A stretch of 47,062 nucleotides of DNA from a virus. This document shows positions 1-47,062 of this stretch, in pieces. The stretch's first letter is position 1. Every line of letters starts with the position of its first letter. The DNA lies in IMG/VR virus record IMGVR_UViG_3300014720_000051, positions 1-47,062 of that record; one strand, given 5' to 3'. Made by a program: the position numbers and the translations under genes. The notes beneath the pieces are model-generated. The model saw nothing but the letters and a program-made list of their open reading frames with translations, had not been told where the DNA came from and searched no databases.

Positions 1-667
1 CAGTTGAAGAACCTATAGAGAAATAGAAATTTTGACCAGAATTATATGGTGCCAATCTGTTTAATGCAACTGAGCCAACTGAAATTCCATTTACATATCC
101 GGTTAATGTGGTGCCATCATATGTCCACCCGGCATAATACCAGTTATTAAATGTTTGAGATGAGGTGACACGGGAAATAAGACTGCCATGCCAAGCGGAA
201 AACCGAAATTGTGCAGCACCAGCAACATTAACAACGTCGATATCGCTATTAAACCACCCAGCATCACTTAAACCAGCATTATCACGTTCTACAATTATAT
301 TTCCTTGTGAGATTGGATATATCCAGGTGAATATTGATTGAGCTTCGGATTTAGTTGGAGAAGTTCCTGGGAAAAGTGAGTTTAATGAGGTGTTTGTATA
401 GATTCCTTGATTAACACCATTAAATGTTAATATACCTCCACTATCAGAAGTGTAAGTTGGTGAGTTAACAAGAGTTCCATTACTATTTCCTTGTAAATCT
501 ATTATATTTGTGCCACTTCCTCCATAGGAGGCTGAAATGGATATGTCATAAGATAATATTAAACTAGATATTGTTGGTTCAAACACTTCTGGTGGGCACA
601 TGTCAAAATTGAATCCATCTGTACCAACAAATTTATAATATTTTCCATTTTTAGATACATGAAACAT
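1..667 (-). CDS. LamG/ConA-lectin-like virion protein (3' end outside window)
   Basis: The frame is open from the ATG at 667 to the window edge, about 222 codons; a stop three codons upstream fixes the start region. The protein begins MFHVSKNGKYYKFVG. It then has the pattern of a concanavalin-A-like/LamG-3 jelly roll: a Leu-Ser-Tyr-Asp opening strand, a 'LTFNGVNQGIYT' strand, a 'SIFTWIYP' strand, and near the edge 'NNWYYAGWTYDGTTLTGYVNG', the typical 'W.h.a.t.dg..l..yvNG' signature. Such domains sit in phage adhesins and decoration proteins and bind glycans or other virion proteins. It lies directly downstream of the beta-helix fibre gene on the same strand, which supports a structural role. 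The family call is from pattern recognition; the exact virion position is unknown. Confidence 0.72.
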   Translation of the reverse strand, partial: MFHVSKNGKYYKFVGTDGFNFDMCPPEVFEPTISSLILSYDISISASYGGSGTNIIDLQGNSNGTLVNSPTYTSDSGGILTFNGVNQGIYTNTSLNSLFPGTSPTKSEAQSIFTWIYPISQGNIIVERDNAGLSDAGWFNSDIDVVNVAGAAQFRFSAWHGSLISRVTSSQTFNNWYYAGWTYDGTTLTGYVNGISVGSVALNRLAPYNSGQNFYFSIGSST

Positions 668-735
668 ACTATTTTAAATATAGCTTATATTATAATACGG
701 CTTAAAATATATCTTAATATTCAAATCAGCTTAAG

Positions 736-825
736 TTATGGAACAATTGGAGGAGGATTTTCTCTAGGTGGGGATGGGGGAGAAGGTTCTAGTGGAATAG
801 GTGTTGGTAATCTTTTTTGTGACAT
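736..825 (-). CDS. 29-aa proline-rich peptide
   Basis: The ATG at 825 is preceded by a good Shine-Dalgarno (AAAAGGAAT, about 6 nt away) and starts 14 nt after the stop of the fibre gene, so it should be co-transcribed with it. The peptide is MSQKRLPTPIPLEP followed by PSPPSPPRENPPPIVP, over 40 percent proline. No function is recognised. It could be a short virion linker or chaperone peptide, or the remnant N-terminus of the adhesin that starts 68 nt further on. Confidence 0.5.
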   Translation of the reverse strand: MSQKRLPTPIPLEPSPPSPPRENPPPIVP

Positions 826-838
826 AATGTATTCCTTT

Positions 839-2634
839 TCAAACTATAGTTCCAGCAGCATTAATCCAATTTGTTCCATTGAACCATATTGGAATTCCTA
901 ATGTAGTATCAAAAAATCTTTGTCCAGTTACAGGTCCAGAAGGACGAGATCCCGTAGAACCAGTTGGAAATAAATCTGCATACTTTGCTGTTGCTGCATC
1001 GCTTCCAGTAACCGGAGTTCCAAGATTTCTAATTAGAGAACCAGAAGCATCAATCTGTCTTGCATTTAATATTATAGCGCCTCTAGAACCGGTTCCAGAC
1101 GTAGCAGCAGTTTCAAGTATTATATTGCCACCATTCACATTTGCATTTAATCCATATCCGTCTGGCAATAACCATATGTCTCTTCCGGTATTACTAGTTC
1201 CAAATGTAGATGGCATTGTTATAATATACATTTCTGTACCGGTACTTCCGTATACATTTGCAAAATTAAAAAGCCATTGTTTTCCAAAATCACCATTATA
1301 ACGAATATTTGTTACATCTGGTACTAAATTTGCATTAATTGCTGTTGGATTTGTTAGATTACTTAATGTACGGGTAACAGCAGTTCTTATAGGAACAAAT
1401 GTTCCACCATTAAGTGTTGTTGGATCGGCGGTAGCCAATGAACTTTCTGTTGCATCCACATAGCTGGAAGGACCGTCAATAGTTAAGGTACCTGCCCAGA
1501 AAGAATAGAAGAAACATGCACACCGACGATTAAAATCACTTACCGTTGTAGTTACCGTTGTCGTAGATGCGCCGCCGCCATTAGCATTTAAAATTGTTGG
1601 TAAAGAAGGATGCTGATTTAAGTTAACAGCACCATAATGAATATTTCCTTGATGGGTTCCTGCATTAATTCCGGAATTTGTCCAACTTCCAAAGAATAAA
1701 CAGTTTGATGTTGCCATCTGTGCGATTGCATTGTTATGTCCAGTAAAACTAACATTGCTATTAAAGCTACAATTTTGAAAAAACAATTTTCCGGCAGATG
1801 ATGTTACTGTTGCCCAATTGAAATCACAAGCACCGCTAAGTGTGCAATTGCTAAATCCAGAACGATTATCTATAGCAGCGGAGCCACTAAAATCGGGATT
1901 TAAAGCAAAAGAGGTTGGAGTTATTCTAACCGTATTTCTGTCCAATCCATTGATAAAAACGTTAGCTTTTAATTCAAATACACCGGTTTCTGTATATACA
2001 CCTGGATTAACATTTATAATATATCTTTTAGATGGAGAAGCATCGTTAATTGATGCCATGGCACCAGATATCGTAAGGAATGGTTTGTTTAAAGTTCCAT
2101 CTGCTATACTATTATTTCCATTTTTAGCTACAAATATAGCTTGTTGCCAAGAAAACTCAGCATTAGTTGCATATGAGGCACTTAATGCCGAAGATGCAAA
2201 AGATGCACTTGCAGCATTAGTTGCATAACTTGCAGTTCCAACTAAATCACCTAGGAAAGAGCCGGTAACAAATACATCTCCACCAACAAATCTAATCTTT
2301 GATGCGCCGCCAAAAGTTGTGGCGTTTACTTTATATTGTATATCACCATTAGCTCCACCAGGTGAGCCACCACCTCCACCGCCAGATCCACTTCCAGCAG
2401 CAAGATAATCTACCGCCTGAACAAGATTAGTAGGAACTGTTGACCATTGAGAAGGATCTTCTGGATAGTATTCAATTATTGAACCAGATGTTAATCTTAT
2501 TGCATCGACATCAAATTCTACAACAGATTCATCTTGTTCTCCACTTCTAATTTGATTGAAACCAGTTTGTCTATTGAATATAAATTTTGCTCTTGTTATA
2601 TAGAAACCTAAAATAATTTATTATAAGTAGTCAT
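839..2634 (-). CDS. Tail-fibre-like beta-helix protein with apparent frameshift near its start
   Basis: One frame is open from 2617 down to the TGA at 839, about 590 codons, but holds no ATG until 2059. Residues before that ATG are clearly coding (a Gly-rich linker, then 'KNGNNSIADGTLNKPFLTI', the usual entry into a pectate-lyase-like right-handed beta-helix). An ATG at 2634 opens MTTYNKLF and stops at once; one extra T in the T-run (complement of 2610-2613) would fuse it to the long frame. The middle resembles pectinesterase-like helices ('INVNPGVYTE'). The C-terminus 'TGQRFFDTTLGIPIWFNGTNW' is common in phage fibres and appendages. Probable receptor-binding or baseplate-attached fibre. Start and frameshift are uncertain. 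Confidence 0.72.
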
Positions 2635-2679
2635 GATTTATTTTAATAATATTTCAATAAATTTTTTAAATTTATTTAA

Positions 2680-2708
2680 TTTACAAATATAAATCTAACT
2701 TGCATAAT
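2680..2708 (+). promoter_or_regulatory. Sigma70-type promoter of the metabolic cassette
   Basis: TTTACA, 17-bp spacer, CATAAT, ending 8 nt before the ATG of the isocitrate lyase gene. It is the only strong promoter seen for the rightward cassette. Confidence 0.5.
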
Positions 2709-2716
2709 GGTTTCAT

Positions 2717-3982
2717 ATGACTTACGATAAAGAAACCATTGAGAAAGATTGGAAAGAGAACCCACGTTGGAATGGCATTGTCCGTCCATATACCGCCGAA
2801 GATGTTTTAAAGCTTCGTGGTAAGGTTGTAATAGAACACTCCCTTGCCCGTCTTGGAGCAAATAAACTTTGGAGGCGTCTTAACAATCAATCATATGTCG
2901 CCGCCCTTGGCGCTCTAACCGGTAATCAAGCTATTCAAGAAGTGGCTGCTGGATTAGAAGCAATCTATTTGAGCGGGTGGCAAGTAGCAGCAGATGCAAA
3001 TCTTGCAGGACATATGTATCCAGATCAATCTCTTTATCCTATTGATAGCGTTCCAGCCGTTGTTAAAAAAATCAACAATGCTCTCTTGCGTTGCGAACAG
3101 ATTGATAGTGTAAATGGGGATAATAGTAAAGATTGGATGCAGCCAATAGTAGCCGATGCAGAAGCCGGCTTTGGTGGTAATCTAAATGCTTATGAGTTAA
3201 TGAAGATGATGATTGAAGCGGGTGCTGCTGGTGTTCATTTTGAAGATCAACTATCCAGCGCAAAGAAGTGTGGTCATTTAGGCGGCAAGGTTCTTGTTCC
3301 AACAAGTGAGGCTATCGCTAAACTTATTGCAGCTAGATTAGCCGCTGACGTAATGAACGTTCCTACTCTTGTAGTTGCCAGAACAGATGCCGAGGCTGCA
3401 AATCTTATAACAAGCGATATAGATTTAAGAGATCGTCCATTTGTCACCGGAGAAAGAACCGGAGAAGGCTTCTATCGTATCCGTAATGGATTGGAGAGCT
3501 GTATAGCCCGTGGATTGGCTTATGCTCATTATGCTGACCTTCTATGGATGGAGACAAGCAAACCCGATTTAGAGGTTGCTAGAGCCTTTGCAGAGGGTAT
3601 CCACAAGGTATATCCAGGCAAGCTACTTGCTTATAACTGTTCACCAAGTTTCAATTGGTCAAAGTATTTGGATCGTGGACAGATGCAAACGTTTAGAGAA
3701 GAGTTGGCTGCTATGGGATATCGTTTCCAGTTTATAACTCTTGCCGGCTTTCATTCTCTTAATACGTCTATGTTTGAGTTAAGCAAGGCTTATAAGAAAA
3801 ATGGTATGTTAGGTTTCTCTGAGTTGCAGCAGAGAGAGTTTGCAATGCAGGATGAGGGTTTTCGAGCAGTTAAGCATCAAAGCTTTGTAGGAACCGGATA
3901 TTTTGATTATGTTCAAAATACGGTTCAAAATGGTGCTTCAACAGTTGCGTTGAAAGATAGTACAGAAGCGGAGCAATTTTGA
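2717..3982 (+). CDS. aceA: Isocitrate lyase
   Basis: This 421-residue protein matches isocitrate lyase over its whole length (usual bacterial size about 430). ICL splits isocitrate into succinate and glyoxylate, the first step of the glyoxylate shunt. Visible landmarks are ENPRW and RPYTAEDV near the N-terminus, '[12 protein letters not shown]' (res 86-97), the metal-binding '[10 protein letters not shown]' (145-154), the catalytic signature KKCGHLGGK with Cys185, and '[11 protein letters not shown]'. All active-site motifs look intact, so it should be active. The thymidine kinase gene starts 1 nt after its stop, indicating a coupled operon. A promoter lies just upstream. I see no malate synthase in the window. 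Its closeness to mycobacterial and E. coli ICL suggests acquisition from a bacterial host. Confidence 0.96.
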
Positions 3983-3983
3983 T

Positions 3984-4550
3984 ATGGAATATGGAAAATT
4001 AACTATAATAACTGGTCCCATGTTTAGTGGCAAAACTTCTCACCTAATTGGCGAAATAGGTAATGCCTTATCTATTGGTTTAAAACCATTGATTATTAAA
4101 CCAGCAATTGATAATCGTTATTCTGTAGAAGACATCATTACTCACGATGAAGTTTCATTAAAAAATATGACTGGTTTGCCTGTAATGAAATTGCATCCAG
4201 ATGATTTTCCATCTTTAAATCAACTAAACGGAGTTGATGTTTTATTTATAGATGAAGTTCAATTTTTTAATAAAATCGGTAACGTAGTAGATGCTTATCT
4301 TAATTTAGGAATTGATGTTGTTGCTGTTGGCTTGGATATGGATAGTGATGGTAAAGCTTTTGGTTCTATGCCTTTATTGTTAATAAAAGCTGATAATGTA
4401 ATAAAATTAAAAGCAAAATGTTCTGTTTGTGGCAAAGAAGCAACAAGAACATATAGAAAAAAGACAACAGATTCAAAAGAGCAAATTTTAATTGGAGGCG
4501 GAGATATTTATGAAGCCAGATGCTATAAGCATTGGAGAGATGGAGTTTAA
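3984..4550 (+). CDS. tdk: Thymidine kinase, type II
   Basis: 188 residues, normal for type II (T4/E. coli-like) thymidine kinase, which phosphorylates thymidine to dTMP for phage DNA synthesis. It has the Walker A loop GPMFSGKT (res 11-18), the Walker-B-like DEVQF, and a C-terminal zinc/lasso region with CSVC, TRTYRK and a final Cys near YEARCYKHW. The gene starts one base after the isocitrate lyase stop, so translation is probably coupled. Confidence 0.95.
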   Translation: MEYGKLTIITGPMFSGKTSHLIGEIGNALSIGLKPLIIKPAIDNRYSVEDIITHDEVSLKNMTGLPVMKLHPDDFPSLNQLNGVDVLFIDEVQFFNKIGNVVDAYLNLGIDVVAVGLDMDSDGKAFGSMPLLLIKADNVIKLKAKCSVCGKEATRTYRKKTTDSKEQILIGGGDIYEARCYKHWRDGV

Positions 4551-4553
4551 TAA

Positions 4554-4652
4554 ATGTCAGCAATAGGATATTTCCAAAAAATTTGGATGGAAGCTTTAGC
4601 AAAGGCTAAACAAGAAAACAAAGAAAATGAATTGAAAAAAGAAAAAAAATGA
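4554..4652 (+). CDS. 32-aa Lys/Glu-rich peptide between tdk and the phosphomannomutase-like gene
   Basis: The ATG lies 3 nt after the tdk stop and the TGA overlaps the next ATG in an ATGA junction, the spacing expected of a real, translationally coupled gene. The peptide starts MSAIGYFQKIWMEALAK and ends in a charged ENKENELKKEKK tail. No family is recognised. Confidence 0.6.
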   Translation: MSAIGYFQKIWMEALAKAKQENKENELKKEKK

Positions 4653-5407
4653 AAAAAATAGTTCTTTTTGACATGGATGGAACATTAACTCCTGCTCGCA
4701 AACAGATGGAATCTAATGTTTTAGAAAGTTTAAAAACCCTTTATTCAAAAGGTTATGAGATAGGAATTGTCTCTGGTTCTGATTTTGATTATATCAAGGA
4801 ACAATGTAAAATACTATTTGATTCTGATCTTAAAAAGAAGATTCATTGGCTTCCGTGCAATGGAACAAAATACTATTCTTTAGAAGAAGGAGATAGTGCA
4901 AAATTTGAAATTAATATGATTCAAGAACTAGGACAGGAACATTACAATAAATTAATAAAATTCTGCATACAATCTCAGCTACATATACTAAATCAATATC
5001 CAGAGCTACCATTAACTGGTAATTTTTTTCAATATCGTGGTTCTATGTTAAATTGGTGTCCGATTGGTAGATCAGCAAATCTTCATCAAAGAGAAATATG
5101 GGAACGGTTAGATAAAGACAATTCAATACGTCTTCCTCTATTATGCATTGCTCGTGATGAATTTATTAAATTAGGTTTAGAAAATCTTGTTATAAATCTT
5201 GGCGGCGAAACAAGTTTTGATATTTATCCAAAAGGCTGGGATAAAACTTATTCCCTAAGATATTTTCAACAATATCAAGTCTTCTTTATAGGAGATAGAT
5301 GTCAAATAAATGGTAACGATCATACAATATATGAAGCTTGTCGTCCTAATTCTTGGCAAACAAAAAATCCTGAACAAACCATTTCTATTATAGAAAATTT
5401 TTATTGA
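4649..5407 (+). CDS. Eukaryotic-type phosphomannomutase-like HAD phosphatase
   Basis: 252 residues, the size of eukaryotic phosphomannomutase (PMM; HAD class IIB), which interconverts mannose-6-P and mannose-1-P for GDP-mannose synthesis. HAD motif I is DMDGTLTPAR (res 8-17), as in PMM. The cap has 'RGSMLNWCPIGRSA', the counterpart of the sugar-binding 'NGMLN-SPIGR' stretch. Then come 'GGETSFDIYPKGWDK' and the motif IV region 'GDRCQINGNDHTI'. It therefore aligns with PMM rather than with generic Cof-type phosphatases. Gene overlaps tie it to tdk and isocitrate lyase. A sugar-nucleotide role is likely, but substrate specificity cannot be proved here. Confidence 0.85.
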   Translation: MKKIVLFDMDGTLTPARKQMESNVLESLKTLYSKGYEIGIVSGSDFDYIKEQCKILFDSDLKKKIHWLPCNGTKYYSLEEGDSAKFEINMIQELGQEHYNKLIKFCIQSQLHILNQYPELPLTGNFFQYRGSMLNWCPIGRSANLHQREIWERLDKDNSIRLPLLCIARDEFIKLGLENLVINLGGETSFDIYPKGWDKTYSLRYFQQYQVFFIGDRCQINGNDHTIYEACRPNSWQTKNPEQTISIIENFY

Positions 5408-5432
5408 TTGAAGATTATTTTTATATTTGTTT

Positions 5433-5464
5433 ATATTCTATTATTTTGATGATATTCTATTATT
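5433..5464 (+). repeat. 13-bp direct repeat
   Basis: ATATTCTATTATT occurs at 5433-5445 and again at 5452-5464, between the phosphomannomutase-like gene and the next gene. It could be a local duplication or a regulatory site. Confidence 0.5.
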
Positions 5465-5488
5465 ATCAAAGAAAGGAACATAAAACAA

Positions 5489-5833
5489 ATGAGTTATCTA
5501 CTAATGATCTTGCTGGCAATTTTCCTTTATTTCTTCTCTAAAGGAATTGTATTTTATCATTCTTTCTTCGCTATTTCAAGGCGAGCATATTATATTGCTA
5601 ATATCGATCCTATAAGGAATAGATTCTTTTCAAGAATGATTGAGTATTGCATCATTCTTATTTCTTCTCCGTTAGTTGGATTTTCTACTTTGCATTTAGA
5701 GAACGCAAATGAAATGATGTTGGCAGCCTTTAGGAATACTGCTGACAAGTTTTCTAGTAGAGAAAATGCAAAAAATTTTCTTAGAGCAGCAGAAGAAATT
5801 TGGGAAGAGGAAATGAAAAAGGAAAAGTCATGA
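5489..5833 (+). CDS. Small membrane-anchored protein (114 aa)
   Basis: The N-terminal 25 residues (MSYLLMILLAIFLYFFSKG) form one transmembrane helix. A second hydrophobic stretch, IEYCIILISSPLVGF (about res 51-65), follows, and the C-terminus is a charged helix ending EEIWEEEMKKEKS. SD AAAGGAA lies about 10 nt before the ATG. The gene is followed at once by an intrinsic terminator. No family is recognised. Confidence 0.65.
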   Translation: MSYLLMILLAIFLYFFSKGIVFYHSFFAISRRAYYIANIDPIRNRFFSRMIEYCIILISSPLVGFSTLHLENANEMMLAAFRNTADKFSSRENAKNFLRAAEEIWEEEMKKEKS

Positions 5834-5837
5834 TTAG

Positions 5838-5876
5838 AAGACCCATAATTAATGTTATGGGTCTTAAATGTTTTTT
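5838..5876 (+). terminator. Intrinsic terminator closing the rightward cassette
   Basis: An 11-bp perfect stem (arms 5838-5848 and 5855-5865, loop TTAATG) is followed by AATG and six T. It begins right after the stop of the 114-aa membrane protein. The U-tract is also the first codons of the next small ORF. Confidence 0.8.
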
Positions 5877-6005
5877 AAACAAATAAAAAACTTTTATCGT
5901 TCTATACGAGATATTTTAAATCATTGGTTTATTTTTTTTGAAATTGTTATTTATGGTTTAATTTTAGCATTTTTAACATTTCTTTATATTTTTTTTAAAA
6001 ATTAA
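5868..6005 (+). CDS. 45-aa single-pass membrane peptide
   Basis: MFFKQIKNFYRSIRDILNH precedes one long hydrophobic helix (FIFFEIVIYGLILAFLTFLYIFF) and a KN end: a basic cytoplasmic head plus a membrane anchor. The ATG sits 2 nt after the terminator stem. Phe-rich AT-biased DNA can give such ORFs by chance, hence moderate confidence. Confidence 0.45.
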   Translation: MFFKQIKNFYRSIRDILNHWFIFFEIVIYGLILAFLTFLYIFFKN

Positions 6006-6048
6006 AATATATTATTCTAAAAAATACAAAAATTTGTTTTATATTTAG

Positions 6049-6649
6049 ATGTATTTATTTTTATTCTGAATTTATAACTCATGATAAATTCTTAAATAAA
6101 GATTGGTATATTACAAATAATAAACTCTGGTATTATCATACTCCAAAAAAAAATTTTTCTAAGCCGAAAAAAAAAGTTTTATTAAAAACTGTTGATCCTT
6201 TCTTGAAAAAGATATTTTTATTATTCCAAAATTTGAATATAAAAACATATCCAAGTTGTCAAGGACATTTTTATAAAAAACAAAAAATAAAAAAAATTTG
6301 GAATCATTTAATAAATGATGAACAAAAAATAAAAACTGGAATTATTTTTTCTAATGTCGAAAACGGAAAAAAATATTTTTATATAAATAAAAACTATGTC
6401 TTACCATGGCAAGATTATAAAAGTTTTTTTATAGATATTAAAAAAAATGCTAAAAATGGTTATTTTGCATTTGAATCTAATCATTTAATTGATTTTAAAA
6501 ATTTAAAAAAACTAAATAATAATAAAATTAATGTTAAATTAAAAGATAAAAATATTATAGAAATATGGGTTTTTGGCTCTTCATATAAAGAGCAAAAAAT
6601 TATATGGCATTATATATTTAAATTCTTAAAGAAAGAAATAATGATATGA
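6049..6649 (+). CDS. Conserved hypothetical protein, apparent single-base frameshift at start
   Basis: A coding frame is open from 5999 to the TGA at 6649. It has no ATG, only a TTG at 6203, yet coding-like sequence (SEFITHDKFLNKDWYI) precedes that TTG. An ATG at 6049 stops after six codons; removing one T from the run at 6058-6062 would give a continuous protein of about 199 aa beginning MYLFYSEF. The motif 'TYPSCQGHF' suggests a small conserved phage family with an SCxGH centre, function unknown. The stop overlaps the next ATG (ATGA). Either a sequencing indel or a decaying gene. Confidence 0.55.
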
Positions 6650-7317
6650 AAATATTAGGAATTAGTACAACAACACACAAAGAAGAAGACGCTGCTTCGG
6701 TAGCAGTTTTAAAAAAAGTTCTTGATATTTTTGAAAAATTAGGACATAGCATAAAATTTATCAATGCAAACGATCTTCATATTGTAGAAAATCTTTCATG
6801 TTATTCTGGTGGTGCAAAGAATTGTGCCAGTTATGATGCGGGGAAATATCGCTGTTGGGCACATTATAATTCAGTTGAGGAACCAGAGAAATATGGCGGA
6901 GTAGACGAAATGCCTGTTATTTATGATGCTATATTTGAATCTGACATAATCATTTTCTCAACTTCAAACCGTTGGATGAATCATTCTGCTCTTTTACAAA
7001 AAATAATTGAACGTATGAATACTCTAGAAAATAGAGTTGTTGTCTATAAAGAAAAAAGTCCTTTACAGGGTAAAGTTTGTGGAGTAATCGTAACAGGTCA
7101 GCATTACCAAGCACAAGAAGTAGCTTCAAGATTATTAGAAGTTTTTTCTTTATTTGGGTTTGATGCTCCATTAAATGCAATGTTTACTTGGCAAAAAACA
7201 TTTAATATGAATAAAGAACAAGGAAACACAAGTAACAAAGAATTCGTAGAGAAATATTTAAATTCTTCTTCTGGCGAAACACAGATTAAAGATTTTATAA
7301 CCGCTTTATTTCGATAA
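6646..7317 (+). CDS. Flavodoxin-like NAD(P)H-dependent FMN reductase family protein
   Basis: 223 residues with the flavodoxin-fold order of FMN reductases and i-Fe-S flavoproteins: MKILGISTTTHKEEDA (phosphate-binding start) and an alternating beta-alpha pattern. A Cys-rich insert with three cysteines (CYSGGAKNC...RC, about res 50-69) sits where some iron-sulphur flavoproteins carry their cluster. Then follow 'SDIIIFSTSNRWMNHSALLQK' (flavin-edge loop) and 'GKVCGVIVTGQ'. It probably binds FMN and transfers electrons; the partner is unknown. The ATG overlaps the preceding stop. Confidence 0.8.
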   Translation: MKILGISTTTHKEEDAASVAVLKKVLDIFEKLGHSIKFINANDLHIVENLSCYSGGAKNCASYDAGKYRCWAHYNSVEEPEKYGGVDEMPVIYDAIFESDIIIFSTSNRWMNHSALLQKIIERMNTLENRVVVYKEKSPLQGKVCGVIVTGQHYQAQEVASRLLEVFSLFGFDAPLNAMFTWQKTFNMNKEQGNTSNKEFVEKYLNSSSGETQIKDFITALFR

Positions 7318-7330
7318 AATATACACAACC

Positions 7331-7726
7331 ATGAAAACAACAGAAGAAATATTTGAGAATTGGCGTAGATATGCGAATGTTCATTCTGCTAGATTAAATG
7401 GGAAGAATATACGATTACATTTTTTAACAAGGAGTTCGGAGCATGAGAAGGGGTTCATGCATGAGCCGGAACCTGAAGATGATTATGGGAAGTTTTTTAT
7501 TTATCCTGGGAAGATGAATTTAGGATTTTGGATGAAGGATGTTCCATATGATTTAGATTTGATCGCTCTTGATAATGAGATGCGTGTAATGGAGATGCAT
7601 CGTTTAAGAGCAAATGATGAAGAGACTACCTTTGTTAATAGTCCATGTATGTATGCAATTGAGTTAAGGAGCGGTTGGGCTGAGAGGAATGGTTTAGAGT
7701 TAGGTTGTAAATTAGAACTTTATTGA
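7331..7726 (+). CDS. DUF192 family protein with N-terminal 'FENWRRY' tail
   Basis: The C-terminal 100 residues match DUF192 (PF02643): 'LGFWMKDVPYDLDLIALD' is the family's 'fWMkn...pLDiifid' core, followed by 'NSPCMYAIELRSGWAERNGLELG'. The function of DUF192 is not established. The first 20 residues (TEEIFENWRRYANVHSA) are extra. They recall the short N-terminal tags many T4-like phage proteins carry, which may be capsid-targeting peptides (inference). The stop overlaps the convergent HAD gene by 7 nt. Confidence 0.8.
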   Translation: MKTTEEIFENWRRYANVHSARLNGKNIRLHFLTRSSEHEKGFMHEPEPEDDYGKFFIYPGKMNLGFWMKDVPYDLDLIALDNEMRVMEMHRLRANDEETTFVNSPCMYAIELRSGWAERNGLELGCKLELY

Positions 7727-8292
7727 TGCTTAACATGAATAGGATCTATTTTTGCCTTATCTAATAATTTATTTGCTGTTTCCCGTGCTGCTTTAATATT
7801 TTTTTCACTATCATCATAGAATTTAATTTCTGAATATCCAAGCATTGCAAGCATTTTTAAGAACTGAGCTTTTTTTTCTGGGTCGCTGTCACCTAACATT
7901 TCAATTGGAATATTTGGATTTATTTCTTGACTAGCGAGATATGCTCTTATTTCTGGTTCTGCTGCTCGTCCTCTTGCGGTTAAAATTAAAACGGAATCTA
8001 TGCCATTTTTTTCTATTGCGTTTTTAAGGATATCTTGTGTCCAATTGATCGCTTCTGGTGTCGTTACATTAACGAAATCGCTATAATCAAATTTATCTCC
8101 AGGTTTCTTTTGATAAGCGGCATATTCTGCTGGAGTTAATTCTTTTTTTTCTCCGGAATCCTTTGTAACATAAATTTTGCCTTTAGTTTTTACTAAAGTA
8201 TCATCAAAATCCATAACGAGTAATTCTTTACCCTCTTGTAATGTTTCTTTTATTATTTCTTCAATAAGAATTTTTAATAATTTTTTTGACAT
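7720..8292 (-). CDS. Helix-tagged HAD phosphatase (PNK-3'-phosphatase-like)
   Basis: Residues 1-20 (MSKKLLKILIEEIIKETLQE) form an amphipathic helix like those opening many nearby proteins. Next comes a HAD domain: motif I DFDDTL (28-33), motif II 'ILTARG', and motif IV 'KFYDDSEKNI' near the C-terminus. The spacing recalls the T4 polynucleotide kinase 3'-phosphatase domain, but the acceptor could also be a nucleotide or protein. TATTTA lies 9 nt upstream of the ATG and no TTGAC promoter is seen. The phosphatase fold is solid; the packaged-cargo idea is inference. Confidence 0.8.
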   Translation of the reverse strand: MSKKLLKILIEEIIKETLQEGKELLVMDFDDTLVKTKGKIYVTKDSGEKKELTPAEYAAYQKKPGDKFDYSDFVNVTTPEAINWTQDILKNAIEKNGIDSVLILTARGRAAEPEIRAYLASQEINPNIPIEMLGDSDPEKKAQFLKMLAMLGYSEIKFYDDSEKNIKAARETANKLLDKAKIDPIHVKHQ

Positions 8293-8301
8293 AGATATTG
8301 G

Positions 8302-8307
8302 TAAATA
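8302..8307 (-). promoter_or_regulatory. TATTTA late-type motif
   Basis: TATTTA on the minus strand ends 9 nt before the ATG of the HAD gene; no -35 TTGAC is present. Confidence 0.4.
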
Positions 8308-8308
8308 G

Positions 8309-9856
8309 TTAATTTGCAGGGGGAATTCTTTTTATCCAGAGTCTTTGACCAGCATCATATAATTTAAACAATTTTTTTGTTGCCGCCTCTTCTTTTTCGC
8401 TTTTTGTTTCTGAAGCTGTACAATGTAATCTATTGTAACAATTCTTGCCATCTGTCCAGTCGAAACCTATTGTTTCGTGACTTATATCATAACCAAAGTT
8501 TTTTAATTGATTTCCCGAACCATAACGTAAATCAACCCAATAATGATATTCATTAACCTGATTTACCAATCTCTTTTCTAATTCTGATAACAGCTTACTT
8601 AAGCCCCCAATTACCACGGTATCCACAAGAGAACAAAACCTTTCTATCTTGCAGATATTTTTATATATTTTCCAGGATAGAAGAGAGATCAAGTTGTTGT
8701 CTTTGTCAAACAAACCTATATGTTTTGCGTTTTTAGCCCCCTTTAAATGATTTGCATTTAAAAAATTTATGGCTTGTTTGTTAGCAACATCTTTTATTTC
8801 TGTATTCCGCCCATAAACTTTTTTTGATATGCCTTTTGAAGCATTATTAATCATTGATTTAACAATATTAAGTTTTGATTTAATTTCATCTTCTCTGAAC
8901 TGAAGCAATCTAAGATTTGACTTTTCAAATTCTTTACGGAGAAGCATATGATATTGTTTATCTCTGTAATCTTCTTTGTGCCAATAGAGTCCATCTATGT
9001 TTAGATACAAGGAATCATTTATTTTAAAATCTGGTCGATATAATTTTTCTAGCTCAGGCGGCTTTTTATTATAATGTTTTAGATTCAATTGTTTCTCTAT
9101 GAAATGTTCCAGATGTGTTTTATATGAGTTATATTCTTCTATTTTTTCTATTAGTTCTTCTTCTTTTATAGAGTCAGCAAATGGAAACCATTGGTTAATG
9201 GTTATTTGACTAGGAAGTGTTTTTGTATAGTTTATAGCTTGAAGCCAATCTTTTAATGTAACTTCTACATTGCTAGCACAGTTTATTATTTTTGACTGCT
9301 GAACTTTATAAGCTTCTGTCATTGAATAATGGGGCACTCCGTATCTTTCTATATTTGATTTTACCATTTTATTTCTAATGGAAGCATCTTGTGCTGGTGC
9401 AACCCCACCATATTTTTCTATATTCGTTTTAGCAATTCTTTCTCTTATTTGTTTTGCAGCGAGCGGTTGTTCAACATTCCAATTTTTTTTGCTTGTTATT
9501 CTTTTTTTTTCTTTAATTGATTCAACTTTGGATGGATTATCTGTTCCGTATTTCTGCAAACAAGTTTGTTTTCTTTTGTTTATAACCTGTTCTATTGTTG
9601 ATTTTTCTTTTTTTTGCTTTTTAGATCTTTTTGAAAAATAACTGTTAAGTTTTTTTTCTTTTCTTCTGATTGGATGAATAGATTTGTTCTTAAAAACATC
9701 TTTTGGAATTGATTCAAAATAATCTTGCACTATTTTGTCGAAGAATTTTGCTTTTTTCGTCCACGAAATAAAAGTATTTTCTACTATTTCGACTTCGTTA
9801 TGAGATTCTTGGAACCGTTTAGCGGCTTCTGCATAATTTATTTTTTTTGTTGTCAT
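8309..9856 (-). CDS. Free-standing homing endonuclease (Vsr/EDxHD-like nuclease with NUMOD-type repeats)
   Basis: 515 residues from the ATG at 9856; a longer frame would overlap the divergent virion gene. The N-terminal half has repeated 'KYGTDNPSK', 'EKYGGVAPAQ' and 'ERYGVPHYS' modules interleaved with Lys/Arg helices, typical DNA-binding repeats of phage homing endonucleases. The centre has a Vsr/PD-(D/E)XK-like core: 'YRPDFKINDSLYLNIDGLYW' then HKEDYRDK and 'LLQFREDEI'. The C-terminus (WVDLRYGSGNQL...FDWTDG) resembles a domain found in such mobile nucleases. It sits between, and antisense to, virion genes, the usual location of mobile endonucleases. Confidence 0.8.
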   Translation of the reverse strand: MTTKKINYAEAAKRFQESHNEVEIVENTFISWTKKAKFFDKIVQDYFESIPKDVFKNKSIHPIRRKEKKLNSYFSKRSKKQKKEKSTIEQVINKRKQTCLQKYGTDNPSKVESIKEKKRITSKKNWNVEQPLAAKQIRERIAKTNIEKYGGVAPAQDASIRNKMVKSNIERYGVPHYSMTEAYKVQQSKIINCASNVEVTLKDWLQAINYTKTLPSQITINQWFPFADSIKEEELIEKIEEYNSYKTHLEHFIEKQLNLKHYNKKPPELEKLYRPDFKINDSLYLNIDGLYWHKEDYRDKQYHMLLRKEFEKSNLRLLQFREDEIKSKLNIVKSMINNASKGISKKVYGRNTEIKDVANKQAINFLNANHLKGAKNAKHIGLFDKDNNLISLLSWKIYKNICKIERFCSLVDTVVIGGLSKLLSELEKRLVNQVNEYHYWVDLRYGSGNQLKNFGYDISHETIGFDWTDGKNCYNRLHCTASETKSEKEEAATKKLFKLYDAGQRLWIKRIPPAN

Positions 9857-9861
9857 ATTTA
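9856..9861 (+). promoter_or_regulatory. TATTTA late-type motif before the virion gene
   Basis: TATTTA ends 8 nt before the ATG at 9870 of a structural protein, the same motif seen before the helix-tagged genes. Confidence 0.4.
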
Positions 9862-9869
9862 TTTTTAGT

Positions 9870-11171
9870 ATGAATACTTTCAATACAGTATTAAAGCCAA
9901 CCTCATTTGGATTTTTCGATAGCGACCCTGCATTTCAAAGTGATGCAGATAAAATGGTTTCATTTATTCTACGAAAGTTGGGAGAGGATGTATTGAGCGT
10001 TGAATTAACTAAGAAGATGATTTGGACTTGTTTTGAAGAATCCGTATTAATGTTTAATTCTCAAATTATCATGTATCAGGCAAAGTCTAATTTATCTAGT
10101 CTATTAGGCAATCCAACAGGAAGCATTGATCCAAATACTGGCAAATATCAAAATAATTTAAATCTTGTAAACAATTATTTGCAACCAAATTTAGATTATT
10201 TAATTAGACAGGCAGAACCATATGCTTCTGAAGTTGGGTTTGGTCAAAGTGTTGATTCTTATTCTGGTTCAATTAAGTTAGAAGTTGGACGACAAGATTA
10301 TGATCTATATAGCGAACTAAAAGATGATGCTGGAATTCCTTTAATTCAGTATATGACCTCCGGTAGTACCGGCTATACAGGAAGAATGAAGGTTTTAGAA
10401 ATATATCATTTTGCTCCGATCCAATATGTGTTCAATAGCAATCTTGCTTCTAACTTTATTGCCTCTGGTTTACCTGTAGAAAGCTATATTCCAGATACAC
10501 GCTTCTATGTTTTACCATTGTTTGAAGACGTATTAAGAGCAGGTATGTTAAAAGCCGCCTCCAGAGTAAGACGTTCACAATATTCTTATAGAGTATCTGG
10601 TCGTAAATTAAGATTATTTCCTACGCCAAATAATTTAGTTCCCAGCTTTAATGATCGTATCTGGATCAGAGTATCTTTCCCACAGTCTGTTACTCCTGGT
10701 TTAATTGGAACATACTTCTCAGGATCTCAACCAGATGGTGTCTTGGCAGGAGGATCTGCTGGTACAGGTGGTCAAAATTATGCTGCTACAACTACAACAA
10801 TTTTTGGTGCATCAAATCCTGCAAATATCCCAATGGGTCTTATTCAGTACTCTTCATTGAATCCTTGGGGCAGAAATTGGATCTTCCAATATACATTAGC
10901 TTTGTGCAAAGAATTGCTCGGCCACGTTAGAGGAAAAATGAAAAGTATTCCTATTCCTGGTGCCGAACTTCAATTAGATGGTGATACCCTTGTCAGCGAG
11001 GGCAGAGAAGATAAAAAAGATCTTCTTATGGGCGAAGGTGGATTAATTACAAAATTAGAAAGTTTATCTTATGATAAACTTGATGAAATGAATGCCACAA
11101 GAACAGAACAACAAATGAAACAGCTACAAATGTTACCAATGCCTCCACGCTATGTAATTGGAATATTTTAA
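9870..11171 (+). CDS. Virion structural protein, neck/head-tail connector-like
   Basis: 433 residues. The N-terminus has 'SDADKMVSFILRKLGEDVLSVELT', an adaptor-like helical bundle. Then follow a beta-rich centre with a Gly-Ser-Thr-rich loop and the C-terminal block 'ALCKELLGHVRGKMKSIPIPG', 'LQLDGDTLVSEGREDKKDLL'. I associate this C-terminal pattern with neck/connector proteins of T4-like cyanophages and jumbo phages. It is the only rightward gene in its neighbourhood, flanked by a homing endonuclease. High confidence that it is structural, lower for the exact position in the virion. Confidence 0.65.
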   Translation: MNTFNTVLKPTSFGFFDSDPAFQSDADKMVSFILRKLGEDVLSVELTKKMIWTCFEESVLMFNSQIIMYQAKSNLSSLLGNPTGSIDPNTGKYQNNLNLVNNYLQPNLDYLIRQAEPYASEVGFGQSVDSYSGSIKLEVGRQDYDLYSELKDDAGIPLIQYMTSGSTGYTGRMKVLEIYHFAPIQYVFNSNLASNFIASGLPVESYIPDTRFYVLPLFEDVLRAGMLKAASRVRRSQYSYRVSGRKLRLFPTPNNLVPSFNDRIWIRVSFPQSVTPGLIGTYFSGSQPDGVLAGGSAGTGGQNYAATTTTIFGASNPANIPMGLIQYSSLNPWGRNWIFQYTLALCKELLGHVRGKMKSIPIPGAELQLDGDTLVSEGREDKKDLLMGEGGLITKLESLSYDKLDEMNATRTEQQMKQLQMLPMPPRYVIGIF

Positions 11172-11243
11172 TATTTCATTTTGAAATACTACCGCATAAA
11201 CAATAACTCGTACACATAAACTTATATTTTAAGTTTATAAACT

Positions 11244-12761
11244 TCATTTATAAATTTTTATTCTATCTTTTCCTACATCTTCTATTACTGCAACAGTTTG
11301 AGTTAAATTTGTTGCTGCTTTTGCAAGTTCTTGAGAATTTTTTAATTCATCAAATGAAATAGAGCCATCATTTTCATCTGTAAAATCTAATAAAGTTTCT
11401 GGTACTTTCTCAAACCAAATAATTTCATTTTCAGGTTCAATATATGCTCCATATTCTACAAGGGAAGGAACATCTGCAACTTTAGGAATATTAGACAAAT
11501 CTACTTCCAAAGTTATTAAATCGTTACTAGAATTAAGATTCCTATATAAATCTGGGCGCTTACTAAAGAAGAGTGGAACCCTACCATAGATAGAAGATAA
11601 ATACTCTAATGAACCAATAGAAAACTTTGGTAAAGATCCAACTTTTAATCCTTCTCTCTTTATCTTATCCCAATTCTCTTTAGAGGTAGTGTGGTACCAA
11701 ATATCAATATTTGATTTTTTCTTTTCTATAAGCTTTATAGCTTCTTTATTCCAAATACATCCAGATGCCATATCCCAATCCTTATACCATTTAAAAACTT
11801 TTCCTACTTCTCGTATTTGTTCCGCTTCACTAATATATGGACAAATTTCTATCCCAGAATACTTTTGAGCCACTTTTTTCCAGTCAATTAAGTTGTCATT
11901 ATAAGAATCTTCAGATAATTCAGGATTAATGCTATATTCATCATTAAATTTTTTTAAATCATCAAAATTACGAATAACAAGCATATTATCATGATTTAAT
12001 TCAATAGAATATTCATGTTCTCCTATCCATTTAGGCATATTTGTTTTTACCCAATTAGACCATTCCTCATTGCAGTCATACCAAAATCCTTTTGGTTTAT
12101 AATCTTTCTCTTGTTCTTCAACAGAAACATCTCTAAATTCTCCTAATTCTTCCTTACTCATATGACTGCGACTTTTTATTTCACTCTCCACAATCATTTT
12201 AATACATTCACGAAGGGCATCAGAAGGCTCTGTAACCTTTTGATCTCCAAAGGACGGTCTATAACGTTCTGTGACTATCAAAGGAGCATAACAGCCAGCT
12301 ATAGAAGCTCCAGTTAACTCTATTATATCATTTAAACTTCTTAATAAAGATTCTCTTGTACCTGCTACGCAAAGATCTTTATATCCGCCACCTAACCATA
12401 TTTGAGTTCCTTCATTCTCTATCAAATAATCAGGTAGTGCATCCGAAAAACTCGCAGAAAACTTATGATCCAATCCTATCCAATCACTTTTGTTCACCAG
12501 TACTTTCTTGAACTCATCCCATAACTTTTTTCGATCTTTTATTCCAGTTACCACTTTTGGTGCCTCAGAACTAAACATTAAATGAGTTATAACATGATCA
12601 AACTCACTCAACTCTTTTTCAAGCCGATTCTTATACGATTCAATAAACTCAGTTTCCGATATCTCAAATACAACATCTGGATGAACTAATAATAATAATT
12701 TTTTAGGAGATTGATCGATTATATTCTCAAAAAGATAGCTTATTAGGTTATTTAGTTTCAT
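11244..12761 (-). CDS. Helix-tagged protein with C-terminal ADP-ribosyltransferase-like domain
   Basis: The start is the ATG at 12761, overlapping the previous stop (ATGA); the 505-aa product opens MKLNNLISYLFENIIDQ. The N-terminal domain (KKLLLLVHPDVVFEIS ... 'GGYKDLCVAGTRESLL' ... 'GCYAPLIV') has an alpha/beta hydrolase-like look reminiscent of isochorismatase folds, unproved. Around residues 370-440, 'WYHTTSKENWDKIKREGLKVG' followed by 'LSSIYGRVPLFFSKRPDLY' matches the start of ART/KptA-like NAD-dependent folds (H-T/S, GL, then a Y and F-F-S strand). It forms an operon with the other ART-like gene. Possible injected host-modifying enzyme (inference). Confidence 0.6.
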   Translation of the reverse strand: MKLNNLISYLFENIIDQSPKKLLLLVHPDVVFEISETEFIESYKNRLEKELSEFDHVITHLMFSSEAPKVVTGIKDRKKLWDEFKKVLVNKSDWIGLDHKFSASFSDALPDYLIENEGTQIWLGGGYKDLCVAGTRESLLRSLNDIIELTGASIAGCYAPLIVTERYRPSFGDQKVTEPSDALRECIKMIVESEIKSRSHMSKEELGEFRDVSVEEQEKDYKPKGFWYDCNEEWSNWVKTNMPKWIGEHEYSIELNHDNMLVIRNFDDLKKFNDEYSINPELSEDSYNDNLIDWKKVAQKYSGIEICPYISEAEQIREVGKVFKWYKDWDMASGCIWNKEAIKLIEKKKSNIDIWYHTTSKENWDKIKREGLKVGSLPKFSIGSLEYLSSIYGRVPLFFSKRPDLYRNLNSSNDLITLEVDLSNIPKVADVPSLVEYGAYIEPENEIIWFEKVPETLLDFTDENDGSISFDELKNSQELAKAATNLTQTVAVIEDVGKDRIKIYK

Positions 12762-13660
12762 TGCTTTATTGCCCACTCGTAAAACTCTTTTAACTCTTCA
12801 TATGATTTCGGCAAAAGCTTATTATATTGCTTGTCAATCCTCTTTGCAGTTGATATCTGTACAACTTTTTCAACACTTGCTTCACTATTTGCAGCATTAT
12901 GCAAAAAAAACTCATTGCCAAAACCACGACTAACTTGCCTGTAACTCTCTCTTGGAACTTTAGTCATATCAAGCAGAGCAGCATATCCACGCTCTTTGCC
13001 ATAATGACCAGACCAACGTTCTAAATCACTAGTGAACATCAAGCCACCCGTCATAATTTGACCAAACCCACCAGCACTCTTGTCTTGTGGACCTTTGTTT
13101 GGATTAATCTTAAAATCTGGATCCATCGTTACATGCCAGTATAAACCACGTTTGTATTGACGCATATAATCCTGCTCAAACTCTCCATATGAACCAGCTT
13201 TGCGGGCTTCCGCAGCTAAAGAAGATAACCCCTTCCAACGTTTGCGCTTCTCGGTATGTGCCAGACCGTCACTCAGCGCATTGGGGCCGATGACGGCTCC
13301 AAGATTACCATAAGGCTTTTTAGCATCGCCCTGCCAACGTTCCGCACCATGAGCTACGGCATACTCCCTAGAACCTTCACCACCAATAACAACAAGAAGA
13401 CGCTCCGCTCCATCTAATAAATGCTCTATCAAACGATGATAACCATCTATTAACTGATACTTGCCATTCTCCACAGGTACCACTACTATAGGTCCAGAAC
13501 TCCTGGAACATCTATCCCTATAGACACAGTTATCATATGCATCAATTAGACTGTGTCGGTGAGCTACTAAATCATCCACGGATATCTCAAATGGATGCCG
13601 CTCTTCCGGTTCCTCTTTCATTAATAAATATTCTAATAATGTTTTTAGATTGTTCTTCAT
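12758..13660 (-). CDS. Helix-tagged ParB-like + ART-like protein
   Basis: 300 residues beginning MKNNLKTLLEYLLMKEE. Residues 25-95 include 'ISVDDLVAHRHSLIDAY' and 'YQLIDGYHRLIEHLLDGAERL', the ParB/Srx-like fold signature (I-D-G-x-H-R). The C-terminal half, 'GLYWHVTMDPDF', 'GGLMFTSDLERWSGHYG' and 'EFFLHNAANSEASVEKVV', looks like an ART-type domain (H-T strand, then S-T-S-like strand and E). In phages such fusions may be toxins or DNA-modifying enzymes. TATTTA precedes the ATG by 7 nt, and the next ART-like gene overlaps its stop. Confidence 0.6.
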   Translation of the reverse strand: MKNNLKTLLEYLLMKEEPEERHPFEISVDDLVAHRHSLIDAYDNCVYRDRCSRSSGPIVVVPVENGKYQLIDGYHRLIEHLLDGAERLLVVIGGEGSREYAVAHGAERWQGDAKKPYGNLGAVIGPNALSDGLAHTEKRKRWKGLSSLAAEARKAGSYGEFEQDYMRQYKRGLYWHVTMDPDFKINPNKGPQDKSAGGFGQIMTGGLMFTSDLERWSGHYGKERGYAALLDMTKVPRESYRQVSRGFGNEFFLHNAANSEASVEKVVQISTAKRIDKQYNKLLPKSYEELKEFYEWAIKQ

Positions 13661-13667
13661 ACCCACT

Positions 13668-13673
13668 TAAATA
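13668..13673 (-). promoter_or_regulatory. TATTTA late-type motif
   Basis: TATTTA ends 7 nt before the ATG at 13660, heading the two-gene ART operon. Confidence 0.4.
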
Positions 13674-13694
13674 TATCTAAAGAACACGGTATAT

Positions 13695-15362
13695 CTAATT
13701 TTCCCATAAACTTGAACCTAAATCTATGCAAACAACTCTGCCATCCTTGGCAATCCCCCAGTGTTCCCATCTATCAACATCCTGTACCCCGTTCAAATAT
13801 AAATCTTTCATTTTTTTAATAATTTCATTGCCTATTGTAGTTATATTCTCAACATCTACATCCGAATCAATCATATTCTTCAATAATTCATCATCTAAGC
13901 CAGTTGCATTTTTAAATGCCTTTTCCGTTTTCCAGGTTTTAACTCGTTCCGAGATAATCCAACTAAAATCATGAGAATGTTTATATGTTTCTGGAGCATA
14001 AGCTTTGCCTAAAGCTTTAGAAAAATTATATTCAATTTTATTTTGATTCTGCTCTGAATCTATGTCTGTTTGTAATTTAATTACTGCATCATCAGAAAGT
14101 GCATATGTATCTCGACCAAGACCAGAGCCTATTTGTTCAAAACCATGTTCTTCGATATATGCTTTTATTTCTTTATAAGTTTTTAATTTTTTTAAATCAG
14201 ATAAAATAAATTTATTTTCCGATTCAAAAAGATAATTCATAACTTCCTTTAAAGTGCTAGGTTGACAAATATCAAAATATCTCATCAACTCATCTTCATC
14301 CATTTCTAATAACTCTGCTTCATAAGCAGCATCAGCATTCCATTGGGGATATTCATTGTAATCAGGATCGTTTTCATCAACCATTCCCCATGATTCTAAT
14401 TTTTCTTCTGTAGTTAATCCCTCTGCATCCCACAATTTTTCATTATATCTTACTGCAACATGTCCAACAATTCGATCTTCTTTTTCAAATAAAAATTTAT
14501 TAACAGCTACAATATATTCTCCTTCGCCATTGAAAATTTTATGATTAATTTGTATTGCAGCATCTGCACAAAAACCACCAAAACCATACAATTTTAAATC
14601 TTTTATTTTCTGAACTATCTCTTCTGTAGAGAATACTTTACTCTTATTTAGAACGTTCAATATTTCATCACACAAAGAATTATATTCTTTATTTTTTTCT
14701 CTCAAAAATAATTCTTTTACAGATCCCCCGCCGCTAAAATAAAATTTGTTAATAAAGTCTTCTAATGTAATTGTCTCTATAATACTAACTGTCCCAGGTT
14801 CTAATAACGGTTCTCCATCGCTCCCGGTATCATAAGTTAAAAATTCTTTATATTCTGAATATATCTCAGGATCCATCTCTATATTCGGAATCTCAATAAG
14901 CTTTCCTTTGACAATGTATATCTGCCCTTCACAGATAGGTTGCTGGAGAACATTTAGAAACATATTACTGAAGTAATTCTCTAGTCTATATGATGCTCTT
15001 CTCTTATCTGGATACGATATCTCATAACCTTTTCCAGTCTCTCTTAAGAAATAAGCAGAAACACCACCCTCATACCGTTTTCCAGTTTCTTGCTGCCATT
15101 CTGAATCTAAACCAAATCTGGAAGCACTATTAATGTTTTGACCTATTCTAAGATAAAGCCGTTCTTTATTCTTTAATACTGGATCATACCAAATATCTTT
15201 TTCATCAGTCCCTTCAATCACCTCTTTAATAAGAATTCTTAAATTATCTCCTATAAATCCGCCATCTCCTACTGGAAGAGAATAATTTAGTTTCTTAGCG
15301 GCAAAGCCGCGCCCCGACCGATTTTTTTTATCTAAATTATTATTTTTTTGATCCCGCAACAT
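13695..15362 (-). CDS. Three-domain effector-like protein: toxin-like N-domain, Cys-His-Asp hydrolase, kinase-like C-domain
   Basis: 555 residues. A tag-like helix is internal (LRILIKEVIEG, 41-51). Residues 58-200 contain 'RYEGGVSAYFL' and 'TGSDGEPLLEPGTV', an ART-like toxin-type pattern I only loosely recognise. Residues 255-315 have FGGFCADAA (Cys265), VGHVAVRYN (His301) and WDAEG (Asp312), spaced like a papain/transglutaminase-like triad. Residues 410-550 form a kinase-like fold: GSGLGRDTY loop, AVIKL (Lys429), Glu444, hinge 'WIISERV', 'DVDRWEHWGIAKDG' and DLG (547-549). The kinase part is paralogous to the next two genes. Multi-enzyme architecture suggests a host-manipulation effector (inference). 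Confidence 0.6.
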   Translation of the reverse strand: MLRDQKNNNLDKKNRSGRGFAAKKLNYSLPVGDGGFIGDNLRILIKEVIEGTDEKDIWYDPVLKNKERLYLRIGQNINSASRFGLDSEWQQETGKRYEGGVSAYFLRETGKGYEISYPDKRRASYRLENYFSNMFLNVLQQPICEGQIYIVKGKLIEIPNIEMDPEIYSEYKEFLTYDTGSDGEPLLEPGTVSIIETITLEDFINKFYFSGGGSVKELFLREKNKEYNSLCDEILNVLNKSKVFSTEEIVQKIKDLKLYGFGGFCADAAIQINHKIFNGEGEYIVAVNKFLFEKEDRIVGHVAVRYNEKLWDAEGLTTEEKLESWGMVDENDPDYNEYPQWNADAAYEAELLEMDEDELMRYFDICQPSTLKEVMNYLFESENKFILSDLKKLKTYKEIKAYIEEHGFEQIGSGLGRDTYALSDDAVIKLQTDIDSEQNQNKIEYNFSKALGKAYAPETYKHSHDFSWIISERVKTWKTEKAFKNATGLDDELLKNMIDSDVDVENITTIGNEIIKKMKDLYLNGVQDVDRWEHWGIAKDGRVVCIDLGSSLWEN

Positions 15363-15375
15363 TTTTCTATATCCC

Positions 15376-15381
15376 TAAATA
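15376..15381 (-). promoter_or_regulatory. TATTTA late-type motif
   Basis: TATTTA ends 13 nt before the ATG at 15362. Confidence 0.35.
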
Positions 15382-15577
15382 GAAAAGAAGTTTCCCAATT
15401 CTTGGTCAACTTCTTCATTAAATCCTCATTCTTTATTCTTCTTCCCCCATATACCTAACACACATTATATCTTCATACATTCATTATTCACCAATTGCAA
15501 AAAAATATATTCCTGCCTCTCTAATCCGTAACGTTTCCTAAAAATATCTAACAATTATGAATCATATCCATATCTAA

Positions 15578-15853
15578 CTATTTTTTCTCATGACCACGTA
15601 AAACTTTTATAAGTTCCTCTAACTCTATCTCTATGTCAATTAATAACTGATCCGAATTGTTTAAACGACGATTGCTTCTTATGTATTTTAATATGTTCTC
15701 TACTCGAATTATAACCAATCGTATAATCCATCTCTCAAAATTATCAATCACAGAAGCACGCCAACCAATCGGACCAATGTGACGACCAGTCTCACGACGA
15801 CTCGCAATCTCATCATCCACTATCTCAGATAAACGTTTCTTGTCTATTGGCAA
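15578..15853 (-). CDS. Hypothetical helical protein, TTG start
   Basis: 91 residues. The best start is a TTG at 15853 with an upstream GAGGGAAGTAA Shine-Dalgarno. The sequence MPIDKKRLSEIVDDEIASRR resembles a variant of the N-terminal helix found on neighbouring proteins. The rest is helical and charged (FERWIIRLVIIRVENILKYI ... IEIELEELIKVL). TATTTA lies 31 nt upstream (15885-15890). The 215 nt between this stop side and the 15362 gene hold no gene I can support. Confidence 0.6.
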   Translation of the reverse strand: MPIDKKRLSEIVDDEIASRRETGRHIGPIGWRASVIDNFERWIIRLVIIRVENILKYIRSNRRLNNSDQLLIDIEIELEELIKVLRGHEKK

Positions 15854-15881
15854 TTACTTCCCTCTCGCTATCTGCTCATAT

Positions 15882-16025
15882 CTATAAATAGAAAATCCTT
15901 TGTCTTAACCCCCTATTATCTCTCTTGTTAAAATAATAACAATATATAAGGTTTCTATAATTTCTATAACCTTTATACGTTTTATTATCTAAATATTCCA
16001 TATAAATGTAGAAAATACCACCCAT
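15882..16025 (-). CDS. Possible 47-aa Tyr/Asn-rich peptide
   Basis: ATG at 16025, stop at 15882. The sequence starts MGGIFYIYMEYLDNKTYKGY and is rich in Tyr, Asn and Arg. No Shine-Dalgarno is seen. It fills an otherwise empty 316-nt AT-rich gap, so it could be chance. Confidence 0.25.
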   Translation of the reverse strand: MGGIFYIYMEYLDNKTYKGYRNYRNLIYCYYFNKRDNRGLRQRIFYL

Positions 16026-16169
16026 GACAAATACACATCCACATATGTATCTTCTGTGCCAGCGGTAGGCGCTAGAATCGATTATAACAATTGTTTAACT
16101 AATAGAACATGATAAGCCAGGTTCAAAAGGAGAAACGTTTCTATAGCCTTTTAAATTATTCTAACCTAT

Positions 16170-17009
16170 CTAAGCAGATCCTAGCTCGGCTCCATAGTCA
16201 TATAATTTTAATTCATTATCATCATTCAGAGATTTTCCCCAATGCTCTATACGAGCAACATCGCCTATCAATAAATTATGTTGCCTTATCAATTTTATAA
16301 CGTTAGTTAAAAAAGCTACAACCTTCTGATATACTTCACTATTCAAATCAATACTTTCATATTGCTCTAATATGTCTTCTCTCGTGCTACGTGCCTGGGC
16401 TAACATGTTAGCATCTAATCCAGAACTAGGATTAGAACGAATTTCATGTTCACGTTTTATAAAAGAATCTATCTCAGTGCGTAATGATTTCATATAAGCA
16501 TCAATTAATTTCTCCCCAGTGTTAATCTGAGAGTCTTTCTCTACCTCTTTTAATCCTTCAACAAATAAATCTTCGGGTATACCAGTAGCTTCACTAAATG
16601 CATCACTATTTGGGTTTATCGGAGTCACACGCTCAGAGATAATCCATTTATATCCATCCCTGTCCCAATCTAATACTTTCGCTAATAAAGGATTGTTAGA
16701 TTCTTTTTCCGATATCTCTACTTCTTTCTTATTTTGTGCAATACCTGTGTTCGTATAAGCTATTTTTAATACTTCTTTCTCTGATAAAATATATACTTTG
16801 CGTCCAGAGCCTTCACTTGCATAATTTAATTCCTCATTAGCATAACTCAATATATTATTGAATTCATCACTAACCTCTGGTGATGTTTGACTGGAGGTAG
16901 GTGATTGAACCTCTTCCCCCGCCTCAATTTTCTCTTTTTCTTGTTCTTCTAAAATTGTTTTTATTTGCAATTTTATGAATTCTTTTAGTATTCTCATAAG
17001 CTTTATCAC
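16170..17009 (-). CDS. Helix-tagged kinase-like protein (paralogue 1)
   Basis: 279 residues from a GTG overlapping the upstream stop (GTGA); an ATG at 16997 is the alternative. The N-terminal helix is MRILKEFIKLQIKTILEEQ, followed by a Ser/Thr/Pro linker. The kinase-like core has EGSGRKVYIL (66-75), VLKIAYTNTGIAQNK (Lys82), 'YKWIISERV' hinge, then 'IGDVARIEHWGKS' and KLYDYGAE near the C-terminus (catalytic-loop and DFG equivalents). The usual HRD Asp is represented by 'GD'. It is operonic with the larger paralogue and probably a phosphotransferase or pseudokinase acting on host targets. Confidence 0.65.
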   Translation of the reverse strand: MIKLMRILKEFIKLQIKTILEEQEKEKIEAGEEVQSPTSSQTSPEVSDEFNNILSYANEELNYASEGSGRKVYILSEKEVLKIAYTNTGIAQNKKEVEISEKESNNPLLAKVLDWDRDGYKWIISERVTPINPNSDAFSEATGIPEDLFVEGLKEVEKDSQINTGEKLIDAYMKSLRTEIDSFIKREHEIRSNPSSGLDANMLAQARSTREDILEQYESIDLNSEVYQKVVAFLTNVIKLIRQHNLLIGDVARIEHWGKSLNDDNELKLYDYGAELGSA

Positions 17010-18418
17010 TTGTAATGTTTTTTGTCAACATCTATCGAATATCCATAATCATATAATTTTATTTTACCATCAACATTTGATTTACCAAAATGTTTATAAA
17101 CAAAATCTTTTTCTATCAATCCTCTTTGCATTAGATTTATAAGTCTTGTAACAAAATTATATGCTTTTTCATTCTTACTGATTTTATCAATGCCTTCTAT
17201 CTTATTCTTAATTTCTTCTTCATCGTATTTTGAAGGTTGAGTTTTTGATAGTTCTAGCATTTCATATAAATCTCGTAGATCTTGCAAATCTCTAGCAAGC
17301 CATTTTCTTATATCTGATAATAAAACTTCAAAAAAACTATATCTGATTCCTATTTCATTTTGAAAATCATCTCTAGAATTAAATGGTTGTACATACTCTG
17401 TAATTAACCAATTTTTTCCCTTATCCCATTCATATATGTCTGTATAAATTTTAGCTATGGATGGATTTAAAAATATTTCTAATTCTTGTTTATTTTGAGC
17501 AATTCCTGCTTCGTTTTTTGCAATTTTTAATACTTGTTTGCCGTCTGGCATTAGGAATGCAATTCTGCTAGAACCTTGTCCAAGTTCTGTTAAAGTCTCT
17601 CTTGCATAGTTAATTGCTTCCCATAGTATGGTTTCAATCAATTCATCATTTTTTTCTCTAGAATCTATAAAAATTTTCTTAAAAAATTCTAAATTAAATT
17701 TACTGGAATATGATTTTGGATCCAATTGTTTACGTACCAGAGATATTTCTTCTTTTAAAATTCTTCTTGCTATCTCTTTTATTAGTTCTTTGTGTTCCGC
17801 GCGAATTGTTCCACCTGTTCCTGTTGTTGAGGCCGCCGCAGTCACTCCTGTAGAGTCTCTTGCTGGCGTTGTTGGCGCAGATGGTGTGGATGGAACACTT
17901 ATGCCAGCAGCTCTTGCTGCCATTAAACCAGGTAATATTTTATTTACATTGAATGCTGGTAATTTTTTACCTGTTAATCTTTCATATTCTGCATTTAATA
18001 AATTTATTATTGCAAACATTCCACTGTCACGATTTGCTAAGTTCTTATATTGATTTACTTTATTTTGTGTTAAAGTCGTTACTAATTTATTTGCTATGCT
18101 TGCTATATTATTTCCTACTATTTTAGGATCTTCTAATCCATCAGATGCTTTCGCTCTATTTAAAGCATTATTTGCCGCATTTACAAAGTCGTTTTGTGAT
18201 TTTTTCAAATTTGCATCAGCGGTTTTTATTTTTGAAACTAAATCATTAATTTGCGGTGCAATTTCTTGTGGCTCTACGGCTGTTTCCCCGGCTTTTTTTA
18301 CATCTTCTGGCTTTGTACCCGTTGCCGGATCTGCTTCTAATAATAGATCTATTTTACCTGAGATAATTTCTTCTAGTAAAAGTTTTTGTAATTCTAATTT
18401 TTTATCTATAACTTTCAT
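17006..18418 (-). CDS. Helix-tagged kinase-like protein (paralogue 2) with a second internal tag
   Basis: 470 residues. An N-terminal helix (LELQKLLLEEIISGKIDLLL) leads into an Ala/Asn-rich coiled region (about 50-170) and a Pro/Ser/Thr/Ala linker. A second tag-like helix, KELIKEIARRILKEEIS (210-226), follows. The kinase-like domain then has LGQGSSRIAFL (279-289), QVLKIAKNEAGIAQNK (Lys298), 'WLITEYVQPF', and C-terminal 'YKHFGKSNVDG' and KLYDYG. The internal tag sits just where its neighbour's N-terminal tag does, so this looks like a fusion of two cargo proteins. Confidence 0.65.
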   Translation of the reverse strand: MKVIDKKLELQKLLLEEIISGKIDLLLEADPATGTKPEDVKKAGETAVEPQEIAPQINDLVSKIKTADANLKKSQNDFVNAANNALNRAKASDGLEDPKIVGNNIASIANKLVTTLTQNKVNQYKNLANRDSGMFAIINLLNAEYERLTGKKLPAFNVNKILPGLMAARAAGISVPSTPSAPTTPARDSTGVTAAASTTGTGGTIRAEHKELIKEIARRILKEEISLVRKQLDPKSYSSKFNLEFFKKIFIDSREKNDELIETILWEAINYARETLTELGQGSSRIAFLMPDGKQVLKIAKNEAGIAQNKQELEIFLNPSIAKIYTDIYEWDKGKNWLITEYVQPFNSRDDFQNEIGIRYSFFEVLLSDIRKWLARDLQDLRDLYEMLELSKTQPSKYDEEEIKNKIEGIDKISKNEKAYNFVTRLINLMQRGLIEKDFVYKHFGKSNVDGKIKLYDYGYSIDVDKKHYK

Positions 18419-18427
18419 GTTCTTTAC

Positions 18428-18433
18428 TAAATA
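18428..18433 (-). promoter_or_regulatory. TATTTA late-type motif
   Basis: TATTTA ends 9 nt before the ATG at 18418 of the kinase pair. Confidence 0.4.
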
Positions 18434-18439
18434 TCCATT

Positions 18440-18675
18440 TTAAAACATAAAAATTTCCAAAAAAAATTATTTTACTGAGAGGGGGATGTTTTTTAATTTC
18501 TTAAATTCCCGGAAAAAATTTTTGGAGCTTGTTTTATCCCGCCCTAAATTCCCAAAAAATTCGGAAAAAATTTTCTAATAGTTCTTTAAAAATACAAAAA
18601 ATTCCAAAAAAATGCAAAAAGGTGGCAAAAAGAGAACCTTTTTCAAAAAATTCCAAAAAAAAATTTTAGTGCGTG
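18440..18675. repeat. A-tract region with repeated TTCCAAAAAA-like elements
   Basis: At least four degenerate copies of AAAATTCCAAAAAA or its TTCCC/TTCGG variants lie in this gene-free stretch, where A and T tracts recur every 10-40 bp. The DNA should be strongly curved. It marks the boundary between the AT-rich late block and the GC-rich segment. Confidence 0.5.
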
Positions 18676-18752
18676 GATCAAGCCCCGCATCGTGCTTGAT
18701 ACCCCCGATCATCTTGTCCGGTAGCTGCCCCTCCCCCTCCCCCCGGTCAAAG

Positions 18753-18853
18753 AGGGGGGGCTTGTGAGTTTTTTCACACCCTCCCCCCTGTGAGCCCCCT
18801 CACACCCCCTGTTGACGGGGGCTTTTGCGAAAAGTAACCCCCTTTCGGGGGTT
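18753..18853 (-). terminator. Three consecutive GC-rich terminator hairpins
   Basis: Stems lie at 18753-18789 (G-run/C-run with inner TGTGA/TCACA), 18805-18823 (CCCCC/GGGGG) and 18836-18853 (AACCCCC/GGGGGTT). They follow the amidoligase stop on the minus strand and insulate it from the kinase operon. Confidence 0.7.
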
Positions 18854-18857
18854 TCCC

Positions 18858-19928
18858 TCACGGGCGGGGGTCCAGATCCATCGCCCTTTCGGAGTAGTAC
18901 CCGGAAAGCTCCGTAGGGATGCCACGCCAGAGGGTATCAGGGGTGCTCGACACCGGGGCGGCGGCAACCGTCGCAACCGGGGCAGCCGCGTTGCCAAGCC
19001 AAGCGGCGAGGGCGGCAGGGTTAGTCACGGTGAAGTGATACAGCCCTCCGCGAGTGGTAAGCCGCCCCATGCCACGAAGCGCCCCAAGGATGGAAACCTG
19101 CAACGTGCCGGGAGTGTAGCCGGAACGGGCGGCAACCCCGGCAAGGGTGGCACCCTGCGAAAGCTGGTCAACGACGGCACGACGGGCGGCGAAGTTGGGG
19201 CGACGACCGCGACCCGCAACCGTGGGAACCGGGGCAACCGTGGCAACCGTAGGGGCGGCAACGGTCCCGGCGATGGAGGCGGCAACGAAGAAGAGGGCGA
19301 AGGCAACCCACCGAGCGACCTTCCCGCCGTTCACGGAACCGGAGTGCTGCCGGAATTCAATCGTCCCATGGCGGGCGAAGGCGGCAACGTTGATCGCCCG
19401 GTAGCGGTCAAAGCGTCCCGCGACGTTGCGAAGGGCGGCACGATCCGCGCACCGCTCGACTCCGGCGATAAGATCCGGGGTGATACGATCCGCCCACCGC
19501 GACCCGCGACGGCTAGCAGGCATGAAGGCGTCGATCCCCGCCTGGAAAGTAGCGTAGCGGCGGAGGACCGTGGCGATCATGGCGGGGGAAAGGTCCGCAC
19601 CGTCGAGGTGAACGTGAAGCCCGCAAGTACGGTTCACGGTGCCGCCAACCGAGACAAGGGCAGCGAGAACGCGGCGAACCTCTTCGAGCCCTTCGACGCC
19701 GGAAAGCGGGGGGGAAACGAGCTCGCCGCACGCATCGTAAGCCATGCCGGGGGAAACCGAAACGGACCCGTCCGGAACGATCTTCCACGATGCACGAACA
19801 TCGTGATTGTAGCTCTCAGCGTTGCAGGCAACGCCCGCCGCGATGATTGCACGGCACGCCTGAACCGGGTCGCAACCGACGAATTCGATCTCGACTCCGA
19901 AACGGCGGGTGGGAAGGTTGGCAAACAC
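18858..19928 (-). CDS. Amidoligase_2 family enzyme
   Basis: 356 residues from a GTG at 19928, chosen because ACGAGG precedes it and upstream in-frame ATGs lie inside the promoter. The COOH-NH2 ligase (PF12224) pattern is clear: RRFGVEIEFVG, 'DGSVSVSP', 'GELVSPPLSGVEGLEEV', 'GLHVHLDGADLS' and 'HGTIEFRQHSGSVNGGKVARW'. These ATP-dependent enzymes join amines to carboxylates; they are proposed to modify cell walls or peptides. A C-terminal region (about 240-350) holds an Ala/Val-rich linker and a winged-helix-like segment (RRAVVDQLSQGATLAGVAARSGY), perhaps DNA binding. Codon use is very GC-rich compared with the AT-rich late genes. Confidence 0.85.
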   Translation of the reverse strand: MFANLPTRRFGVEIEFVGCDPVQACRAIIAAGVACNAESYNHDVRASWKIVPDGSVSVSPGMAYDACGELVSPPLSGVEGLEEVRRVLAALVSVGGTVNRTCGLHVHLDGADLSPAMIATVLRRYATFQAGIDAFMPASRRGSRWADRITPDLIAGVERCADRAALRNVAGRFDRYRAINVAAFARHGTIEFRQHSGSVNGGKVARWVAFALFFVAASIAGTVAAPTVATVAPVPTVAGRGRRPNFAARRAVVDQLSQGATLAGVAARSGYTPGTLQVSILGALRGMGRLTTRGGLYHFTVTNPAALAAWLGNAAAPVATVAAAPVSSTPDTLWRGIPTELSGYYSERAMDLDPRP

Positions 19929-19950
19929 GCGATCCTCGTTTCTCGTTAGC

Positions 19951-19972
19951 GCCTTGGAACAATCTAAGAATA
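19951..19972 (-). repeat. 22-nt promoter/leader repeat, copy 1
   Basis: This 22-nt segment, comprising the -10 and start of the leader, is identical to 20857-20878 in front of the 161-aa gene. It indicates recent duplication or recombination of promoter units. Confidence 0.7.
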
Positions 19973-19994
19973 GCACAAGGGGAAGGGGTGTCAA
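19967..19994 (-). promoter_or_regulatory. Promoter of the amidoligase gene
   Basis: TTGACA, 16-bp spacer, TATTCT. The leader is about 38 nt with an SD before the GTG. Confidence 0.75.
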
Positions 19995-20038
19995 CTTTTT
20001 TTTTAGTCGTTTCTCTTTTTTTTTAGAAAAAGGTGCGA

Positions 20039-20067
20039 ATGGTACAGGAACGGGGAGGGAATGTCAA
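20039..20067 (-). promoter_or_regulatory. Weak second promoter of RNA unit A
   Basis: TTGACA, 17-bp spacer, TACCAT. It abuts the end of the conserved RNA unit; no ORF follows. Confidence 0.4.
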
Positions 20068-20118
20068 CCTTATTCCTGGCGTGTTCTTCCCTATCTTCGT
20101 CCCGAGCCCTTCGGTCCC
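20068..20118 (-). ncRNA. Putative small structured RNA, copy A
   Basis: This 51-nt segment aligns with 21075-21121: both read GGACCG-hairpin-CGGGACGA, then AGGGAA, and end GGAATAAGG. The hairpin stem is CCGA/TCGG here and CCGG/CCGG in copy B, a compensatory change. It starts about 5 nt downstream of its own promoter and has no ORF. Confidence 0.5.
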
Positions 20119-20122
20119 TGTT

Positions 20123-20150
20123 AGTATAGCAGAAGGGGAAGGGGAGTCAA
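20123..20150 (-). promoter_or_regulatory. Promoter of RNA unit A
   Basis: TTGACT, 16-bp spacer, TATACT, with TGC before the -10. Confidence 0.7.
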
Positions 20151-20180
20151 CCTTTTTTTCTTCTTTTTTTTCCTGGCGGG

Positions 20181-20261
20181 TGTCAAGTTAATTCTAGTTG
20201 AGTCAAGTCTTTTTAATAAGTCAACCTTTTTTGCCGCCTATTTTTTTTGCGGGTGAGTCAA
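20181..20261 (-). other. Cluster of orphan TTGAC boxes
   Basis: Minus-strand TTGACA or TTGACT boxes at 20181-20186, 20201-20206, 20219-20224 and 20256-20261 have no -10 at the right distance and no gene. They look like remnants of deleted promoter-gene units. Confidence 0.45.
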
Positions 20262-20292
20262 CTATGATTAAAAAAACGCTTGACAATAGGAA

Positions 20293-20320
20293 AACCCCGG
20301 CACCTTTCGGCACCGGGGTT
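20293..20320 (-). terminator. Terminator after the 161-aa gene
   Basis: The AACCCCGG/CCGGGGTT stem is followed on the minus strand by TTTTCC and, further on, a T7 run. Confidence 0.7.
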
Positions 20321-20347
20321 CCGTTGTGCGGGGGTTTCCCCCTGGTA

Positions 20348-20833
20348 TCACTCGCCGGGGTTTTCCAGCCATTCCGCCGCAAGGTCGAAAAGCTGCGTCC
20401 CGGTGTAGCGGTGCAGGATCTGGCGTGCGATCTCGTTCTCCTCACGGGTCCAGGCATCGGGAGCGAGCGCAGCGAGAAGCGTACCCTTGCGAGCGTGATC
20501 GGCACGGAAGCCGAGGTCATTGTCATGGCGGGTGCAGGCGGAACCCTGTTCATCGTCGGTCTGCCGCCCGAAGAGGAAGCGGATCGCTTCCTGGCAGAAC
20601 GCCGGATCGGTGTTGACAAGCCACGTCAAATCGTAGCGGCAAAGCCCCGAGGTGTGGACGATTGCGGGGCGACCCCGGCGACCCTGAAGGTCCGCGCACG
20701 GGAACCACGACGGGATCTCCGAGGTAGCGTCCATGACACGGGCACGCTCACCGTCCACACGGAGAACGATACCACGGGCGTCCGTGGCGGTGAGGATGGT
20801 AACGTGGCGACCGGGAGTGAGCGAAGCAGTCAT
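20348..20833 (-). CDS. Conserved hypothetical, paralogue of the 33259-33759 protein
   Basis: 161 residues with an SD (AGAGG) before the ATG. It shares a clear common scaffold with the 166-aa protein at 33.3-33.8 kb: PGRHVT near the N-terminus, RGI-L-V, GRPA-VH-SGLC, FCQ.AI..L.GRQ, then 'LGFRADHARKGTLLAALAPDAW' and YTGTQL.DLAA. No known family is recognised. The DNA is GC-rich here, while its paralogue is not, so the copies have separate histories. Confidence 0.75.
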   Translation of the reverse strand: MTASLTPGRHVTILTATDARGIVLRVDGERARVMDATSEIPSWFPCADLQGRRGRPAIVHTSGLCRYDLTWLVNTDPAFCQEAIRFLFGRQTDDEQGSACTRHDNDLGFRADHARKGTLLAALAPDAWTREENEIARQILHRYTGTQLFDLAAEWLENPGE

Positions 20834-20856
20834 CGTGAACCTCTTTCGTTTGGAGT

Positions 20857-20878
20857 GCCTTGGAACAATCTAAGAATA
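20857..20878 (-). repeat. 22-nt promoter/leader repeat, copy 2
   Basis: Identical to 19951-19972. Confidence 0.7.
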
Positions 20879-20900
20879 GCAAACGGTGCGGCAGAGTCAA
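20873..20900 (-). promoter_or_regulatory. Promoter of the 161-aa gene
   Basis: TTGACT, 16-bp spacer, TATTCT. Leader 39 nt with SD. Confidence 0.75.
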
Positions 20901-21046
20901 CTTTTTTTTGTTCTTTTTTCTTTTTCTTTTTTCCTAGTTAATTCAAGGGGTTGCAGGCATGGGGTTTCCTGCTAGGGTTTCGGCTTGCCGGTGTAGTCGT
21001 GCGTCGGGGCTCGGTCGTTTCCCGGTGTCACCATAAAGGGGGCGGG

Positions 21047-21074
21047 ATTATAGGGTGCAGAAGGGAAAAGTCAA
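21047..21074 (-). promoter_or_regulatory. Second promoter of RNA unit B
   Basis: TTGACT, 16-bp spacer, perfect TATAAT. It abuts the RNA unit. A 20-codon ATG frame follows 12 nt downstream without an SD; a further short RNA is as likely. Confidence 0.6.
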
Positions 21075-21121
21075 CCTTATTCCCGTTGTGCTTTCCCTCT
21101 CGTCCCGGTTTCTCCGGTCCT
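21075..21121 (-). ncRNA. Putative small structured RNA, copy B
   Basis: This 47-nt homologue of copy A (20068-20118) keeps the same ends and the same flanking promoter order. The loop differs while the CCGG/CCGG stem is kept. Confidence 0.5.
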
Positions 21122-21127
21122 AGGGTT

Positions 21128-21156
21128 AGAATAAGGGATGGTGAGGGAAGAGTCAA
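21128..21156 (-). promoter_or_regulatory. Promoter of RNA unit B
   Basis: TTGACT, 17-bp spacer, TATTCT. Confidence 0.7.
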
Positions 21157-21228
21157 GTCTTTTTTTGGATTCTTTTTTCTTAAGAATCTCTATTGACTTA
21201 GTGTTGATTAATCTTTCTGCAAAGAAAA

Positions 21229-21251
21229 AACCCGTGAGGTTATCACGGGTT
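21229..21251 (-). terminator. Terminator after the 56-aa gene
   Basis: AACCCGTGA/TCACGGGTT stem followed on the minus strand by TTTTTTC. Confidence 0.75.
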
Positions 21252-21278
21252 CCTTTCCGTTTCTTTCCGTTGTGCTTT

Positions 21279-21449
21279 TCAGCCGTTGACGATCCCGTAG
21301 ATTACGGTTCCGAGAACGAAACCAAAAGCAAGAAGGGGTGCCAGAGCGGGAACGAGCGTGGGGAGAAGGAATCCCCAGAACCCGGCAGCCAGGATCATGA
21401 GGGTTCCGAGAACGGTGGAGAAGAGGACGATTTCGCGAACGCTTTGCAT
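21279..21449 (-). CDS. 56-aa two-helix membrane peptide
   Basis: ATG at 21449, exactly 6 nt after the -10, so the mRNA is probably leaderless. After MQSVREIV, two hydrophobic helices are visible: LFSTVLGTLMILAAGFWGFL and LVPALAPLLAFGFVLGTVIYGIV. A terminator follows. Function unknown; possible membrane effector against host or competitor phages. Confidence 0.7.
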   Translation of the reverse strand: MQSVREIVLFSTVLGTLMILAAGFWGFLLPTLVPALAPLLAFGFVLGTVIYGIVNG

Positions 21450-21455
21450 ATTCCT

Positions 21456-21484
21456 GTTATATCCCTTTTCTCTCCCCGTGTCAA
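21456..21484 (-). promoter_or_regulatory. Promoter of the 56-aa membrane peptide
   Basis: TTGACA, 17-bp spacer, TATAAC, 6 nt to the ATG. Confidence 0.75.
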
Positions 21485-22016
21485 TCTTTTTTTATGGGGA
21501 GGTGATATTTTTTTCTAAGTAGCTGGAATCGTTGCTCTTTTTGTTTCTCTCCTGCTACCCTGGTAGTGAGGGGGGATAGTGGTGGGATAGGTTAGGAGGT
21601 ATGCTTTTCAGGCTTATTTTTAGCGGGATTCAAGCATTCTATGCTTTTTATAAGCATAAAATCTGTCCTATTATTGTGGCTTCTGGTAGAGTTAGTGTTT
21701 ACGGGACTAATTGAGTCTCCTTCAAGGGAAAATAATTGGTTGTGTTTTGTAAGTTACTTGGGATTAAGTTAAGGGAGATTATTGGAGAGATATGTATTCA
21801 GAGAATGTGAGGGTATTTTTTTCTGGTATTCCGGTATTATGTATTATGTGTTCTTGGGTGGTGGGTCAAGCTCTTTTTTCCCGCCGATTTTTCCCTCATG
21901 TGTGCGTATGTATGTGTGTACGCACAGGGGGGTGGGGGTGGTAGCTCCTCCGAGCACCTAATGTGCTGATTTCCTTGTCCTTTCCTTCTCCGTCAACGCA
22001 TAGGGATTCCCAACGA
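21485..22016. other. Gene-poor interval
   Basis: No convincing gene is seen in 530 nt. It holds a TTGACC-17-TAATAC promoter-like site (minus strand, around 21845-21875), an ATGCTT/AAGCAT hairpin near 21640-21656, and an 8-bp hairpin at 21901-21926 (TGTGCGTA/TACGCACA). Confidence 0.5.
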
Positions 22017-22048
22017 AAAAAGCCTTCCCCTTTTGAGGGAAGGCTTTT
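22017..22048 (-). terminator. Terminator after the 57-aa gene
   Basis: AAAAGCCTTCCC/GGGAAGGCTTTT stem and U-tract. Confidence 0.8.
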
Positions 22049-22066
22049 GGCAGAGTCAACCGATTT

Positions 22067-22240
22067 TCAGGGCTTCATCCGAGGGGTGGGGCGCAGAAGC
22101 GCATAGCAGCTAAGGGTGAAAATGGGGAAGATGATCGGGTATGAGTAGGAGACTGCGAGAAGGCAGCCGATCACGAGGAAAAGCCATCCCACAATCACGA
22201 AGTTGACAGCGAAGCGGAGTGATGCATCGTCCTTGTTCAT
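22067..22240 (-). CDS. 57-aa membrane peptide of the MN(K/N)DDA family
   Basis: Leaderless start (6 nt from the -10). MNKDDASLRFAVNF leads into two hydrophobic helices (VIVGWLFLVIGCLLAV and PIIFPIFTLSCYALL) and a basic Pro-rich tail. The opening resembles the 35-aa peptide at 26320-26427 (MNNDDAFERG), so the two are probably paralogues. Confidence 0.7.
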   Translation of the reverse strand: MNKDDASLRFAVNFVIVGWLFLVIGCLLAVSYSYPIIFPIFTLSCYALLRPTPRMKP

Positions 22241-22246
22241 GTCCCT

Positions 22247-22275
22247 ATCCTAGCTCCCTTGTTGGAGAGAGTCAA
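22247..22275 (-). promoter_or_regulatory. Promoter of the 57-aa membrane peptide
   Basis: TTGACT, 17-bp spacer, TAGGAT, 6 nt to the ATG. Confidence 0.7.
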
Positions 22276-22383
22276 GCTTTTTGTTTGTTCCCGGCGGTTA
22301 ATTAATTCGTCTCCGCCGGGGAGAGTCATCTGGGGTCGCTCGAGGAGAAAACGAAGGGAAAACTTAATGCTATTTAATTAATA

Positions 22384-22400
22384 GGTTCAAGACCTGAACC
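22384..22400. repeat. Small hairpin in gene-free interval
   Basis: GGTTCA/TGAACC with a 5-nt loop. The surrounding 22276-22463 has no gene I can support. Confidence 0.4.
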
Positions 22401-22463
22401 TGGCGGACATGAATATTAAGGATGGTTGAGTCAAGGGATAATAATTGAAGAGAACGAAAAAAA

Positions 22464-22484
22464 AGAGCCCCTGCCAGGGGCTCT
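22464..22484 (-). terminator. Terminator after the 56-aa basic protein
   Basis: AGAGCCCC/GGGGCTCT stem, U-rich tail on the minus strand. Confidence 0.8.
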
Positions 22485-22518
22485 TTCATTATGGTAGTGT
22501 GCTTGTGGGTTTGGATGC

Positions 22519-22689
22519 TTACCAGCTATCCTTTCGCCAGTCATTCTTTCGCTCGGGAGCACGTCGCTTGTCCTGATGCTTACCTGCACCGGAGCGGAGG
22601 ATAGCGTTGAGAGCGATGGTGCTACGGGTGGACTGAAAGATTTCCACCTGAGAGGGAAGCCGCTTGCTGTTGTTTCGCTTGTTGCTCAT
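22519..22689 (-). CDS. 56-aa basic protein, paralogue of 43852-44019
   Basis: Leaderless. MSNKRNNSKRLPSQVEIFQS, then 'STIALNAILRSG' and a highly basic tail HQDKRRAPERKNDWRKDSW. It aligns along its length with the 55-aa protein at 43.9 kb: MSxKRxNSK, LP, VE-FQ-TRS, AL-AI-R-G-G, DKRR, W. Probably nucleic-acid or ribosome binding by charge; no family is recognised. Confidence 0.75.
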   Translation of the reverse strand: MSNKRNNSKRLPSQVEIFQSTRSTIALNAILRSGAGKHQDKRRAPERKNDWRKDSW

Positions 22690-22695
22690 GGGTTT

Positions 22696-22723
22696 ATTAT
22701 AAGGGAAGCTAAGGGATTGTCAA
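22696..22723 (-). promoter_or_regulatory. Promoter of the 56-aa basic protein
   Basis: TTGACA, 16-bp spacer, perfect TATAAT, 6 nt to the ATG. Confidence 0.8.
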
Positions 22724-22728
22724 CCCGA

Positions 22729-22884
22729 TTATCGGGCGAGGACAACGATTCGGTTGAGTGCTGGGAAGTAATCGATCCGGAGCATACCCCAGATTGAGGT
22801 AGCATAGGACTCTGCTTCTGCGAAGCTATCGAAGTTGAAGGTGAAGGTCCGCTTGCGCCGCTTGATCTTTACCGTGGTCTTCAT
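22729..22884 (-). CDS. 51-aa basic protein
   Basis: Leaderless. MKTTVKIKRRKRTFTFNFDS, then 'FAEAESYATSIWGMLRIDYF' and 'NRIVVLAR'. The -35 of the next gene begins a few nt after its stop. No family is recognised. Confidence 0.65.
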   Translation of the reverse strand: MKTTVKIKRRKRTFTFNFDSFAEAESYATSIWGMLRIDYFPALNRIVVLAR

Positions 22885-22890
22885 GCCCTT

Positions 22891-22918
22891 ATTATAGCGG
22901 AGAAAAAGGAGGTGTCAA
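22891..22918 (-). promoter_or_regulatory. Promoter of the 51-aa basic protein
   Basis: TTGACA, 16-bp spacer, perfect TATAAT, 6 nt to the ATG. The -35 contains the stop codon of the helix-tagged gene upstream. Confidence 0.8.
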
Positions 22919-23331
22919 GTTTCTTCTGCCAAATCTTTTAGTATTTTTTTAAGATCCTTGAAATCGTCAACACTTAAACCAAAACTATTTTTTACCGTGA
23001 GTTCAACTTTTTTACCTCGAACCCAGTCTTTTGGTTTTAGTTTATCAAGAGTCCAACGAAGTTTCGTTGCTGTTTTCGTTTTTCTAGCTTCTTTATTTTC
23101 GAAGTGAAACAACAGGTTTTCTGTACCGGTAGCGTATACCTGGTAATTCTTATTATTATAATTTAAATATATTAGACTTGGTTTAAATGGATCACGGGGA
23201 CTACGCTGACTAAACTTTACATCAGTAACAAAAATTTTATGTTCCCCGCCTTCAGACTCCCCTTCAGATTCCAAAAGTTTATTTACCTCTTCTGCAATAA
23301 TCTGTCTTAACTCTGTTAGCTTTATTTTCAT
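22915..23331 (-). CDS. Helix-tagged protein of unknown function (138 aa)
   Basis: The N-terminus MKIKLTELRQIIAEEVNKLLES is a textbook version of the shared amphipathic tag, then an acidic Gly/Glu linker. The body (HKIFVTDVKFSQRSPRDPF ... 'SLIYLNYNNKNYQVYATG' ... 'KTATKLRWTLDKLKPKDWVRG') looks like a small beta-rich domain plus helices; no family is recognised. It stands alone among early genes but has TATTTA 5 nt from the ATG instead of a TTGAC promoter, and its base composition is AT-rich. Confidence 0.75.
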   Translation of the reverse strand: MKIKLTELRQIIAEEVNKLLESEGESEGGEHKIFVTDVKFSQRSPRDPFKPSLIYLNYNNKNYQVYATGTENLLFHFENKEARKTKTATKLRWTLDKLKPKDWVRGKKVELTVKNSFGLSVDDFKDLKKILKDLAEET

Positions 23332-23336
23332 GAAAA

Positions 23337-23342
23337 TAAATA
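23337..23342 (-). promoter_or_regulatory. TATTTA late-type motif
   Basis: TATTTA ends 5 nt before the ATG at 23331. Confidence 0.4.
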
Positions 23343-23372
23343 GTCAAATGCATTTAAGTTTTCTGGCAAAAG

Positions 23373-23393
23373 AAAAGCCCCCTTTCGGGGGCT
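23373..23393 (-). terminator. Terminator after the cREC gene
   Basis: AGCCCCC-TTTC-GGGGGCT stem with TTTTCTTTTG tail. Confidence 0.85.
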
Positions 23394-23418
23394 GCTGTTG
23401 GCATTCTTTTTGCCGCCG

Positions 23419-23763
23419 TCACTCTCCGTCGTCTTCGATGGATCGCCGCCACGACTCCATGAAGGAACGGATATTCTGTGCTCCAACCGGGTTAGCGGAG
23501 TGGATCTGATAGTCGGGGATCATCACCTTGCCGAAGGAATGCCAGCCGGGGCGGGTAGGATCGGCATGGGTGGGAATACTGACCCAATGCTTGAGGAAAA
23601 CCATTGCGCTATCCTCCCCTCCGAGATCATGGTCGAAGGATATAAACTGAGGGGTTCCAAGCTCCCGAATGCGGTTGATAGCCTCCTTGGAGGAACGGCA
23701 GACGAGCCAATCCCGATCAGCGGGGGGAGTACGGAGATCGTCGAGGTAGAGGTTCCAGGTCAT
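23419..23763 (-). CDS. cREC (cyclic-phosphate-processing receiver) domain protein
   Basis: 114 residues matching the cREC family (PF20274): LYLDDLRTPP (5-14), 'DWLVCRSSKEAINRI', 'QFISFDHDLGG', then an Asp/His-rich region and the basic C-terminus ESWRRSI. cREC domains resemble response-regulator receivers and were predicted to act on cyclic or terminal phosphates in RNA or nucleotide processing, which fits the RNA ligases downstream. Leaderless. Confidence 0.8.
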   Translation of the reverse strand: MTWNLYLDDLRTPPADRDWLVCRSSKEAINRIRELGTPQFISFDHDLGGEDSAMVFLKHWVSIPTHADPTRPGWHSFGKVMIPDYQIHSANPVGAQNIRSFMESWRRSIEDDGE

Positions 23764-23769
23764 AGATTT

Positions 23770-23797
23770 ACTATAGCATTCGTGTGATGGTTGTCAA
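23770..23797 (-). promoter_or_regulatory. Promoter of the cREC gene
   Basis: TTGACA, 16-bp spacer, TATAGT, 6 nt to the ATG. Confidence 0.75.
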
Positions 23798-23982
23798 CTG
23801 CTTTCGGAAAGATCTCCGATGCTATCCACTTCCCAACCGTTTGAATATTCTTCAATGGTTGTCATGGTATCTGTGTTGCCACTCAAAAGAAGGCGATTAG
23901 CAATCTCCTTTGCCTTCTCCCTGTTTTCGGCATTCACATCGAAACTCGAAATATTGTAAACAGCGATACGAAAAGTTTTCAT
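23794..23982 (-). CDS. 62-aa hypothetical protein
   Basis: MKTFRIAVYNISSFDVNAEN is followed by 'REKAKEIANRLL' and an acidic C-terminus ending 'NGWEVDSIGDLSESS': a beta-alpha-beta layout as in small phage proteins that interpret an amino-acid or nucleotide index. The stop overlaps the next -35. No family is certain. Confidence 0.65.
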   Translation of the reverse strand: MKTFRIAVYNISSFDVNAENREKAKEIANRLLLSGNTDTMTTIEEYSNGWEVDSIGDLSESS

Positions 23983-23992
23983 ATGTCTGTCT

Positions 23993-24020
23993 AATGTAGC
24001 AGACGGCTACCGATTGTCAA
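23993..24020 (-). promoter_or_regulatory. Promoter of the 62-aa gene
   Basis: TTGACA, 16-bp spacer, TACATT, 10 nt to the ATG. Confidence 0.65.
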
Positions 24021-24093
24021 TCTTTTATTTTTGTTTCCCGCCGATTGTTTAATGACAATTGACTCAGTAACTATTAATCGTGGGAATAAATTA

Positions 24094-24113
24094 AAAGCCC
24101 CTTGCGGGGCTTT
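24094..24113 (-). terminator. Terminator after the 65-aa gene
   Basis: AAAGCCCC-TTGC-GGGGCTTT. Confidence 0.8.
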
Positions 24114-24141
24114 GTTCGGGGTCAAGGGGGTGCGGAGGGGA

Positions 24142-24339
24142 TCAGGTGGAAACCTCCTTATAGCCCTTGGCAAAGAGGTCTGCAAGGGCAGCGGTCATGA
24201 TCTCGCGGGTGATGTAGTTTTCCATGATGGAGCCGCAGCTACCCTTGAACTGAATGAACACCGTATCGGGATCATTCGTCGGGGAGAACTTAGCAAACTG
24301 ACCCTTGCCCTCGTGAACCATGCTGAACGGCTTGAACAT
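24142..24339 (-). CDS. 65-aa hypothetical protein
   Basis: The start MFKPFSMVHEG at 24339 is set by AAGGAG upstream; further upstream ATGs fall within the promoter. 'DTVFIQFKGSCGSIMENYITREI' suggests a small beta-alpha protein. Unknown function. Confidence 0.65.
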   Translation of the reverse strand: MFKPFSMVHEGKGQFAKFSPTNDPDTVFIQFKGSCGSIMENYITREIMTAALADLFAKGYKEVST

Positions 24340-24362
24340 TGTTTCTTTCTCCTTAGAGCTAG

Positions 24363-24390
24363 AGATTACCAGATTGCTTGGAAGAGTCAA
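24363..24390 (-). promoter_or_regulatory. Promoter of the 65-aa gene
   Basis: TTGACT, 16-bp spacer, TAATCT; 23-nt leader with SD. Confidence 0.7.
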
Positions 24391-24423
24391 GAAAAAAAGG
24401 GAAAAACTCTCTCCCTCTTCCGT

Positions 24424-24642
24424 TCAGACCCGGATATAACGATACTTGTCAAAATAATCCTTGACAATATCTGAAATATGGGATTCGGTCGGGGATTCAA
24501 TTTCGTCAAAGAGCCCGTAGCACTTCATGCTGTAGAGGCGACTGTCGATGTACTTCCCGATGGTGGGGATCTCGGTCTGCGCGATCTTCCTCTTCTTTTT
24601 AGCCGCCACCTTCGTTGCGGGGTACAGCTTCTTAATAGCCAT
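24424..24642 (-). CDS. 72-aa basic-N-terminal hypothetical protein
   Basis: MAIKKLYPATKVAAKKKRK is a positively charged head; the remainder (TIGKYIDSRLYSMKCYGLFDEI ... DIVKDYFDKYRYIRV) is helical. A 27-nt leader with GGAAAGAG precedes it. Unknown function. Confidence 0.65.
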   Translation of the reverse strand: MAIKKLYPATKVAAKKKRKIAQTEIPTIGKYIDSRLYSMKCYGLFDEIESPTESHISDIVKDYFDKYRYIRV

Positions 24643-24669
24643 TTTTCTCTTTCCTTCCCTTGTTTTCTT

Positions 24670-24697
24670 AGTATACCAGCGGGTTTAGGGAAGTCAA
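24670..24697 (-). promoter_or_regulatory. Promoter of the 72-aa gene
   Basis: TTGACT, 16-bp spacer, TATACT. The -35 contains the stop codon of the upstream 53-aa gene. Confidence 0.75.
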
Positions 24698-24855
24698 TCC
24701 TTTTTCGGATTATTCTTCTTGGTACGGGGCTTGCTTCGCTTCTTGTCGAAGTATTCGTCCCGCAGCCGCTGATGGATCTGACGATCCTCAATGTCGCCAA
24801 AGTCCATGTTGAAACGGGGGGCGTAGAAGTCAGCGTTCGTCTTGGTGCGCTTCAT
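24694..24855 (-). CDS. 53-aa basic protein
   Basis: Leaderless. MKRTKTNADFYAPRFNMDFG, then 'DIEDRQIHQRLRDEYFDKKR' and a Lys-rich end. Its TGA is embedded in the TTGACT of the next promoter. Unknown function. Confidence 0.65.
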   Translation of the reverse strand: MKRTKTNADFYAPRFNMDFGDIEDRQIHQRLRDEYFDKKRSKPRTKKNNPKKD

Positions 24856-24861
24856 GATTTT

Positions 24862-24890
24862 AATATAACCTCCCGCCTTCCTTTTGTCAA
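24862..24890 (-). promoter_or_regulatory. Promoter of the 53-aa gene
   Basis: TTGACA, 17-bp spacer, TATATT, 6 nt to the ATG. Confidence 0.75.
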
Positions 24891-24902
24891 CCTAATTCAG
24901 CA

Positions 24903-25103
24903 TCAATCCAAAACTCGGGAGAAACCTCCCGGTCCCCATTTCCAGGGGGAATGCGGTGCATCGTCAGGATTCTCCCGATCATAATAGCGAATAAGAGAAT
25001 AAACTTGGTCAACAGTGGAATTAGCGCCAACAGTTGTCGTAATATCACCATCGCAATCGGTGATAACGATAAAACCAGGATTTGGACCAGTAATATGCTT
25101 CAT
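24903..25103 (-). CDS. 66-aa hypothetical protein
   Basis: Leaderless. MKHITGPNPGFIVITDCDGD, then 'STVDQVYSLIRYYDREN' and a Trp/Pro/Gly C-terminus. No family is recognised. Confidence 0.65.
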   Translation of the reverse strand: MKHITGPNPGFIVITDCDGDITTTVGANSTVDQVYSLIRYYDRENPDDAPHSPWKWGPGGFSRVLD

Positions 25104-25109
25104 TTTATT

Positions 25110-25138
25110 AATTTAACACATCCAAAGCCGGATGTCAA
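25110..25138 (-). promoter_or_regulatory. Promoter of the 66-aa gene
   Basis: TTGACA, 17-bp spacer, TAAATT, 6 nt to the ATG. Confidence 0.7.
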
Positions 25139-25190
25139 CGGGAATAATAAATATAGTTAAGTCAGGTGCATTTAAATTTTGGGGCAAAAG

Positions 25191-25211
25191 AAAAGCCCCC
25201 TTGCGGGGGCT
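25191..25211 (-). terminator. Terminator after the 50-aa Cys-rich gene
   Basis: AGCCCCC-TTGC-GGGGGCT with TTTTCTTTTG tail, near-identical to the one at 23373-23393. Confidence 0.85.
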
Positions 25212-25236
25212 CTAGAAGCCTCTAGGATTGATTCTC

Positions 25237-25389
25237 TCACCAGTCCAGGCGCAGTGTCATCTTTGCCAGACGGCGCTTTCCTCGTGCGTTCAGGCGCTTT
25301 GCGTAGCCCTTGGTGCCGCACCGGCAGCAGGAGCAGTTGATTCCACCGGGACCGGCGATTGCCTTCTTGTAGCTGTCTCGCTTTTCCAT
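25237..25389 (-). CDS. 50-aa Cys-rich basic protein
   Basis: Leaderless. MEKRDSYKKAIAG, then CSCCRCG (19-25), a compact metal-binding-like cluster, and the basic tail AKRLNARGKRRLAKMTLRLDW. It might bind zinc and nucleic acid. No family is recognised. Confidence 0.65.
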   Translation of the reverse strand: MEKRDSYKKAIAGPGGINCSCCRCGTKGYAKRLNARGKRRLAKMTLRLDW

Positions 25390-25395
25390 TTTCTT

Positions 25396-25424
25396 ATCCT
25401 AGCTTACGGTTAGAGGAATGTCAA
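25396..25424 (-). promoter_or_regulatory. Promoter of the Cys-rich gene
   Basis: TTGACA, 17-bp spacer, TAGGAT, 6 nt to the ATG. Confidence 0.75.
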
Positions 25425-25427
25425 TTT

Positions 25428-25625
25428 TCACGAAGAGCACGAAGAACGAAGCACACGAAGAATATTGACTAGCTGTCGGCAACGGCGTTCTGCCAGGAAG
25501 CGCGCCGCTGCAAAGTCTTCAGGTGCGTATTCATCACGATCCACCGCTTGGGGACGATTGTTGAAGGCGGATCGTAGTTCCACCTCAACGGTTTCAATTG
25601 CCCGTAGACGATTTGCCTTCTTCAT
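25428..25625 (-). CDS. 65-aa helical protein, paralogue of 44066-44269
   Basis: Start MKKANRLRAIETVEVELRS at 25625, leaderless; the longer frame begins inside the promoter. The C-terminus RRCRQLVNILRVLRSSCSS aligns with RNHIRELINILRVVREND of the 44-kb protein, and both begin MKK(A/V)NR. Two-helix small protein, unknown role. Confidence 0.7.
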   Translation of the reverse strand: MKKANRLRAIETVEVELRSAFNNRPQAVDRDEYAPEDFAAARFLAERRCRQLVNILRVLRSSCSS

Positions 25626-25631
25626 ATTCTT

Positions 25632-25659
25632 ACTATACCACAAGTGGAAAGGAAGTCAA
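25632..25659 (-). promoter_or_regulatory. Promoter of the 65-aa helical gene
   Basis: TTGACT, 16-bp spacer, TATAGT, 6 nt to the ATG. Confidence 0.75.
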
Positions 25660-25737
25660 CCTTTTGTTTGCCGCCAGAATTTTTGGCATTGATTCAAGGA
25701 TTCTTAATTAAATGGATACGCTCCTCGTTTGTCATAT

Positions 25738-25998
25738 TCACTTCCAGCCCTCCATAACGTTGATCAGTAGATTACGATCCTCACCATTCAACCGACGAAA
25801 CCAACGATCCGTGATCGTGTGCCCCGCAAGCCGATTACGCATGGCATAGTCTACCTCGCTGGCAGTCCAGCTTGCCGGAGTAGTGATAGCCTCACAAGCA
25901 GCCTTAGCCTTACGATTAGCCCATGCACGGCTCGTCGGTCCAATGAAACGAACCATATAACCCTGATTGTCCTCAACCCAACCAATCCACTTATTCAT
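25738..25998 (-). CDS. 86-aa hypothetical protein
   Basis: MNKWIGWVEDNQGYMVRFIG, then 'AKAACEAITTPASWTASEVDY' and 'RWFRRLNGEDRNLLINVMEG'. Strong SD AGGAGG. Trp-rich helical protein, no family recognised. Confidence 0.7.
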   Translation of the reverse strand: MNKWIGWVEDNQGYMVRFIGPTSRAWANRKAKAACEAITTPASWTASEVDYAMRNRLAGHTITDRWFRRLNGEDRNLLINVMEGWK

Positions 25999-26015
25999 CG
26001 TTGCCTCCTGATCTT

Positions 26016-26044
26016 AAGATAGCAAAGAAAGTAAGCTAAGTCAA
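26016..26044 (-). promoter_or_regulatory. Promoter of the 86-aa gene
   Basis: TTGACT, 17-bp spacer, TATCTT; 17-nt leader with SD. Confidence 0.7.
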
Positions 26045-26050
26045 CACTTT

Positions 26051-26260
26051 TCAGTAGCTATTGCAGAAAGCAAAGGGGGGAAGCTCCCCAACCCCGAACG
26101 GAGGAGCATCACCCCAACCATCGAAGCAGCCGCCCTCTGCAAGCACCGCATCCTCGAAACCGTTGCAAGCAGGGCACTCTTCCCAATGCCAATGACCGTT
26201 ATCGTCCGGCACGATCACCCGATTCTCACCCGAACACTTGTTGCACTCGGCGTCCGTCAT
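26051..26260 (-). CDS. Zinc-ribbon-like protein (69 aa)
   Basis: Two Cys knuckles, CNKC (6-9) and CPAC (30-33), framed like a DnaJ-type or ribbon zinc site, then an acidic/aromatic tail with FDGWGDAPPFG. Likely zinc binding; target unknown. Confidence 0.7.
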   Translation of the reverse strand: MTDAECNKCSGENRVIVPDDNGHWHWEECPACNGFEDAVLAEGGCFDGWGDAPPFGVGELPPFAFCNSY

Positions 26261-26282
26261 TGTTGTTTCCCTTTCTTCAGTT

Positions 26283-26310
26283 AGAATAGCAGAGGAGGGG
26301 GGAAAGTCAA
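26283..26310 (-). promoter_or_regulatory. Promoter of the zinc-ribbon gene
   Basis: TTGACT, 16-bp spacer, TATTCT; 22-nt leader with SD. Confidence 0.75.
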
Positions 26311-26319
26311 TCTTTTTAT

Positions 26320-26427
26320 TTAGCCGCCGAGAAGAACCCTCACGGCTAGTTCAACAAGACCAAAACCTCCAAAAGTAAGAAAGCAACCAACCACCACGCC
26401 ACGCTCAAAAGCATCGTCGTTGTTCAT
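26320..26427 (-). CDS. 35-aa membrane peptide, MN(K/N)DDA family
   Basis: Leaderless. MNNDDAFERG followed by one hydrophobic segment VVVGCFLTFGGFGLVELAV and VLLGG. Related at its start to the 57-aa protein at 22067-22240. Confidence 0.6.
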   Translation of the reverse strand: MNNDDAFERGVVVGCFLTFGGFGLVELAVRVLLGG

Positions 26428-26433
26428 ACACCT

Positions 26434-26461
26434 ATGATAGCATCAATGGAGAGGTTGTCAA
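26434..26461 (-). promoter_or_regulatory. Promoter of the 35-aa membrane peptide
   Basis: TTGACA, 16-bp spacer, TATCAT, 6 nt to the ATG. Confidence 0.75.
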
Positions 26462-26479
26462 CCGGTTTCTCAATAGGGA

Positions 26480-26677
26480 TTAACCTACCCAAGCTTCGGT
26501 GACATTGCCATCAACACAAACCAAATTAATTCGTTCCTCCGAATATTCCTGAGTGAAGGCAGCACGTTCAACCCCATCACGGGAAATAACACGAGCAATA
26601 TGATGGGAATTTTCGATCTTGCGAACAGCAAGACGCTCGCTCATACCAACCAGATCATCTACGTTAATTGTAGCCAT
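26480..26677 (-). CDS. I78-like (potato-inhibitor-like) small protein
   Basis: 65 residues. The C-terminal 'ARVISRDGVERAAFTQEYSE' and 'ERINLVCVDGNVTEAWVG' follow the I78 peptidase-inhibitor pattern (R-v-i, then dy-dRlnv-vd-g-v--v-G). If functional it could block a host protease. It is the second gene of a pair (28 nt after the 26706 stop) with SD AAGGATT and no promoter of its own. Confidence 0.6.
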   Translation of the reverse strand: MATINVDDLVGMSERLAVRKIENSHHIARVISRDGVERAAFTQEYSEERINLVCVDGNVTEAWVG

Positions 26678-26705
26678 GATTAATCCTTTTTATTTTAAAT
26701 ATGAA

Positions 26706-26912
26706 TCAACCGGTCACAAACTCTCCAAGAGCCCGTGTGACATAATCCATATTGATAACACGCTGCTGATCAAGCACAAGAAACTTGGTTTCCTTAATCT
26801 GGACCTTTTCCAGAACCCAGCCAGAAACAAGCTCCCTGTATTCCTGACCCTTAGCACCAGGAACAGTAAGATCAAAGGTGTAGCGGCTTCCAACTCGAAT
26901 GTCGTTGTACAT
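26706..26912 (-). CDS. 68-aa hypothetical protein
   Basis: Leaderless. MYNDIRVGSRYTFDLTVPG, 'QEYRELVSGWVLEKVQIKET', 'FLVLDQQRVINMDYVTRAL': a small beta-barrel-like (SH3/Hfq-like) layout. Heads an operon with the I78-like gene. Confidence 0.65.
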   Translation of the reverse strand: MYNDIRVGSRYTFDLTVPGAKGQEYRELVSGWVLEKVQIKETKFLVLDQQRVINMDYVTRALGEFVTG

Positions 26913-26918
26913 ATGGTT

Positions 26919-26946
26919 ATCTTAGCTCTTCCAGAAGAGAAGTCAA
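26919..26946 (-). promoter_or_regulatory. Promoter of the 68-aa/I78-like operon
   Basis: TTGACT, 16-bp spacer, TAAGAT, 6 nt to the ATG. Confidence 0.75.
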
Positions 26947-26997
26947 GTGGTTTCTGCTGTATCCGGTCAATAGGATTTATTTGTAGTACAAAAGAAA

Positions 26998-27031
26998 AAC
27001 CCCAGCCGACTTACATTTGTGGACTGGGGTT
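26998..27031 (-). terminator. Terminator after the 24-aa/25-aa pair
   Basis: AACCCCAG/CTGGGGTT stem, long loop, TTTTTCTTTTG tail. Confidence 0.75.
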
Positions 27032-27037
27032 TATTAT

Positions 27038-27115
27038 TTAATTGTGGTGAATGCTCGGCGGACCCCGATAGGGGTTAGAGTGAAGCTCTAGAATCTTCTT
27101 AGAAGAAAGGGACAT
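27038..27115 (-). CDS. 25-aa peptide
   Basis: MSLSSKKILELHSNPYRGPP and SIHHN. It begins 13 nt after the 24-aa gene and ends just before a terminator. Small but well placed. Confidence 0.4.
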   Translation of the reverse strand: MSLSSKKILELHSNPYRGPPSIHHN

Positions 27116-27128
27116 TTTAGTTTAGCTT

Positions 27129-27203
27129 TCAGCTAAGGGGGAGGAAGTTGAGAACGAGGGTAAACAGACCAGCGGAGAGGAAGGAAATATTGATCACGTT
27201 CAT
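27129..27203 (-). CDS. 24-aa hydrophobic peptide
   Basis: Leaderless. MNVINISFLSAGLFTLVLNF and LPLS: a single membrane-active segment. Confidence 0.5.
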   Translation of the reverse strand: MNVINISFLSAGLFTLVLNFLPLS

Positions 27204-27209
27204 ATGTTT

Positions 27210-27237
27210 ACTTTAGCACCTCCAGTTAGATTGTCAA
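27210..27237 (-). promoter_or_regulatory. Promoter of the 24-aa peptide
   Basis: TTGACA, 16-bp spacer, TAAAGT, 6 nt to the ATG. Confidence 0.7.
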
Positions 27238-27243
27238 CCAGTT

Positions 27244-27558
27244 TCACGAAGCAGCGTTAGGAGAAAGAACCGCTCCGGTGACAAAAGCGCCACCATCATT
27301 AGAAAACGGCACATATGCACCGGACTGAAGCCTCCAGTCGGTCACGATCTGTCGGCGGGTGGCGGCAGGGATCTTCTCAGCCGCAATGACCCACGGCACC
27401 CCACGATCATCATAGATTGCCAGAACACCGTTATTTTCGTCCCAGCGGTGGGGAGCGCCATGCGGAATCATGGCAGGATTTCCAGAACCATCGGTTTCCT
27501 GCACGCCAGCAACGGGGAGAAAGTTAAGGTCAAGAAGCTTCTGCATCAGGCTCGTCAT
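27244..27558 (-). CDS. 104-aa hypothetical protein
   Basis: The start MTSLMQKLLDLNFLPVAG is set by AGAGG. 'DNNGVLAIYDDRGVPWVIAAEK' type strands (here ENNGVLAIYDDRGVPWVIAA) and 'TRRQIVTDWRLQSGAYVPF' suggest a compact alpha/beta protein. Not recognised. Confidence 0.65.
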   Translation of the reverse strand: MTSLMQKLLDLNFLPVAGVQETDGSGNPAMIPHGAPHRWDENNGVLAIYDDRGVPWVIAAEKIPAATRRQIVTDWRLQSGAYVPFSNDGGAFVTGAVLSPNAAS

Positions 27559-27582
27559 GATTTCCTCTTTTGTTGTGCTTAT

Positions 27583-27610
27583 AGTATAGCGGATCAGAAT
27601 CACTTGTCAA
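27583..27610 (-). promoter_or_regulatory. Promoter of the 104-aa gene
   Basis: TTGACA, 16-bp spacer, TATACT; 24-nt leader. The -35 lies inside the end of the preceding 40-aa gene. Confidence 0.7.
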
Positions 27611-27722
27611 GCTTATTTGGAGACTCGCCATCGATTATTTGCTGAAGTTCACGGCGAGCCTTTTCCTTTGCCTCTAGCACAAGACGCTGAAAACTATTCT
27701 GCCAAGGAGAAGTCTTTTTCAT
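27600..27722 (-). CDS. 40-aa helical peptide
   Basis: Leaderless. MKKTSPWQNSFQRLVLEAKE then KARRELQQIIDGESPNKLDK. Its last codons (Leu-Asp-Lys) form the next gene's TTGACA, extreme gene compaction. Confidence 0.6.
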   Translation of the reverse strand: MKKTSPWQNSFQRLVLEAKEKARRELQQIIDGESPNKLDK

Positions 27723-27728
27723 GGAGCA

Positions 27729-27756
27729 ATGATATTACGAGAAAGGAAATTGTCAA
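27729..27756 (-). promoter_or_regulatory. Promoter of the 40-aa gene
   Basis: TTGACA, 16-bp spacer, TATCAT, 6 nt to the ATG. Confidence 0.7.
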
Positions 27757-27763
27757 GTTCTTT

Positions 27764-28819
27764 TCAGATTTTGCTCAGATATAGAGCTGGTGCGATAATT
27801 TTTTCTACTATTTTCTGTGCAGTTAAGTTAACTTTTGTTGCAAACGGGGAGCTTGGTATCTTTGCGTAAAAGTCAAGTACCAATTTAAAGTCATCTTTAT
27901 TTTCTTGTTTGTCAAGCCAACTTTTATATAAAAGCCAAGGATGTTTAATTAATTTGTTTGCAAAAGCTTCATCAGATTTCTTTACGTCCATAACGCCAGT
28001 TTTGATTTCGTTAGCGATTTCTTTGGCTATTTTCTTCATTCCTGAAGTAATAATTGGTAGATGTAAGTCCTGAAGAGCTGGTACAATAATTTCCTGTGTA
28101 ATATCATAAGCAGCTTTGTTTAAACTTCTTAACAATTTGGGATCTTCCCTGTAGAGATTAATAAGCCTAGAGAAAACCTTTTCATTTCGCAATCTTTCAT
28201 AGAGGCGATATGGTCTAGCAACCAGATTTTCGCCTAATTTTTGGTCAACTAAGGATCCAGATTTGATTGATTTTGCAACTTTTTTTGCTTCCATTTCCAT
28301 TGCTGGAACAAGTGTTCCGCCGAGGAAGGCTGATATTTCATGTGGTTGACTTGCATATTTTTCAAAGTCTTTTTCATCTACAGTAGGATCTACACGGAAA
28401 TATTTTAAGTTAAAAAAATGAGTAAGCTCATGAGGAATTATTGACTTAAACCATATGTCGTAAGCCAAGTAATCTACATTTAATCCTATTATATTTGTAT
28501 TTGGATCGTACCAGCCTGTTGGTGCTTTTTCATTTGTATCTAGGAAAAATTGAAAGAATATGTAGATATCCATTCCTGTAATGGGATCTTTAACTTTAAA
28601 CCTTGACATCTGGTCATGAGTTATTTTAACTACTTTCTTTTTTCGCGCTTTTTTTTTCAATTGCAGATGCTTGTTTGCTTCAACAGCTTTTAAATAAATT
28701 CTGTTCTTTAACGCCGGATCAAACTCAAACCCACCTGTTCTTGGACCAGTACGAGCAGTAACTTCCTGTATTATTTCTTTAACAGTTTCTTTTATAAAGG
28801 TTTTTAATAGTTGACTCAT
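27764..28819 (-). CDS. Helix-tagged zincin-type metalloprotease
   Basis: 351 residues. The N-terminal amphipathic tag MSQLLKTFIKETVKEIIQEV (1-20) precedes a protease-like domain with 'FKSIIPHELTHFFN' (HELTH, 130-134), the zinc-binding catalytic motif, and a probable downstream ligand in 'SQPHEISAF' (Glu161). The C-terminal 180 residues are helical. TATTTA is 7 nt from the ATG and no sigma70 promoter is present, although all neighbours have one. A packaged protease could mature the virion or attack host proteins on entry (inference). Confidence 0.8.
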   Translation of the reverse strand: MSQLLKTFIKETVKEIIQEVTARTGPRTGGFEFDPALKNRIYLKAVEANKHLQLKKKARKKKVVKITHDQMSRFKVKDPITGMDIYIFFQFFLDTNEKAPTGWYDPNTNIIGLNVDYLAYDIWFKSIIPHELTHFFNLKYFRVDPTVDEKDFEKYASQPHEISAFLGGTLVPAMEMEAKKVAKSIKSGSLVDQKLGENLVARPYRLYERLRNEKVFSRLINLYREDPKLLRSLNKAAYDITQEIIVPALQDLHLPIITSGMKKIAKEIANEIKTGVMDVKKSDEAFANKLIKHPWLLYKSWLDKQENKDDFKLVLDFYAKIPSSPFATKVNLTAQKIVEKIIAPALYLSKI

Positions 28820-28826
28820 ACAGGAT

Positions 28827-28832
28827 TAAATA
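28827..28832 (-). promoter_or_regulatory. TATTTA late-type motif
   Basis: TATTTA ends 7 nt before the ATG at 28819. Confidence 0.4.
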
Positions 28833-28848
28833 TGGAACAAAAGAAAAA

Positions 28849-28872
28849 AGGGAAGGCGATTAAACCTTCCCT
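28849..28872 (-). terminator. Terminator after KTSC gene 1
   Basis: AGGGAAGG/CCTTCCCT stem, TTTTTTCTTTTG tail. Confidence 0.8.
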
Positions 28873-28900
28873 CTCTCCCTATGCTATCTTACTTGCCGGT

Positions 28901-29119
28901 TCAGACGATGCGCTTGGCACGGTGACGCGGAACGATCTTTGACGCAAAGTAGCTTGCAGGCGACTCGGCGGCATTGAAAGCCGTAAAGGTGTGCTTGCTC
29001 ACACCCGTATAGCGATAGACTCGGAGATCGGTGCCACCGCTCTTGAGGGCAACGGTGAGAGTCTTGGTTCCACGATCATACTGAACACCAGCGAGAAGAT
29101 TACTGTCAACAATACGCAT
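28901..29119 (-). CDS. KTSC domain protein (copy 1)
   Basis: 72 residues fitting KTSC (PF13619): opening Ser near 'IVDSNLLAGVQYDRGTKTLTV', 'LRVYRYTGVSKHTFTAF', 'AESPASYFASKIVPRH'. KTSC domains are short, found alone or fused to RNA-processing enzymes, and may bind RNA. The 50-nt leader contains an ATCCG/CGGAT hairpin and an SD. Confidence 0.85.
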   Translation of the reverse strand: MRIVDSNLLAGVQYDRGTKTLTVALKSGGTDLRVYRYTGVSKHTFTAFNAAESPASYFASKIVPRHRAKRIV

Positions 29120-29169
29120 ATTTGTACCTTTTTCCTTTTCTGTATCCGTTTCGGATTCCTTATGCTCTT

Positions 29170-29198
29170 ACAATAGCACCGCTCCCCCCAGAAGTAAA
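29170..29198 (-). promoter_or_regulatory. Promoter of KTSC gene 1
   Basis: TTTACT, 17-bp spacer, TATTGT. The leader folds into a small hairpin. Confidence 0.6.
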
Positions 29199-29199
29199 C

Positions 29200-29433
29200 C
29201 TATTTCAAACTTTCTTTCAGATTTTCTATCTCCTCAATCCCTTCGTTAATTTTCTTTATTAACCGGTTCCAGATTCTTCGATCCATGCGCTCTTCTAAAT
29301 TAACTAAGATGACATGAGCTTCAATCCTGTTTATTAGCCTCTCTAAGTCAATATAACATATTTCTAGTTCTGCCTGATGAATCTGATTCAGGAGTTCCTG
29401 TTTTAATTTAACTAATTCCCTAGAGTCATCCAT
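29200..29433 (-). CDS. 77-aa coiled-coil-like protein
   Basis: Start MDDSRELVKLKQELLNQIHQ at 29433, 6 nt after a perfect TATAAT. The product is almost wholly helical with heptad-like Leu/Ile (IDLERLINRIEAHVILVNLEE ... IEEIENLKESLK). Unknown function. Confidence 0.65.
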   Translation of the reverse strand: MDDSRELVKLKQELLNQIHQAELEICYIDLERLINRIEAHVILVNLEERMDRRIWNRLIKKINEGIEEIENLKESLK

Positions 29434-29439
29434 AACCCT

Positions 29440-29445
29440 ATTATA
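29440..29445 (-). promoter_or_regulatory. Extended -10 of the coiled-coil gene
   Basis: Perfect TATAAT 6 nt from the ATG; the -35 position is poor (TAATCA). Confidence 0.5.
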
Positions 29446-29484
29446 AGAGATTGACTCACATATGATTAATAATAGGATAAAAAA

Positions 29485-29509
29485 GAGGGGGAGGAAGCAC
29501 CTCCCCCTC
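29485..29509 (-). terminator. Terminator after KTSC gene 2
   Basis: GAGGGGGAGG/CCTCCCCCTC stem, TTTTTTATCC tail. Confidence 0.85.
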
Positions 29510-29536
29510 TCATATCTTACTAGGGTAGGGTTCCAC

Positions 29537-29740
29537 TCACTCGCTAACCTTACGGGCATGATAAGGGAAAGCAGTACGGATATTGCGATGGAAGAACGAT
29601 CCAAGACTCTCAGCCTGGAGAAACTCGGTTGCGAGCTTCTCAGGAACCCCATGATAGACATAGGTGGAGCCGGTCTGAAAAGTGACCGAGAGCTTGTTGT
29701 TGAAATAATCTGCCGAACGGATTGCGCTGCTGTTCTTCAT
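29537..29740 (-). CDS. KTSC domain protein (copy 2)
   Basis: 67 residues: 'NSSAIRSADYFNNKLSVTF', 'STYVYHGVPEKLATEFLQA', 'ESLGSFFHRNIRTAF'. Same fold as the copy at 28.9 kb but closer to the family consensus (YxYxGVP, A-S-GsfF). SD GAGGAG. Confidence 0.85.
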   Translation of the reverse strand: MKNSSAIRSADYFNNKLSVTFQTGSTYVYHGVPEKLATEFLQAESLGSFFHRNIRTAFPYHARKVSE

Positions 29741-29764
29741 CGTTATCTCCTCTTGTGTGTGATT

Positions 29765-29792
29765 AGAATAGCACAGGAAAGATCAGAGTCAA
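29765..29792 (-). promoter_or_regulatory. Promoter of KTSC gene 2
   Basis: TTGACT, 16-bp spacer, TATTCT; 24-nt leader. Confidence 0.75.
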
Positions 29793-30148
29793 TCGCTTTC
29801 GAGATCGAGATCGACTTCAATATTCAAAGAAACAGAAACAACACGATAAAGATTCCAGGGATTTTCATTCCAACCACCGATATTATTATCGTCGGCTTCT
29901 GGATAATCGTGGCAGACTGCCACGACCAAGTAATCTTCGCGGGGCTGCGAACGCAGCCAGGTATACAGATCCTTGATCTCGTCATAGTGTTCAACGTACC
30001 ACTTGACATGCTCCCAGTTATACAAAGTACCCTCTGCGTGGGTATACTTCCTCTTGCAATCACCAAACCAAGCAGTCTTTTGTTCCTCGGTCAATGCGTC
30101 AACAAGGTGCTTCTTGAGAGCAACCCCAACATCGCTACGAATACCCAT
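29789..30148 (-). CDS. 119-aa acidic hypothetical protein
   Basis: MGIRSDVGVALKKHLVDALT, 'YNWEHVKWYVEHYDEIKDLY', 'DYLVVAVCHDYPEADDN', and a C-terminus ending in DLDLESD. It looks like a small conserved phage family with a beta-strand core after a helical head. SD GGAGG. Unknown function. Confidence 0.7.
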   Translation of the reverse strand: MGIRSDVGVALKKHLVDALTEEQKTAWFGDCKRKYTHAEGTLYNWEHVKWYVEHYDEIKDLYTWLRSQPREDYLVVAVCHDYPEADDNNIGGWNENPWNLYRVVSVSLNIEVDLDLESD

Positions 30149-30172
30149 GATTACCTCCGTTGTTAGATACTA

Positions 30173-30200
30173 ACATTAGCAGAAGGGAAAGAGAAGTCAA
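30173..30200 (-). promoter_or_regulatory. Promoter of the 119-aa gene
   Basis: TTGACT, 16-bp spacer, TAATGT; 24-nt leader with SD. Confidence 0.65.
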
Positions 30201-30220
30201 CCGAAATCTTCTTCGGTCAT
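30197..30220 (-). CDS. Seven-codon leaderless ORF
   Basis: MTEEDFG, exactly 6 nt after a strong -10; its TGA lies inside the -35 of the next gene. The layout equals that of the longer leaderless genes, so it is either a real micro-peptide, a degenerated gene, or a leader ORF controlling the 119-aa gene. Confidence 0.35.
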   Translation of the reverse strand: MTEEDFG

Positions 30221-30226
30221 GTGTTT

Positions 30227-30254
30227 ATCATAGCATGGAGGGAGGAAGAGTCAA
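30227..30254 (-). promoter_or_regulatory. Promoter of the seven-codon ORF
   Basis: TTGACT, 16-bp spacer, TATGAT, 6 nt to the ATG. Confidence 0.7.
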
Positions 30255-30454
30255 CCCTTTTGTTCCCAGCCCATCTTTTTCATCATTGACTCAGCCCATT
30301 CCCGATCCATCGCAGACTGACAAGAAATATTATCCTGCCAGTTAGAATCAGGTTCCTGGCTACATTTTCCCCATTGAGCACGTTCCTGTTCACGGAATTG
30401 ACGGGGAAGGTCCGCCAAGACATTAAATACCTGTTCCCAAGTAGGATTATTCAT
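30251..30454 (-). CDS. 67-aa hypothetical protein
   Basis: Third gene of an operon; its ATG overlaps the previous stop (ATGA). MNNPTWEQVFNVLADLPRQF and a Trp/Gln-rich body ending MGWEQKG. Unknown. Confidence 0.65.
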   Translation of the reverse strand: MNNPTWEQVFNVLADLPRQFREQERAQWGKCSQEPDSNWQDNISCQSAMDREWAESMMKKMGWEQKG

Positions 30455-30690
30455 TGAACGAACCCCAAAAGGGAGCCAGTATCCAGATCAAAATCATATT
30501 TGCGATTGAGATGAATCACACGCAAAATCCCATTTGCATCGGTGCTGATAATATCATAGGTTAACCCGCTATCCAGCAAAGAAGCAAGCGGAGCATCCTC
30601 GGTATAAACCGCTGCTACCGGCGAAGCAATATGCAGCGGGACACCATCATCCTCATAAGAGGAAATAACTTCGGAAATCTGACTCATCAT
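30451..30690 (-). CDS. 79-aa hypothetical protein
   Basis: Second gene of the operon, strong SD GGAGG. MMSQISEVISSYEDDGVPLH, 'YDIISTDANGILRVIHLNRK'. Unknown. Confidence 0.65.
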   Translation of the reverse strand: MMSQISEVISSYEDDGVPLHIASPVAAVYTEDAPLASLLDSGLTYDIISTDANGILRVIHLNRKYDFDLDTGSLLGFVQ

Positions 30691-30716
30691 AGGAAACCTC
30701 CGTTGCTAGAACCTTA

Positions 30717-30911
30717 TCACTCTTCGGTGTAGCCGTCAAACCACGGACCCTTGAGGCGGGTACGCCGACGAGCCGTGGCGAGGGTAGCAGTACGAGAAGA
30801 AGTCTCAGGATCCTTGCAATGTGCCTGAGCCTCTTCCAGAGTAAGACCCCGGCGAACAACACGGGACTTGAAGCCAGGATCACGATAAATACGAACGATC
30901 TTGTAGGTCAT
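30717..30911 (-). CDS. 64-aa conserved phage protein
   Basis: 'YKIVRIYRDPGFKSRVVRRG', 'LTLEEAQAHCKDPETSSRTAT' and the terminal 'GPWFDGYTEE' form a pattern I associate with actinobacteriophages (repeat-free, about 65 aa, function unknown). Heads a three-gene operon. It is one of the few host clues in the window. Confidence 0.75.
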   Translation of the reverse strand: MTYKIVRIYRDPGFKSRVVRRGLTLEEAQAHCKDPETSSRTATLATARRRTRLKGPWFDGYTEE

Positions 30912-30935
30912 TGCCTTGCCTCTCTTTGTGTTTTT

Positions 30936-30963
30936 ATAGTAGCATCCCGGTTAAAAGAGTCAA
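30936..30963 (-). promoter_or_regulatory. Promoter of the 30.9-30.2 kb operon
   Basis: TTGACT, 16-bp spacer, TACTAT; 24-nt leader. Confidence 0.7.
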
Positions 30964-31157
30964 CCGTTTTGTGCTGCTAGTGTGCGAAGGTCAACCGGCG
31001 CCGACCTATTGTGAAAGTCAACAAGATAAACCCGGCACTTGCGGCAAATGCAAGCATTTTCACGGGTCTGGTAAATTTCTCCACACGCACACTCCCAGAA
31101 GAAACCACGAGAGATTGCATTGAGGTGGTGAGGGCGGAGAGCGTTTCCGTTTTCCAT
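30960..31157 (-). CDS. Zinc-finger-like protein (65 aa)
   Basis: Leaderless. CACG and CICRKC provide a four-Cys zinc site within 'FFWECACGEIYQTRENACIC'. The rest is short and charged. Likely zinc binding. Confidence 0.7.
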   Translation of the reverse strand: MENGNALRPHHLNAISRGFFWECACGEIYQTRENACICRKCRVYLVDFHNRSAPVDLRTLAAQNG

Positions 31158-31163
31158 GTCTAG

Positions 31164-31191
31164 ATAATAGCAGACGGCTAGCTCTTGTCAA
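31164..31191 (-). promoter_or_regulatory. Promoter of the zinc-finger gene
   Basis: TTGACA, 16-bp spacer, TATTAT, 6 nt to the ATG. Confidence 0.75.
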
Positions 31192-31200
31192 CTTATTTTT

Positions 31201-32202
31201 TCAAATATATTTCATTATTATTTCAGCAGCTCTTCTTGGATCTTTTTCACCATGAGCACCTTGATATGGATATATTGAGACACGAGAAAATGGGAATCCT
31301 TGATCATTGCGATCTGTTGCATATCTAACAGTAAAAACTGGGACATAAGGCATTGGCATTTTTTCTACATTTGCACTAGCCGAAACAACTTTTTCTGCTT
31401 TTAATTCCCATATATTGGTCTCATTATTTATAAAATATGGTTTGCCTTGGATTAGGAAGTCAATTGCCTCTAATCCCTTTTGATTTCCAAGAGTATATTG
31501 ACCAAACATAGCCATTTTGCGTAAGTCAATGCTATTAATAACTTTAGCAACAACAGTTTTGCGTGGCAAAACTTTAACATTACGTTTCCATACGCCGTTT
31601 TCATTCAGCCATCTTAAATAAATTCTCTTGAATGCTTGGTATTCAGGATGTGAATTTATATTTTGTCGAGAATCAACACCAACACCAGTGTATTGTCTAA
31701 AATCTTCTGGACGAGTTCCACCTTTGTGTGAAAGCCAAACTACTTTTTCCCCGTTTTTATTTTTCAATACGAAATCTGCTATTGGATGAATAATCTTATC
31801 TTTCTTGATTTTTTCAGGAACCCATACGATATCCCAGATGTCATTATATGTGATATGACCTATTTTAAGCGATACCGGATCTTCTTTAGAGAGAAGAAAA
31901 TCTTTTATTGCATCAAAAGCTTCTTTTTGTTCTCGTTGCTCGTGACCTGTTTCTTTAAGCGTAGCTTCTTCAGGTGATTTATTTAATTCAAATACAAAGA
32001 AAGGACTATACCCAGGTACGGCAACAGTTTGTTTTAAAGTAGCATTCTTTAATTCTGGATAAGAATCTCTTACTGCCTTTTCTGCAATTTCGCTATCAAC
32101 AAAACCGATACTTGAAAATTCAAGTAATTTATGGAGAACTTTTTCAACGATTAAATCAATATTTGCTCCAGCAAACAATATTGTATCTTTCTTCTTACGC
32201 AT
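31201..32202 (-). CDS. Helix-tagged protein, possible nuclease-fold
   Basis: 333 residues. A tag-like helix occurs at 14-29 (NIDLIVEKVLHKLLEF). The middle has 'HPIADFVLKNKNGEKVVWLS', then HKGGTRPEDFRQYTGVG. I associate 'aD-l-d--g----fiShKdG--a-DfqQYgG' with a T4-like phage family thought to have a PD-(D/E)XK-like fold. The C-terminus has 'GFPFSRVSIYPYQGAHGEKD'. TATTTA lies 5 nt from the ATG. Substrate unknown; the nuclease fold is a guess from motif spacing. Confidence 0.65.
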   Translation of the reverse strand: MRKKKDTILFAGANIDLIVEKVLHKLLEFSSIGFVDSEIAEKAVRDSYPELKNATLKQTVAVPGYSPFFVFELNKSPEEATLKETGHEQREQKEAFDAIKDFLLSKEDPVSLKIGHITYNDIWDIVWVPEKIKKDKIIHPIADFVLKNKNGEKVVWLSHKGGTRPEDFRQYTGVGVDSRQNINSHPEYQAFKRIYLRWLNENGVWKRNVKVLPRKTVVAKVINSIDLRKMAMFGQYTLGNQKGLEAIDFLIQGKPYFINNETNIWELKAEKVVSASANVEKMPMPYVPVFTVRYATDRNDQGFPFSRVSIYPYQGAHGEKDPRRAAEIIMKYI

Positions 32203-32207
32203 GTCGA

Positions 32208-32213
32208 TAAATA
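32208..32213 (-). promoter_or_regulatory. TATTTA late-type motif
   Basis: TATTTA ends 5 nt before the ATG at 32202. Confidence 0.4.
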
Positions 32214-32256
32214 TTATCTGTTGAGTTAAAAGGAATTAAATAGGACAAAAGAAAAA

Positions 32257-32278
32257 GAGGTGGTATTTCTACCACCTC
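32257..32278 (-). terminator. Terminator after the api92-like gene
   Basis: GAGGTGGTA-TTTC-TACCACCTC stem, TTTTTCTTTTG tail. Confidence 0.85.
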
Positions 32279-32285
32279 CTCATAC

Positions 32286-33197
32286 TCACTTCTTTTTTGT
32301 TGTCTTTTTAGCTACCTTCTTTTTAGCTGGCGATTTCTTCTTACCTGGTGCCTTTTTCTTAGATGCAGTCTTCTTTGTTGCTTTCTTTGCAGTCTTTTTA
32401 GCTGGTGATGCCTTGACTGCCTTCAATTTAATTGGTTTCTCCGGCGGAGCTGAGTTATCTTCGTAGTATTGTTTAATTAATTCAAGCAGCTCCGGGTTGT
32501 CTCTATACTGGGACTCCGCCTCAATAAACTCATCAAATGATGAATGGTTTTCCAGTTCATAGAGCACATACTCAATTGGCTCATCGAATTCTTTAATTAC
32601 ATAGAGCGGATATTCATCATCTTCAGCATGTTCTTCACTATGTTTCCCGTCCCAATATGACTTCTTACCAGCAAAGCGGGCTCCAGATTCATGATAGCTT
32701 AATTGATATTCAAGTCCATATTGGTCAGAAAGCTCTTCAAAAAATTGTTCTGCTGGACCCCATGCCGACTCGAATGAAAAATTAATACTTTCTTCATCCT
32801 GACCCCAGATTTCTGGATTTACATCCCATTTCGTACCCCAATTAGCAAGATTCCATTGGTACCAGTTGTCTGCACTAAAAGTCTCATTAAGATAATCCTT
32901 ATATTCCTTAGTTGGAATTAATTCACGACGATCTGGCATTCCTTTGTATTTATGCACTTTGACTGTGCCGAAATCTCCAGTAAATTTAGAGTTTGCTCGT
33001 AGCCAATCAAGATTAATATATTCCTGATTTCCCTCCGCTGACCCCAATCCAAGATTCATTTCTGGTGGCGTTGGAAATACGCATCCAAACCAACCATTTC
33101 CATTATTTTTAGTTAACTTCTTAAACGCTTCCTTAGCATCGGGTAATGCATCTTTAGGCAAGCGAATACAACCAGAATTCCAGCACCAATTAGGCAT
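32286..33197 (-). CDS. Api92/DUF1281-like protein with histone-H1-like tail
   Basis: 303 residues. MPNWCWNSGCIRLP is the family hallmark (MPNWC-N), followed by 'GWFGCVFPTPPEMN', 'NLANWGTKWDVNPE' and 'ESAWGPAEQFFEELSDQYG'. The final 45 residues are SPAKK/KKTAKK/ASKKK repeats ending KKTTKKK, like histone H1 or phage histone-like tails, an unusual addition that should bind DNA or RNA. The SD lies in the 3' arm of a hairpin ending in a T7 run next to the ATG. Confidence 0.85.
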   Translation of the reverse strand: MPNWCWNSGCIRLPKDALPDAKEAFKKLTKNNGNGWFGCVFPTPPEMNLGLGSAEGNQEYINLDWLRANSKFTGDFGTVKVHKYKGMPDRRELIPTKEYKDYLNETFSADNWYQWNLANWGTKWDVNPEIWGQDEESINFSFESAWGPAEQFFEELSDQYGLEYQLSYHESGARFAGKKSYWDGKHSEEHAEDDEYPLYVIKEFDEPIEYVLYELENHSSFDEFIEAESQYRDNPELLELIKQYYEDNSAPPEKPIKLKAVKASPAKKTAKKATKKTASKKKAPGKKKSPAKKKVAKKTTKKK

Positions 33198-33203
33198 AAA
33201 AAA

Positions 33204-33236
33204 ATCCTCCTTGGGTTAAATTACCACAAGGAGGAT
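33204..33236 (-). promoter_or_regulatory. Terminator-like hairpin whose 3' arm is the ribosome binding site
   Basis: Arms 33227-33236 and 33204-33213 pair perfectly (ATCCTCCTTG/CAAGGAGGAT). The 3' arm carries AAGGAGGA and is followed by T7 and ATG. It can terminate the upstream mRNA and, when folded, hide the SD. Confidence 0.7.
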
Positions 33237-33262
33237 CTAATTTAAACTAATTAGTTAGTCAA
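33235..33262 (-). promoter_or_regulatory. Weak promoter before the api92-like gene
   Basis: TTGACT with 16 bp to TTAGAT, a poor -10; it overlaps the stop of the upstream gene. Confidence 0.3.
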
Positions 33263-33759
33263 CTGTCGAGTGAAGGAATCGGGCGAGACGCAGCCAGGTC
33301 CAGAAGCTGGGTACCGCTGTATCGGACGAGGATAGAGCGAGCGGTGGCGTATTCAGCCTCACCCCAAGCATCGGGAGCGAGTGCAGCCAGGATGCAACCA
33401 CGCCGAGCATGGTCCGCACGGAAACCAACCTCGTTGCGATCAATCGTCGTGGCACGAGCCTGCTCCATCGGGTTCTGACGCCCGTAAAGCTCGCTGATTG
33501 CCGCTTGGCAAAACTCCTTGCTGTTGTTGATCAGATTGACCACATCGGCAGCACAAAGACCGCTAGGATGAACGTGTGCAGGACGACCACGGTTAGCACG
33601 AAGCTCGGAAACATCGTACCAAACGGGGCTATTGGTGCTCAATTGGAGAACACGGATTCCTTGCGGACGATCCTCCACCTTGAGAATGATCCCACGCATG
33701 GTGCGATCAAGGTTAGTAACGTGACGACCGGGAACGAAGGCGCTGTTGTTGTTCGGCAT
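33259..33759 (-). CDS. Conserved hypothetical, paralogue of the 20348-20833 protein
   Basis: 166 residues, leaderless. The common core VPGRHVTNL, 'RGRPAHVHPSGLC', 'FCQAAISELYGRQ', 'VGFRADHARRGCILAALAPD' and YSGTQLLDLAAS aligns with the 161-aa protein 13 kb away. Two divergent copies suggest an important but unnamed early function. Confidence 0.75.
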   Translation of the reverse strand: MPNNNSAFVPGRHVTNLDRTMRGIILKVEDRPQGIRVLQLSTNSPVWYDVSELRANRGRPAHVHPSGLCAADVVNLINNSKEFCQAAISELYGRQNPMEQARATTIDRNEVGFRADHARRGCILAALAPDAWGEAEYATARSILVRYSGTQLLDLAASRPIPSLDS

Positions 33760-33765
33760 AGGTTT

Positions 33766-33793
33766 GTTATAGCAGACTAAAGGAAGGAGTCAA
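33766..33793 (-). promoter_or_regulatory. Promoter of the 166-aa gene
   Basis: TTGACT, 16-bp spacer, TATAAC, 6 nt to the ATG. Confidence 0.75.
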
Positions 33794-33809
33794 CTTTTTT
33801 TAGAAAAGA

Positions 33810-34460
33810 TTATCGAGCAAGACGATTAGGCTGGATTGCCTGATGCATCCAATGAGAATCGGTCTGAACATGGTTAGCTCGCACAAACTTTGCAACGTGG
33901 CTTTCAAACTCAACCATCGGAAATGCAGCGGCAGAACGAATAACATATCCTTCTGCAACAGAAGAAGAGAAACGGCTGGGAAACGGATAAAGATCCTTGA
34001 CCGTATTCATATTCCAGATACCCTGGAACAGTACGGGTGCATAGGGCAGATTAAGCAGATTTGCCCATTCTTCTACCTCGCACCAGGGTCTAGAGATATT
34101 ATTGTGGTCAGCAATCCCAAATAGAACAAAATAGCCAGGAAGCCGATCATAGCCAATGGAGTGCTTGGCATACAAATTTTCTCCCATGAGCCTCCATCCT
34201 TCCGGGATGGAGAGACTGGCGATCTCTCGTGCCTTAGAACGAACATAGTCACGGGAAGGGTGATTGCCGGAATCAAGACTACGAGCGTGACACTCACCAT
34301 TCCAATAAATGGTTGTGTTCTCTCCGTCTAGCTTTTCCGTAATGACAACAGACTTCTCCGCAAACATTTCCTCAATCTGGGAGGTAGAATGCGTCTTGTC
34401 ATCGCTAGATGCACCTTGGGACCAAGGCACATGAAACGTTCTGGGATATTTCTGTTTCAT
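33810..34460 (-). CDS. RNA ligase (RNA_ligase/Rnl2-like family)
   Basis: 216 residues. Motif I is TEKLDGENTT with nucleophile Lys43; motif III/IIIa region 'GENLYAKHSIGYDRLPGYF', motif IV EGYVIR, motif V-like 'AKFVR'. The opening YPRTFHVPWSQG is typical of the group that includes T4 Rnl2-type enzymes of phages and bacteria. It seals 3'-OH/5'-phosphate RNA ends using ATP. No C-terminal domain follows, so it is a minimal ligase. Leaderless early gene. Confidence 0.88.
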   Translation of the reverse strand: MKQKYPRTFHVPWSQGASSDDKTHSTSQIEEMFAEKSVVITEKLDGENTTIYWNGECHARSLDSGNHPSRDYVRSKAREIASLSIPEGWRLMGENLYAKHSIGYDRLPGYFVLFGIADHNNISRPWCEVEEWANLLNLPYAPVLFQGIWNMNTVKDLYPFPSRFSSSVAEGYVIRSAAAFPMVEFESHVAKFVRANHVQTDSHWMHQAIQPNRLAR

Positions 34461-34466
34461 GCATTA

Positions 34467-34494
34467 GGTATAGCATAGGGGAGTAGAGAGTCAA
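34467..34494 (-). promoter_or_regulatory. Promoter of the small RNA ligase gene
   Basis: TTGACT, 16-bp spacer, TATACC, 6 nt to the ATG. Confidence 0.7.
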
Positions 34495-34498
34495 GTTT

Positions 34499-34981
34499 TT
34501 ATTTTGAATAAAGGATATCAAAGATATGAGGAGCTTGACGAAATAATTTTCTGACATGAACTTTAGCTTTAAACTGAAGGGCAGGGTATTGAGAACGAAA
34601 CTCATGTCCTTTTTTCAATACTTCTTCACACCAGCCATCTGATCCATTATGAATGGTTAACCAATCAATAAACTCACCTACTGTAGTTGCAAGGATTTTA
34701 TCTATTTTTCCCGCCCGATGAAGAATAAATAAAATTATTATCTTACGGTCTTCAGGACTCAAGTTATAAAATTTACCTGAATCAAACCATTGTAAATCAT
34801 TTTGTTTCTTTGACTCAATACGGATTAATCCATCTGCGGTAGGATATTCCCAATCGTGTAAAGGTGCATTAATACGTTTCCAGCCATGAAAAAAGGCGGC
34901 AAAGGTATTTTCCTTGCCGCCTTGACCGCTTACATTTAAGGGAAGATTTGCGAAATTAAATAATATTGGATCTACTCTCAT
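34499..34981 (-). CDS. 160-aa hypothetical protein
   Basis: Starts 1 nt after the previous stop. MRVDPILFNFANLPLNVSGQ, 'NDLQWFDSGKFYNLSPEDRK', 'TTVGEFIDWLTIHNGSDGW'. A helical conserved-looking protein without a family match I can name. Confidence 0.65.
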   Translation of the reverse strand: MRVDPILFNFANLPLNVSGQGGKENTFAAFFHGWKRINAPLHDWEYPTADGLIRIESKKQNDLQWFDSGKFYNLSPEDRKIIILFILHRAGKIDKILATTVGEFIDWLTIHNGSDGWCEEVLKKGHEFRSQYPALQFKAKVHVRKLFRQAPHIFDILYSK

Positions 34982-34982
34982 A

Positions 34983-35204
34983 TCACACCATTGGCTTCAT
35001 CGGACGACCCCGAGCGGGACGGAGAAAGCTCACATCAACCCAACCTTCGTTACCAATCTTATTCTTCACATAAGCATGGTAAGGGAGAGTGGTAGAAATG
35101 TCCAGAACAACAACACGTTCACCCTCGTTGAAGTGATCACAGTCACCATCTGTCTCGAAGATTTCACGAGTGACAATGAGGTTCTTTCCGGTACGCAGTA
35201 GCAT
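34983..35204 (-). CDS. 73-aa SH3-like hypothetical protein
   Basis: Start MLLRTGKNLIVTREIFETDG at 35204 (SD AAGGAG). 'NEGERVVVLDISTTLPYHAY' and 'NEGWVDVSFLRPARG' look like a small beta-barrel (SH3-like). Coupled to the 160-aa gene. Confidence 0.65.
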   Translation of the reverse strand: MLLRTGKNLIVTREIFETDGDCDHFNEGERVVVLDISTTLPYHAYVKNKIGNEGWVDVSFLRPARGRPMKPMV

Positions 35205-35225
35205 TTCTTGTCTCCTTATATTTTT

Positions 35226-35254
35226 AGTATAGGATACTTTCCAGAAGAAGTCAA
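35226..35254 (-). promoter_or_regulatory. Promoter of the 73-aa/160-aa operon
   Basis: TTGACT, 17-bp spacer, TATACT; 21-nt leader with SD. Confidence 0.75.
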
Positions 35255-35265
35255 CCAATTTTTGG

Positions 35266-35346
35266 TTAGTGAATATTTTTAATATATTCTAGAATAGCAC
35301 CAGAAAGAAGGAAAGCATAGAGGAAAAAAAGCCAACCTAGACCCAT
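35266..35346 (-). CDS. 26-aa membrane peptide
   Basis: MGLGWLFFLYAFLLSGAILE and YIKNIH. Its ATG follows the previous stop by 1 nt; single hydrophobic helix. Confidence 0.5.
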   Translation of the reverse strand: MGLGWLFFLYAFLLSGAILEYIKNIH

Positions 35347-35347
35347 A

Positions 35348-35773
35348 TCAATCTCCGCTATCAATTTCGAATTTGATACCACAATCGTTGCATTGATACT
35401 GATTATAGCACCGACCAAGATTTGCAACGTGCCGATGATTATAGTGTCGGCACTTTGATAGCGCCTCTTGCCGGAAAGTTTCCAGATCATTTAGAGCGGG
35501 TGCAATCTCCCCTGGATCACTTACGGCGAAATACTTAGAATAACCACCCATAGTAGCATTATGCACATGGACTCCAAGCTGGAGTCCACTCACGGTACCA
35601 TTGTTGTGGTAACTTGGATAGCAGGAAAAACGCCACTCAGGAACAACAGCACGAGGAGCAGGAGCCTCAAAAACCGGGTAAGAGTCATTGGTAACACGAG
35701 CACCGTTGCTCAGGGTATTGAGGACATTCAGAATGACGTTGGCATACTGCTCAAGGGATTCGATCTTGTTCAT
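35348..35773 (-). CDS. 141-aa protein with C-terminal zinc-binding site
   Basis: Start MNKIESLEQYANVILNVLNT at 35773, leaderless. The C-terminal 35 residues hold Cys, His-x-x-His-like (HYNHRH) and 'CNDCGIKFEID', a zinc-ribbon layout. The N-terminal part has beta strands around 'WRFSCYPSYHNNGTVSGLQLG'. Unknown family. Confidence 0.7.
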   Translation of the reverse strand: MNKIESLEQYANVILNVLNTLSNGARVTNDSYPVFEAPAPRAVVPEWRFSCYPSYHNNGTVSGLQLGVHVHNATMGGYSKYFAVSDPGEIAPALNDLETFRQEALSKCRHYNHRHVANLGRCYNQYQCNDCGIKFEIDSGD

Positions 35774-35779
35774 ATATTC

Positions 35780-35808
35780 TTTATACCTCACGGCAAGGAA
35801 GTAGTCAA
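35780..35808 (-). promoter_or_regulatory. Promoter of the 141-aa gene
   Basis: TTGACT, 17-bp spacer, TATAAA, 6 nt to the ATG. Confidence 0.75.
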
Positions 35809-35824
35809 GCGATTTCAATAAAGA

Positions 35825-36928
35825 TCATTGAAACTCGGTAACGTTTCCCTTTCGGAATAAATAATCCTCGGAGACAGACTTTAGCTGAATCCTGCCACCT
35901 AGCGGGAGATTTCCTAGAATACGATCCCCGCCCCATACACGCTCCATAACGGGTCGCACAACAACACCCTCCCTCACATGGGTAGCGTGTCCCGAAACCG
36001 TCTCCTTGCCCCTTGTATGGGCTTCTAGAGCCTCTAGGGAGAACGGTCCACGGTAGAGCACCGGCACCCTAGCAACCCCTAGCTTGGTGCAAGCATCGTC
36101 CAGTTCCGCATCATCAAGGAAACGACCCGTGCCAGGATTGCCAAGATAAATATCGAATACTCGGAATTGAACCGTCTTACCATAAGTAAGATCCTGAACC
36201 CCTGGTCCGAAAATCTCACCTAGAATAAAAACGCTACGATCAAGAGAAAAAATCTCCTTGACCTTTGGAAGTAGGTTTCCATTCTTAGCGGTACGACAGT
36301 AAACGTTCTTGTCATTCTTTTCCGAATGGACTCGGAAAGCCAAACCCTTTGCAGCTAGACCTTTACTAGAAACAATCAGGCGTGAAGCATCATCCTCTCC
36401 CGGCAAGCGTAGGTCATCGCTCAAAAAACCAAACAAGGCAAACGTACCATGACATTTCTCGGTCATAACAACGGTTTCGCCAGGAATAAAGACATTCACA
36501 AAACGCTTGAAATTCTCAATATCGTACTTGAGTGTACGCTGAGTAGAGACATTCATCATATCCCCGTAGAAAGCTGCTGGAATAACCGGCTCATACTTGG
36601 TGATTCCAAGCTCCACGGCAACGTCCTGTCCAGGGGTCCACGAGGGTTCTGCATCAATACAAATGCCTTGAGAAAGAATACCACGAAGCTTTACCGGCTT
36701 AATACGGTTTTTTGCAGCACCAGCAAGCCTTCCAGTTAGACCAAGCCGATCAATAAGAGTAGGAGGAAGGATAGCATCCTCGGGAATGTATGCAACAAGA
36801 TCACCAGTAGTAAACTGTCCCTTGCGAACCACAGAATGATATGCGCCAATACGAGCAAGCTCTAGAGCATCAGCGTTAGGGTGATTCTCAATTGTGACAG
36901 GTAGTACGGTGACTTGAAAAGTAGACAT
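35825..36928 (-). CDS. RNA ligase, DraRnl/Rnl5-like (DRB0094 family)
   Basis: 367 residues. The N-terminal OB-fold module is unmistakable for this family: 'ENHPNADALELARIGAYHSV', VRKGQFTTGDLVAYIPE, 'LAGAAKNRIKPVKLRGILSQ'. The ligase domain has motif I TEKCHGTFALFGF (Lys158; His replaces the usual Asp), 'FILGEIFGPGVQDLTYG', 'EGVVVRPV' and 'RIQLKSVSEDYLFRK'. Members such as Deinococcus DraRnl seal 3'-OH/5'-PO4 RNA nicks. With the small ligase 1.4 kb away, the phage owns two RNA ligases. Confidence 0.92.
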   Translation of the reverse strand: MSTFQVTVLPVTIENHPNADALELARIGAYHSVVRKGQFTTGDLVAYIPEDAILPPTLIDRLGLTGRLAGAAKNRIKPVKLRGILSQGICIDAEPSWTPGQDVAVELGITKYEPVIPAAFYGDMMNVSTQRTLKYDIENFKRFVNVFIPGETVVMTEKCHGTFALFGFLSDDLRLPGEDDASRLIVSSKGLAAKGLAFRVHSEKNDKNVYCRTAKNGNLLPKVKEIFSLDRSVFILGEIFGPGVQDLTYGKTVQFRVFDIYLGNPGTGRFLDDAELDDACTKLGVARVPVLYRGPFSLEALEAHTRGKETVSGHATHVREGVVVRPVMERVWGGDRILGNLPLGGRIQLKSVSEDYLFRKGNVTEFQ

Positions 36929-36949
36929 TGATCCCTCTCTTGTTCTCTT

Positions 36950-36977
36950 AGAATAGCATGGAGAAAAAAAGTGTCAA
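36950..36977 (-). promoter_or_regulatory. Promoter of the DraRnl-like gene
   Basis: TTGACA, 16-bp spacer, TATTCT; 21-nt leader with SD. Confidence 0.75.
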
Positions 36978-36987
36978 CCCTTTTCTT

Positions 36988-37287
36988 TCAAGAAACTAGG
37001 TTCAGAAACTGAAAGTCTCTCTTGACTATCCAGCCCCTTTTATCACCAGAAATAACTTCGATTACGCAGAAGTGTTCTTCAATTTCATAAGAGGTATCAA
37101 CAACCAAAAAGAAGGTGGCTTCAGGCAAATAATATACCGGAGTTTTGTGAAAAGAAGCTAAGGTCTGACAACGCAAGGGACCATCAAAGCGGTTAATAGG
37201 ATTTGACCCATAGTCCCAATACGCCACACTACGATCAGCATAAAGGGCTATGGGTTCAATACTCCAATATAATTCCCCTGCTTTCAC
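36988..37287 (-). CDS. 99-aa hypothetical protein, GTG start
   Basis: GTG at 37287 overlaps the stop of the GIY-YIG gene (GTGA). KAGELYWSIEPIALYADRSV, 'TPVYYLPEATFFLVVDTSY', 'DKRGWIVKRDFQFL'. A beta-rich small domain, unknown. Confidence 0.65.
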   Translation of the reverse strand: MKAGELYWSIEPIALYADRSVAYWDYGSNPINRFDGPLRCQTLASFHKTPVYYLPEATFFLVVDTSYEIEEHFCVIEVISGDKRGWIVKRDFQFLNLVS

Positions 37288-37619
37288 TTGGACTTTCCAA
37301 GAATGTTGAGGGTAGGATTGAGGTTACGAATGTAGTTCATTTCCTGAGTGTGAGCCTCGGTCTTACCTCGCACCACCGCAAGAATTTCCTTGGAGAAGGA
37401 ATCGGAACCATGCGTGCGGATCCGTTCGGCAAGAGTGGTAGGACGATTCTCAACCGTAGCATGGTAGCAGTGACCCGTCCAGCGGATCTCCATGCTCTTC
37501 TTGAAGGCTCGTCCACGAGCCACGGTGATACCGATATAAGTCTCCCCGGTGGGGTTGCAGGTAAGCTGGTAGATAACGTGGTTTCGATCCGAGCGGGGCT
37601 TACGCTTCGTCGTTTCCAT
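37284..37619 (-). CDS. GIY-YIG-like nuclease-fold protein (111 aa)
   Basis: Leaderless. 'HVIYQLTCNPTGETYIGIT' is the GIY-YIG beta-hairpin (VIY...YIG), then a basic helix 'RGRAFKKSMEIRWTGHCYHA' with the Arg position, and 'SDSFSKEILAVVRGKTEAH' with the metal-ligand Glu region. Small size and no DNA-binding tail suggest a structure-specific nuclease rather than a homing enzyme. Confidence 0.75.
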   Translation of the reverse strand: METTKRKPRSDRNHVIYQLTCNPTGETYIGITVARGRAFKKSMEIRWTGHCYHATVENRPTTLAERIRTHGSDSFSKEILAVVRGKTEAHTQEMNYIRNLNPTLNILGKSK

Positions 37620-37625
37620 ACTCTT

Positions 37626-37653
37626 AGAATAGCATAGTGACAGAGGAAGTCAA
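37626..37653 (-). promoter_or_regulatory. Promoter of the GIY-YIG-like gene
   Basis: TTGACT, 16-bp spacer, TATTCT, 6 nt to the ATG. Confidence 0.75.
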
Positions 37654-38165
37654 CCTCTTTCAGAACTTTTTAGATCGTATGTTTCTTCAAGTTTTCTTAT
37701 TAATTCTTCTATTGACCCGGCGGACTTTAAGAAGGCTGGAACGTTGTATAGATTCTGTTCTAGTTCATTTCTAATGTCACTAGCAATATTACGTGCTTCT
37801 GTGTTTAAAAGAGCCATATCAGTTCCAGAACGGTCAGCAAGAAGAGATTCAAGTTCCATTTTCTTATCAAGAAGAAATGATCTCATGTCTTCCCTTGACA
37901 TATTAAGGGGTCTTGAGTCATTTATTTCTTTAGAGAAGTTCATAACAAGATCATCTACTAGGGCATTACCGGCATTGTATGATTTGGATAGTCTATAGAC
38001 TTTATTATCTACCGTAGCAACTGTTTCGGTTCCAAGCTCATCAACTGGATCTGGTTCTAGATATAATTTAACTGGTACTGTGATACTTGGTTGTTTTTCT
38101 AAAACGGATTTGCTTATTTCTTCTTTTATAAGGAGGGAGATAACTTCTTTTAATACTTTTTCCAT
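37650..38165 (-). CDS. Helix-tagged protein of unknown function (171 aa)
   Basis: The start at ATG 38165 gives MEKVLKEVISLLIKEEISKS, another clear tag. The body has 'VKLYLEPDPVDELG', 'VATVDNKVYRLSKSYNAGNA' and helical stretches rich in Met/Leu/Asp. The 9-bp inverted repeat AAGGTAATT/AATTACCTT lies directly upstream of the ATG and can fold. No TTGAC promoter. Unknown function. Confidence 0.7.
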   Translation of the reverse strand: MEKVLKEVISLLIKEEISKSVLEKQPSITVPVKLYLEPDPVDELGTETVATVDNKVYRLSKSYNAGNALVDDLVMNFSKEINDSRPLNMSREDMRSFLLDKKMELESLLADRSGTDMALLNTEARNIASDIRNELEQNLYNVPAFLKSAGSIEELIRKLEETYDLKSSERG

Positions 38166-38199
38166 GAAGGTAATTATTTGCTTTTGAATCAATTACCTT
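38166..38199 (-). promoter_or_regulatory. Inverted repeat next to the start codon
   Basis: AAGGTAATT and AATTACCTT separated by 15-16 nt, ending 1 nt before the ATG at 38165; a possible translational or protein-binding operator. Confidence 0.45.
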
Positions 38200-38220
38200 T
38201 AATTGCTGGATAAAAGAAAA

Positions 38221-38242
38221 AGGAGAGGAATTACCCTCTCCT
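38221..38242 (-). terminator. Terminator after amidotransferase copy 1
   Basis: AGGAGAGG/CCTCTCCT stem, TTTTTCTTTTATC tail. Confidence 0.8.
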
Positions 38243-38264
38243 AGTTCCCACGCCCCTTTTTGTT

Positions 38265-38981
38265 TCAAACGTCGGCGTAGATTGACTGCCAATCAACCTC
38301 GCTTCCAAACTTCCCCCAGCCGAGATTCCGCTTCCGAAGCGGGGTGGTGTACCAAGTATCGGGATCCAGACCATCGAAAGAATACTGATTAGCATACCAA
38401 ACCGGGGTTCCCATACCGTCTACGGTATCGATCTCTAGCGCCCCCTCCTTGGGGCACTCAAACCAGCCCGTCTTAGCGTTGACGATTGCGGTGATTCCAC
38501 CAGTAGCGAAAAACACCAGTCGGTTGTTTCCGATGGTCTTACCCATCTTCTCCAAAACGTGCTCACGGAACAGGTCAAGGGGATTATCCCAAGTCAAAAT
38601 CTTAGTGCGGAGAGCCAACGCAAACTGCATCGTATCGCTGGCATCCTTACTGCTAGGCATAGCCTCAATCGTGCCGTTGTGCATCATGTAAAGATCCATT
38701 CCATCCTTCTCTTCGGTGAGGATCGGGAACGGGTGGCACGCAGTCTCCCCAACGGGTCCACGGGTACGGTAGCGGAGGTGAATCGCATGGGGGGTTCCGA
38801 TCAGCATCTCATGGAGATCCCAAAGCTCCGCAAACGTGTACATGCCTCGGAGAGTCTGCACCCTGCCAGACTGACGATCATGCCACATCACACCAACACC
38901 ATCACGGTTGTTGTCAAAGGCAGTCTCAAGGCGGATCTTGAGAAGGGGAGCACCGGTCGGGTTGTTGATAATCTGGCACAT
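38265..38981 (-). CDS. Class II glutamine amidotransferase-like protein (copy 1)
   Basis: 238 residues. Met-Cys start (MCQIINNPTG) gives the N-terminal nucleophile Cys2 of Ntn-type GATase II. 'AIHLRYRTRGPVGETACHPF' supplies the substrate Arg, 'MDLYMMHNGTI' the oxyanion Asn-Gly. The C-terminal 110 residues end 'GWGKFGSEVDWQSIYADV', with no synthase domain. It releases ammonia from glutamine or acts as an amidase; the amidoligase at 18.9 kb is a candidate partner. 66 percent-like similarity by eye to copy 2 (not computed). SD AAAGGGA. Confidence 0.85.
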   Translation of the reverse strand: MCQIINNPTGAPLLKIRLETAFDNNRDGVGVMWHDRQSGRVQTLRGMYTFAELWDLHEMLIGTPHAIHLRYRTRGPVGETACHPFPILTEEKDGMDLYMMHNGTIEAMPSSKDASDTMQFALALRTKILTWDNPLDLFREHVLEKMGKTIGNNRLVFFATGGITAIVNAKTGWFECPKEGALEIDTVDGMGTPVWYANQYSFDGLDPDTWYTTPLRKRNLGWGKFGSEVDWQSIYADV

Positions 38982-39008
38982 TGTCTCGTTCCCTTTCGTT
39001 ATATTCTT

Positions 39009-39036
39009 ATTGTAGCAGATCAGAAAGAAGAGTCAA
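39009..39036 (-). promoter_or_regulatory. Promoter of amidotransferase copy 1
   Basis: TTGACT, 16-bp spacer, TACAAT; 27-nt leader. Confidence 0.75.
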
Positions 39037-39046
39037 GCTTTTTCTT

Positions 39047-39199
39047 TTACCCACCAAAAATTGCCTTGAGCCCCTCCCAAACAATGACAAAAGGCAAAGC
39101 AACGGAGCCAAAGACAAGAAAGACAAGAAACGGCAAGCCAACAAAAAAGAGGCAGATATATGCAAACAGCCAGAAGATTGCGGAACCAAAGTGTCTCAT
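39047..39199 (-). CDS. 50-aa membrane peptide
   Basis: Leaderless. MRHFGSAIFWLFAYICLFFV then GLPFLVFLVFGSVALPFVIV: one or two hydrophobic helices. Confidence 0.65.
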   Translation of the reverse strand: MRHFGSAIFWLFAYICLFFVGLPFLVFLVFGSVALPFVIVWEGLKAIFGG

Positions 39200-39205
39200 A
39201 AGGTT

Positions 39206-39233
39206 ATGATAGCATCATGCTTCTGAATGTCAA
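39206..39233 (-). promoter_or_regulatory. Promoter of the 50-aa membrane peptide
   Basis: TTGACA, 16-bp spacer, TATCAT, 6 nt to the ATG. Confidence 0.75.
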
Positions 39234-39370
39234 CCAAAAAGAATTTGATACCAAGCAAGTGCTGGAGTGACAAAACCAATTAAAAATAATAAAGTTACTA
39301 GGACAACAGCCATAACAAAGAATGCTCCAGCAAAGATTGCTGCCTTAAGTAAGAATATTGGTAAGTCCAT
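39230..39370 (-). CDS. 46-aa membrane peptide
   Basis: MDLPIFLLKAAIFAGAFFVM then VVLVTLLFLIGFVTP; two hydrophobic helices. Follows the 50-aa gene by 12 nt; its TGA is in the next -35. Confidence 0.6.
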   Translation of the reverse strand: MDLPIFLLKAAIFAGAFFVMAVVLVTLLFLIGFVTPALAWYQILFG

Positions 39371-39382
39371 ATCAATTATTCC

Positions 39383-39535
39383 TCATGACATAAAGAAACT
39401 TGCTAGAAGATAAAAAAGATAAGTAAATCCTCCAGCTAATGCTGCTGCAACTGAGATTGCTATTGGCACTCCTAATCCAATGATTATGGGCATTACAATT
39501 AATAATCCAATTAAGGTCTTAATATCTTCCATCAT
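39383..39535 (-). CDS. 50-aa membrane peptide
   Basis: MMEDIKTLIGLLIVMPIIIG then VPIAISVAAALAGGFTYLFY. Paired with the 46-aa gene. TATTTA at 39587-39592 upstream suggests late expression, so the pair could be holin-like (inference from size, topology and motif). Confidence 0.6.
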   Translation of the reverse strand: MMEDIKTLIGLLIVMPIIIGLGVPIAISVAAALAGGFTYLFYLLASFFMS

Positions 39536-39586
39536 GCATTCATGATGCCATAGGAGACAAGATATTTTAACAATATTTCATGTTAT

Positions 39587-39592
39587 TAAATA
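39587..39592 (-). promoter_or_regulatory. TATTTA late-type motif before the membrane-peptide pair
   Basis: TATTTA lies 51 nt upstream of the ATG at 39535. A TTGACT exists upstream but with an abnormal 20-nt spacing. Confidence 0.3.
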
Positions 39593-39643
39593 CTTTTCTT
39601 TTTCCCGCCTTGAGTCAACAGAGATTATTAAAAAGACAAAAAA

Positions 39644-39663
39644 ATAGCCCCATGCGGGGCTAT
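39644..39663 (-). terminator. Terminator after the 85-aa gene
   Basis: ATAGCCCC/GGGGCTAT stem, T7 tail. Confidence 0.85.
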
Positions 39664-39685
39664 AGAAGAGGCTAGAATGTTCTTC

Positions 39686-39943
39686 TCATTCGGAGAAATA
39701 GCCAGGATCCTCGACAACTTCACCGTCATTCTCTTCCAGAAAACAACGAGCATCAGAAATCATCTTGCTAGCAGTCTTGTGCTGACAATTGACAGTACCA
39801 TCGGTAGCACCACACTTGCAAGCCTGCCAACCAAAAGAGCTAGCCAAGCTAGGAAAATCCCAATCAATCTGAACGAAAATATCCCGACCGCTATCGAGAT
39901 CGGTAACAAGAAAGCCACCAGATGCCTTGTCAAGTCGAATCAT
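39686..39943 (-). CDS. 85-aa Cys/His zinc-binding-like protein
   Basis: MIRLDKASGGFLVTDLDSGR then 'ACKCGATDGTVNCQHKTASK', a CxC...CxH arrangement as in SWIM-like zinc sites, and an acidic end. SD GGAGG. Confidence 0.7.
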   Translation of the reverse strand: MIRLDKASGGFLVTDLDSGRDIFVQIDWDFPSLASSFGWQACKCGATDGTVNCQHKTASKMISDARCFLEENDGEVVEDPGYFSE

Positions 39944-39961
39944 TTTGCCTCCGAGTTCTTC

Positions 39962-39989
39962 ATAATATCAGAAGGATAATGGAAGTCAA
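39962..39989 (-). promoter_or_regulatory. Promoter of the 85-aa gene
   Basis: TTGACT, 16-bp spacer, TATTAT; 18-nt leader. Confidence 0.7.
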
Positions 39990-39990
39990 A

Positions 39991-40122
39991 TCAATTTGAT
40001 AGCTGCATCAGGATTGTAACGGTATCATAAACCGTGGACAATTCTGCGGCAAACCATTCTGCGGCTTCCTTAGAGCCTGTAAAATGACAAATATTATCTA
40101 CCCAAACACTATATAGCTTCAT
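39991..40122 (-). CDS. 43-aa hypothetical protein
   Basis: Strong SD AGGAGG. MKLYSVWVDNICHFTGSKEA then EWFAAELSTVYDTVTILMQ. Last gene of the 40.8-40.0 kb run. Confidence 0.6.
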   Translation of the reverse strand: MKLYSVWVDNICHFTGSKEAAEWFAAELSTVYDTVTILMQLSN

Positions 40123-40131
40123 GTTACCCTC

Positions 40132-40215
40132 CTAGAAAAGTAGGTATGCATAAACAAGACTAAAAAACGCAATATTATAAATACCAATTAGAATAATTGA
40201 ATTTGCTCGATGCAT
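40132..40215 (-). CDS. 27-aa membrane peptide
   Basis: MHRANSIILIGIYNIAFFSL and VYAYLLF; single hydrophobic helix, 9 nt before the next ATG. Confidence 0.5.
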   Translation of the reverse strand: MHRANSIILIGIYNIAFFSLVYAYLLF

Positions 40216-40255
40216 AATAGGGTTTAATTATGGGGTAGAAATATCTTATTCTAGG

Positions 40256-40459
40256 TTAAGGTTTAAGATTCGATGAAGAAACTTCGTTTAATGCCCTGAC
40301 TGCATCTGGAGAGATTGTAACATAATCCATGCGATCTGCATTACGAATAACTTTAAAGACATTATTCTCTGGAACCGCAATCAATTCTGGACGTTTAGCA
40401 TAGTTAGTCCAATAAAGCTCATATATATGTCCGTTAGATATATTCCGAACATCAGACAT
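40256..40459 (-). CDS. 67-aa hypothetical protein
   Basis: MSDVRNISNGHIYELYWTNY, 'KRPELIAVPENNVFKVIRNA'. Overlaps the upstream gene by 8 nt. Unknown. Confidence 0.65.
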   Translation of the reverse strand: MSDVRNISNGHIYELYWTNYAKRPELIAVPENNVFKVIRNADRMDYVTISPDAVRALNEVSSSNLKP

Positions 40460-40694
40460 CCGTTACTTCCTCTCTCTTAACAAAGTCGCTATAGAGTAGC
40501 GTAGGCTTACTAATAGCCTCTATCATAGATTGCAGATCCCCAGCGATATCTTCTAGATTATCACCATATGGTGCAACAGGCATGGAGGAGCAATACTGAG
40601 GATTGCCTTCATCATCATAATATACCTCATAGATACCAAGCCATTTAGTACCATCGGTATATTCACGTTCAAGAATTCTGTAATTCCAACTCAT
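40452..40694 (-). CDS. 80-aa conserved hypothetical (NYRI-VYY family)
   Basis: 'MSWNYRILEREY', 'WLGIYEVYYDDEGNPQYCSS' and 'LQSMIEAISKPTLLY' match a small protein seen in many phages and bacteria (W-N-YRI, heVYYD--G-p, A--kP-L). Function unknown. Confidence 0.75.
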   Translation of the reverse strand: MSWNYRILEREYTDGTKWLGIYEVYYDDEGNPQYCSSMPVAPYGDNLEDIAGDLQSMIEAISKPTLLYSDFVKREEVTDV

Positions 40695-40707
40695 ATGAGT
40701 TAACTAT

Positions 40708-40833
40708 TCAACCGGTGAGAATATAAATACCAGTAAAGAAAGTAACAAAGCAAATAACTGCATCTGCCTTAAAACGATACCATGCGACAGGCGAACCAAA
40801 GAAAAGACAGAAACCAATAAACGTACTAATCAT
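40708..40833 (-). CDS. 41-aa membrane peptide
   Basis: MISTFIGFCLFFGSPVAWYR then AVICFVTFFTGIYIL; SD AAAGGAG inside the end of the kinase gene, to which it is coupled. Confidence 0.6.
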   Translation of the reverse strand: MISTFIGFCLFFGSPVAWYRFKADAVICFVTFFTGIYILTG

Positions 40834-40834
40834 A

Positions 40835-41287
40835 TCAAACTCCTTTCACAACAGTTTCAGGAATACCAAGGAAGGCAGGAAGAGGCTGGAAACGATCCTG
40901 CATAGCCTTGACGCTAACATCAGGAACACCATGAAGGTTACGGGCAGCAGCAACCGTAACGGGAGTATCCATTCGGACAACATTAACGATATATCCATAC
41001 GCCCATGCAAGCTGCACATAGCCGTAAAACTCAAAAAGCTGAGTGTTAGTGTTGTCCACCACGACAGTTTCCCGCCAATCAGAAAGAGCAGTCATAAACT
41101 TGCTGTAGCACCACCGATGCGCTTCTCCGAGCTTGTGGGGATTAAACTTATAATCCCCAGCAGAATCAATGAAGAAATCATCGGCGGAGCAAACGTATGC
41201 ACCAGGAAGATGGTCGCGAATATAGGTGCTCTTACCCGAGCCTGAGATCCCACGAAGAATCGTTACCATGTTTTTATCGCAACTCAT
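40835..41287 (-). CDS. P-loop polynucleotide-kinase-like protein
   Basis: 150 residues, single kinase module: Walker A RGISGSGKST (12-21), 'AYVCSADDFFIDSAGDYKFN', 'GEAHRWCYSKFM', VVVDNTNTQLFE, and the lid 'AARNLHGVPDVSVKAMQDRF'. This order matches the AAA_33/N4BP2-like kinases and the kinase half of bacterial Pnkp. Probably phosphorylates 5'-OH RNA or DNA ends. A Pnkp-like phosphatase gene begins 1.2 kb upstream. Confidence 0.85.
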   Translation of the reverse strand: MSCDKNMVTILRGISGSGKSTYIRDHLPGAYVCSADDFFIDSAGDYKFNPHKLGEAHRWCYSKFMTALSDWRETVVVDNTNTQLFEFYGYVQLAWAYGYIVNVVRMDTPVTVAAARNLHGVPDVSVKAMQDRFQPLPAFLGIPETVVKGV

Positions 41288-41306
41288 TGTTTCAACCTCT
41301 TATTCG

Positions 41307-41334
41307 AGAATAGCACACTAAGCTAACGAGTCAA
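41307..41334 (-). promoter_or_regulatory. Promoter of the kinase gene
   Basis: TTGACT, 16-bp spacer, TATTCT; 19-nt leader with SD. Confidence 0.75.
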
Positions 41335-41351
41335 CTCTTTTCTTCAAAAGA

Positions 41352-41552
41352 TCAGTTTAGAAAACTGAATTGTCGAATAATCTGATTTGTCACCCACTTA
41401 GTATCCCCCGGATTATCCGAAAAAGCCACAAGATACTTGCGCTCATAATCCGTAACATCGCTAGCAATAACCGTCACATGATAAGGCTTTCCCAGCACAA
41501 ACATCGTGACTTTATCGCCCTTATTATATAGCTTTTCAACATCTCCAACCAT
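41352..41552 (-). CDS. 66-aa hypothetical protein
   Basis: Start MVGDVEKLYNKGDKVTMFVL at 41552, SD GGAGG 6 nt away. A small beta-barrel-like protein ('KPYHVTVIASDVTDYERKYL'). Preceded by a micro-ORF and a hairpin leader. Confidence 0.65.
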   Translation of the reverse strand: MVGDVEKLYNKGDKVTMFVLGKPYHVTVIASDVTDYERKYLVAFSDNPGDTKWVTNQIIRQFSFLN

Positions 41553-41580
41553 ATTATACCTCCAAGTTTGGATTAAGTGT

Positions 41581-41637
41581 TCAAATAATGACCTCAAGGA
41601 TACAAATATACTCTCCAGAGGTCATATAGGTTGTCAT
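41581..41637 (-). CDS. 18-aa leader peptide
   Basis: MTTYMTSGEYICILEVII, 8 nt after a strong -10. Its coding sequence contains an ATGACCTC/GAGGTCAT hairpin. It ends 28 nt before the 66-aa gene, so it could be an attenuation or leader ORF. Confidence 0.4.
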   Translation of the reverse strand: MTTYMTSGEYICILEVII

Positions 41638-41645
41638 ATATGGTA

Positions 41646-41674
41646 TGTATAACACGATATAAGTGCGGTGTCAA
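41646..41674 (-). promoter_or_regulatory. Promoter of the leader peptide/66-aa unit
   Basis: TTGACA, 17-bp spacer, TATACA, 8 nt to the micro-ORF. Confidence 0.7.
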
Positions 41675-41695
41675 GGGGGAAGATGAATATTTCTT

Positions 41696-42457
41696 TCACA
41701 TTTCCGAACCAAGAGCGAAATACTCACGGCGAGCTTGCACTTGAACAATCTCACGACTACGAGGAAGGTCAGGATCAAGAATCATAGCAGTAAGACGACC
41801 ACCAAAAACTGCTCCGGTGTCAATCCCATAAGCACGACCCATGCCAATTCCATCCCAAGTCTTGATACTCTGTAGACCTACAACGGTATGTCCAAAGATA
41901 ACATCACTTGAACCATCCCAGATTTCAGCCCAGAAAATTGAATCTGGTGGCTGCTTAAATCCAGGCATTACAAGAGAAAGCATCTTACGGGTATCCCGAT
42001 GCACATACCGGACCATCGTAAGAATCTCCTTACTCTGCTTATCGAGCGCAACGCCAGGAAGCAAACCAGCGTGAACAACGATTACATCAAACTGAGGAAG
42101 ATAAATATAATAGGGAAGAGCCGTTAGCCAAGCACGCTCCGTAGCCCCAAGAAGCGAAATGGTACGCTCCTGATCCTCATGCGGAGTCATGGGGTTCTTA
42201 TACTTAGGGTTGCTGGCAATCTTATCCATGTGACCCCAGCGACGAAGAAGCTTTGCGTCATGGTTTCCCTGGATAGCTTCTGCACCAAGCTCCATAGCAA
42301 GTCGAACCACGCCAGGGCTATCAGGACCACGATCTACGAGGTCACCGGCAAAAATACATCTATCGGAATATTTATTATAGTTAACAACATCAAGCAATGT
42401 TTTTAGCTCTGAAAGGCAACCATGAACATCTCCAATTACAATTGTTCTTTTACTCAT
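41696..42457 (-). CDS. PPP-family metallophosphatase, Pnkp-like
   Basis: 253 residues with all PPP metal motifs: IGDVHGC (8-14), GDLVDRGPDS (38-47), 'IQGNHDAKLLRRW' (62-74), VVHAGL, and 'FGHTVVG'. 'GNHDAKLLR' is particularly close to the phosphatase domain of bacterial Pnkp, which removes 2',3'-cyclic and 3'-phosphates from RNA; Ap4A hydrolases are the alternative. The first 100 nt are AT-rich, unlike the rest of the gene, and a GIY-YIG gene overlaps the start on the other strand. Confidence 0.85.
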   Translation of the reverse strand: MSKRTIVIGDVHGCLSELKTLLDVVNYNKYSDRCIFAGDLVDRGPDSPGVVRLAMELGAEAIQGNHDAKLLRRWGHMDKIASNPKYKNPMTPHEDQERTISLLGATERAWLTALPYYIYLPQFDVIVVHAGLLPGVALDKQSKEILTMVRYVHRDTRKMLSLVMPGFKQPPDSIFWAEIWDGSSDVIFGHTVVGLQSIKTWDGIGMGRAYGIDTGAVFGGRLTAMILDPDLPRSREIVQVQARREYFALGSEM

Positions 42458-43234
42458 ACAAATAACGATAACACATTAGGTGGCAAATTTAAAGTTTATA
42501 TTCTATATGATAGTGCCGGAGAAATATTTTACGTTGGAGCAACTGAAAGAGAAATACATATCAGAAAATACCAACATATATCTGACAGCAGAAGAAAAAC
42601 AAAAACTGGAGATTGGTTACATCAATATCATATTAGTAGAAAATTACGTAATTTACGATGGAAATTTGATATCCATGTTATTTGCTGTTTTGAATTCAAA
42701 GAGCATATGTTTGAAGCAGAAAAATTTCACATAGCACGTTTAAGAGAACTTGGCTGTAATCTAGCCAATATTAGTTCTGGTGGAGCTGGTGGTACATGGT
42801 CATTAAATAAAATTTGCGATGAAGCTATGCGAAAAAATTTATGTATTTTAAATTCTGGTGTCAATAACCCAAATTATGGCAAGACCCCATCGCATGAAAC
42901 TAGAATGAAGCAACGTGAAAAAATGAAAAATAGAATTCCAGCTCATTTTAAAGATCCAATTAAAAAAGCCAATGCAATTGCAAAAATGAAAATAAACCGT
43001 CCGAACGTCAAAGGAGAAGCTAATCCAAATTTCGGAAATAGAGGCTCAAAATCTAAATTAGCTAAAGTTTTGTTGCAAATAGATAAAGCTGGTAACGTTA
43101 TCAATAAATTTATTGGACTTAAAGAAGCCGCTAGAACTCTTGGATATAATGAACGTTCTATTCGTAAAGTAATTACAGGATTAAGAAAAACATATCTTGG
43201 TTTCATATGGCGTTATGAAACAAAAAACCCCTGA
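42422..43234 (+). CDS. GIY-YIG homing endonuclease with NUMOD3 repeats
   Basis: 270 residues. The GIY-YIG domain is 'KVYILYDSAGEIFYVGATER' (24-43) with 'LREL' helix and 'NLANISSGGAGG' end. NUMOD3-type 'GVNNPNYGKTPSHETRMKQ' and 'GEANPNFGNRGSKSK' follow, then a helix-turn-helix ending 'KEAARTLGYNERSIRKVITG' as in NUMOD1/HTH. The ATG at 42422 lies inside the divergent phosphatase gene. AT-rich DNA and opposite orientation mark it as an inserted mobile element. Confidence 0.9.
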   Translation: MNISNYNCSFTHTNNDNTLGGKFKVYILYDSAGEIFYVGATEREIHIRKYQHISDSRRKTKTGDWLHQYHISRKLRNLRWKFDIHVICCFEFKEHMFEAEKFHIARLRELGCNLANISSGGAGGTWSLNKICDEAMRKNLCILNSGVNNPNYGKTPSHETRMKQREKMKNRIPAHFKDPIKKANAIAKMKINRPNVKGEANPNFGNRGSKSKLAKVLLQIDKAGNVINKFIGLKEAARTLGYNERSIRKVITGLRKTYLGFIWRYETKNP

Positions 43235-43247
43235 TTTCTCAGGGGTT
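43226..43247 (+). terminator. Terminator of the GIY-YIG gene (bidirectional)
   Basis: AACCCCTGA-TTTC-TCAGGGGTT; it overlaps the stop codon. Confidence 0.85.
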
Positions 43248-43272
43248 AAATATATCTAATTTTAATGGGGTT

Positions 43273-43491
43273 TCAGCAGGAAATGAGGAACTTTTTACAC
43301 ATATCTAGCAGGGCTAGGTTCTTATGCTTTGCTTCTACGTCAACGTCAATGGTATCTAGACGGAAGGCTTCTAGCTGCTGATCGGGGATTGTTATTGGAA
43401 GGAATAATCTCAATATCTGCTTCATCAGCTCACGAAACTCATCCGTGCAACCATGCGGATCACCAACAACAATTGTACGATGGGAAGTCAT
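43273..43491 (-). pseudogene. Truncated PPP-phosphatase N-terminus
   Basis: 72 codons: MTSHRTIVVGDPHGCTDEF is the first PPP metal motif and matches residues 1-19 of the phosphatase on the far side of the GIY-YIG gene (RTIVIGDVHGC). The remaining 45 residues bear no PPP motif. It has its own leaderless early promoter. Most simply, it is the original 5' end of the phosphatase gene, cut off by the insertion. Confidence 0.7.
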
Positions 43492-43497
43492 ATGCTT

Positions 43498-43525
43498 ATC
43501 CTAGCAGGACTCTGAAGGGAGTCAA
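43498..43525 (-). promoter_or_regulatory. Promoter of the phosphatase fragment
   Basis: TTGACT, 16-bp spacer, TAGGAT, 6 nt to the ATG. Probably the original promoter of the phosphatase gene. Confidence 0.75.
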
Positions 43526-43543
43526 AAGATTTCTTCTCTTTTT

Positions 43544-43716
43544 TGATAACCGGGAGAGAGAAGTAGAACTCCCGAATCTAACCAGTAATTAGTTAGATCT
43601 GAGCTTGCGATCAAGAGGATTGCTTAGTCTTCAAAGAATCTTTTCCTAAGAAACAATCAGAGATTTTTCAAATAGAAAATAGATTTGACAGCCTAAGCAA
43701 CCCGCTTGATAGCAAG
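43544..43716 (-). ncRNA. Highly folded non-coding segment, putative structured RNA
   Basis: Three nested or adjacent inverted repeats: 43551-43556/43569-43574 (CGGGAG/CTCCCG), 43576-43582/43592-43598 (ATCTAAC/GTTAGAT) and a long stem 43607-43627/43693-43713 pairing 18 of 21 positions. One further position is G-U on the minus strand but A-C on the plus, favouring a minus-strand RNA. No ORF. Could be an ncRNA or a long 3' UTR. Confidence 0.5.
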
Positions 43717-43717
43717 A

Positions 43718-43798
43718 TCACGAATTAAATAGAAACCCTAGAGCGATTGTTAGACCTAGCGAAACCGAAACGATAATTGTCATCATATTATCCTGCAT
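43718..43798 (-). CDS. 26-aa membrane peptide
   Basis: SD AAAGGAGG. MQDNMMTIIVSVSLGLTIAL and GFLFNS: a single hydrophobic helix. Confidence 0.55.
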   Translation of the reverse strand: MQDNMMTIIVSVSLGLTIALGFLFNS

Positions 43799-43826
43799 GT
43801 GTTCCTCCTTTCCTGTTATTCTTATA

Positions 43827-43843
43827 CGGGGCTATAAGCCCCG
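43827..43843 (-). terminator. Hairpin after the 55-aa basic gene
   Basis: CGGGGCT/AGCCCCG, 3-nt loop; weak U-tract. Confidence 0.55.
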
Positions 43844-43851
43844 GCAAGAGA

Positions 43852-44019
43852 TCACCAGACCTCCCGCCTCCATTCGGTCCTACGAGCCTTGGAGCGGCGC
43901 TTATCGCCGTGCAGACCCCCTCCCGTGCGGAAGATAGCGGCAAGAGCCACCGGGCTGCGGGTGCCCTGGAAAAGCTCCACCGTGGTAGGAAGCGCCTTGC
44001 TGTTCTTTCGCTTGCTCAT
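43852..44019 (-). CDS. 55-aa basic protein, paralogue of 22519-22689
   Basis: MSKRKNSKALPTTVELFQGT, 'SPVALAAIFRTGGGLHGDKR' and SKARRTEWRREVW. Aligns with the 22.6-kb protein throughout; GC-richer than its neighbours. SD AGGAG. Confidence 0.75.
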   Translation of the reverse strand: MSKRKNSKALPTTVELFQGTRSPVALAAIFRTGGGLHGDKRRSKARRTEWRREVW

Positions 44020-44041
44020 TGTCGTTATCTCCTATTCACTT

Positions 44042-44069
44042 AGAATAACACAAGATTAGAAAGTGTCAA
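44042..44069 (-). promoter_or_regulatory. Promoter of the 55-aa gene
   Basis: TTGACA, 16-bp spacer, TATTCT; 22-nt leader. Confidence 0.75.
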
Positions 44070-44269
44070 TCGTTTTCACGAACGACACGAAGAATGTTGA
44101 TTAGTTCACGGATATGATTGCGTTGCCCCTGATATTCAGAGGTTGCAGTATCCTCGTCATTGTCAATGGCAACGCTATAGCGTTCCTCGCAATCCATACG
44201 ATTGCGATAAAGATAAAAAATATCTTGACGAAGATAATTGATTGCTCGCTCACGATTTACCTTTTTCAT
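44066..44269 (-). CDS. 67-aa helical protein, paralogue of 25428-25625
   Basis: Start MKKVNRERAINYLRQDIFYL at 44269, 7 nt after the -10. The C-terminus 'IRELINILRVVREND' mirrors its paralogue. Confidence 0.7.
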   Translation of the reverse strand: MKKVNRERAINYLRQDIFYLYRNRMDCEERYSVAIDNDEDTATSEYQGQRNHIRELINILRVVREND

Positions 44270-44276
44270 ATGTTTC

Positions 44277-44305
44277 ATATTAGCAGCGTTTTGGAAATGT
44301 GTCAA
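44277..44305 (-). promoter_or_regulatory. Promoter of the 67-aa gene
   Basis: TTGACA, 17-bp spacer, TAATAT. The -35 contains the stop of the upstream gene. Confidence 0.7.
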
Positions 44306-44715
44306 CCGTTTTCCTGATTATCGCTATTGCGAAGAGCAATAGCGACCCGCTTCCAGTTTCCACCGGAAACCTTACGCCAAAGCCAACAAGCCTGACGATT
44401 ATCCCAAAGATACTGATATTCTTCGTAATAGTTCACGGCATCCTGCTTATAGAGCTGTCGATTCTTTGACCACACCGGCACAAAACCGGATCCCTCCGTA
44501 GGAGAGAACCGTTGAATCTCTCGTGGTCCGTCTACAACACAATTTAGAATCGAACGACAAGCACCACCATTGACAAGTGCATAAGCCTTGTCAATGTCGT
44601 TGTGTTCCTCAACCAATGCCTTACCAACGCCCTCCAAATAACCATCGAAATGACAGTAAATGTGCATAACAGCACCGGAAGCAGTCTCAAAACCAATGCG
44701 GGAGCGAGTAGCCAT
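44302..44715 (-). CDS. 137-aa conserved phage protein (ATRSRIG family)
   Basis: 'MATRSRIGFETASGAV', 'IYCHFDGYLEGVGKALVEEH' and 'YALVNGGACRSIL' match a widespread phage/bacterial family of unknown function (typically atRs-IGie, iYcHwDGYp, vG--L). SD AGGAG. Confidence 0.8.
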   Translation of the reverse strand: MATRSRIGFETASGAVMHIYCHFDGYLEGVGKALVEEHNDIDKAYALVNGGACRSILNCVVDGPREIQRFSPTEGSGFVPVWSKNRQLYKQDAVNYYEEYQYLWDNRQACWLWRKVSGGNWKRVAIALRNSDNQENG

Positions 44716-44735
44716 TTGTTATCTCCTATGCACTT

Positions 44736-44763
44736 AGAATAGCAGAATGGAAAGGGAAGTCAA
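44736..44763 (-). promoter_or_regulatory. Promoter of the 137-aa gene
   Basis: TTGACT, 16-bp spacer, TATTCT; 20-nt leader. Confidence 0.75.
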
Positions 44764-44939
44764 TCGTTTTCTTCCACGAGATTATAGTAAGTTAATGTAG
44801 CTGGATCAAAATATTCAGTAAGAGAAAATCCACTAGGATGACACTCAATAGATGAGTTTGACTCAATCCAACTATTTCCTTCTTTTAGTGTTCTGAAAGA
44901 AATATCAGTTTTTTTATCGTTGATAAGTAATATAATCAT
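44760..44939 (-). CDS. 59-aa hypothetical protein
   Basis: MIILLINDKKTDISFRTLKE then an acidic Tyr-rich end. Its TGA overlaps the next -35. TATTTA occurs 23 nt upstream (44963-44968). Follows the tRNA. Confidence 0.6.
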   Translation of the reverse strand: MIILLINDKKTDISFRTLKEGNSWIESNSSIECHPSGFSLTEYFDPATLTYYNLVEEND

Positions 44940-44985
44940 ATGGATATCGTTGAATATTCATATAAATATGTATCCATTGAGAGAA

Positions 44986-45059
44986 AGCCACACCAGGGAA
45001 TCGAACCCTGGACCTACGGTTTACGAAACCGTTGCTCTAGTCCACTGAGCTAGTGTGGC
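44986..45059 (-). tRNA. tRNA-Thr (anticodon CGU)
   Basis: Full cloverleaf on the minus strand: acceptor GCCACAC/GTGTGGC, D arm GCTC/GAGC, anticodon stem ACGGT/ACCGT with loop TTCGTAA (anticodon CGT, reads ACG), T arm CAGGG-TTCGATT-CCCTG. The base after the acceptor is T and no CCA is encoded. It lies 9 nt downstream of amidotransferase copy 2, so it is probably processed from that transcript. Confidence 0.92.
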
Positions 45060-45068
45060 AGAAATGAA

Positions 45069-45773
45069 TCACAAGATTCGGTAATTCACCCAACTATCGT
45101 CGGACAACCACTTATATCCGCCGCCGAAGGAATGACGAGTGGTAAAGTTAGTCTTGGAATCAAGACCACTAAACGAATACTCGTTAGCATACCAAGTAGG
45201 AGTGCTCATACCATCGAAGGTATCAATGTCGATCTTACCCTTCTCTGGATGATCAAACCAACCCTGCTTTGCATTAAGGATAGCGGTAAGACCACCCGAG
45301 CCGTAGAACACAAGACGATTGTAACCGATCACATTCTGGATCTTGGCGAGAACTGGCGAGCGGAAGAAGTCAAACGGATTCTCCCAGGAAAGAAGCTGAT
45401 CCCGCAGGCGACGAGCAAACGTCATGGTATCGCTCTCACCGTCAACGTTAGGAACGTCAAGGGTTCCGTTGTGCATCATGTAAAGATCCATTCCATCCTT
45501 TTCCTGGGTAAGAATAGGGAACGGGTGACACGCAACCTCACCGATGGGACCACGGGTGCGAAGGCGGAAGTGGATAGCGTGCGGGACACCGACCAACATA
45601 TTGTGCAGATCGGTATAGTCCTTGTGATTGAACATGCCCCGAAGGCTATGCACTCGACCAGTTTCCCGATCATGCCACATGACACCAACGCCATGCGGAT
45701 TATTGCTGAGAGCAACCTCCATACGAAGGGAATGAAGGGACTCGCCGGTAGGGTTATTGACAATCAGACACAT
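45069..45773 (-). CDS. Class II glutamine amidotransferase-like protein (copy 2)
   Basis: 234 residues. Cys2 (MCLIVNNPTG), 'AIHFRLRTRGPIGEVACHPF', 'MDLYMMHNGTL' and 'WYANEYSFSGLDSKTNFTT' align with copy 1 along the whole length. Catalytic Cys, Arg and Asn-Gly are kept in both. Retaining two divergent active copies suggests different partners. SD GAGGTGA. Confidence 0.85.
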   Translation of the reverse strand: MCLIVNNPTGESLHSLRMEVALSNNPHGVGVMWHDRETGRVHSLRGMFNHKDYTDLHNMLVGVPHAIHFRLRTRGPIGEVACHPFPILTQEKDGMDLYMMHNGTLDVPNVDGESDTMTFARRLRDQLLSWENPFDFFRSPVLAKIQNVIGYNRLVFYGSGGLTAILNAKQGWFDHPEKGKIDIDTFDGMSTPTWYANEYSFSGLDSKTNFTTRHSFGGGYKWLSDDSWVNYRIL

Positions 45774-45795
45774 AGCATCACCTCGTTAGATTCTT

Positions 45796-45823
45796 AGAAT
45801 AGCATACTGTCGGAGGTTGTCAA
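45796..45823 (-). promoter_or_regulatory. Promoter of amidotransferase copy 2 and tRNA-Thr
   Basis: TTGACA, 16-bp spacer, TATTCT; 22-nt leader. Confidence 0.75.
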
Positions 45824-45876
45824 CCAGATTCTTTCTTTTCTTTCTAGAAAGTTTCTATATCCGCAGCAGCAATCTC

Positions 45877-45904
45877 TTTATAGCATATGGCAATATAATG
45901 TCAA
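45877..45904 (-). promoter_or_regulatory. Orphan promoter without ORF
   Basis: TTGACA, 16-bp spacer, TATAAA. About 55 nt of ORF-free sequence, with a CTTTCTAGAAAG palindrome, precede the next promoter: possible small RNA. Confidence 0.55.
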
Positions 45905-46110
45905 GAGTTTTTTGCTGCCCACCATATCAATATCCAATAAATGATAGCAGAGATACAACTCAATCCACTAAAAGCAAATGTCGTACCTGCAACCGTGTCA
46001 CCCTCAGTAAATTGTATTATGGACATTCCAAACTGAATAAGCATCATTGCAATATTGATCCCTAAATTAAGAAGAGGATTTTTTAATATTTGCAGCAGCT
46101 TTTTTCTCAT
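45901..46110 (-). CDS. 69-aa two-helix membrane protein, holin-like
   Basis: MRKKLLQILKNPLLNLGINI opens with a basic amphipathic helix, followed by two hydrophobic segments (INIAMMLIQFGMSIIQF and GLSCISAIIYWILIWWAA). TATTTA is 6 nt from the ATG, so it belongs to the late-motif class. Size and topology would suit a holin, but this is inference. Confidence 0.6.
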   Translation of the reverse strand: MRKKLLQILKNPLLNLGINIAMMLIQFGMSIIQFTEGDTVAGTTFAFSGLSCISAIIYWILIWWAAKNS

Positions 46111-46116
46111 CTATAA

Positions 46117-46122
46117 TAAATA
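46117..46122 (-). promoter_or_regulatory. TATTTA late-type motif
   Basis: TATTTA ends 6 nt before the ATG at 46110. A TTGACT lies upstream at a distance too short for a sigma70 promoter. Confidence 0.4.
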
Positions 46123-46160
46123 GATTTGAGTCAATCCCTTTTAATGAAAAGATAAAGAAA

Positions 46161-46182
46161 AAAGGAGGCAGAAGCCTCCTTT
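46161..46182 (-). terminator. Terminator after the 108-aa gene
   Basis: AAAGGAGGC/GCCTCCTTT, TTTTTCTTTATC tail. Confidence 0.8.
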
Positions 46183-46185
46183 GAA

Positions 46186-46512
46186 TCAAACGGGATCCTT
46201 ATTATCAGGATCACGGGTTCCATCATATCCAGCATGATAAACATATCCACTATTAGGAATGAATAGATATGAATCATCACTCCAATGAATATGAGCATGA
46301 ACAACCGGGGCATCCGTCCAGGGTCCAGGGTAAGGATTGTTACGGATCTGTTTCCATTCCCCCGGAAGAACGCTGGGATTAAAAAATGGAATGTTCTGAA
46401 GTTGTGACCAAAACTTAGCTAGATCGGTTAGCGACATATTAGGCTTCCAACGCCAATAGCGATAACCATACTCTTCGCAAACATAAACAGTCAAAGACTT
46501 AGTGCTAGGCAT
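46186..46512 (-). CDS. 108-aa hypothetical protein
   Basis: Leaderless. 'SLTVYVCEEYGYRYWRWKPN', 'LAKFWSQLQNIPFFNPSVLP', 'APVVHAHIHWSDDSYLFIPN'; aromatic and His-rich. Unknown. Confidence 0.65.
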   Translation of the reverse strand: MPSTKSLTVYVCEEYGYRYWRWKPNMSLTDLAKFWSQLQNIPFFNPSVLPGEWKQIRNNPYPGPWTDAPVVHAHIHWSDDSYLFIPNSGYVYHAGYDGTRDPDNKDPV

Positions 46513-46517
46513 ATATT

Positions 46518-46709
46518 CTATATACTCGATTCTAGAAGAATTGTCAAGTCCATTCTATGGATTCGCCATTTTTTTTCTTCAATTAAAACTAAGTAACGAT
46601 AGTCGGAAACACTCTCTAAAACAAGACCAATTTTATTGGCAAAATTTTTAGTCCAAAGGGAGTGATTTGGTACATCTCGAATCTTAACTAATTGTCCCAC
46701 TTTAAACAT
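46518..46709 (-). CDS. 63-aa SH3-like hypothetical protein
   Basis: Start MFKVGQLVKIRDVPNHSLWT at 46709. 'GQLVKIRD', 'NKIGLVLESVSDYRYLVLI' and 'KKWRIHRMDLTIL' fit a small beta-barrel. The ATG is 7 nt after a terminator hairpin whose 3' arm AGGGGGTT may serve as SD. Confidence 0.65.
   Translation of the reverse strand: MFKVGQLVKIRDVPNHSLWTKNFANKIGLVLESVSDYRYLVLIEEKKWRIHRMDLTILLESSI
46519..46547 (-). promoter_or_regulatory. Promoter of the 108-aa gene
   Basis: TTGACA, 17-bp spacer, TATATA, 6 nt to the ATG. Confidence 0.75.
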
Positions 46710-46716
46710 AAAGTAA

Positions 46717-46736
46717 AACCCCCTTTTCAGGGGGTT
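46717..46736 (-). terminator. Terminator after the acidic gene; 3' arm abuts the next ATG
   Basis: AACCCCC-TGAAAA-GGGGGTT followed by TTACTTT and ATG. Confidence 0.7.
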
Positions 46737-46741
46737 CCTTT

Positions 46742-46915
46742 TCAATCCCAGCCACCACCATCATCGTAGTAGCTATAATCTTCATCTGTTCCCCATCCCG
46801 CCGAAGCTAGGGCGCTATCGTGATCCCCGTCCATAGAATCATCATAGTCCGATTCCATGTCGTAAGCATCATCCTCTGCGAAGTTCTCCTCCCCATCGAT
46901 CTCGTAGTCGTCCAT
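46742..46915 (-). CDS. 57-aa extremely acidic protein (DNA-mimic candidate)
   Basis: 17 Asp and 6 Glu in 57 residues, no Lys or Arg: MDDYEIDGEENFAEDDAYDM, then ESDYDDSMDGDHD and a Tyr/Gly-rich end. The profile matches DNA-mimic anti-restriction proteins such as Ocr or Ugi in charge only; no sequence family. Early promoter and SD GGAGG. Confidence 0.65.
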   Translation of the reverse strand: MDDYEIDGEENFAEDDAYDMESDYDDSMDGDHDSALASAGWGTDEDYSYYDDGGGWD

Positions 46916-46941
46916 GATGTCCTCCGTTTCGGTATATTGTT

Positions 46942-46969
46942 ACTATAGCACAGGGATTTATGAAGTCAA
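46942..46969 (-). promoter_or_regulatory. Promoter of the acidic gene
   Basis: TTGACT, 16-bp spacer, TATAGT; 26-nt leader. Confidence 0.75.
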
Positions 46970-46973
46970 CTGA

Positions 46974-47062
46974 TTATCGAGGCAAACCCAGGTCATTGAC
47001 ATTAGTGAAAATGTCCTTCCAATCCTTCTTAAAGAGCTCGGGATTACCCTGATAACGTTCAG
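46974..47062 (-). CDS. C-terminal end of a gene running in from the right edge
   Basis: 29 codons to a TAA at 46974: ERYQGNPELFKKDWKDIFTN then VNDLGLPR. The next promoter's -35 begins within the stop. Not recognisable from this piece. Confidence 0.5.
   Translation of the reverse strand, partial: ERYQGNPELFKKDWKDIFTNVNDLGLPR

Follow-up and report, generated by a model that had tools for sequence, protein, structure and literature searches.

This window (the whole 47,062-nucleotide stretch of IMG/VR virus record IMGVR_UViG_3300014720_000051) raises the question of whether a phage carries an RNA-repair system as separate genes, and whether such a system derives from bacterial Pnkp. The first-pass annotation had proposed a split Pnkp-like system of an end kinase and a phosphatase, together with two RNA ligases, a cREC protein and a tRNA. 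The gene set itself was borne out, since every named ORF is in place on the minus strand in the ORF list of the window (Table 1), as is the tRNA, and the Pfam matches agree, with family scores far above chance. The genes are spread out, with the ligases ~4-7 kb from the kinase and a gap of 18 kb between the cREC gene and the phosphatase gene. The window is probably a fragment of a jumbo or near-jumbo phage genome, and had no relatives at the DNA level among phage records. Because the record covers a part of the genome, an enzyme dedicated to end healing could be encoded outside it. Among the window ORFs scanned there was neither a sirtuin nor a 2H gene, and we rejected an ORF (11244-12776) that had looked KptA-like by eye and is without Pfam support.

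Table 1. Positions in the window of the proposed repair genes and their neighbors.
Feature	Position	Strand	Length and matches
cREC protein	23419-23763	-	114 aa; PF20274 cREC_REC 63.9 bits
Small RNA ligase	33810-34460	-	216 aa; Pfam RNA_ligase 1e-26
DraRnl-type RNA ligase	35825-36928	-	367 aa; RNA_ligase 2e-21; TIGR02306
P-loop polynucleotide kinase-like protein, stand-alone	40835-41287	-	150 aa; Pfam AAA_33 3e-12
PPP-family metallophosphatase	41696-42457	-	253 aa; Pfam Metallophos 2e-13
GIY-YIG/NUMOD homing endonuclease	42422-43234	+	PF01541, PF07460, PF07453
Remnant ORF, phosphatase N-terminus and UvdE-like tail	43273-43491	-	matches to L108-L113 genes
tRNA-Thr (CGT), single tRNA	44986-45059	-	ARAGORN

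We think it rather probable that separate genes in the window make up a modular set for healing and sealing RNA ends, based on the protein families, the fold of the kinase, the intact ligase motifs and the linkage of the kinase to RNA ligases. In such a set, an RNase cut would leave a 2',3'-cyclic phosphate and a 5'-OH; the cREC protein would open the cyclic phosphate, a phosphatase (for which the PPP enzyme is a candidate) would clear the remaining 3' or 2' phosphate, the stand-alone kinase would phosphorylate the 5'-OH, and one of the two ligases would seal the 3'-OH and 5'-phosphate ends. The substrates could be tRNA or other RNA, the phosphatase is a candidate participant, and the purpose may be to undo host RNA-cutting defenses. 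For jumbo phages, both the prediction of such RNA-repair sets and the counter-defense idea have been published before (PMC7824862; PMC9503650). The RNA-repair neighborhoods described there in jumbo and V5-like phages likewise have a separate RNA ligase, kinase, cREC protein and sometimes a calcineurin-like phosphoesterase, with the same predicted end-healing logic; the window differs in its combination of a DraRnl-type ligase, a small ligase lacking an HNH part, and a stand-alone 150-aa kinase family (PMC7824862; PMC9503650). The window supplies a defined group of genes on which RNA mending by giant phages, after cleavage by host defenses, can be put to the test.

Both proteins are RNA ligases, as the first-pass annotation had supposed, and have intact nucleotidyltransferase motifs. 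The large ligase, which consists of an N-terminal OB-like domain (PF21189 OB-fold) and a ligase domain (PF09414), scored 249 bits against the DraRnl model (TIGR02306; DRB0094), above the curated cut-off of 151, and is 44% identical to its counterpart in LR756508 and 60% identical to that in the 320-kb record G025. The small ligase is a nucleotidyltransferase domain alone (94.5 bits against PF09414, cut-off 27), with intact KLDGE, GENLYAKH, EGYVIR and AKFVR motifs, and motifs I, III, IV and V visible in the alignment. It matched phrog_34045 (7e-66) and phrog_24030 (7e-55), and its homologues occur in 32 phage records, nearly all of more than 230 kb. In CcrBL9, SCTP-2 and ME3, an N-terminal stretch that looks HNH-like by eye precedes the same ligase domain; the small ligase lacks this stretch and covers the ligase part alone of the phrog_24030 HNH-RNA ligase fusion. 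We considered that the ORF at 34499-34981 might be the detached HNH domain, but it shows no similarity to the fused N-termini.

The kinase appears to be a polynucleotide kinase, a reading that is well supported by its modeled fold and its linkage to RNA ligases. The AlphaFold2 model (pLDDT 92.8) matched best the kinase domain of Clostridium thermocellum Pnkp (2e-9, TM 0.80), followed by mammalian and T4 PNK, so that the fold search gave PNK enzymes rather than the nucleoside kinases that would have spoken against the original proposal. The DDFF ... VDNTNT ... HGVP pattern of the kinase may resemble that of N4BP2-type PNK domains. N4BP2 contains a PNK domain (PMC6598757). The part of the proposal that called the kinase Pnkp-like held for the fold but not for the family. 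By sequence, the kinase belongs to a family separate from both T4 Pnk and Pnkp (phrog_2071, 2e-27), and its score against Pnkp is much poorer than that against its own phage family. The arginine of the Asp-x-x-Arg element after the P-loop is counted as important in kinases of the T4 and Pnkp type. In our alignment this arginine is present in the T4, Pnkp and LR756508 PseT-like rows and absent from the phage family of the kinase, which has Phe, Trp or another residue at that site, with the exact register depending on the alignment. Scans of viral contigs with a single kinase or phosphatase sequence gave no match, and relatives were obtained with alignment queries; the plasmid search gave one match to the kinase.

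Of 80 loci with these viral relatives of the kinase, 37 have an RNA ligase no more than 6 kb from the kinase (16 of 47 when dereplicated), and in 20 the ligase is the next gene directly downstream; in the comparison set of 80 phosphatase loci, 3 have an RNA ligase within 6 kb. The kinase is also just upstream of the small ligase in L282 and L285, two among the four viral contigs with the closest relatives of that ligase, and a relative of the kinase adjoins Rnl1 in Aeromonas phage phiA009 and is one small gene away from it in Acidovorax phage ACP17. Thus, a compact 150-aa phage family now annotated as "ATPase" is pointed to as probable polynucleotide kinases tied to RNA ligases.

PNK-type kinases can use DNA as well as RNA, and DraRnl is known to seal nicks having a 3'-OH RNA end. 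The kinase and ligases might accordingly serve replication and repair, with DNA ends or nicked RNA-DNA hybrids, instead of cleaved tRNA, as their main targets. We consider this unlikely, since the kinase family has RNA ligases as its neighbors, and since LR756508 shows linkage to cREC and, by eye, neighbors of a tRNA-processing type. In that record the small ligase, a cREC gene, a T4-PseT-like kinase-phosphatase (named by eye) and a DraRnl ligase lie within ~9 kb. Phage T4, like the window, encodes both a 5' kinase (Pnk, PseT) and RNA ligases. The two differ in that the window kinase has no HAD phosphatase fused to it, the phosphatase candidate in the window belongs to the PPP family, and neither window ligase is assigned to Rnl1.

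The cREC assignment proved genuine (PF20274 cut-off, 27 bits). The protein is predicted to be a cyclic-phosphate processing receiver domain, an activity that the literature itself predicts for the family and describes as experimentally uncharacterized. L108, L110, L111 and L112 each have an orthologue with ~60% identity upstream of the phosphatase, at a distance of 1.5-2.8 kb, and a more distant cREC gene adjoins the small ligase in LR756508.

The phosphatase carries all PPP motifs (GDVHG, GDLVDRGP, GNHD, HAG, FGH and IDTG) and gave an AlphaFold2 model with a pLDDT of 96.2. Its GNHDAKLLR motif had been taken as Pnkp-like, but the motif alone is no marker of Pnkp: GNHDAKLL is identical in the trypanosome ApaH-like phosphatase 2qjc, whose deposition names it a putative diadenosine tetraphosphatase, and 2qjc is the best match, ahead of Pnkp, both by sequence (1.1e-33 compared to 5e-15 for Pnkp 4j6o) and by fold (3e-19 compared to 4e-12). 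The two proteins also share the spacing between motifs 2 and 3, although motif 2 reads GDLVNKG in 2qjc and GDLVDRG in the window. Grouping with Ap4A hydrolases, which had been named as the outcome that would count against a Pnkp-like enzyme, is thus favored by these pairwise comparisons. The tree does not decide the matter: in it the phosphatase sits on a branch made up of phage sequences, separate from the Pnkp clade and from the ApaH clade, and the backbone is unresolved.

Accordingly, the phosphatase may stand outside RNA repair, as an ApaH-like enzyme that hydrolyzes Np4N or Np4N-type 5' caps or as a NinI-like protein phosphatase that merely shares a genome with the kinase-ligase set, and we give this reading a substantial, if less than even, chance. 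It is favored by the 2qjc matches, by the higher NCBIfam score with the ApaH model (103 bits) than with the Pnkp model (90 bits), by the PHROG assignment as a NinI-like phosphatase, and by the scarcity of ligases (3/80) and kinases (1/80) within 6 kb of phosphatase relatives. The ApaH scores are nevertheless below the cut-offs (103 compared to 176 bits for NF001204; 65 compared to 223 bits for TIGR00668), and the phosphatase and its close relatives, with GDLVDRG in motif 2, lack the Lys in place of Arg that defines ALPH (PMC8220851). Moreover, the phosphatase recurs near cREC (L108, L110-L112 and L127) and near the small ligase (L127, L140 and G025; three within 6 kb compared to 0.6 expected, P = 0.014 as a rough, post hoc estimate). 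All five kinds of gene occur together in G025, where 2.6 kb separates the small ligase from a phosphatase, and the kinase and phosphatase are neighbors in L134. Such associations with cREC, the small ligase and the kinase recur, yet they are thin. We therefore treat the phosphatase as a distinct phage branch and an unproven candidate member of the repair set. A more specific version, in which it is an ApaH/ALPH-like enzyme that works alongside the kinase and ligases and takes dinucleotide alarmones or RNA with Np4N- or NpnN-type 5' caps as its substrate, is doubtful; if true, the phage would process both 5' caps and broken RNA ends.

Bacterial Pnkp (TIGR04075) has the same three functions, kinase, PPP phosphatase and ligase, but in one fused polypeptide of ~850 aa, compared to separate ORFs of 150, 253, 216 and 367 aa in the window. 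If the kinase and phosphatase descended from a Pnkp broken into separate genes, this could account for the kinase fold, for the matches of both proteins to TIGR04075 (90 bits for the phosphatase and 29 bits for the kinase, cut-off 750), for their adjacency in L134, and for an AU test in which joining the phosphatase to Pnkp was not rejected (p = 0.44). We nonetheless regard such descent as very improbable, because the Pnkp phosphatases form their own long-branch clade with 100% support that excludes the window gene, the kinase lacks the DxxR arginine and scores highest to its phage family, and the ligases belong to other families, the large one to DraRnl and the small one to a jumbo-phage family. 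Of the original proposal, it is reasonable to retain that the genes function as a modular set that heals and seals RNA ends, but not that the phosphatase motif is Pnkp-like.

Three features near the phosphatase had been overlooked in the first-pass annotation. The homing endonuclease (phrog_314, 3e-15; also matching TIGR01453) overlaps the start of the phosphatase gene in antisense, and is a mobile gene outside the repair set. The ORF at 43273-43491 is not a second phosphatase gene but a chimeric remnant: its residues 5-26 match the phosphatase start (residues ~1-26), and residues 35-72 match the end of a 309-aa gene upstream of the phosphatase in L108-L113, a tail whose UvdE-like identity was named by eye. 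Finally, GC content is 33% over the initial ~120 bp of the phosphatase gene, compared to ~49% for the remainder.

The first-pass annotation had proposed a split Pnkp-like RNA-repair system with two RNA ligases and a cREC protein, directed against RNA-cutting defences. All of the genes that it named were found at the positions it gave, on the minus strand of this single linear virus record (47,062 bases, 40% GC), and the 23.4 kb protein has a true cREC domain. A megablast-level search of phage DNA records returned no match to the window. Jumbo-phage surveys predict that separate ligases, kinases, cREC proteins and sometimes calcineurin-like phosphoesterases mend RNA that host defences have cleaved (PMC7824862, PMC9503650), and the window set is a further case of this predicted repair, with its own mix of parts.

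We found all PPP motifs intact in the phosphatase. Its GNHDAKLL string, previously taken as Pnkp-like, cannot identify Pnkp because it is identical in the trypanosome ApaH-like phosphatase structure 2qjc. This structure was the top PDB sequence match (1.1e-33), with the Pnkp phosphatase 4j6o far behind (5e-15), and ranked first in the fold search, followed by ApaH and Pnkp, near each other. Unlike ApaH-like phosphatases, the window protein lacks the motif-2 lysine. Curated models scored 103 bits (ApaH), 90 (Pnkp) and 59 (PrpE), each below its own cut-off; the plasmid matches of highest identity were Pnkp genes of Deinococcus and Rhodococcus, and in profile comparisons the window clade was about equidistant from Pnkp, NinI-like and alphaproteobacterial groups. 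In a 93-row tree, Pnkp phosphatases formed one clade (support 100) and ApaH a separate one, with the window phosphatase in a phage-only branch beside 2qjc, whose placement is weak (support 63). Forcing the window clade together with Pnkp was not rejected (p = 0.44). The first-pass interpretation is partly supported overall: an RNA-repair toolkit is likely, a Pnkp split by descent is not established, and the phosphatase is a candidate part of that toolkit. Phosphatase sequences from two viral contigs (L156, L173) fell inside the Pnkp clade, which suggests that some viruses carry genes of the Pnkp type.

Six related loci (L108-L113) have a UvdE-like gene, so named by eye, ahead of the phosphatase; in L112 an endonuclease/methylase-like pair (by eye) lies between the two, and the window has a GIY-YIG homing endonuclease at this position. 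The window also has a remnant ORF in which the N-terminus of a phosphatase is fused to the UvdE tail. At its 5' end, the window phosphatase gene has ~120 bp with a GC content of 33%, near the 32% of the homing endonuclease gene, while the remainder is at 49%. The interval is an apparent insertion hotspot, and the phosphatase 5' end plausibly came in with the homing endonuclease.

Among the six closest phosphatase relatives (60-64% identity), four have a same-strand cREC gene (~60% identity) located 1.5-2.8 kb upstream. One viral locus (L127) holds cREC, phosphatase and small ligase inside ~9 kb; phosphatase and small ligase are 2.2 kb apart in L140 and 2.6 kb apart in G025, a 320-kb virus record with all five gene types, and in L134 the upstream neighbour is the kinase. 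Small ligase and phosphatase lay within 6 kb in 3/9 records against 0.6 expected (P = 0.014, post hoc, under a simple uniform model), which is only suggestive of proximity beyond chance. Whole-record searches of 38 phosphatase-bearing virus records, many of them fragments, found the kinase in 11, cREC in 10 and the small ligase in nine (two weak).

By sequence the kinase belongs to phrog_2071, an 'ATPase' family, with a weak polynucleotide kinase match. The closest fold to its predicted structure (pLDDT 92.8) was the C. thermocellum Pnkp kinase, with mammalian PNK, archaeal PSTK and T4 Pnk next in order; nucleoside kinases, an affinity weighed earlier against the repair reading, were absent from the 50 fold matches listed. 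It may also resemble the PNK domain of N4BP2. The P-loop, Asp36, Tyr46, His57, Asn79-Thr80 and His119 are invariant in 28 aligned members, whereas the DxxR Arg, present in the T4 Pnk and Pnkp rows, is unconserved in this family. An RNA ligase lies within 6 kb of the kinase in 37/80 viral relatives and directly downstream in 20 (16/47 and 8/47 after 70%-identity dereplication), compared to 3/80 phosphatase loci under identical scoring. In phiA009 the kinase and Rnl1 are neighbours, and in ACP17 one small gene separates them. Of the four viral-contig relatives closest to the small ligase, two have the kinase upstream of their ligase gene.

Both ligases keep their catalytic motifs in alignment. 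The 367-aa ligase is above the TIGR02306 cut-off and has an OB-like domain; the 216-aa ligase is a ligase domain alone, which in CcrBL9, SCTP-2, ME3 and LR745208 makes up the C-terminal portion of larger proteins (340-360 aa) with an N-terminal stretch that looks, by eye, like HNH. Fusions of HNH and ligase domains are known from jumbo phages (PMC7824862). Small-ligase homologues occur in 32 INPHARED phage records, nearly all of phages >230 kb, and the DraRnl-type ligase is most similar to proteins of an uncultured 484-kb phage and of jumbo phages infecting Caulobacter and Brevundimonas. Since these relatives sit in large or jumbo phages, the window, itself a 47-kb fragment, likely derives from a large phage. 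In the 484-kb phage LR756508, a region dense in RNA-processing genes also contains, read by eye, TROVE, CCA-adding and Thg1-like genes.

Features of the window and of LR756508
Feature	Coordinates	Strand	Detail
Isocitrate lyase gene	2717-3982		PF00463, 2.5e-109
ORF with amphipathic start	7720-8292
ORF with amphipathic start	12758-13666
ORF with amphipathic start	17006-18418
ORF with amphipathic start	22915-23331
cREC	23419-23763	-
ORF with amphipathic start	27764-28819
Small ligase	33810-34460	-	216 aa
DraRnl-type ligase	35825-36928	-	367 aa
ORF with amphipathic start	37650-38192
Paired protein	38265-38981
Kinase	40835-41287	-	150 aa
Phosphatase	41696-42457	-
Apparent insertion hotspot	42353-43491		between UvdE-like gene and phosphatase
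GIY-YIG homing endonuclease	42422-43234	+
Remnant ORF	43273-43491	-
tRNA-Thr(CGT)	44986-45059		ARAGORN; sole tRNA found
Paired protein	45069-45773
LR756508 region	11980-37122		small ligase, cREC, PseT-like kinase-phosphatase, DraRnl ligase

As a metabolic gene carried by a phage, the isocitrate lyase gene in this record would be unusual. Two similar-looking proteins flank the kinase-phosphatase stretch, one with a weak glutamine-amidotransferase-like match. Several otherwise unrelated ORFs share a similar short amphipathic start (e.g. MKIKLTELRQIIAEEVNKLL), which, judged by eye, is reminiscent of the capsid-targeting sequences on the internal head proteins of T4.
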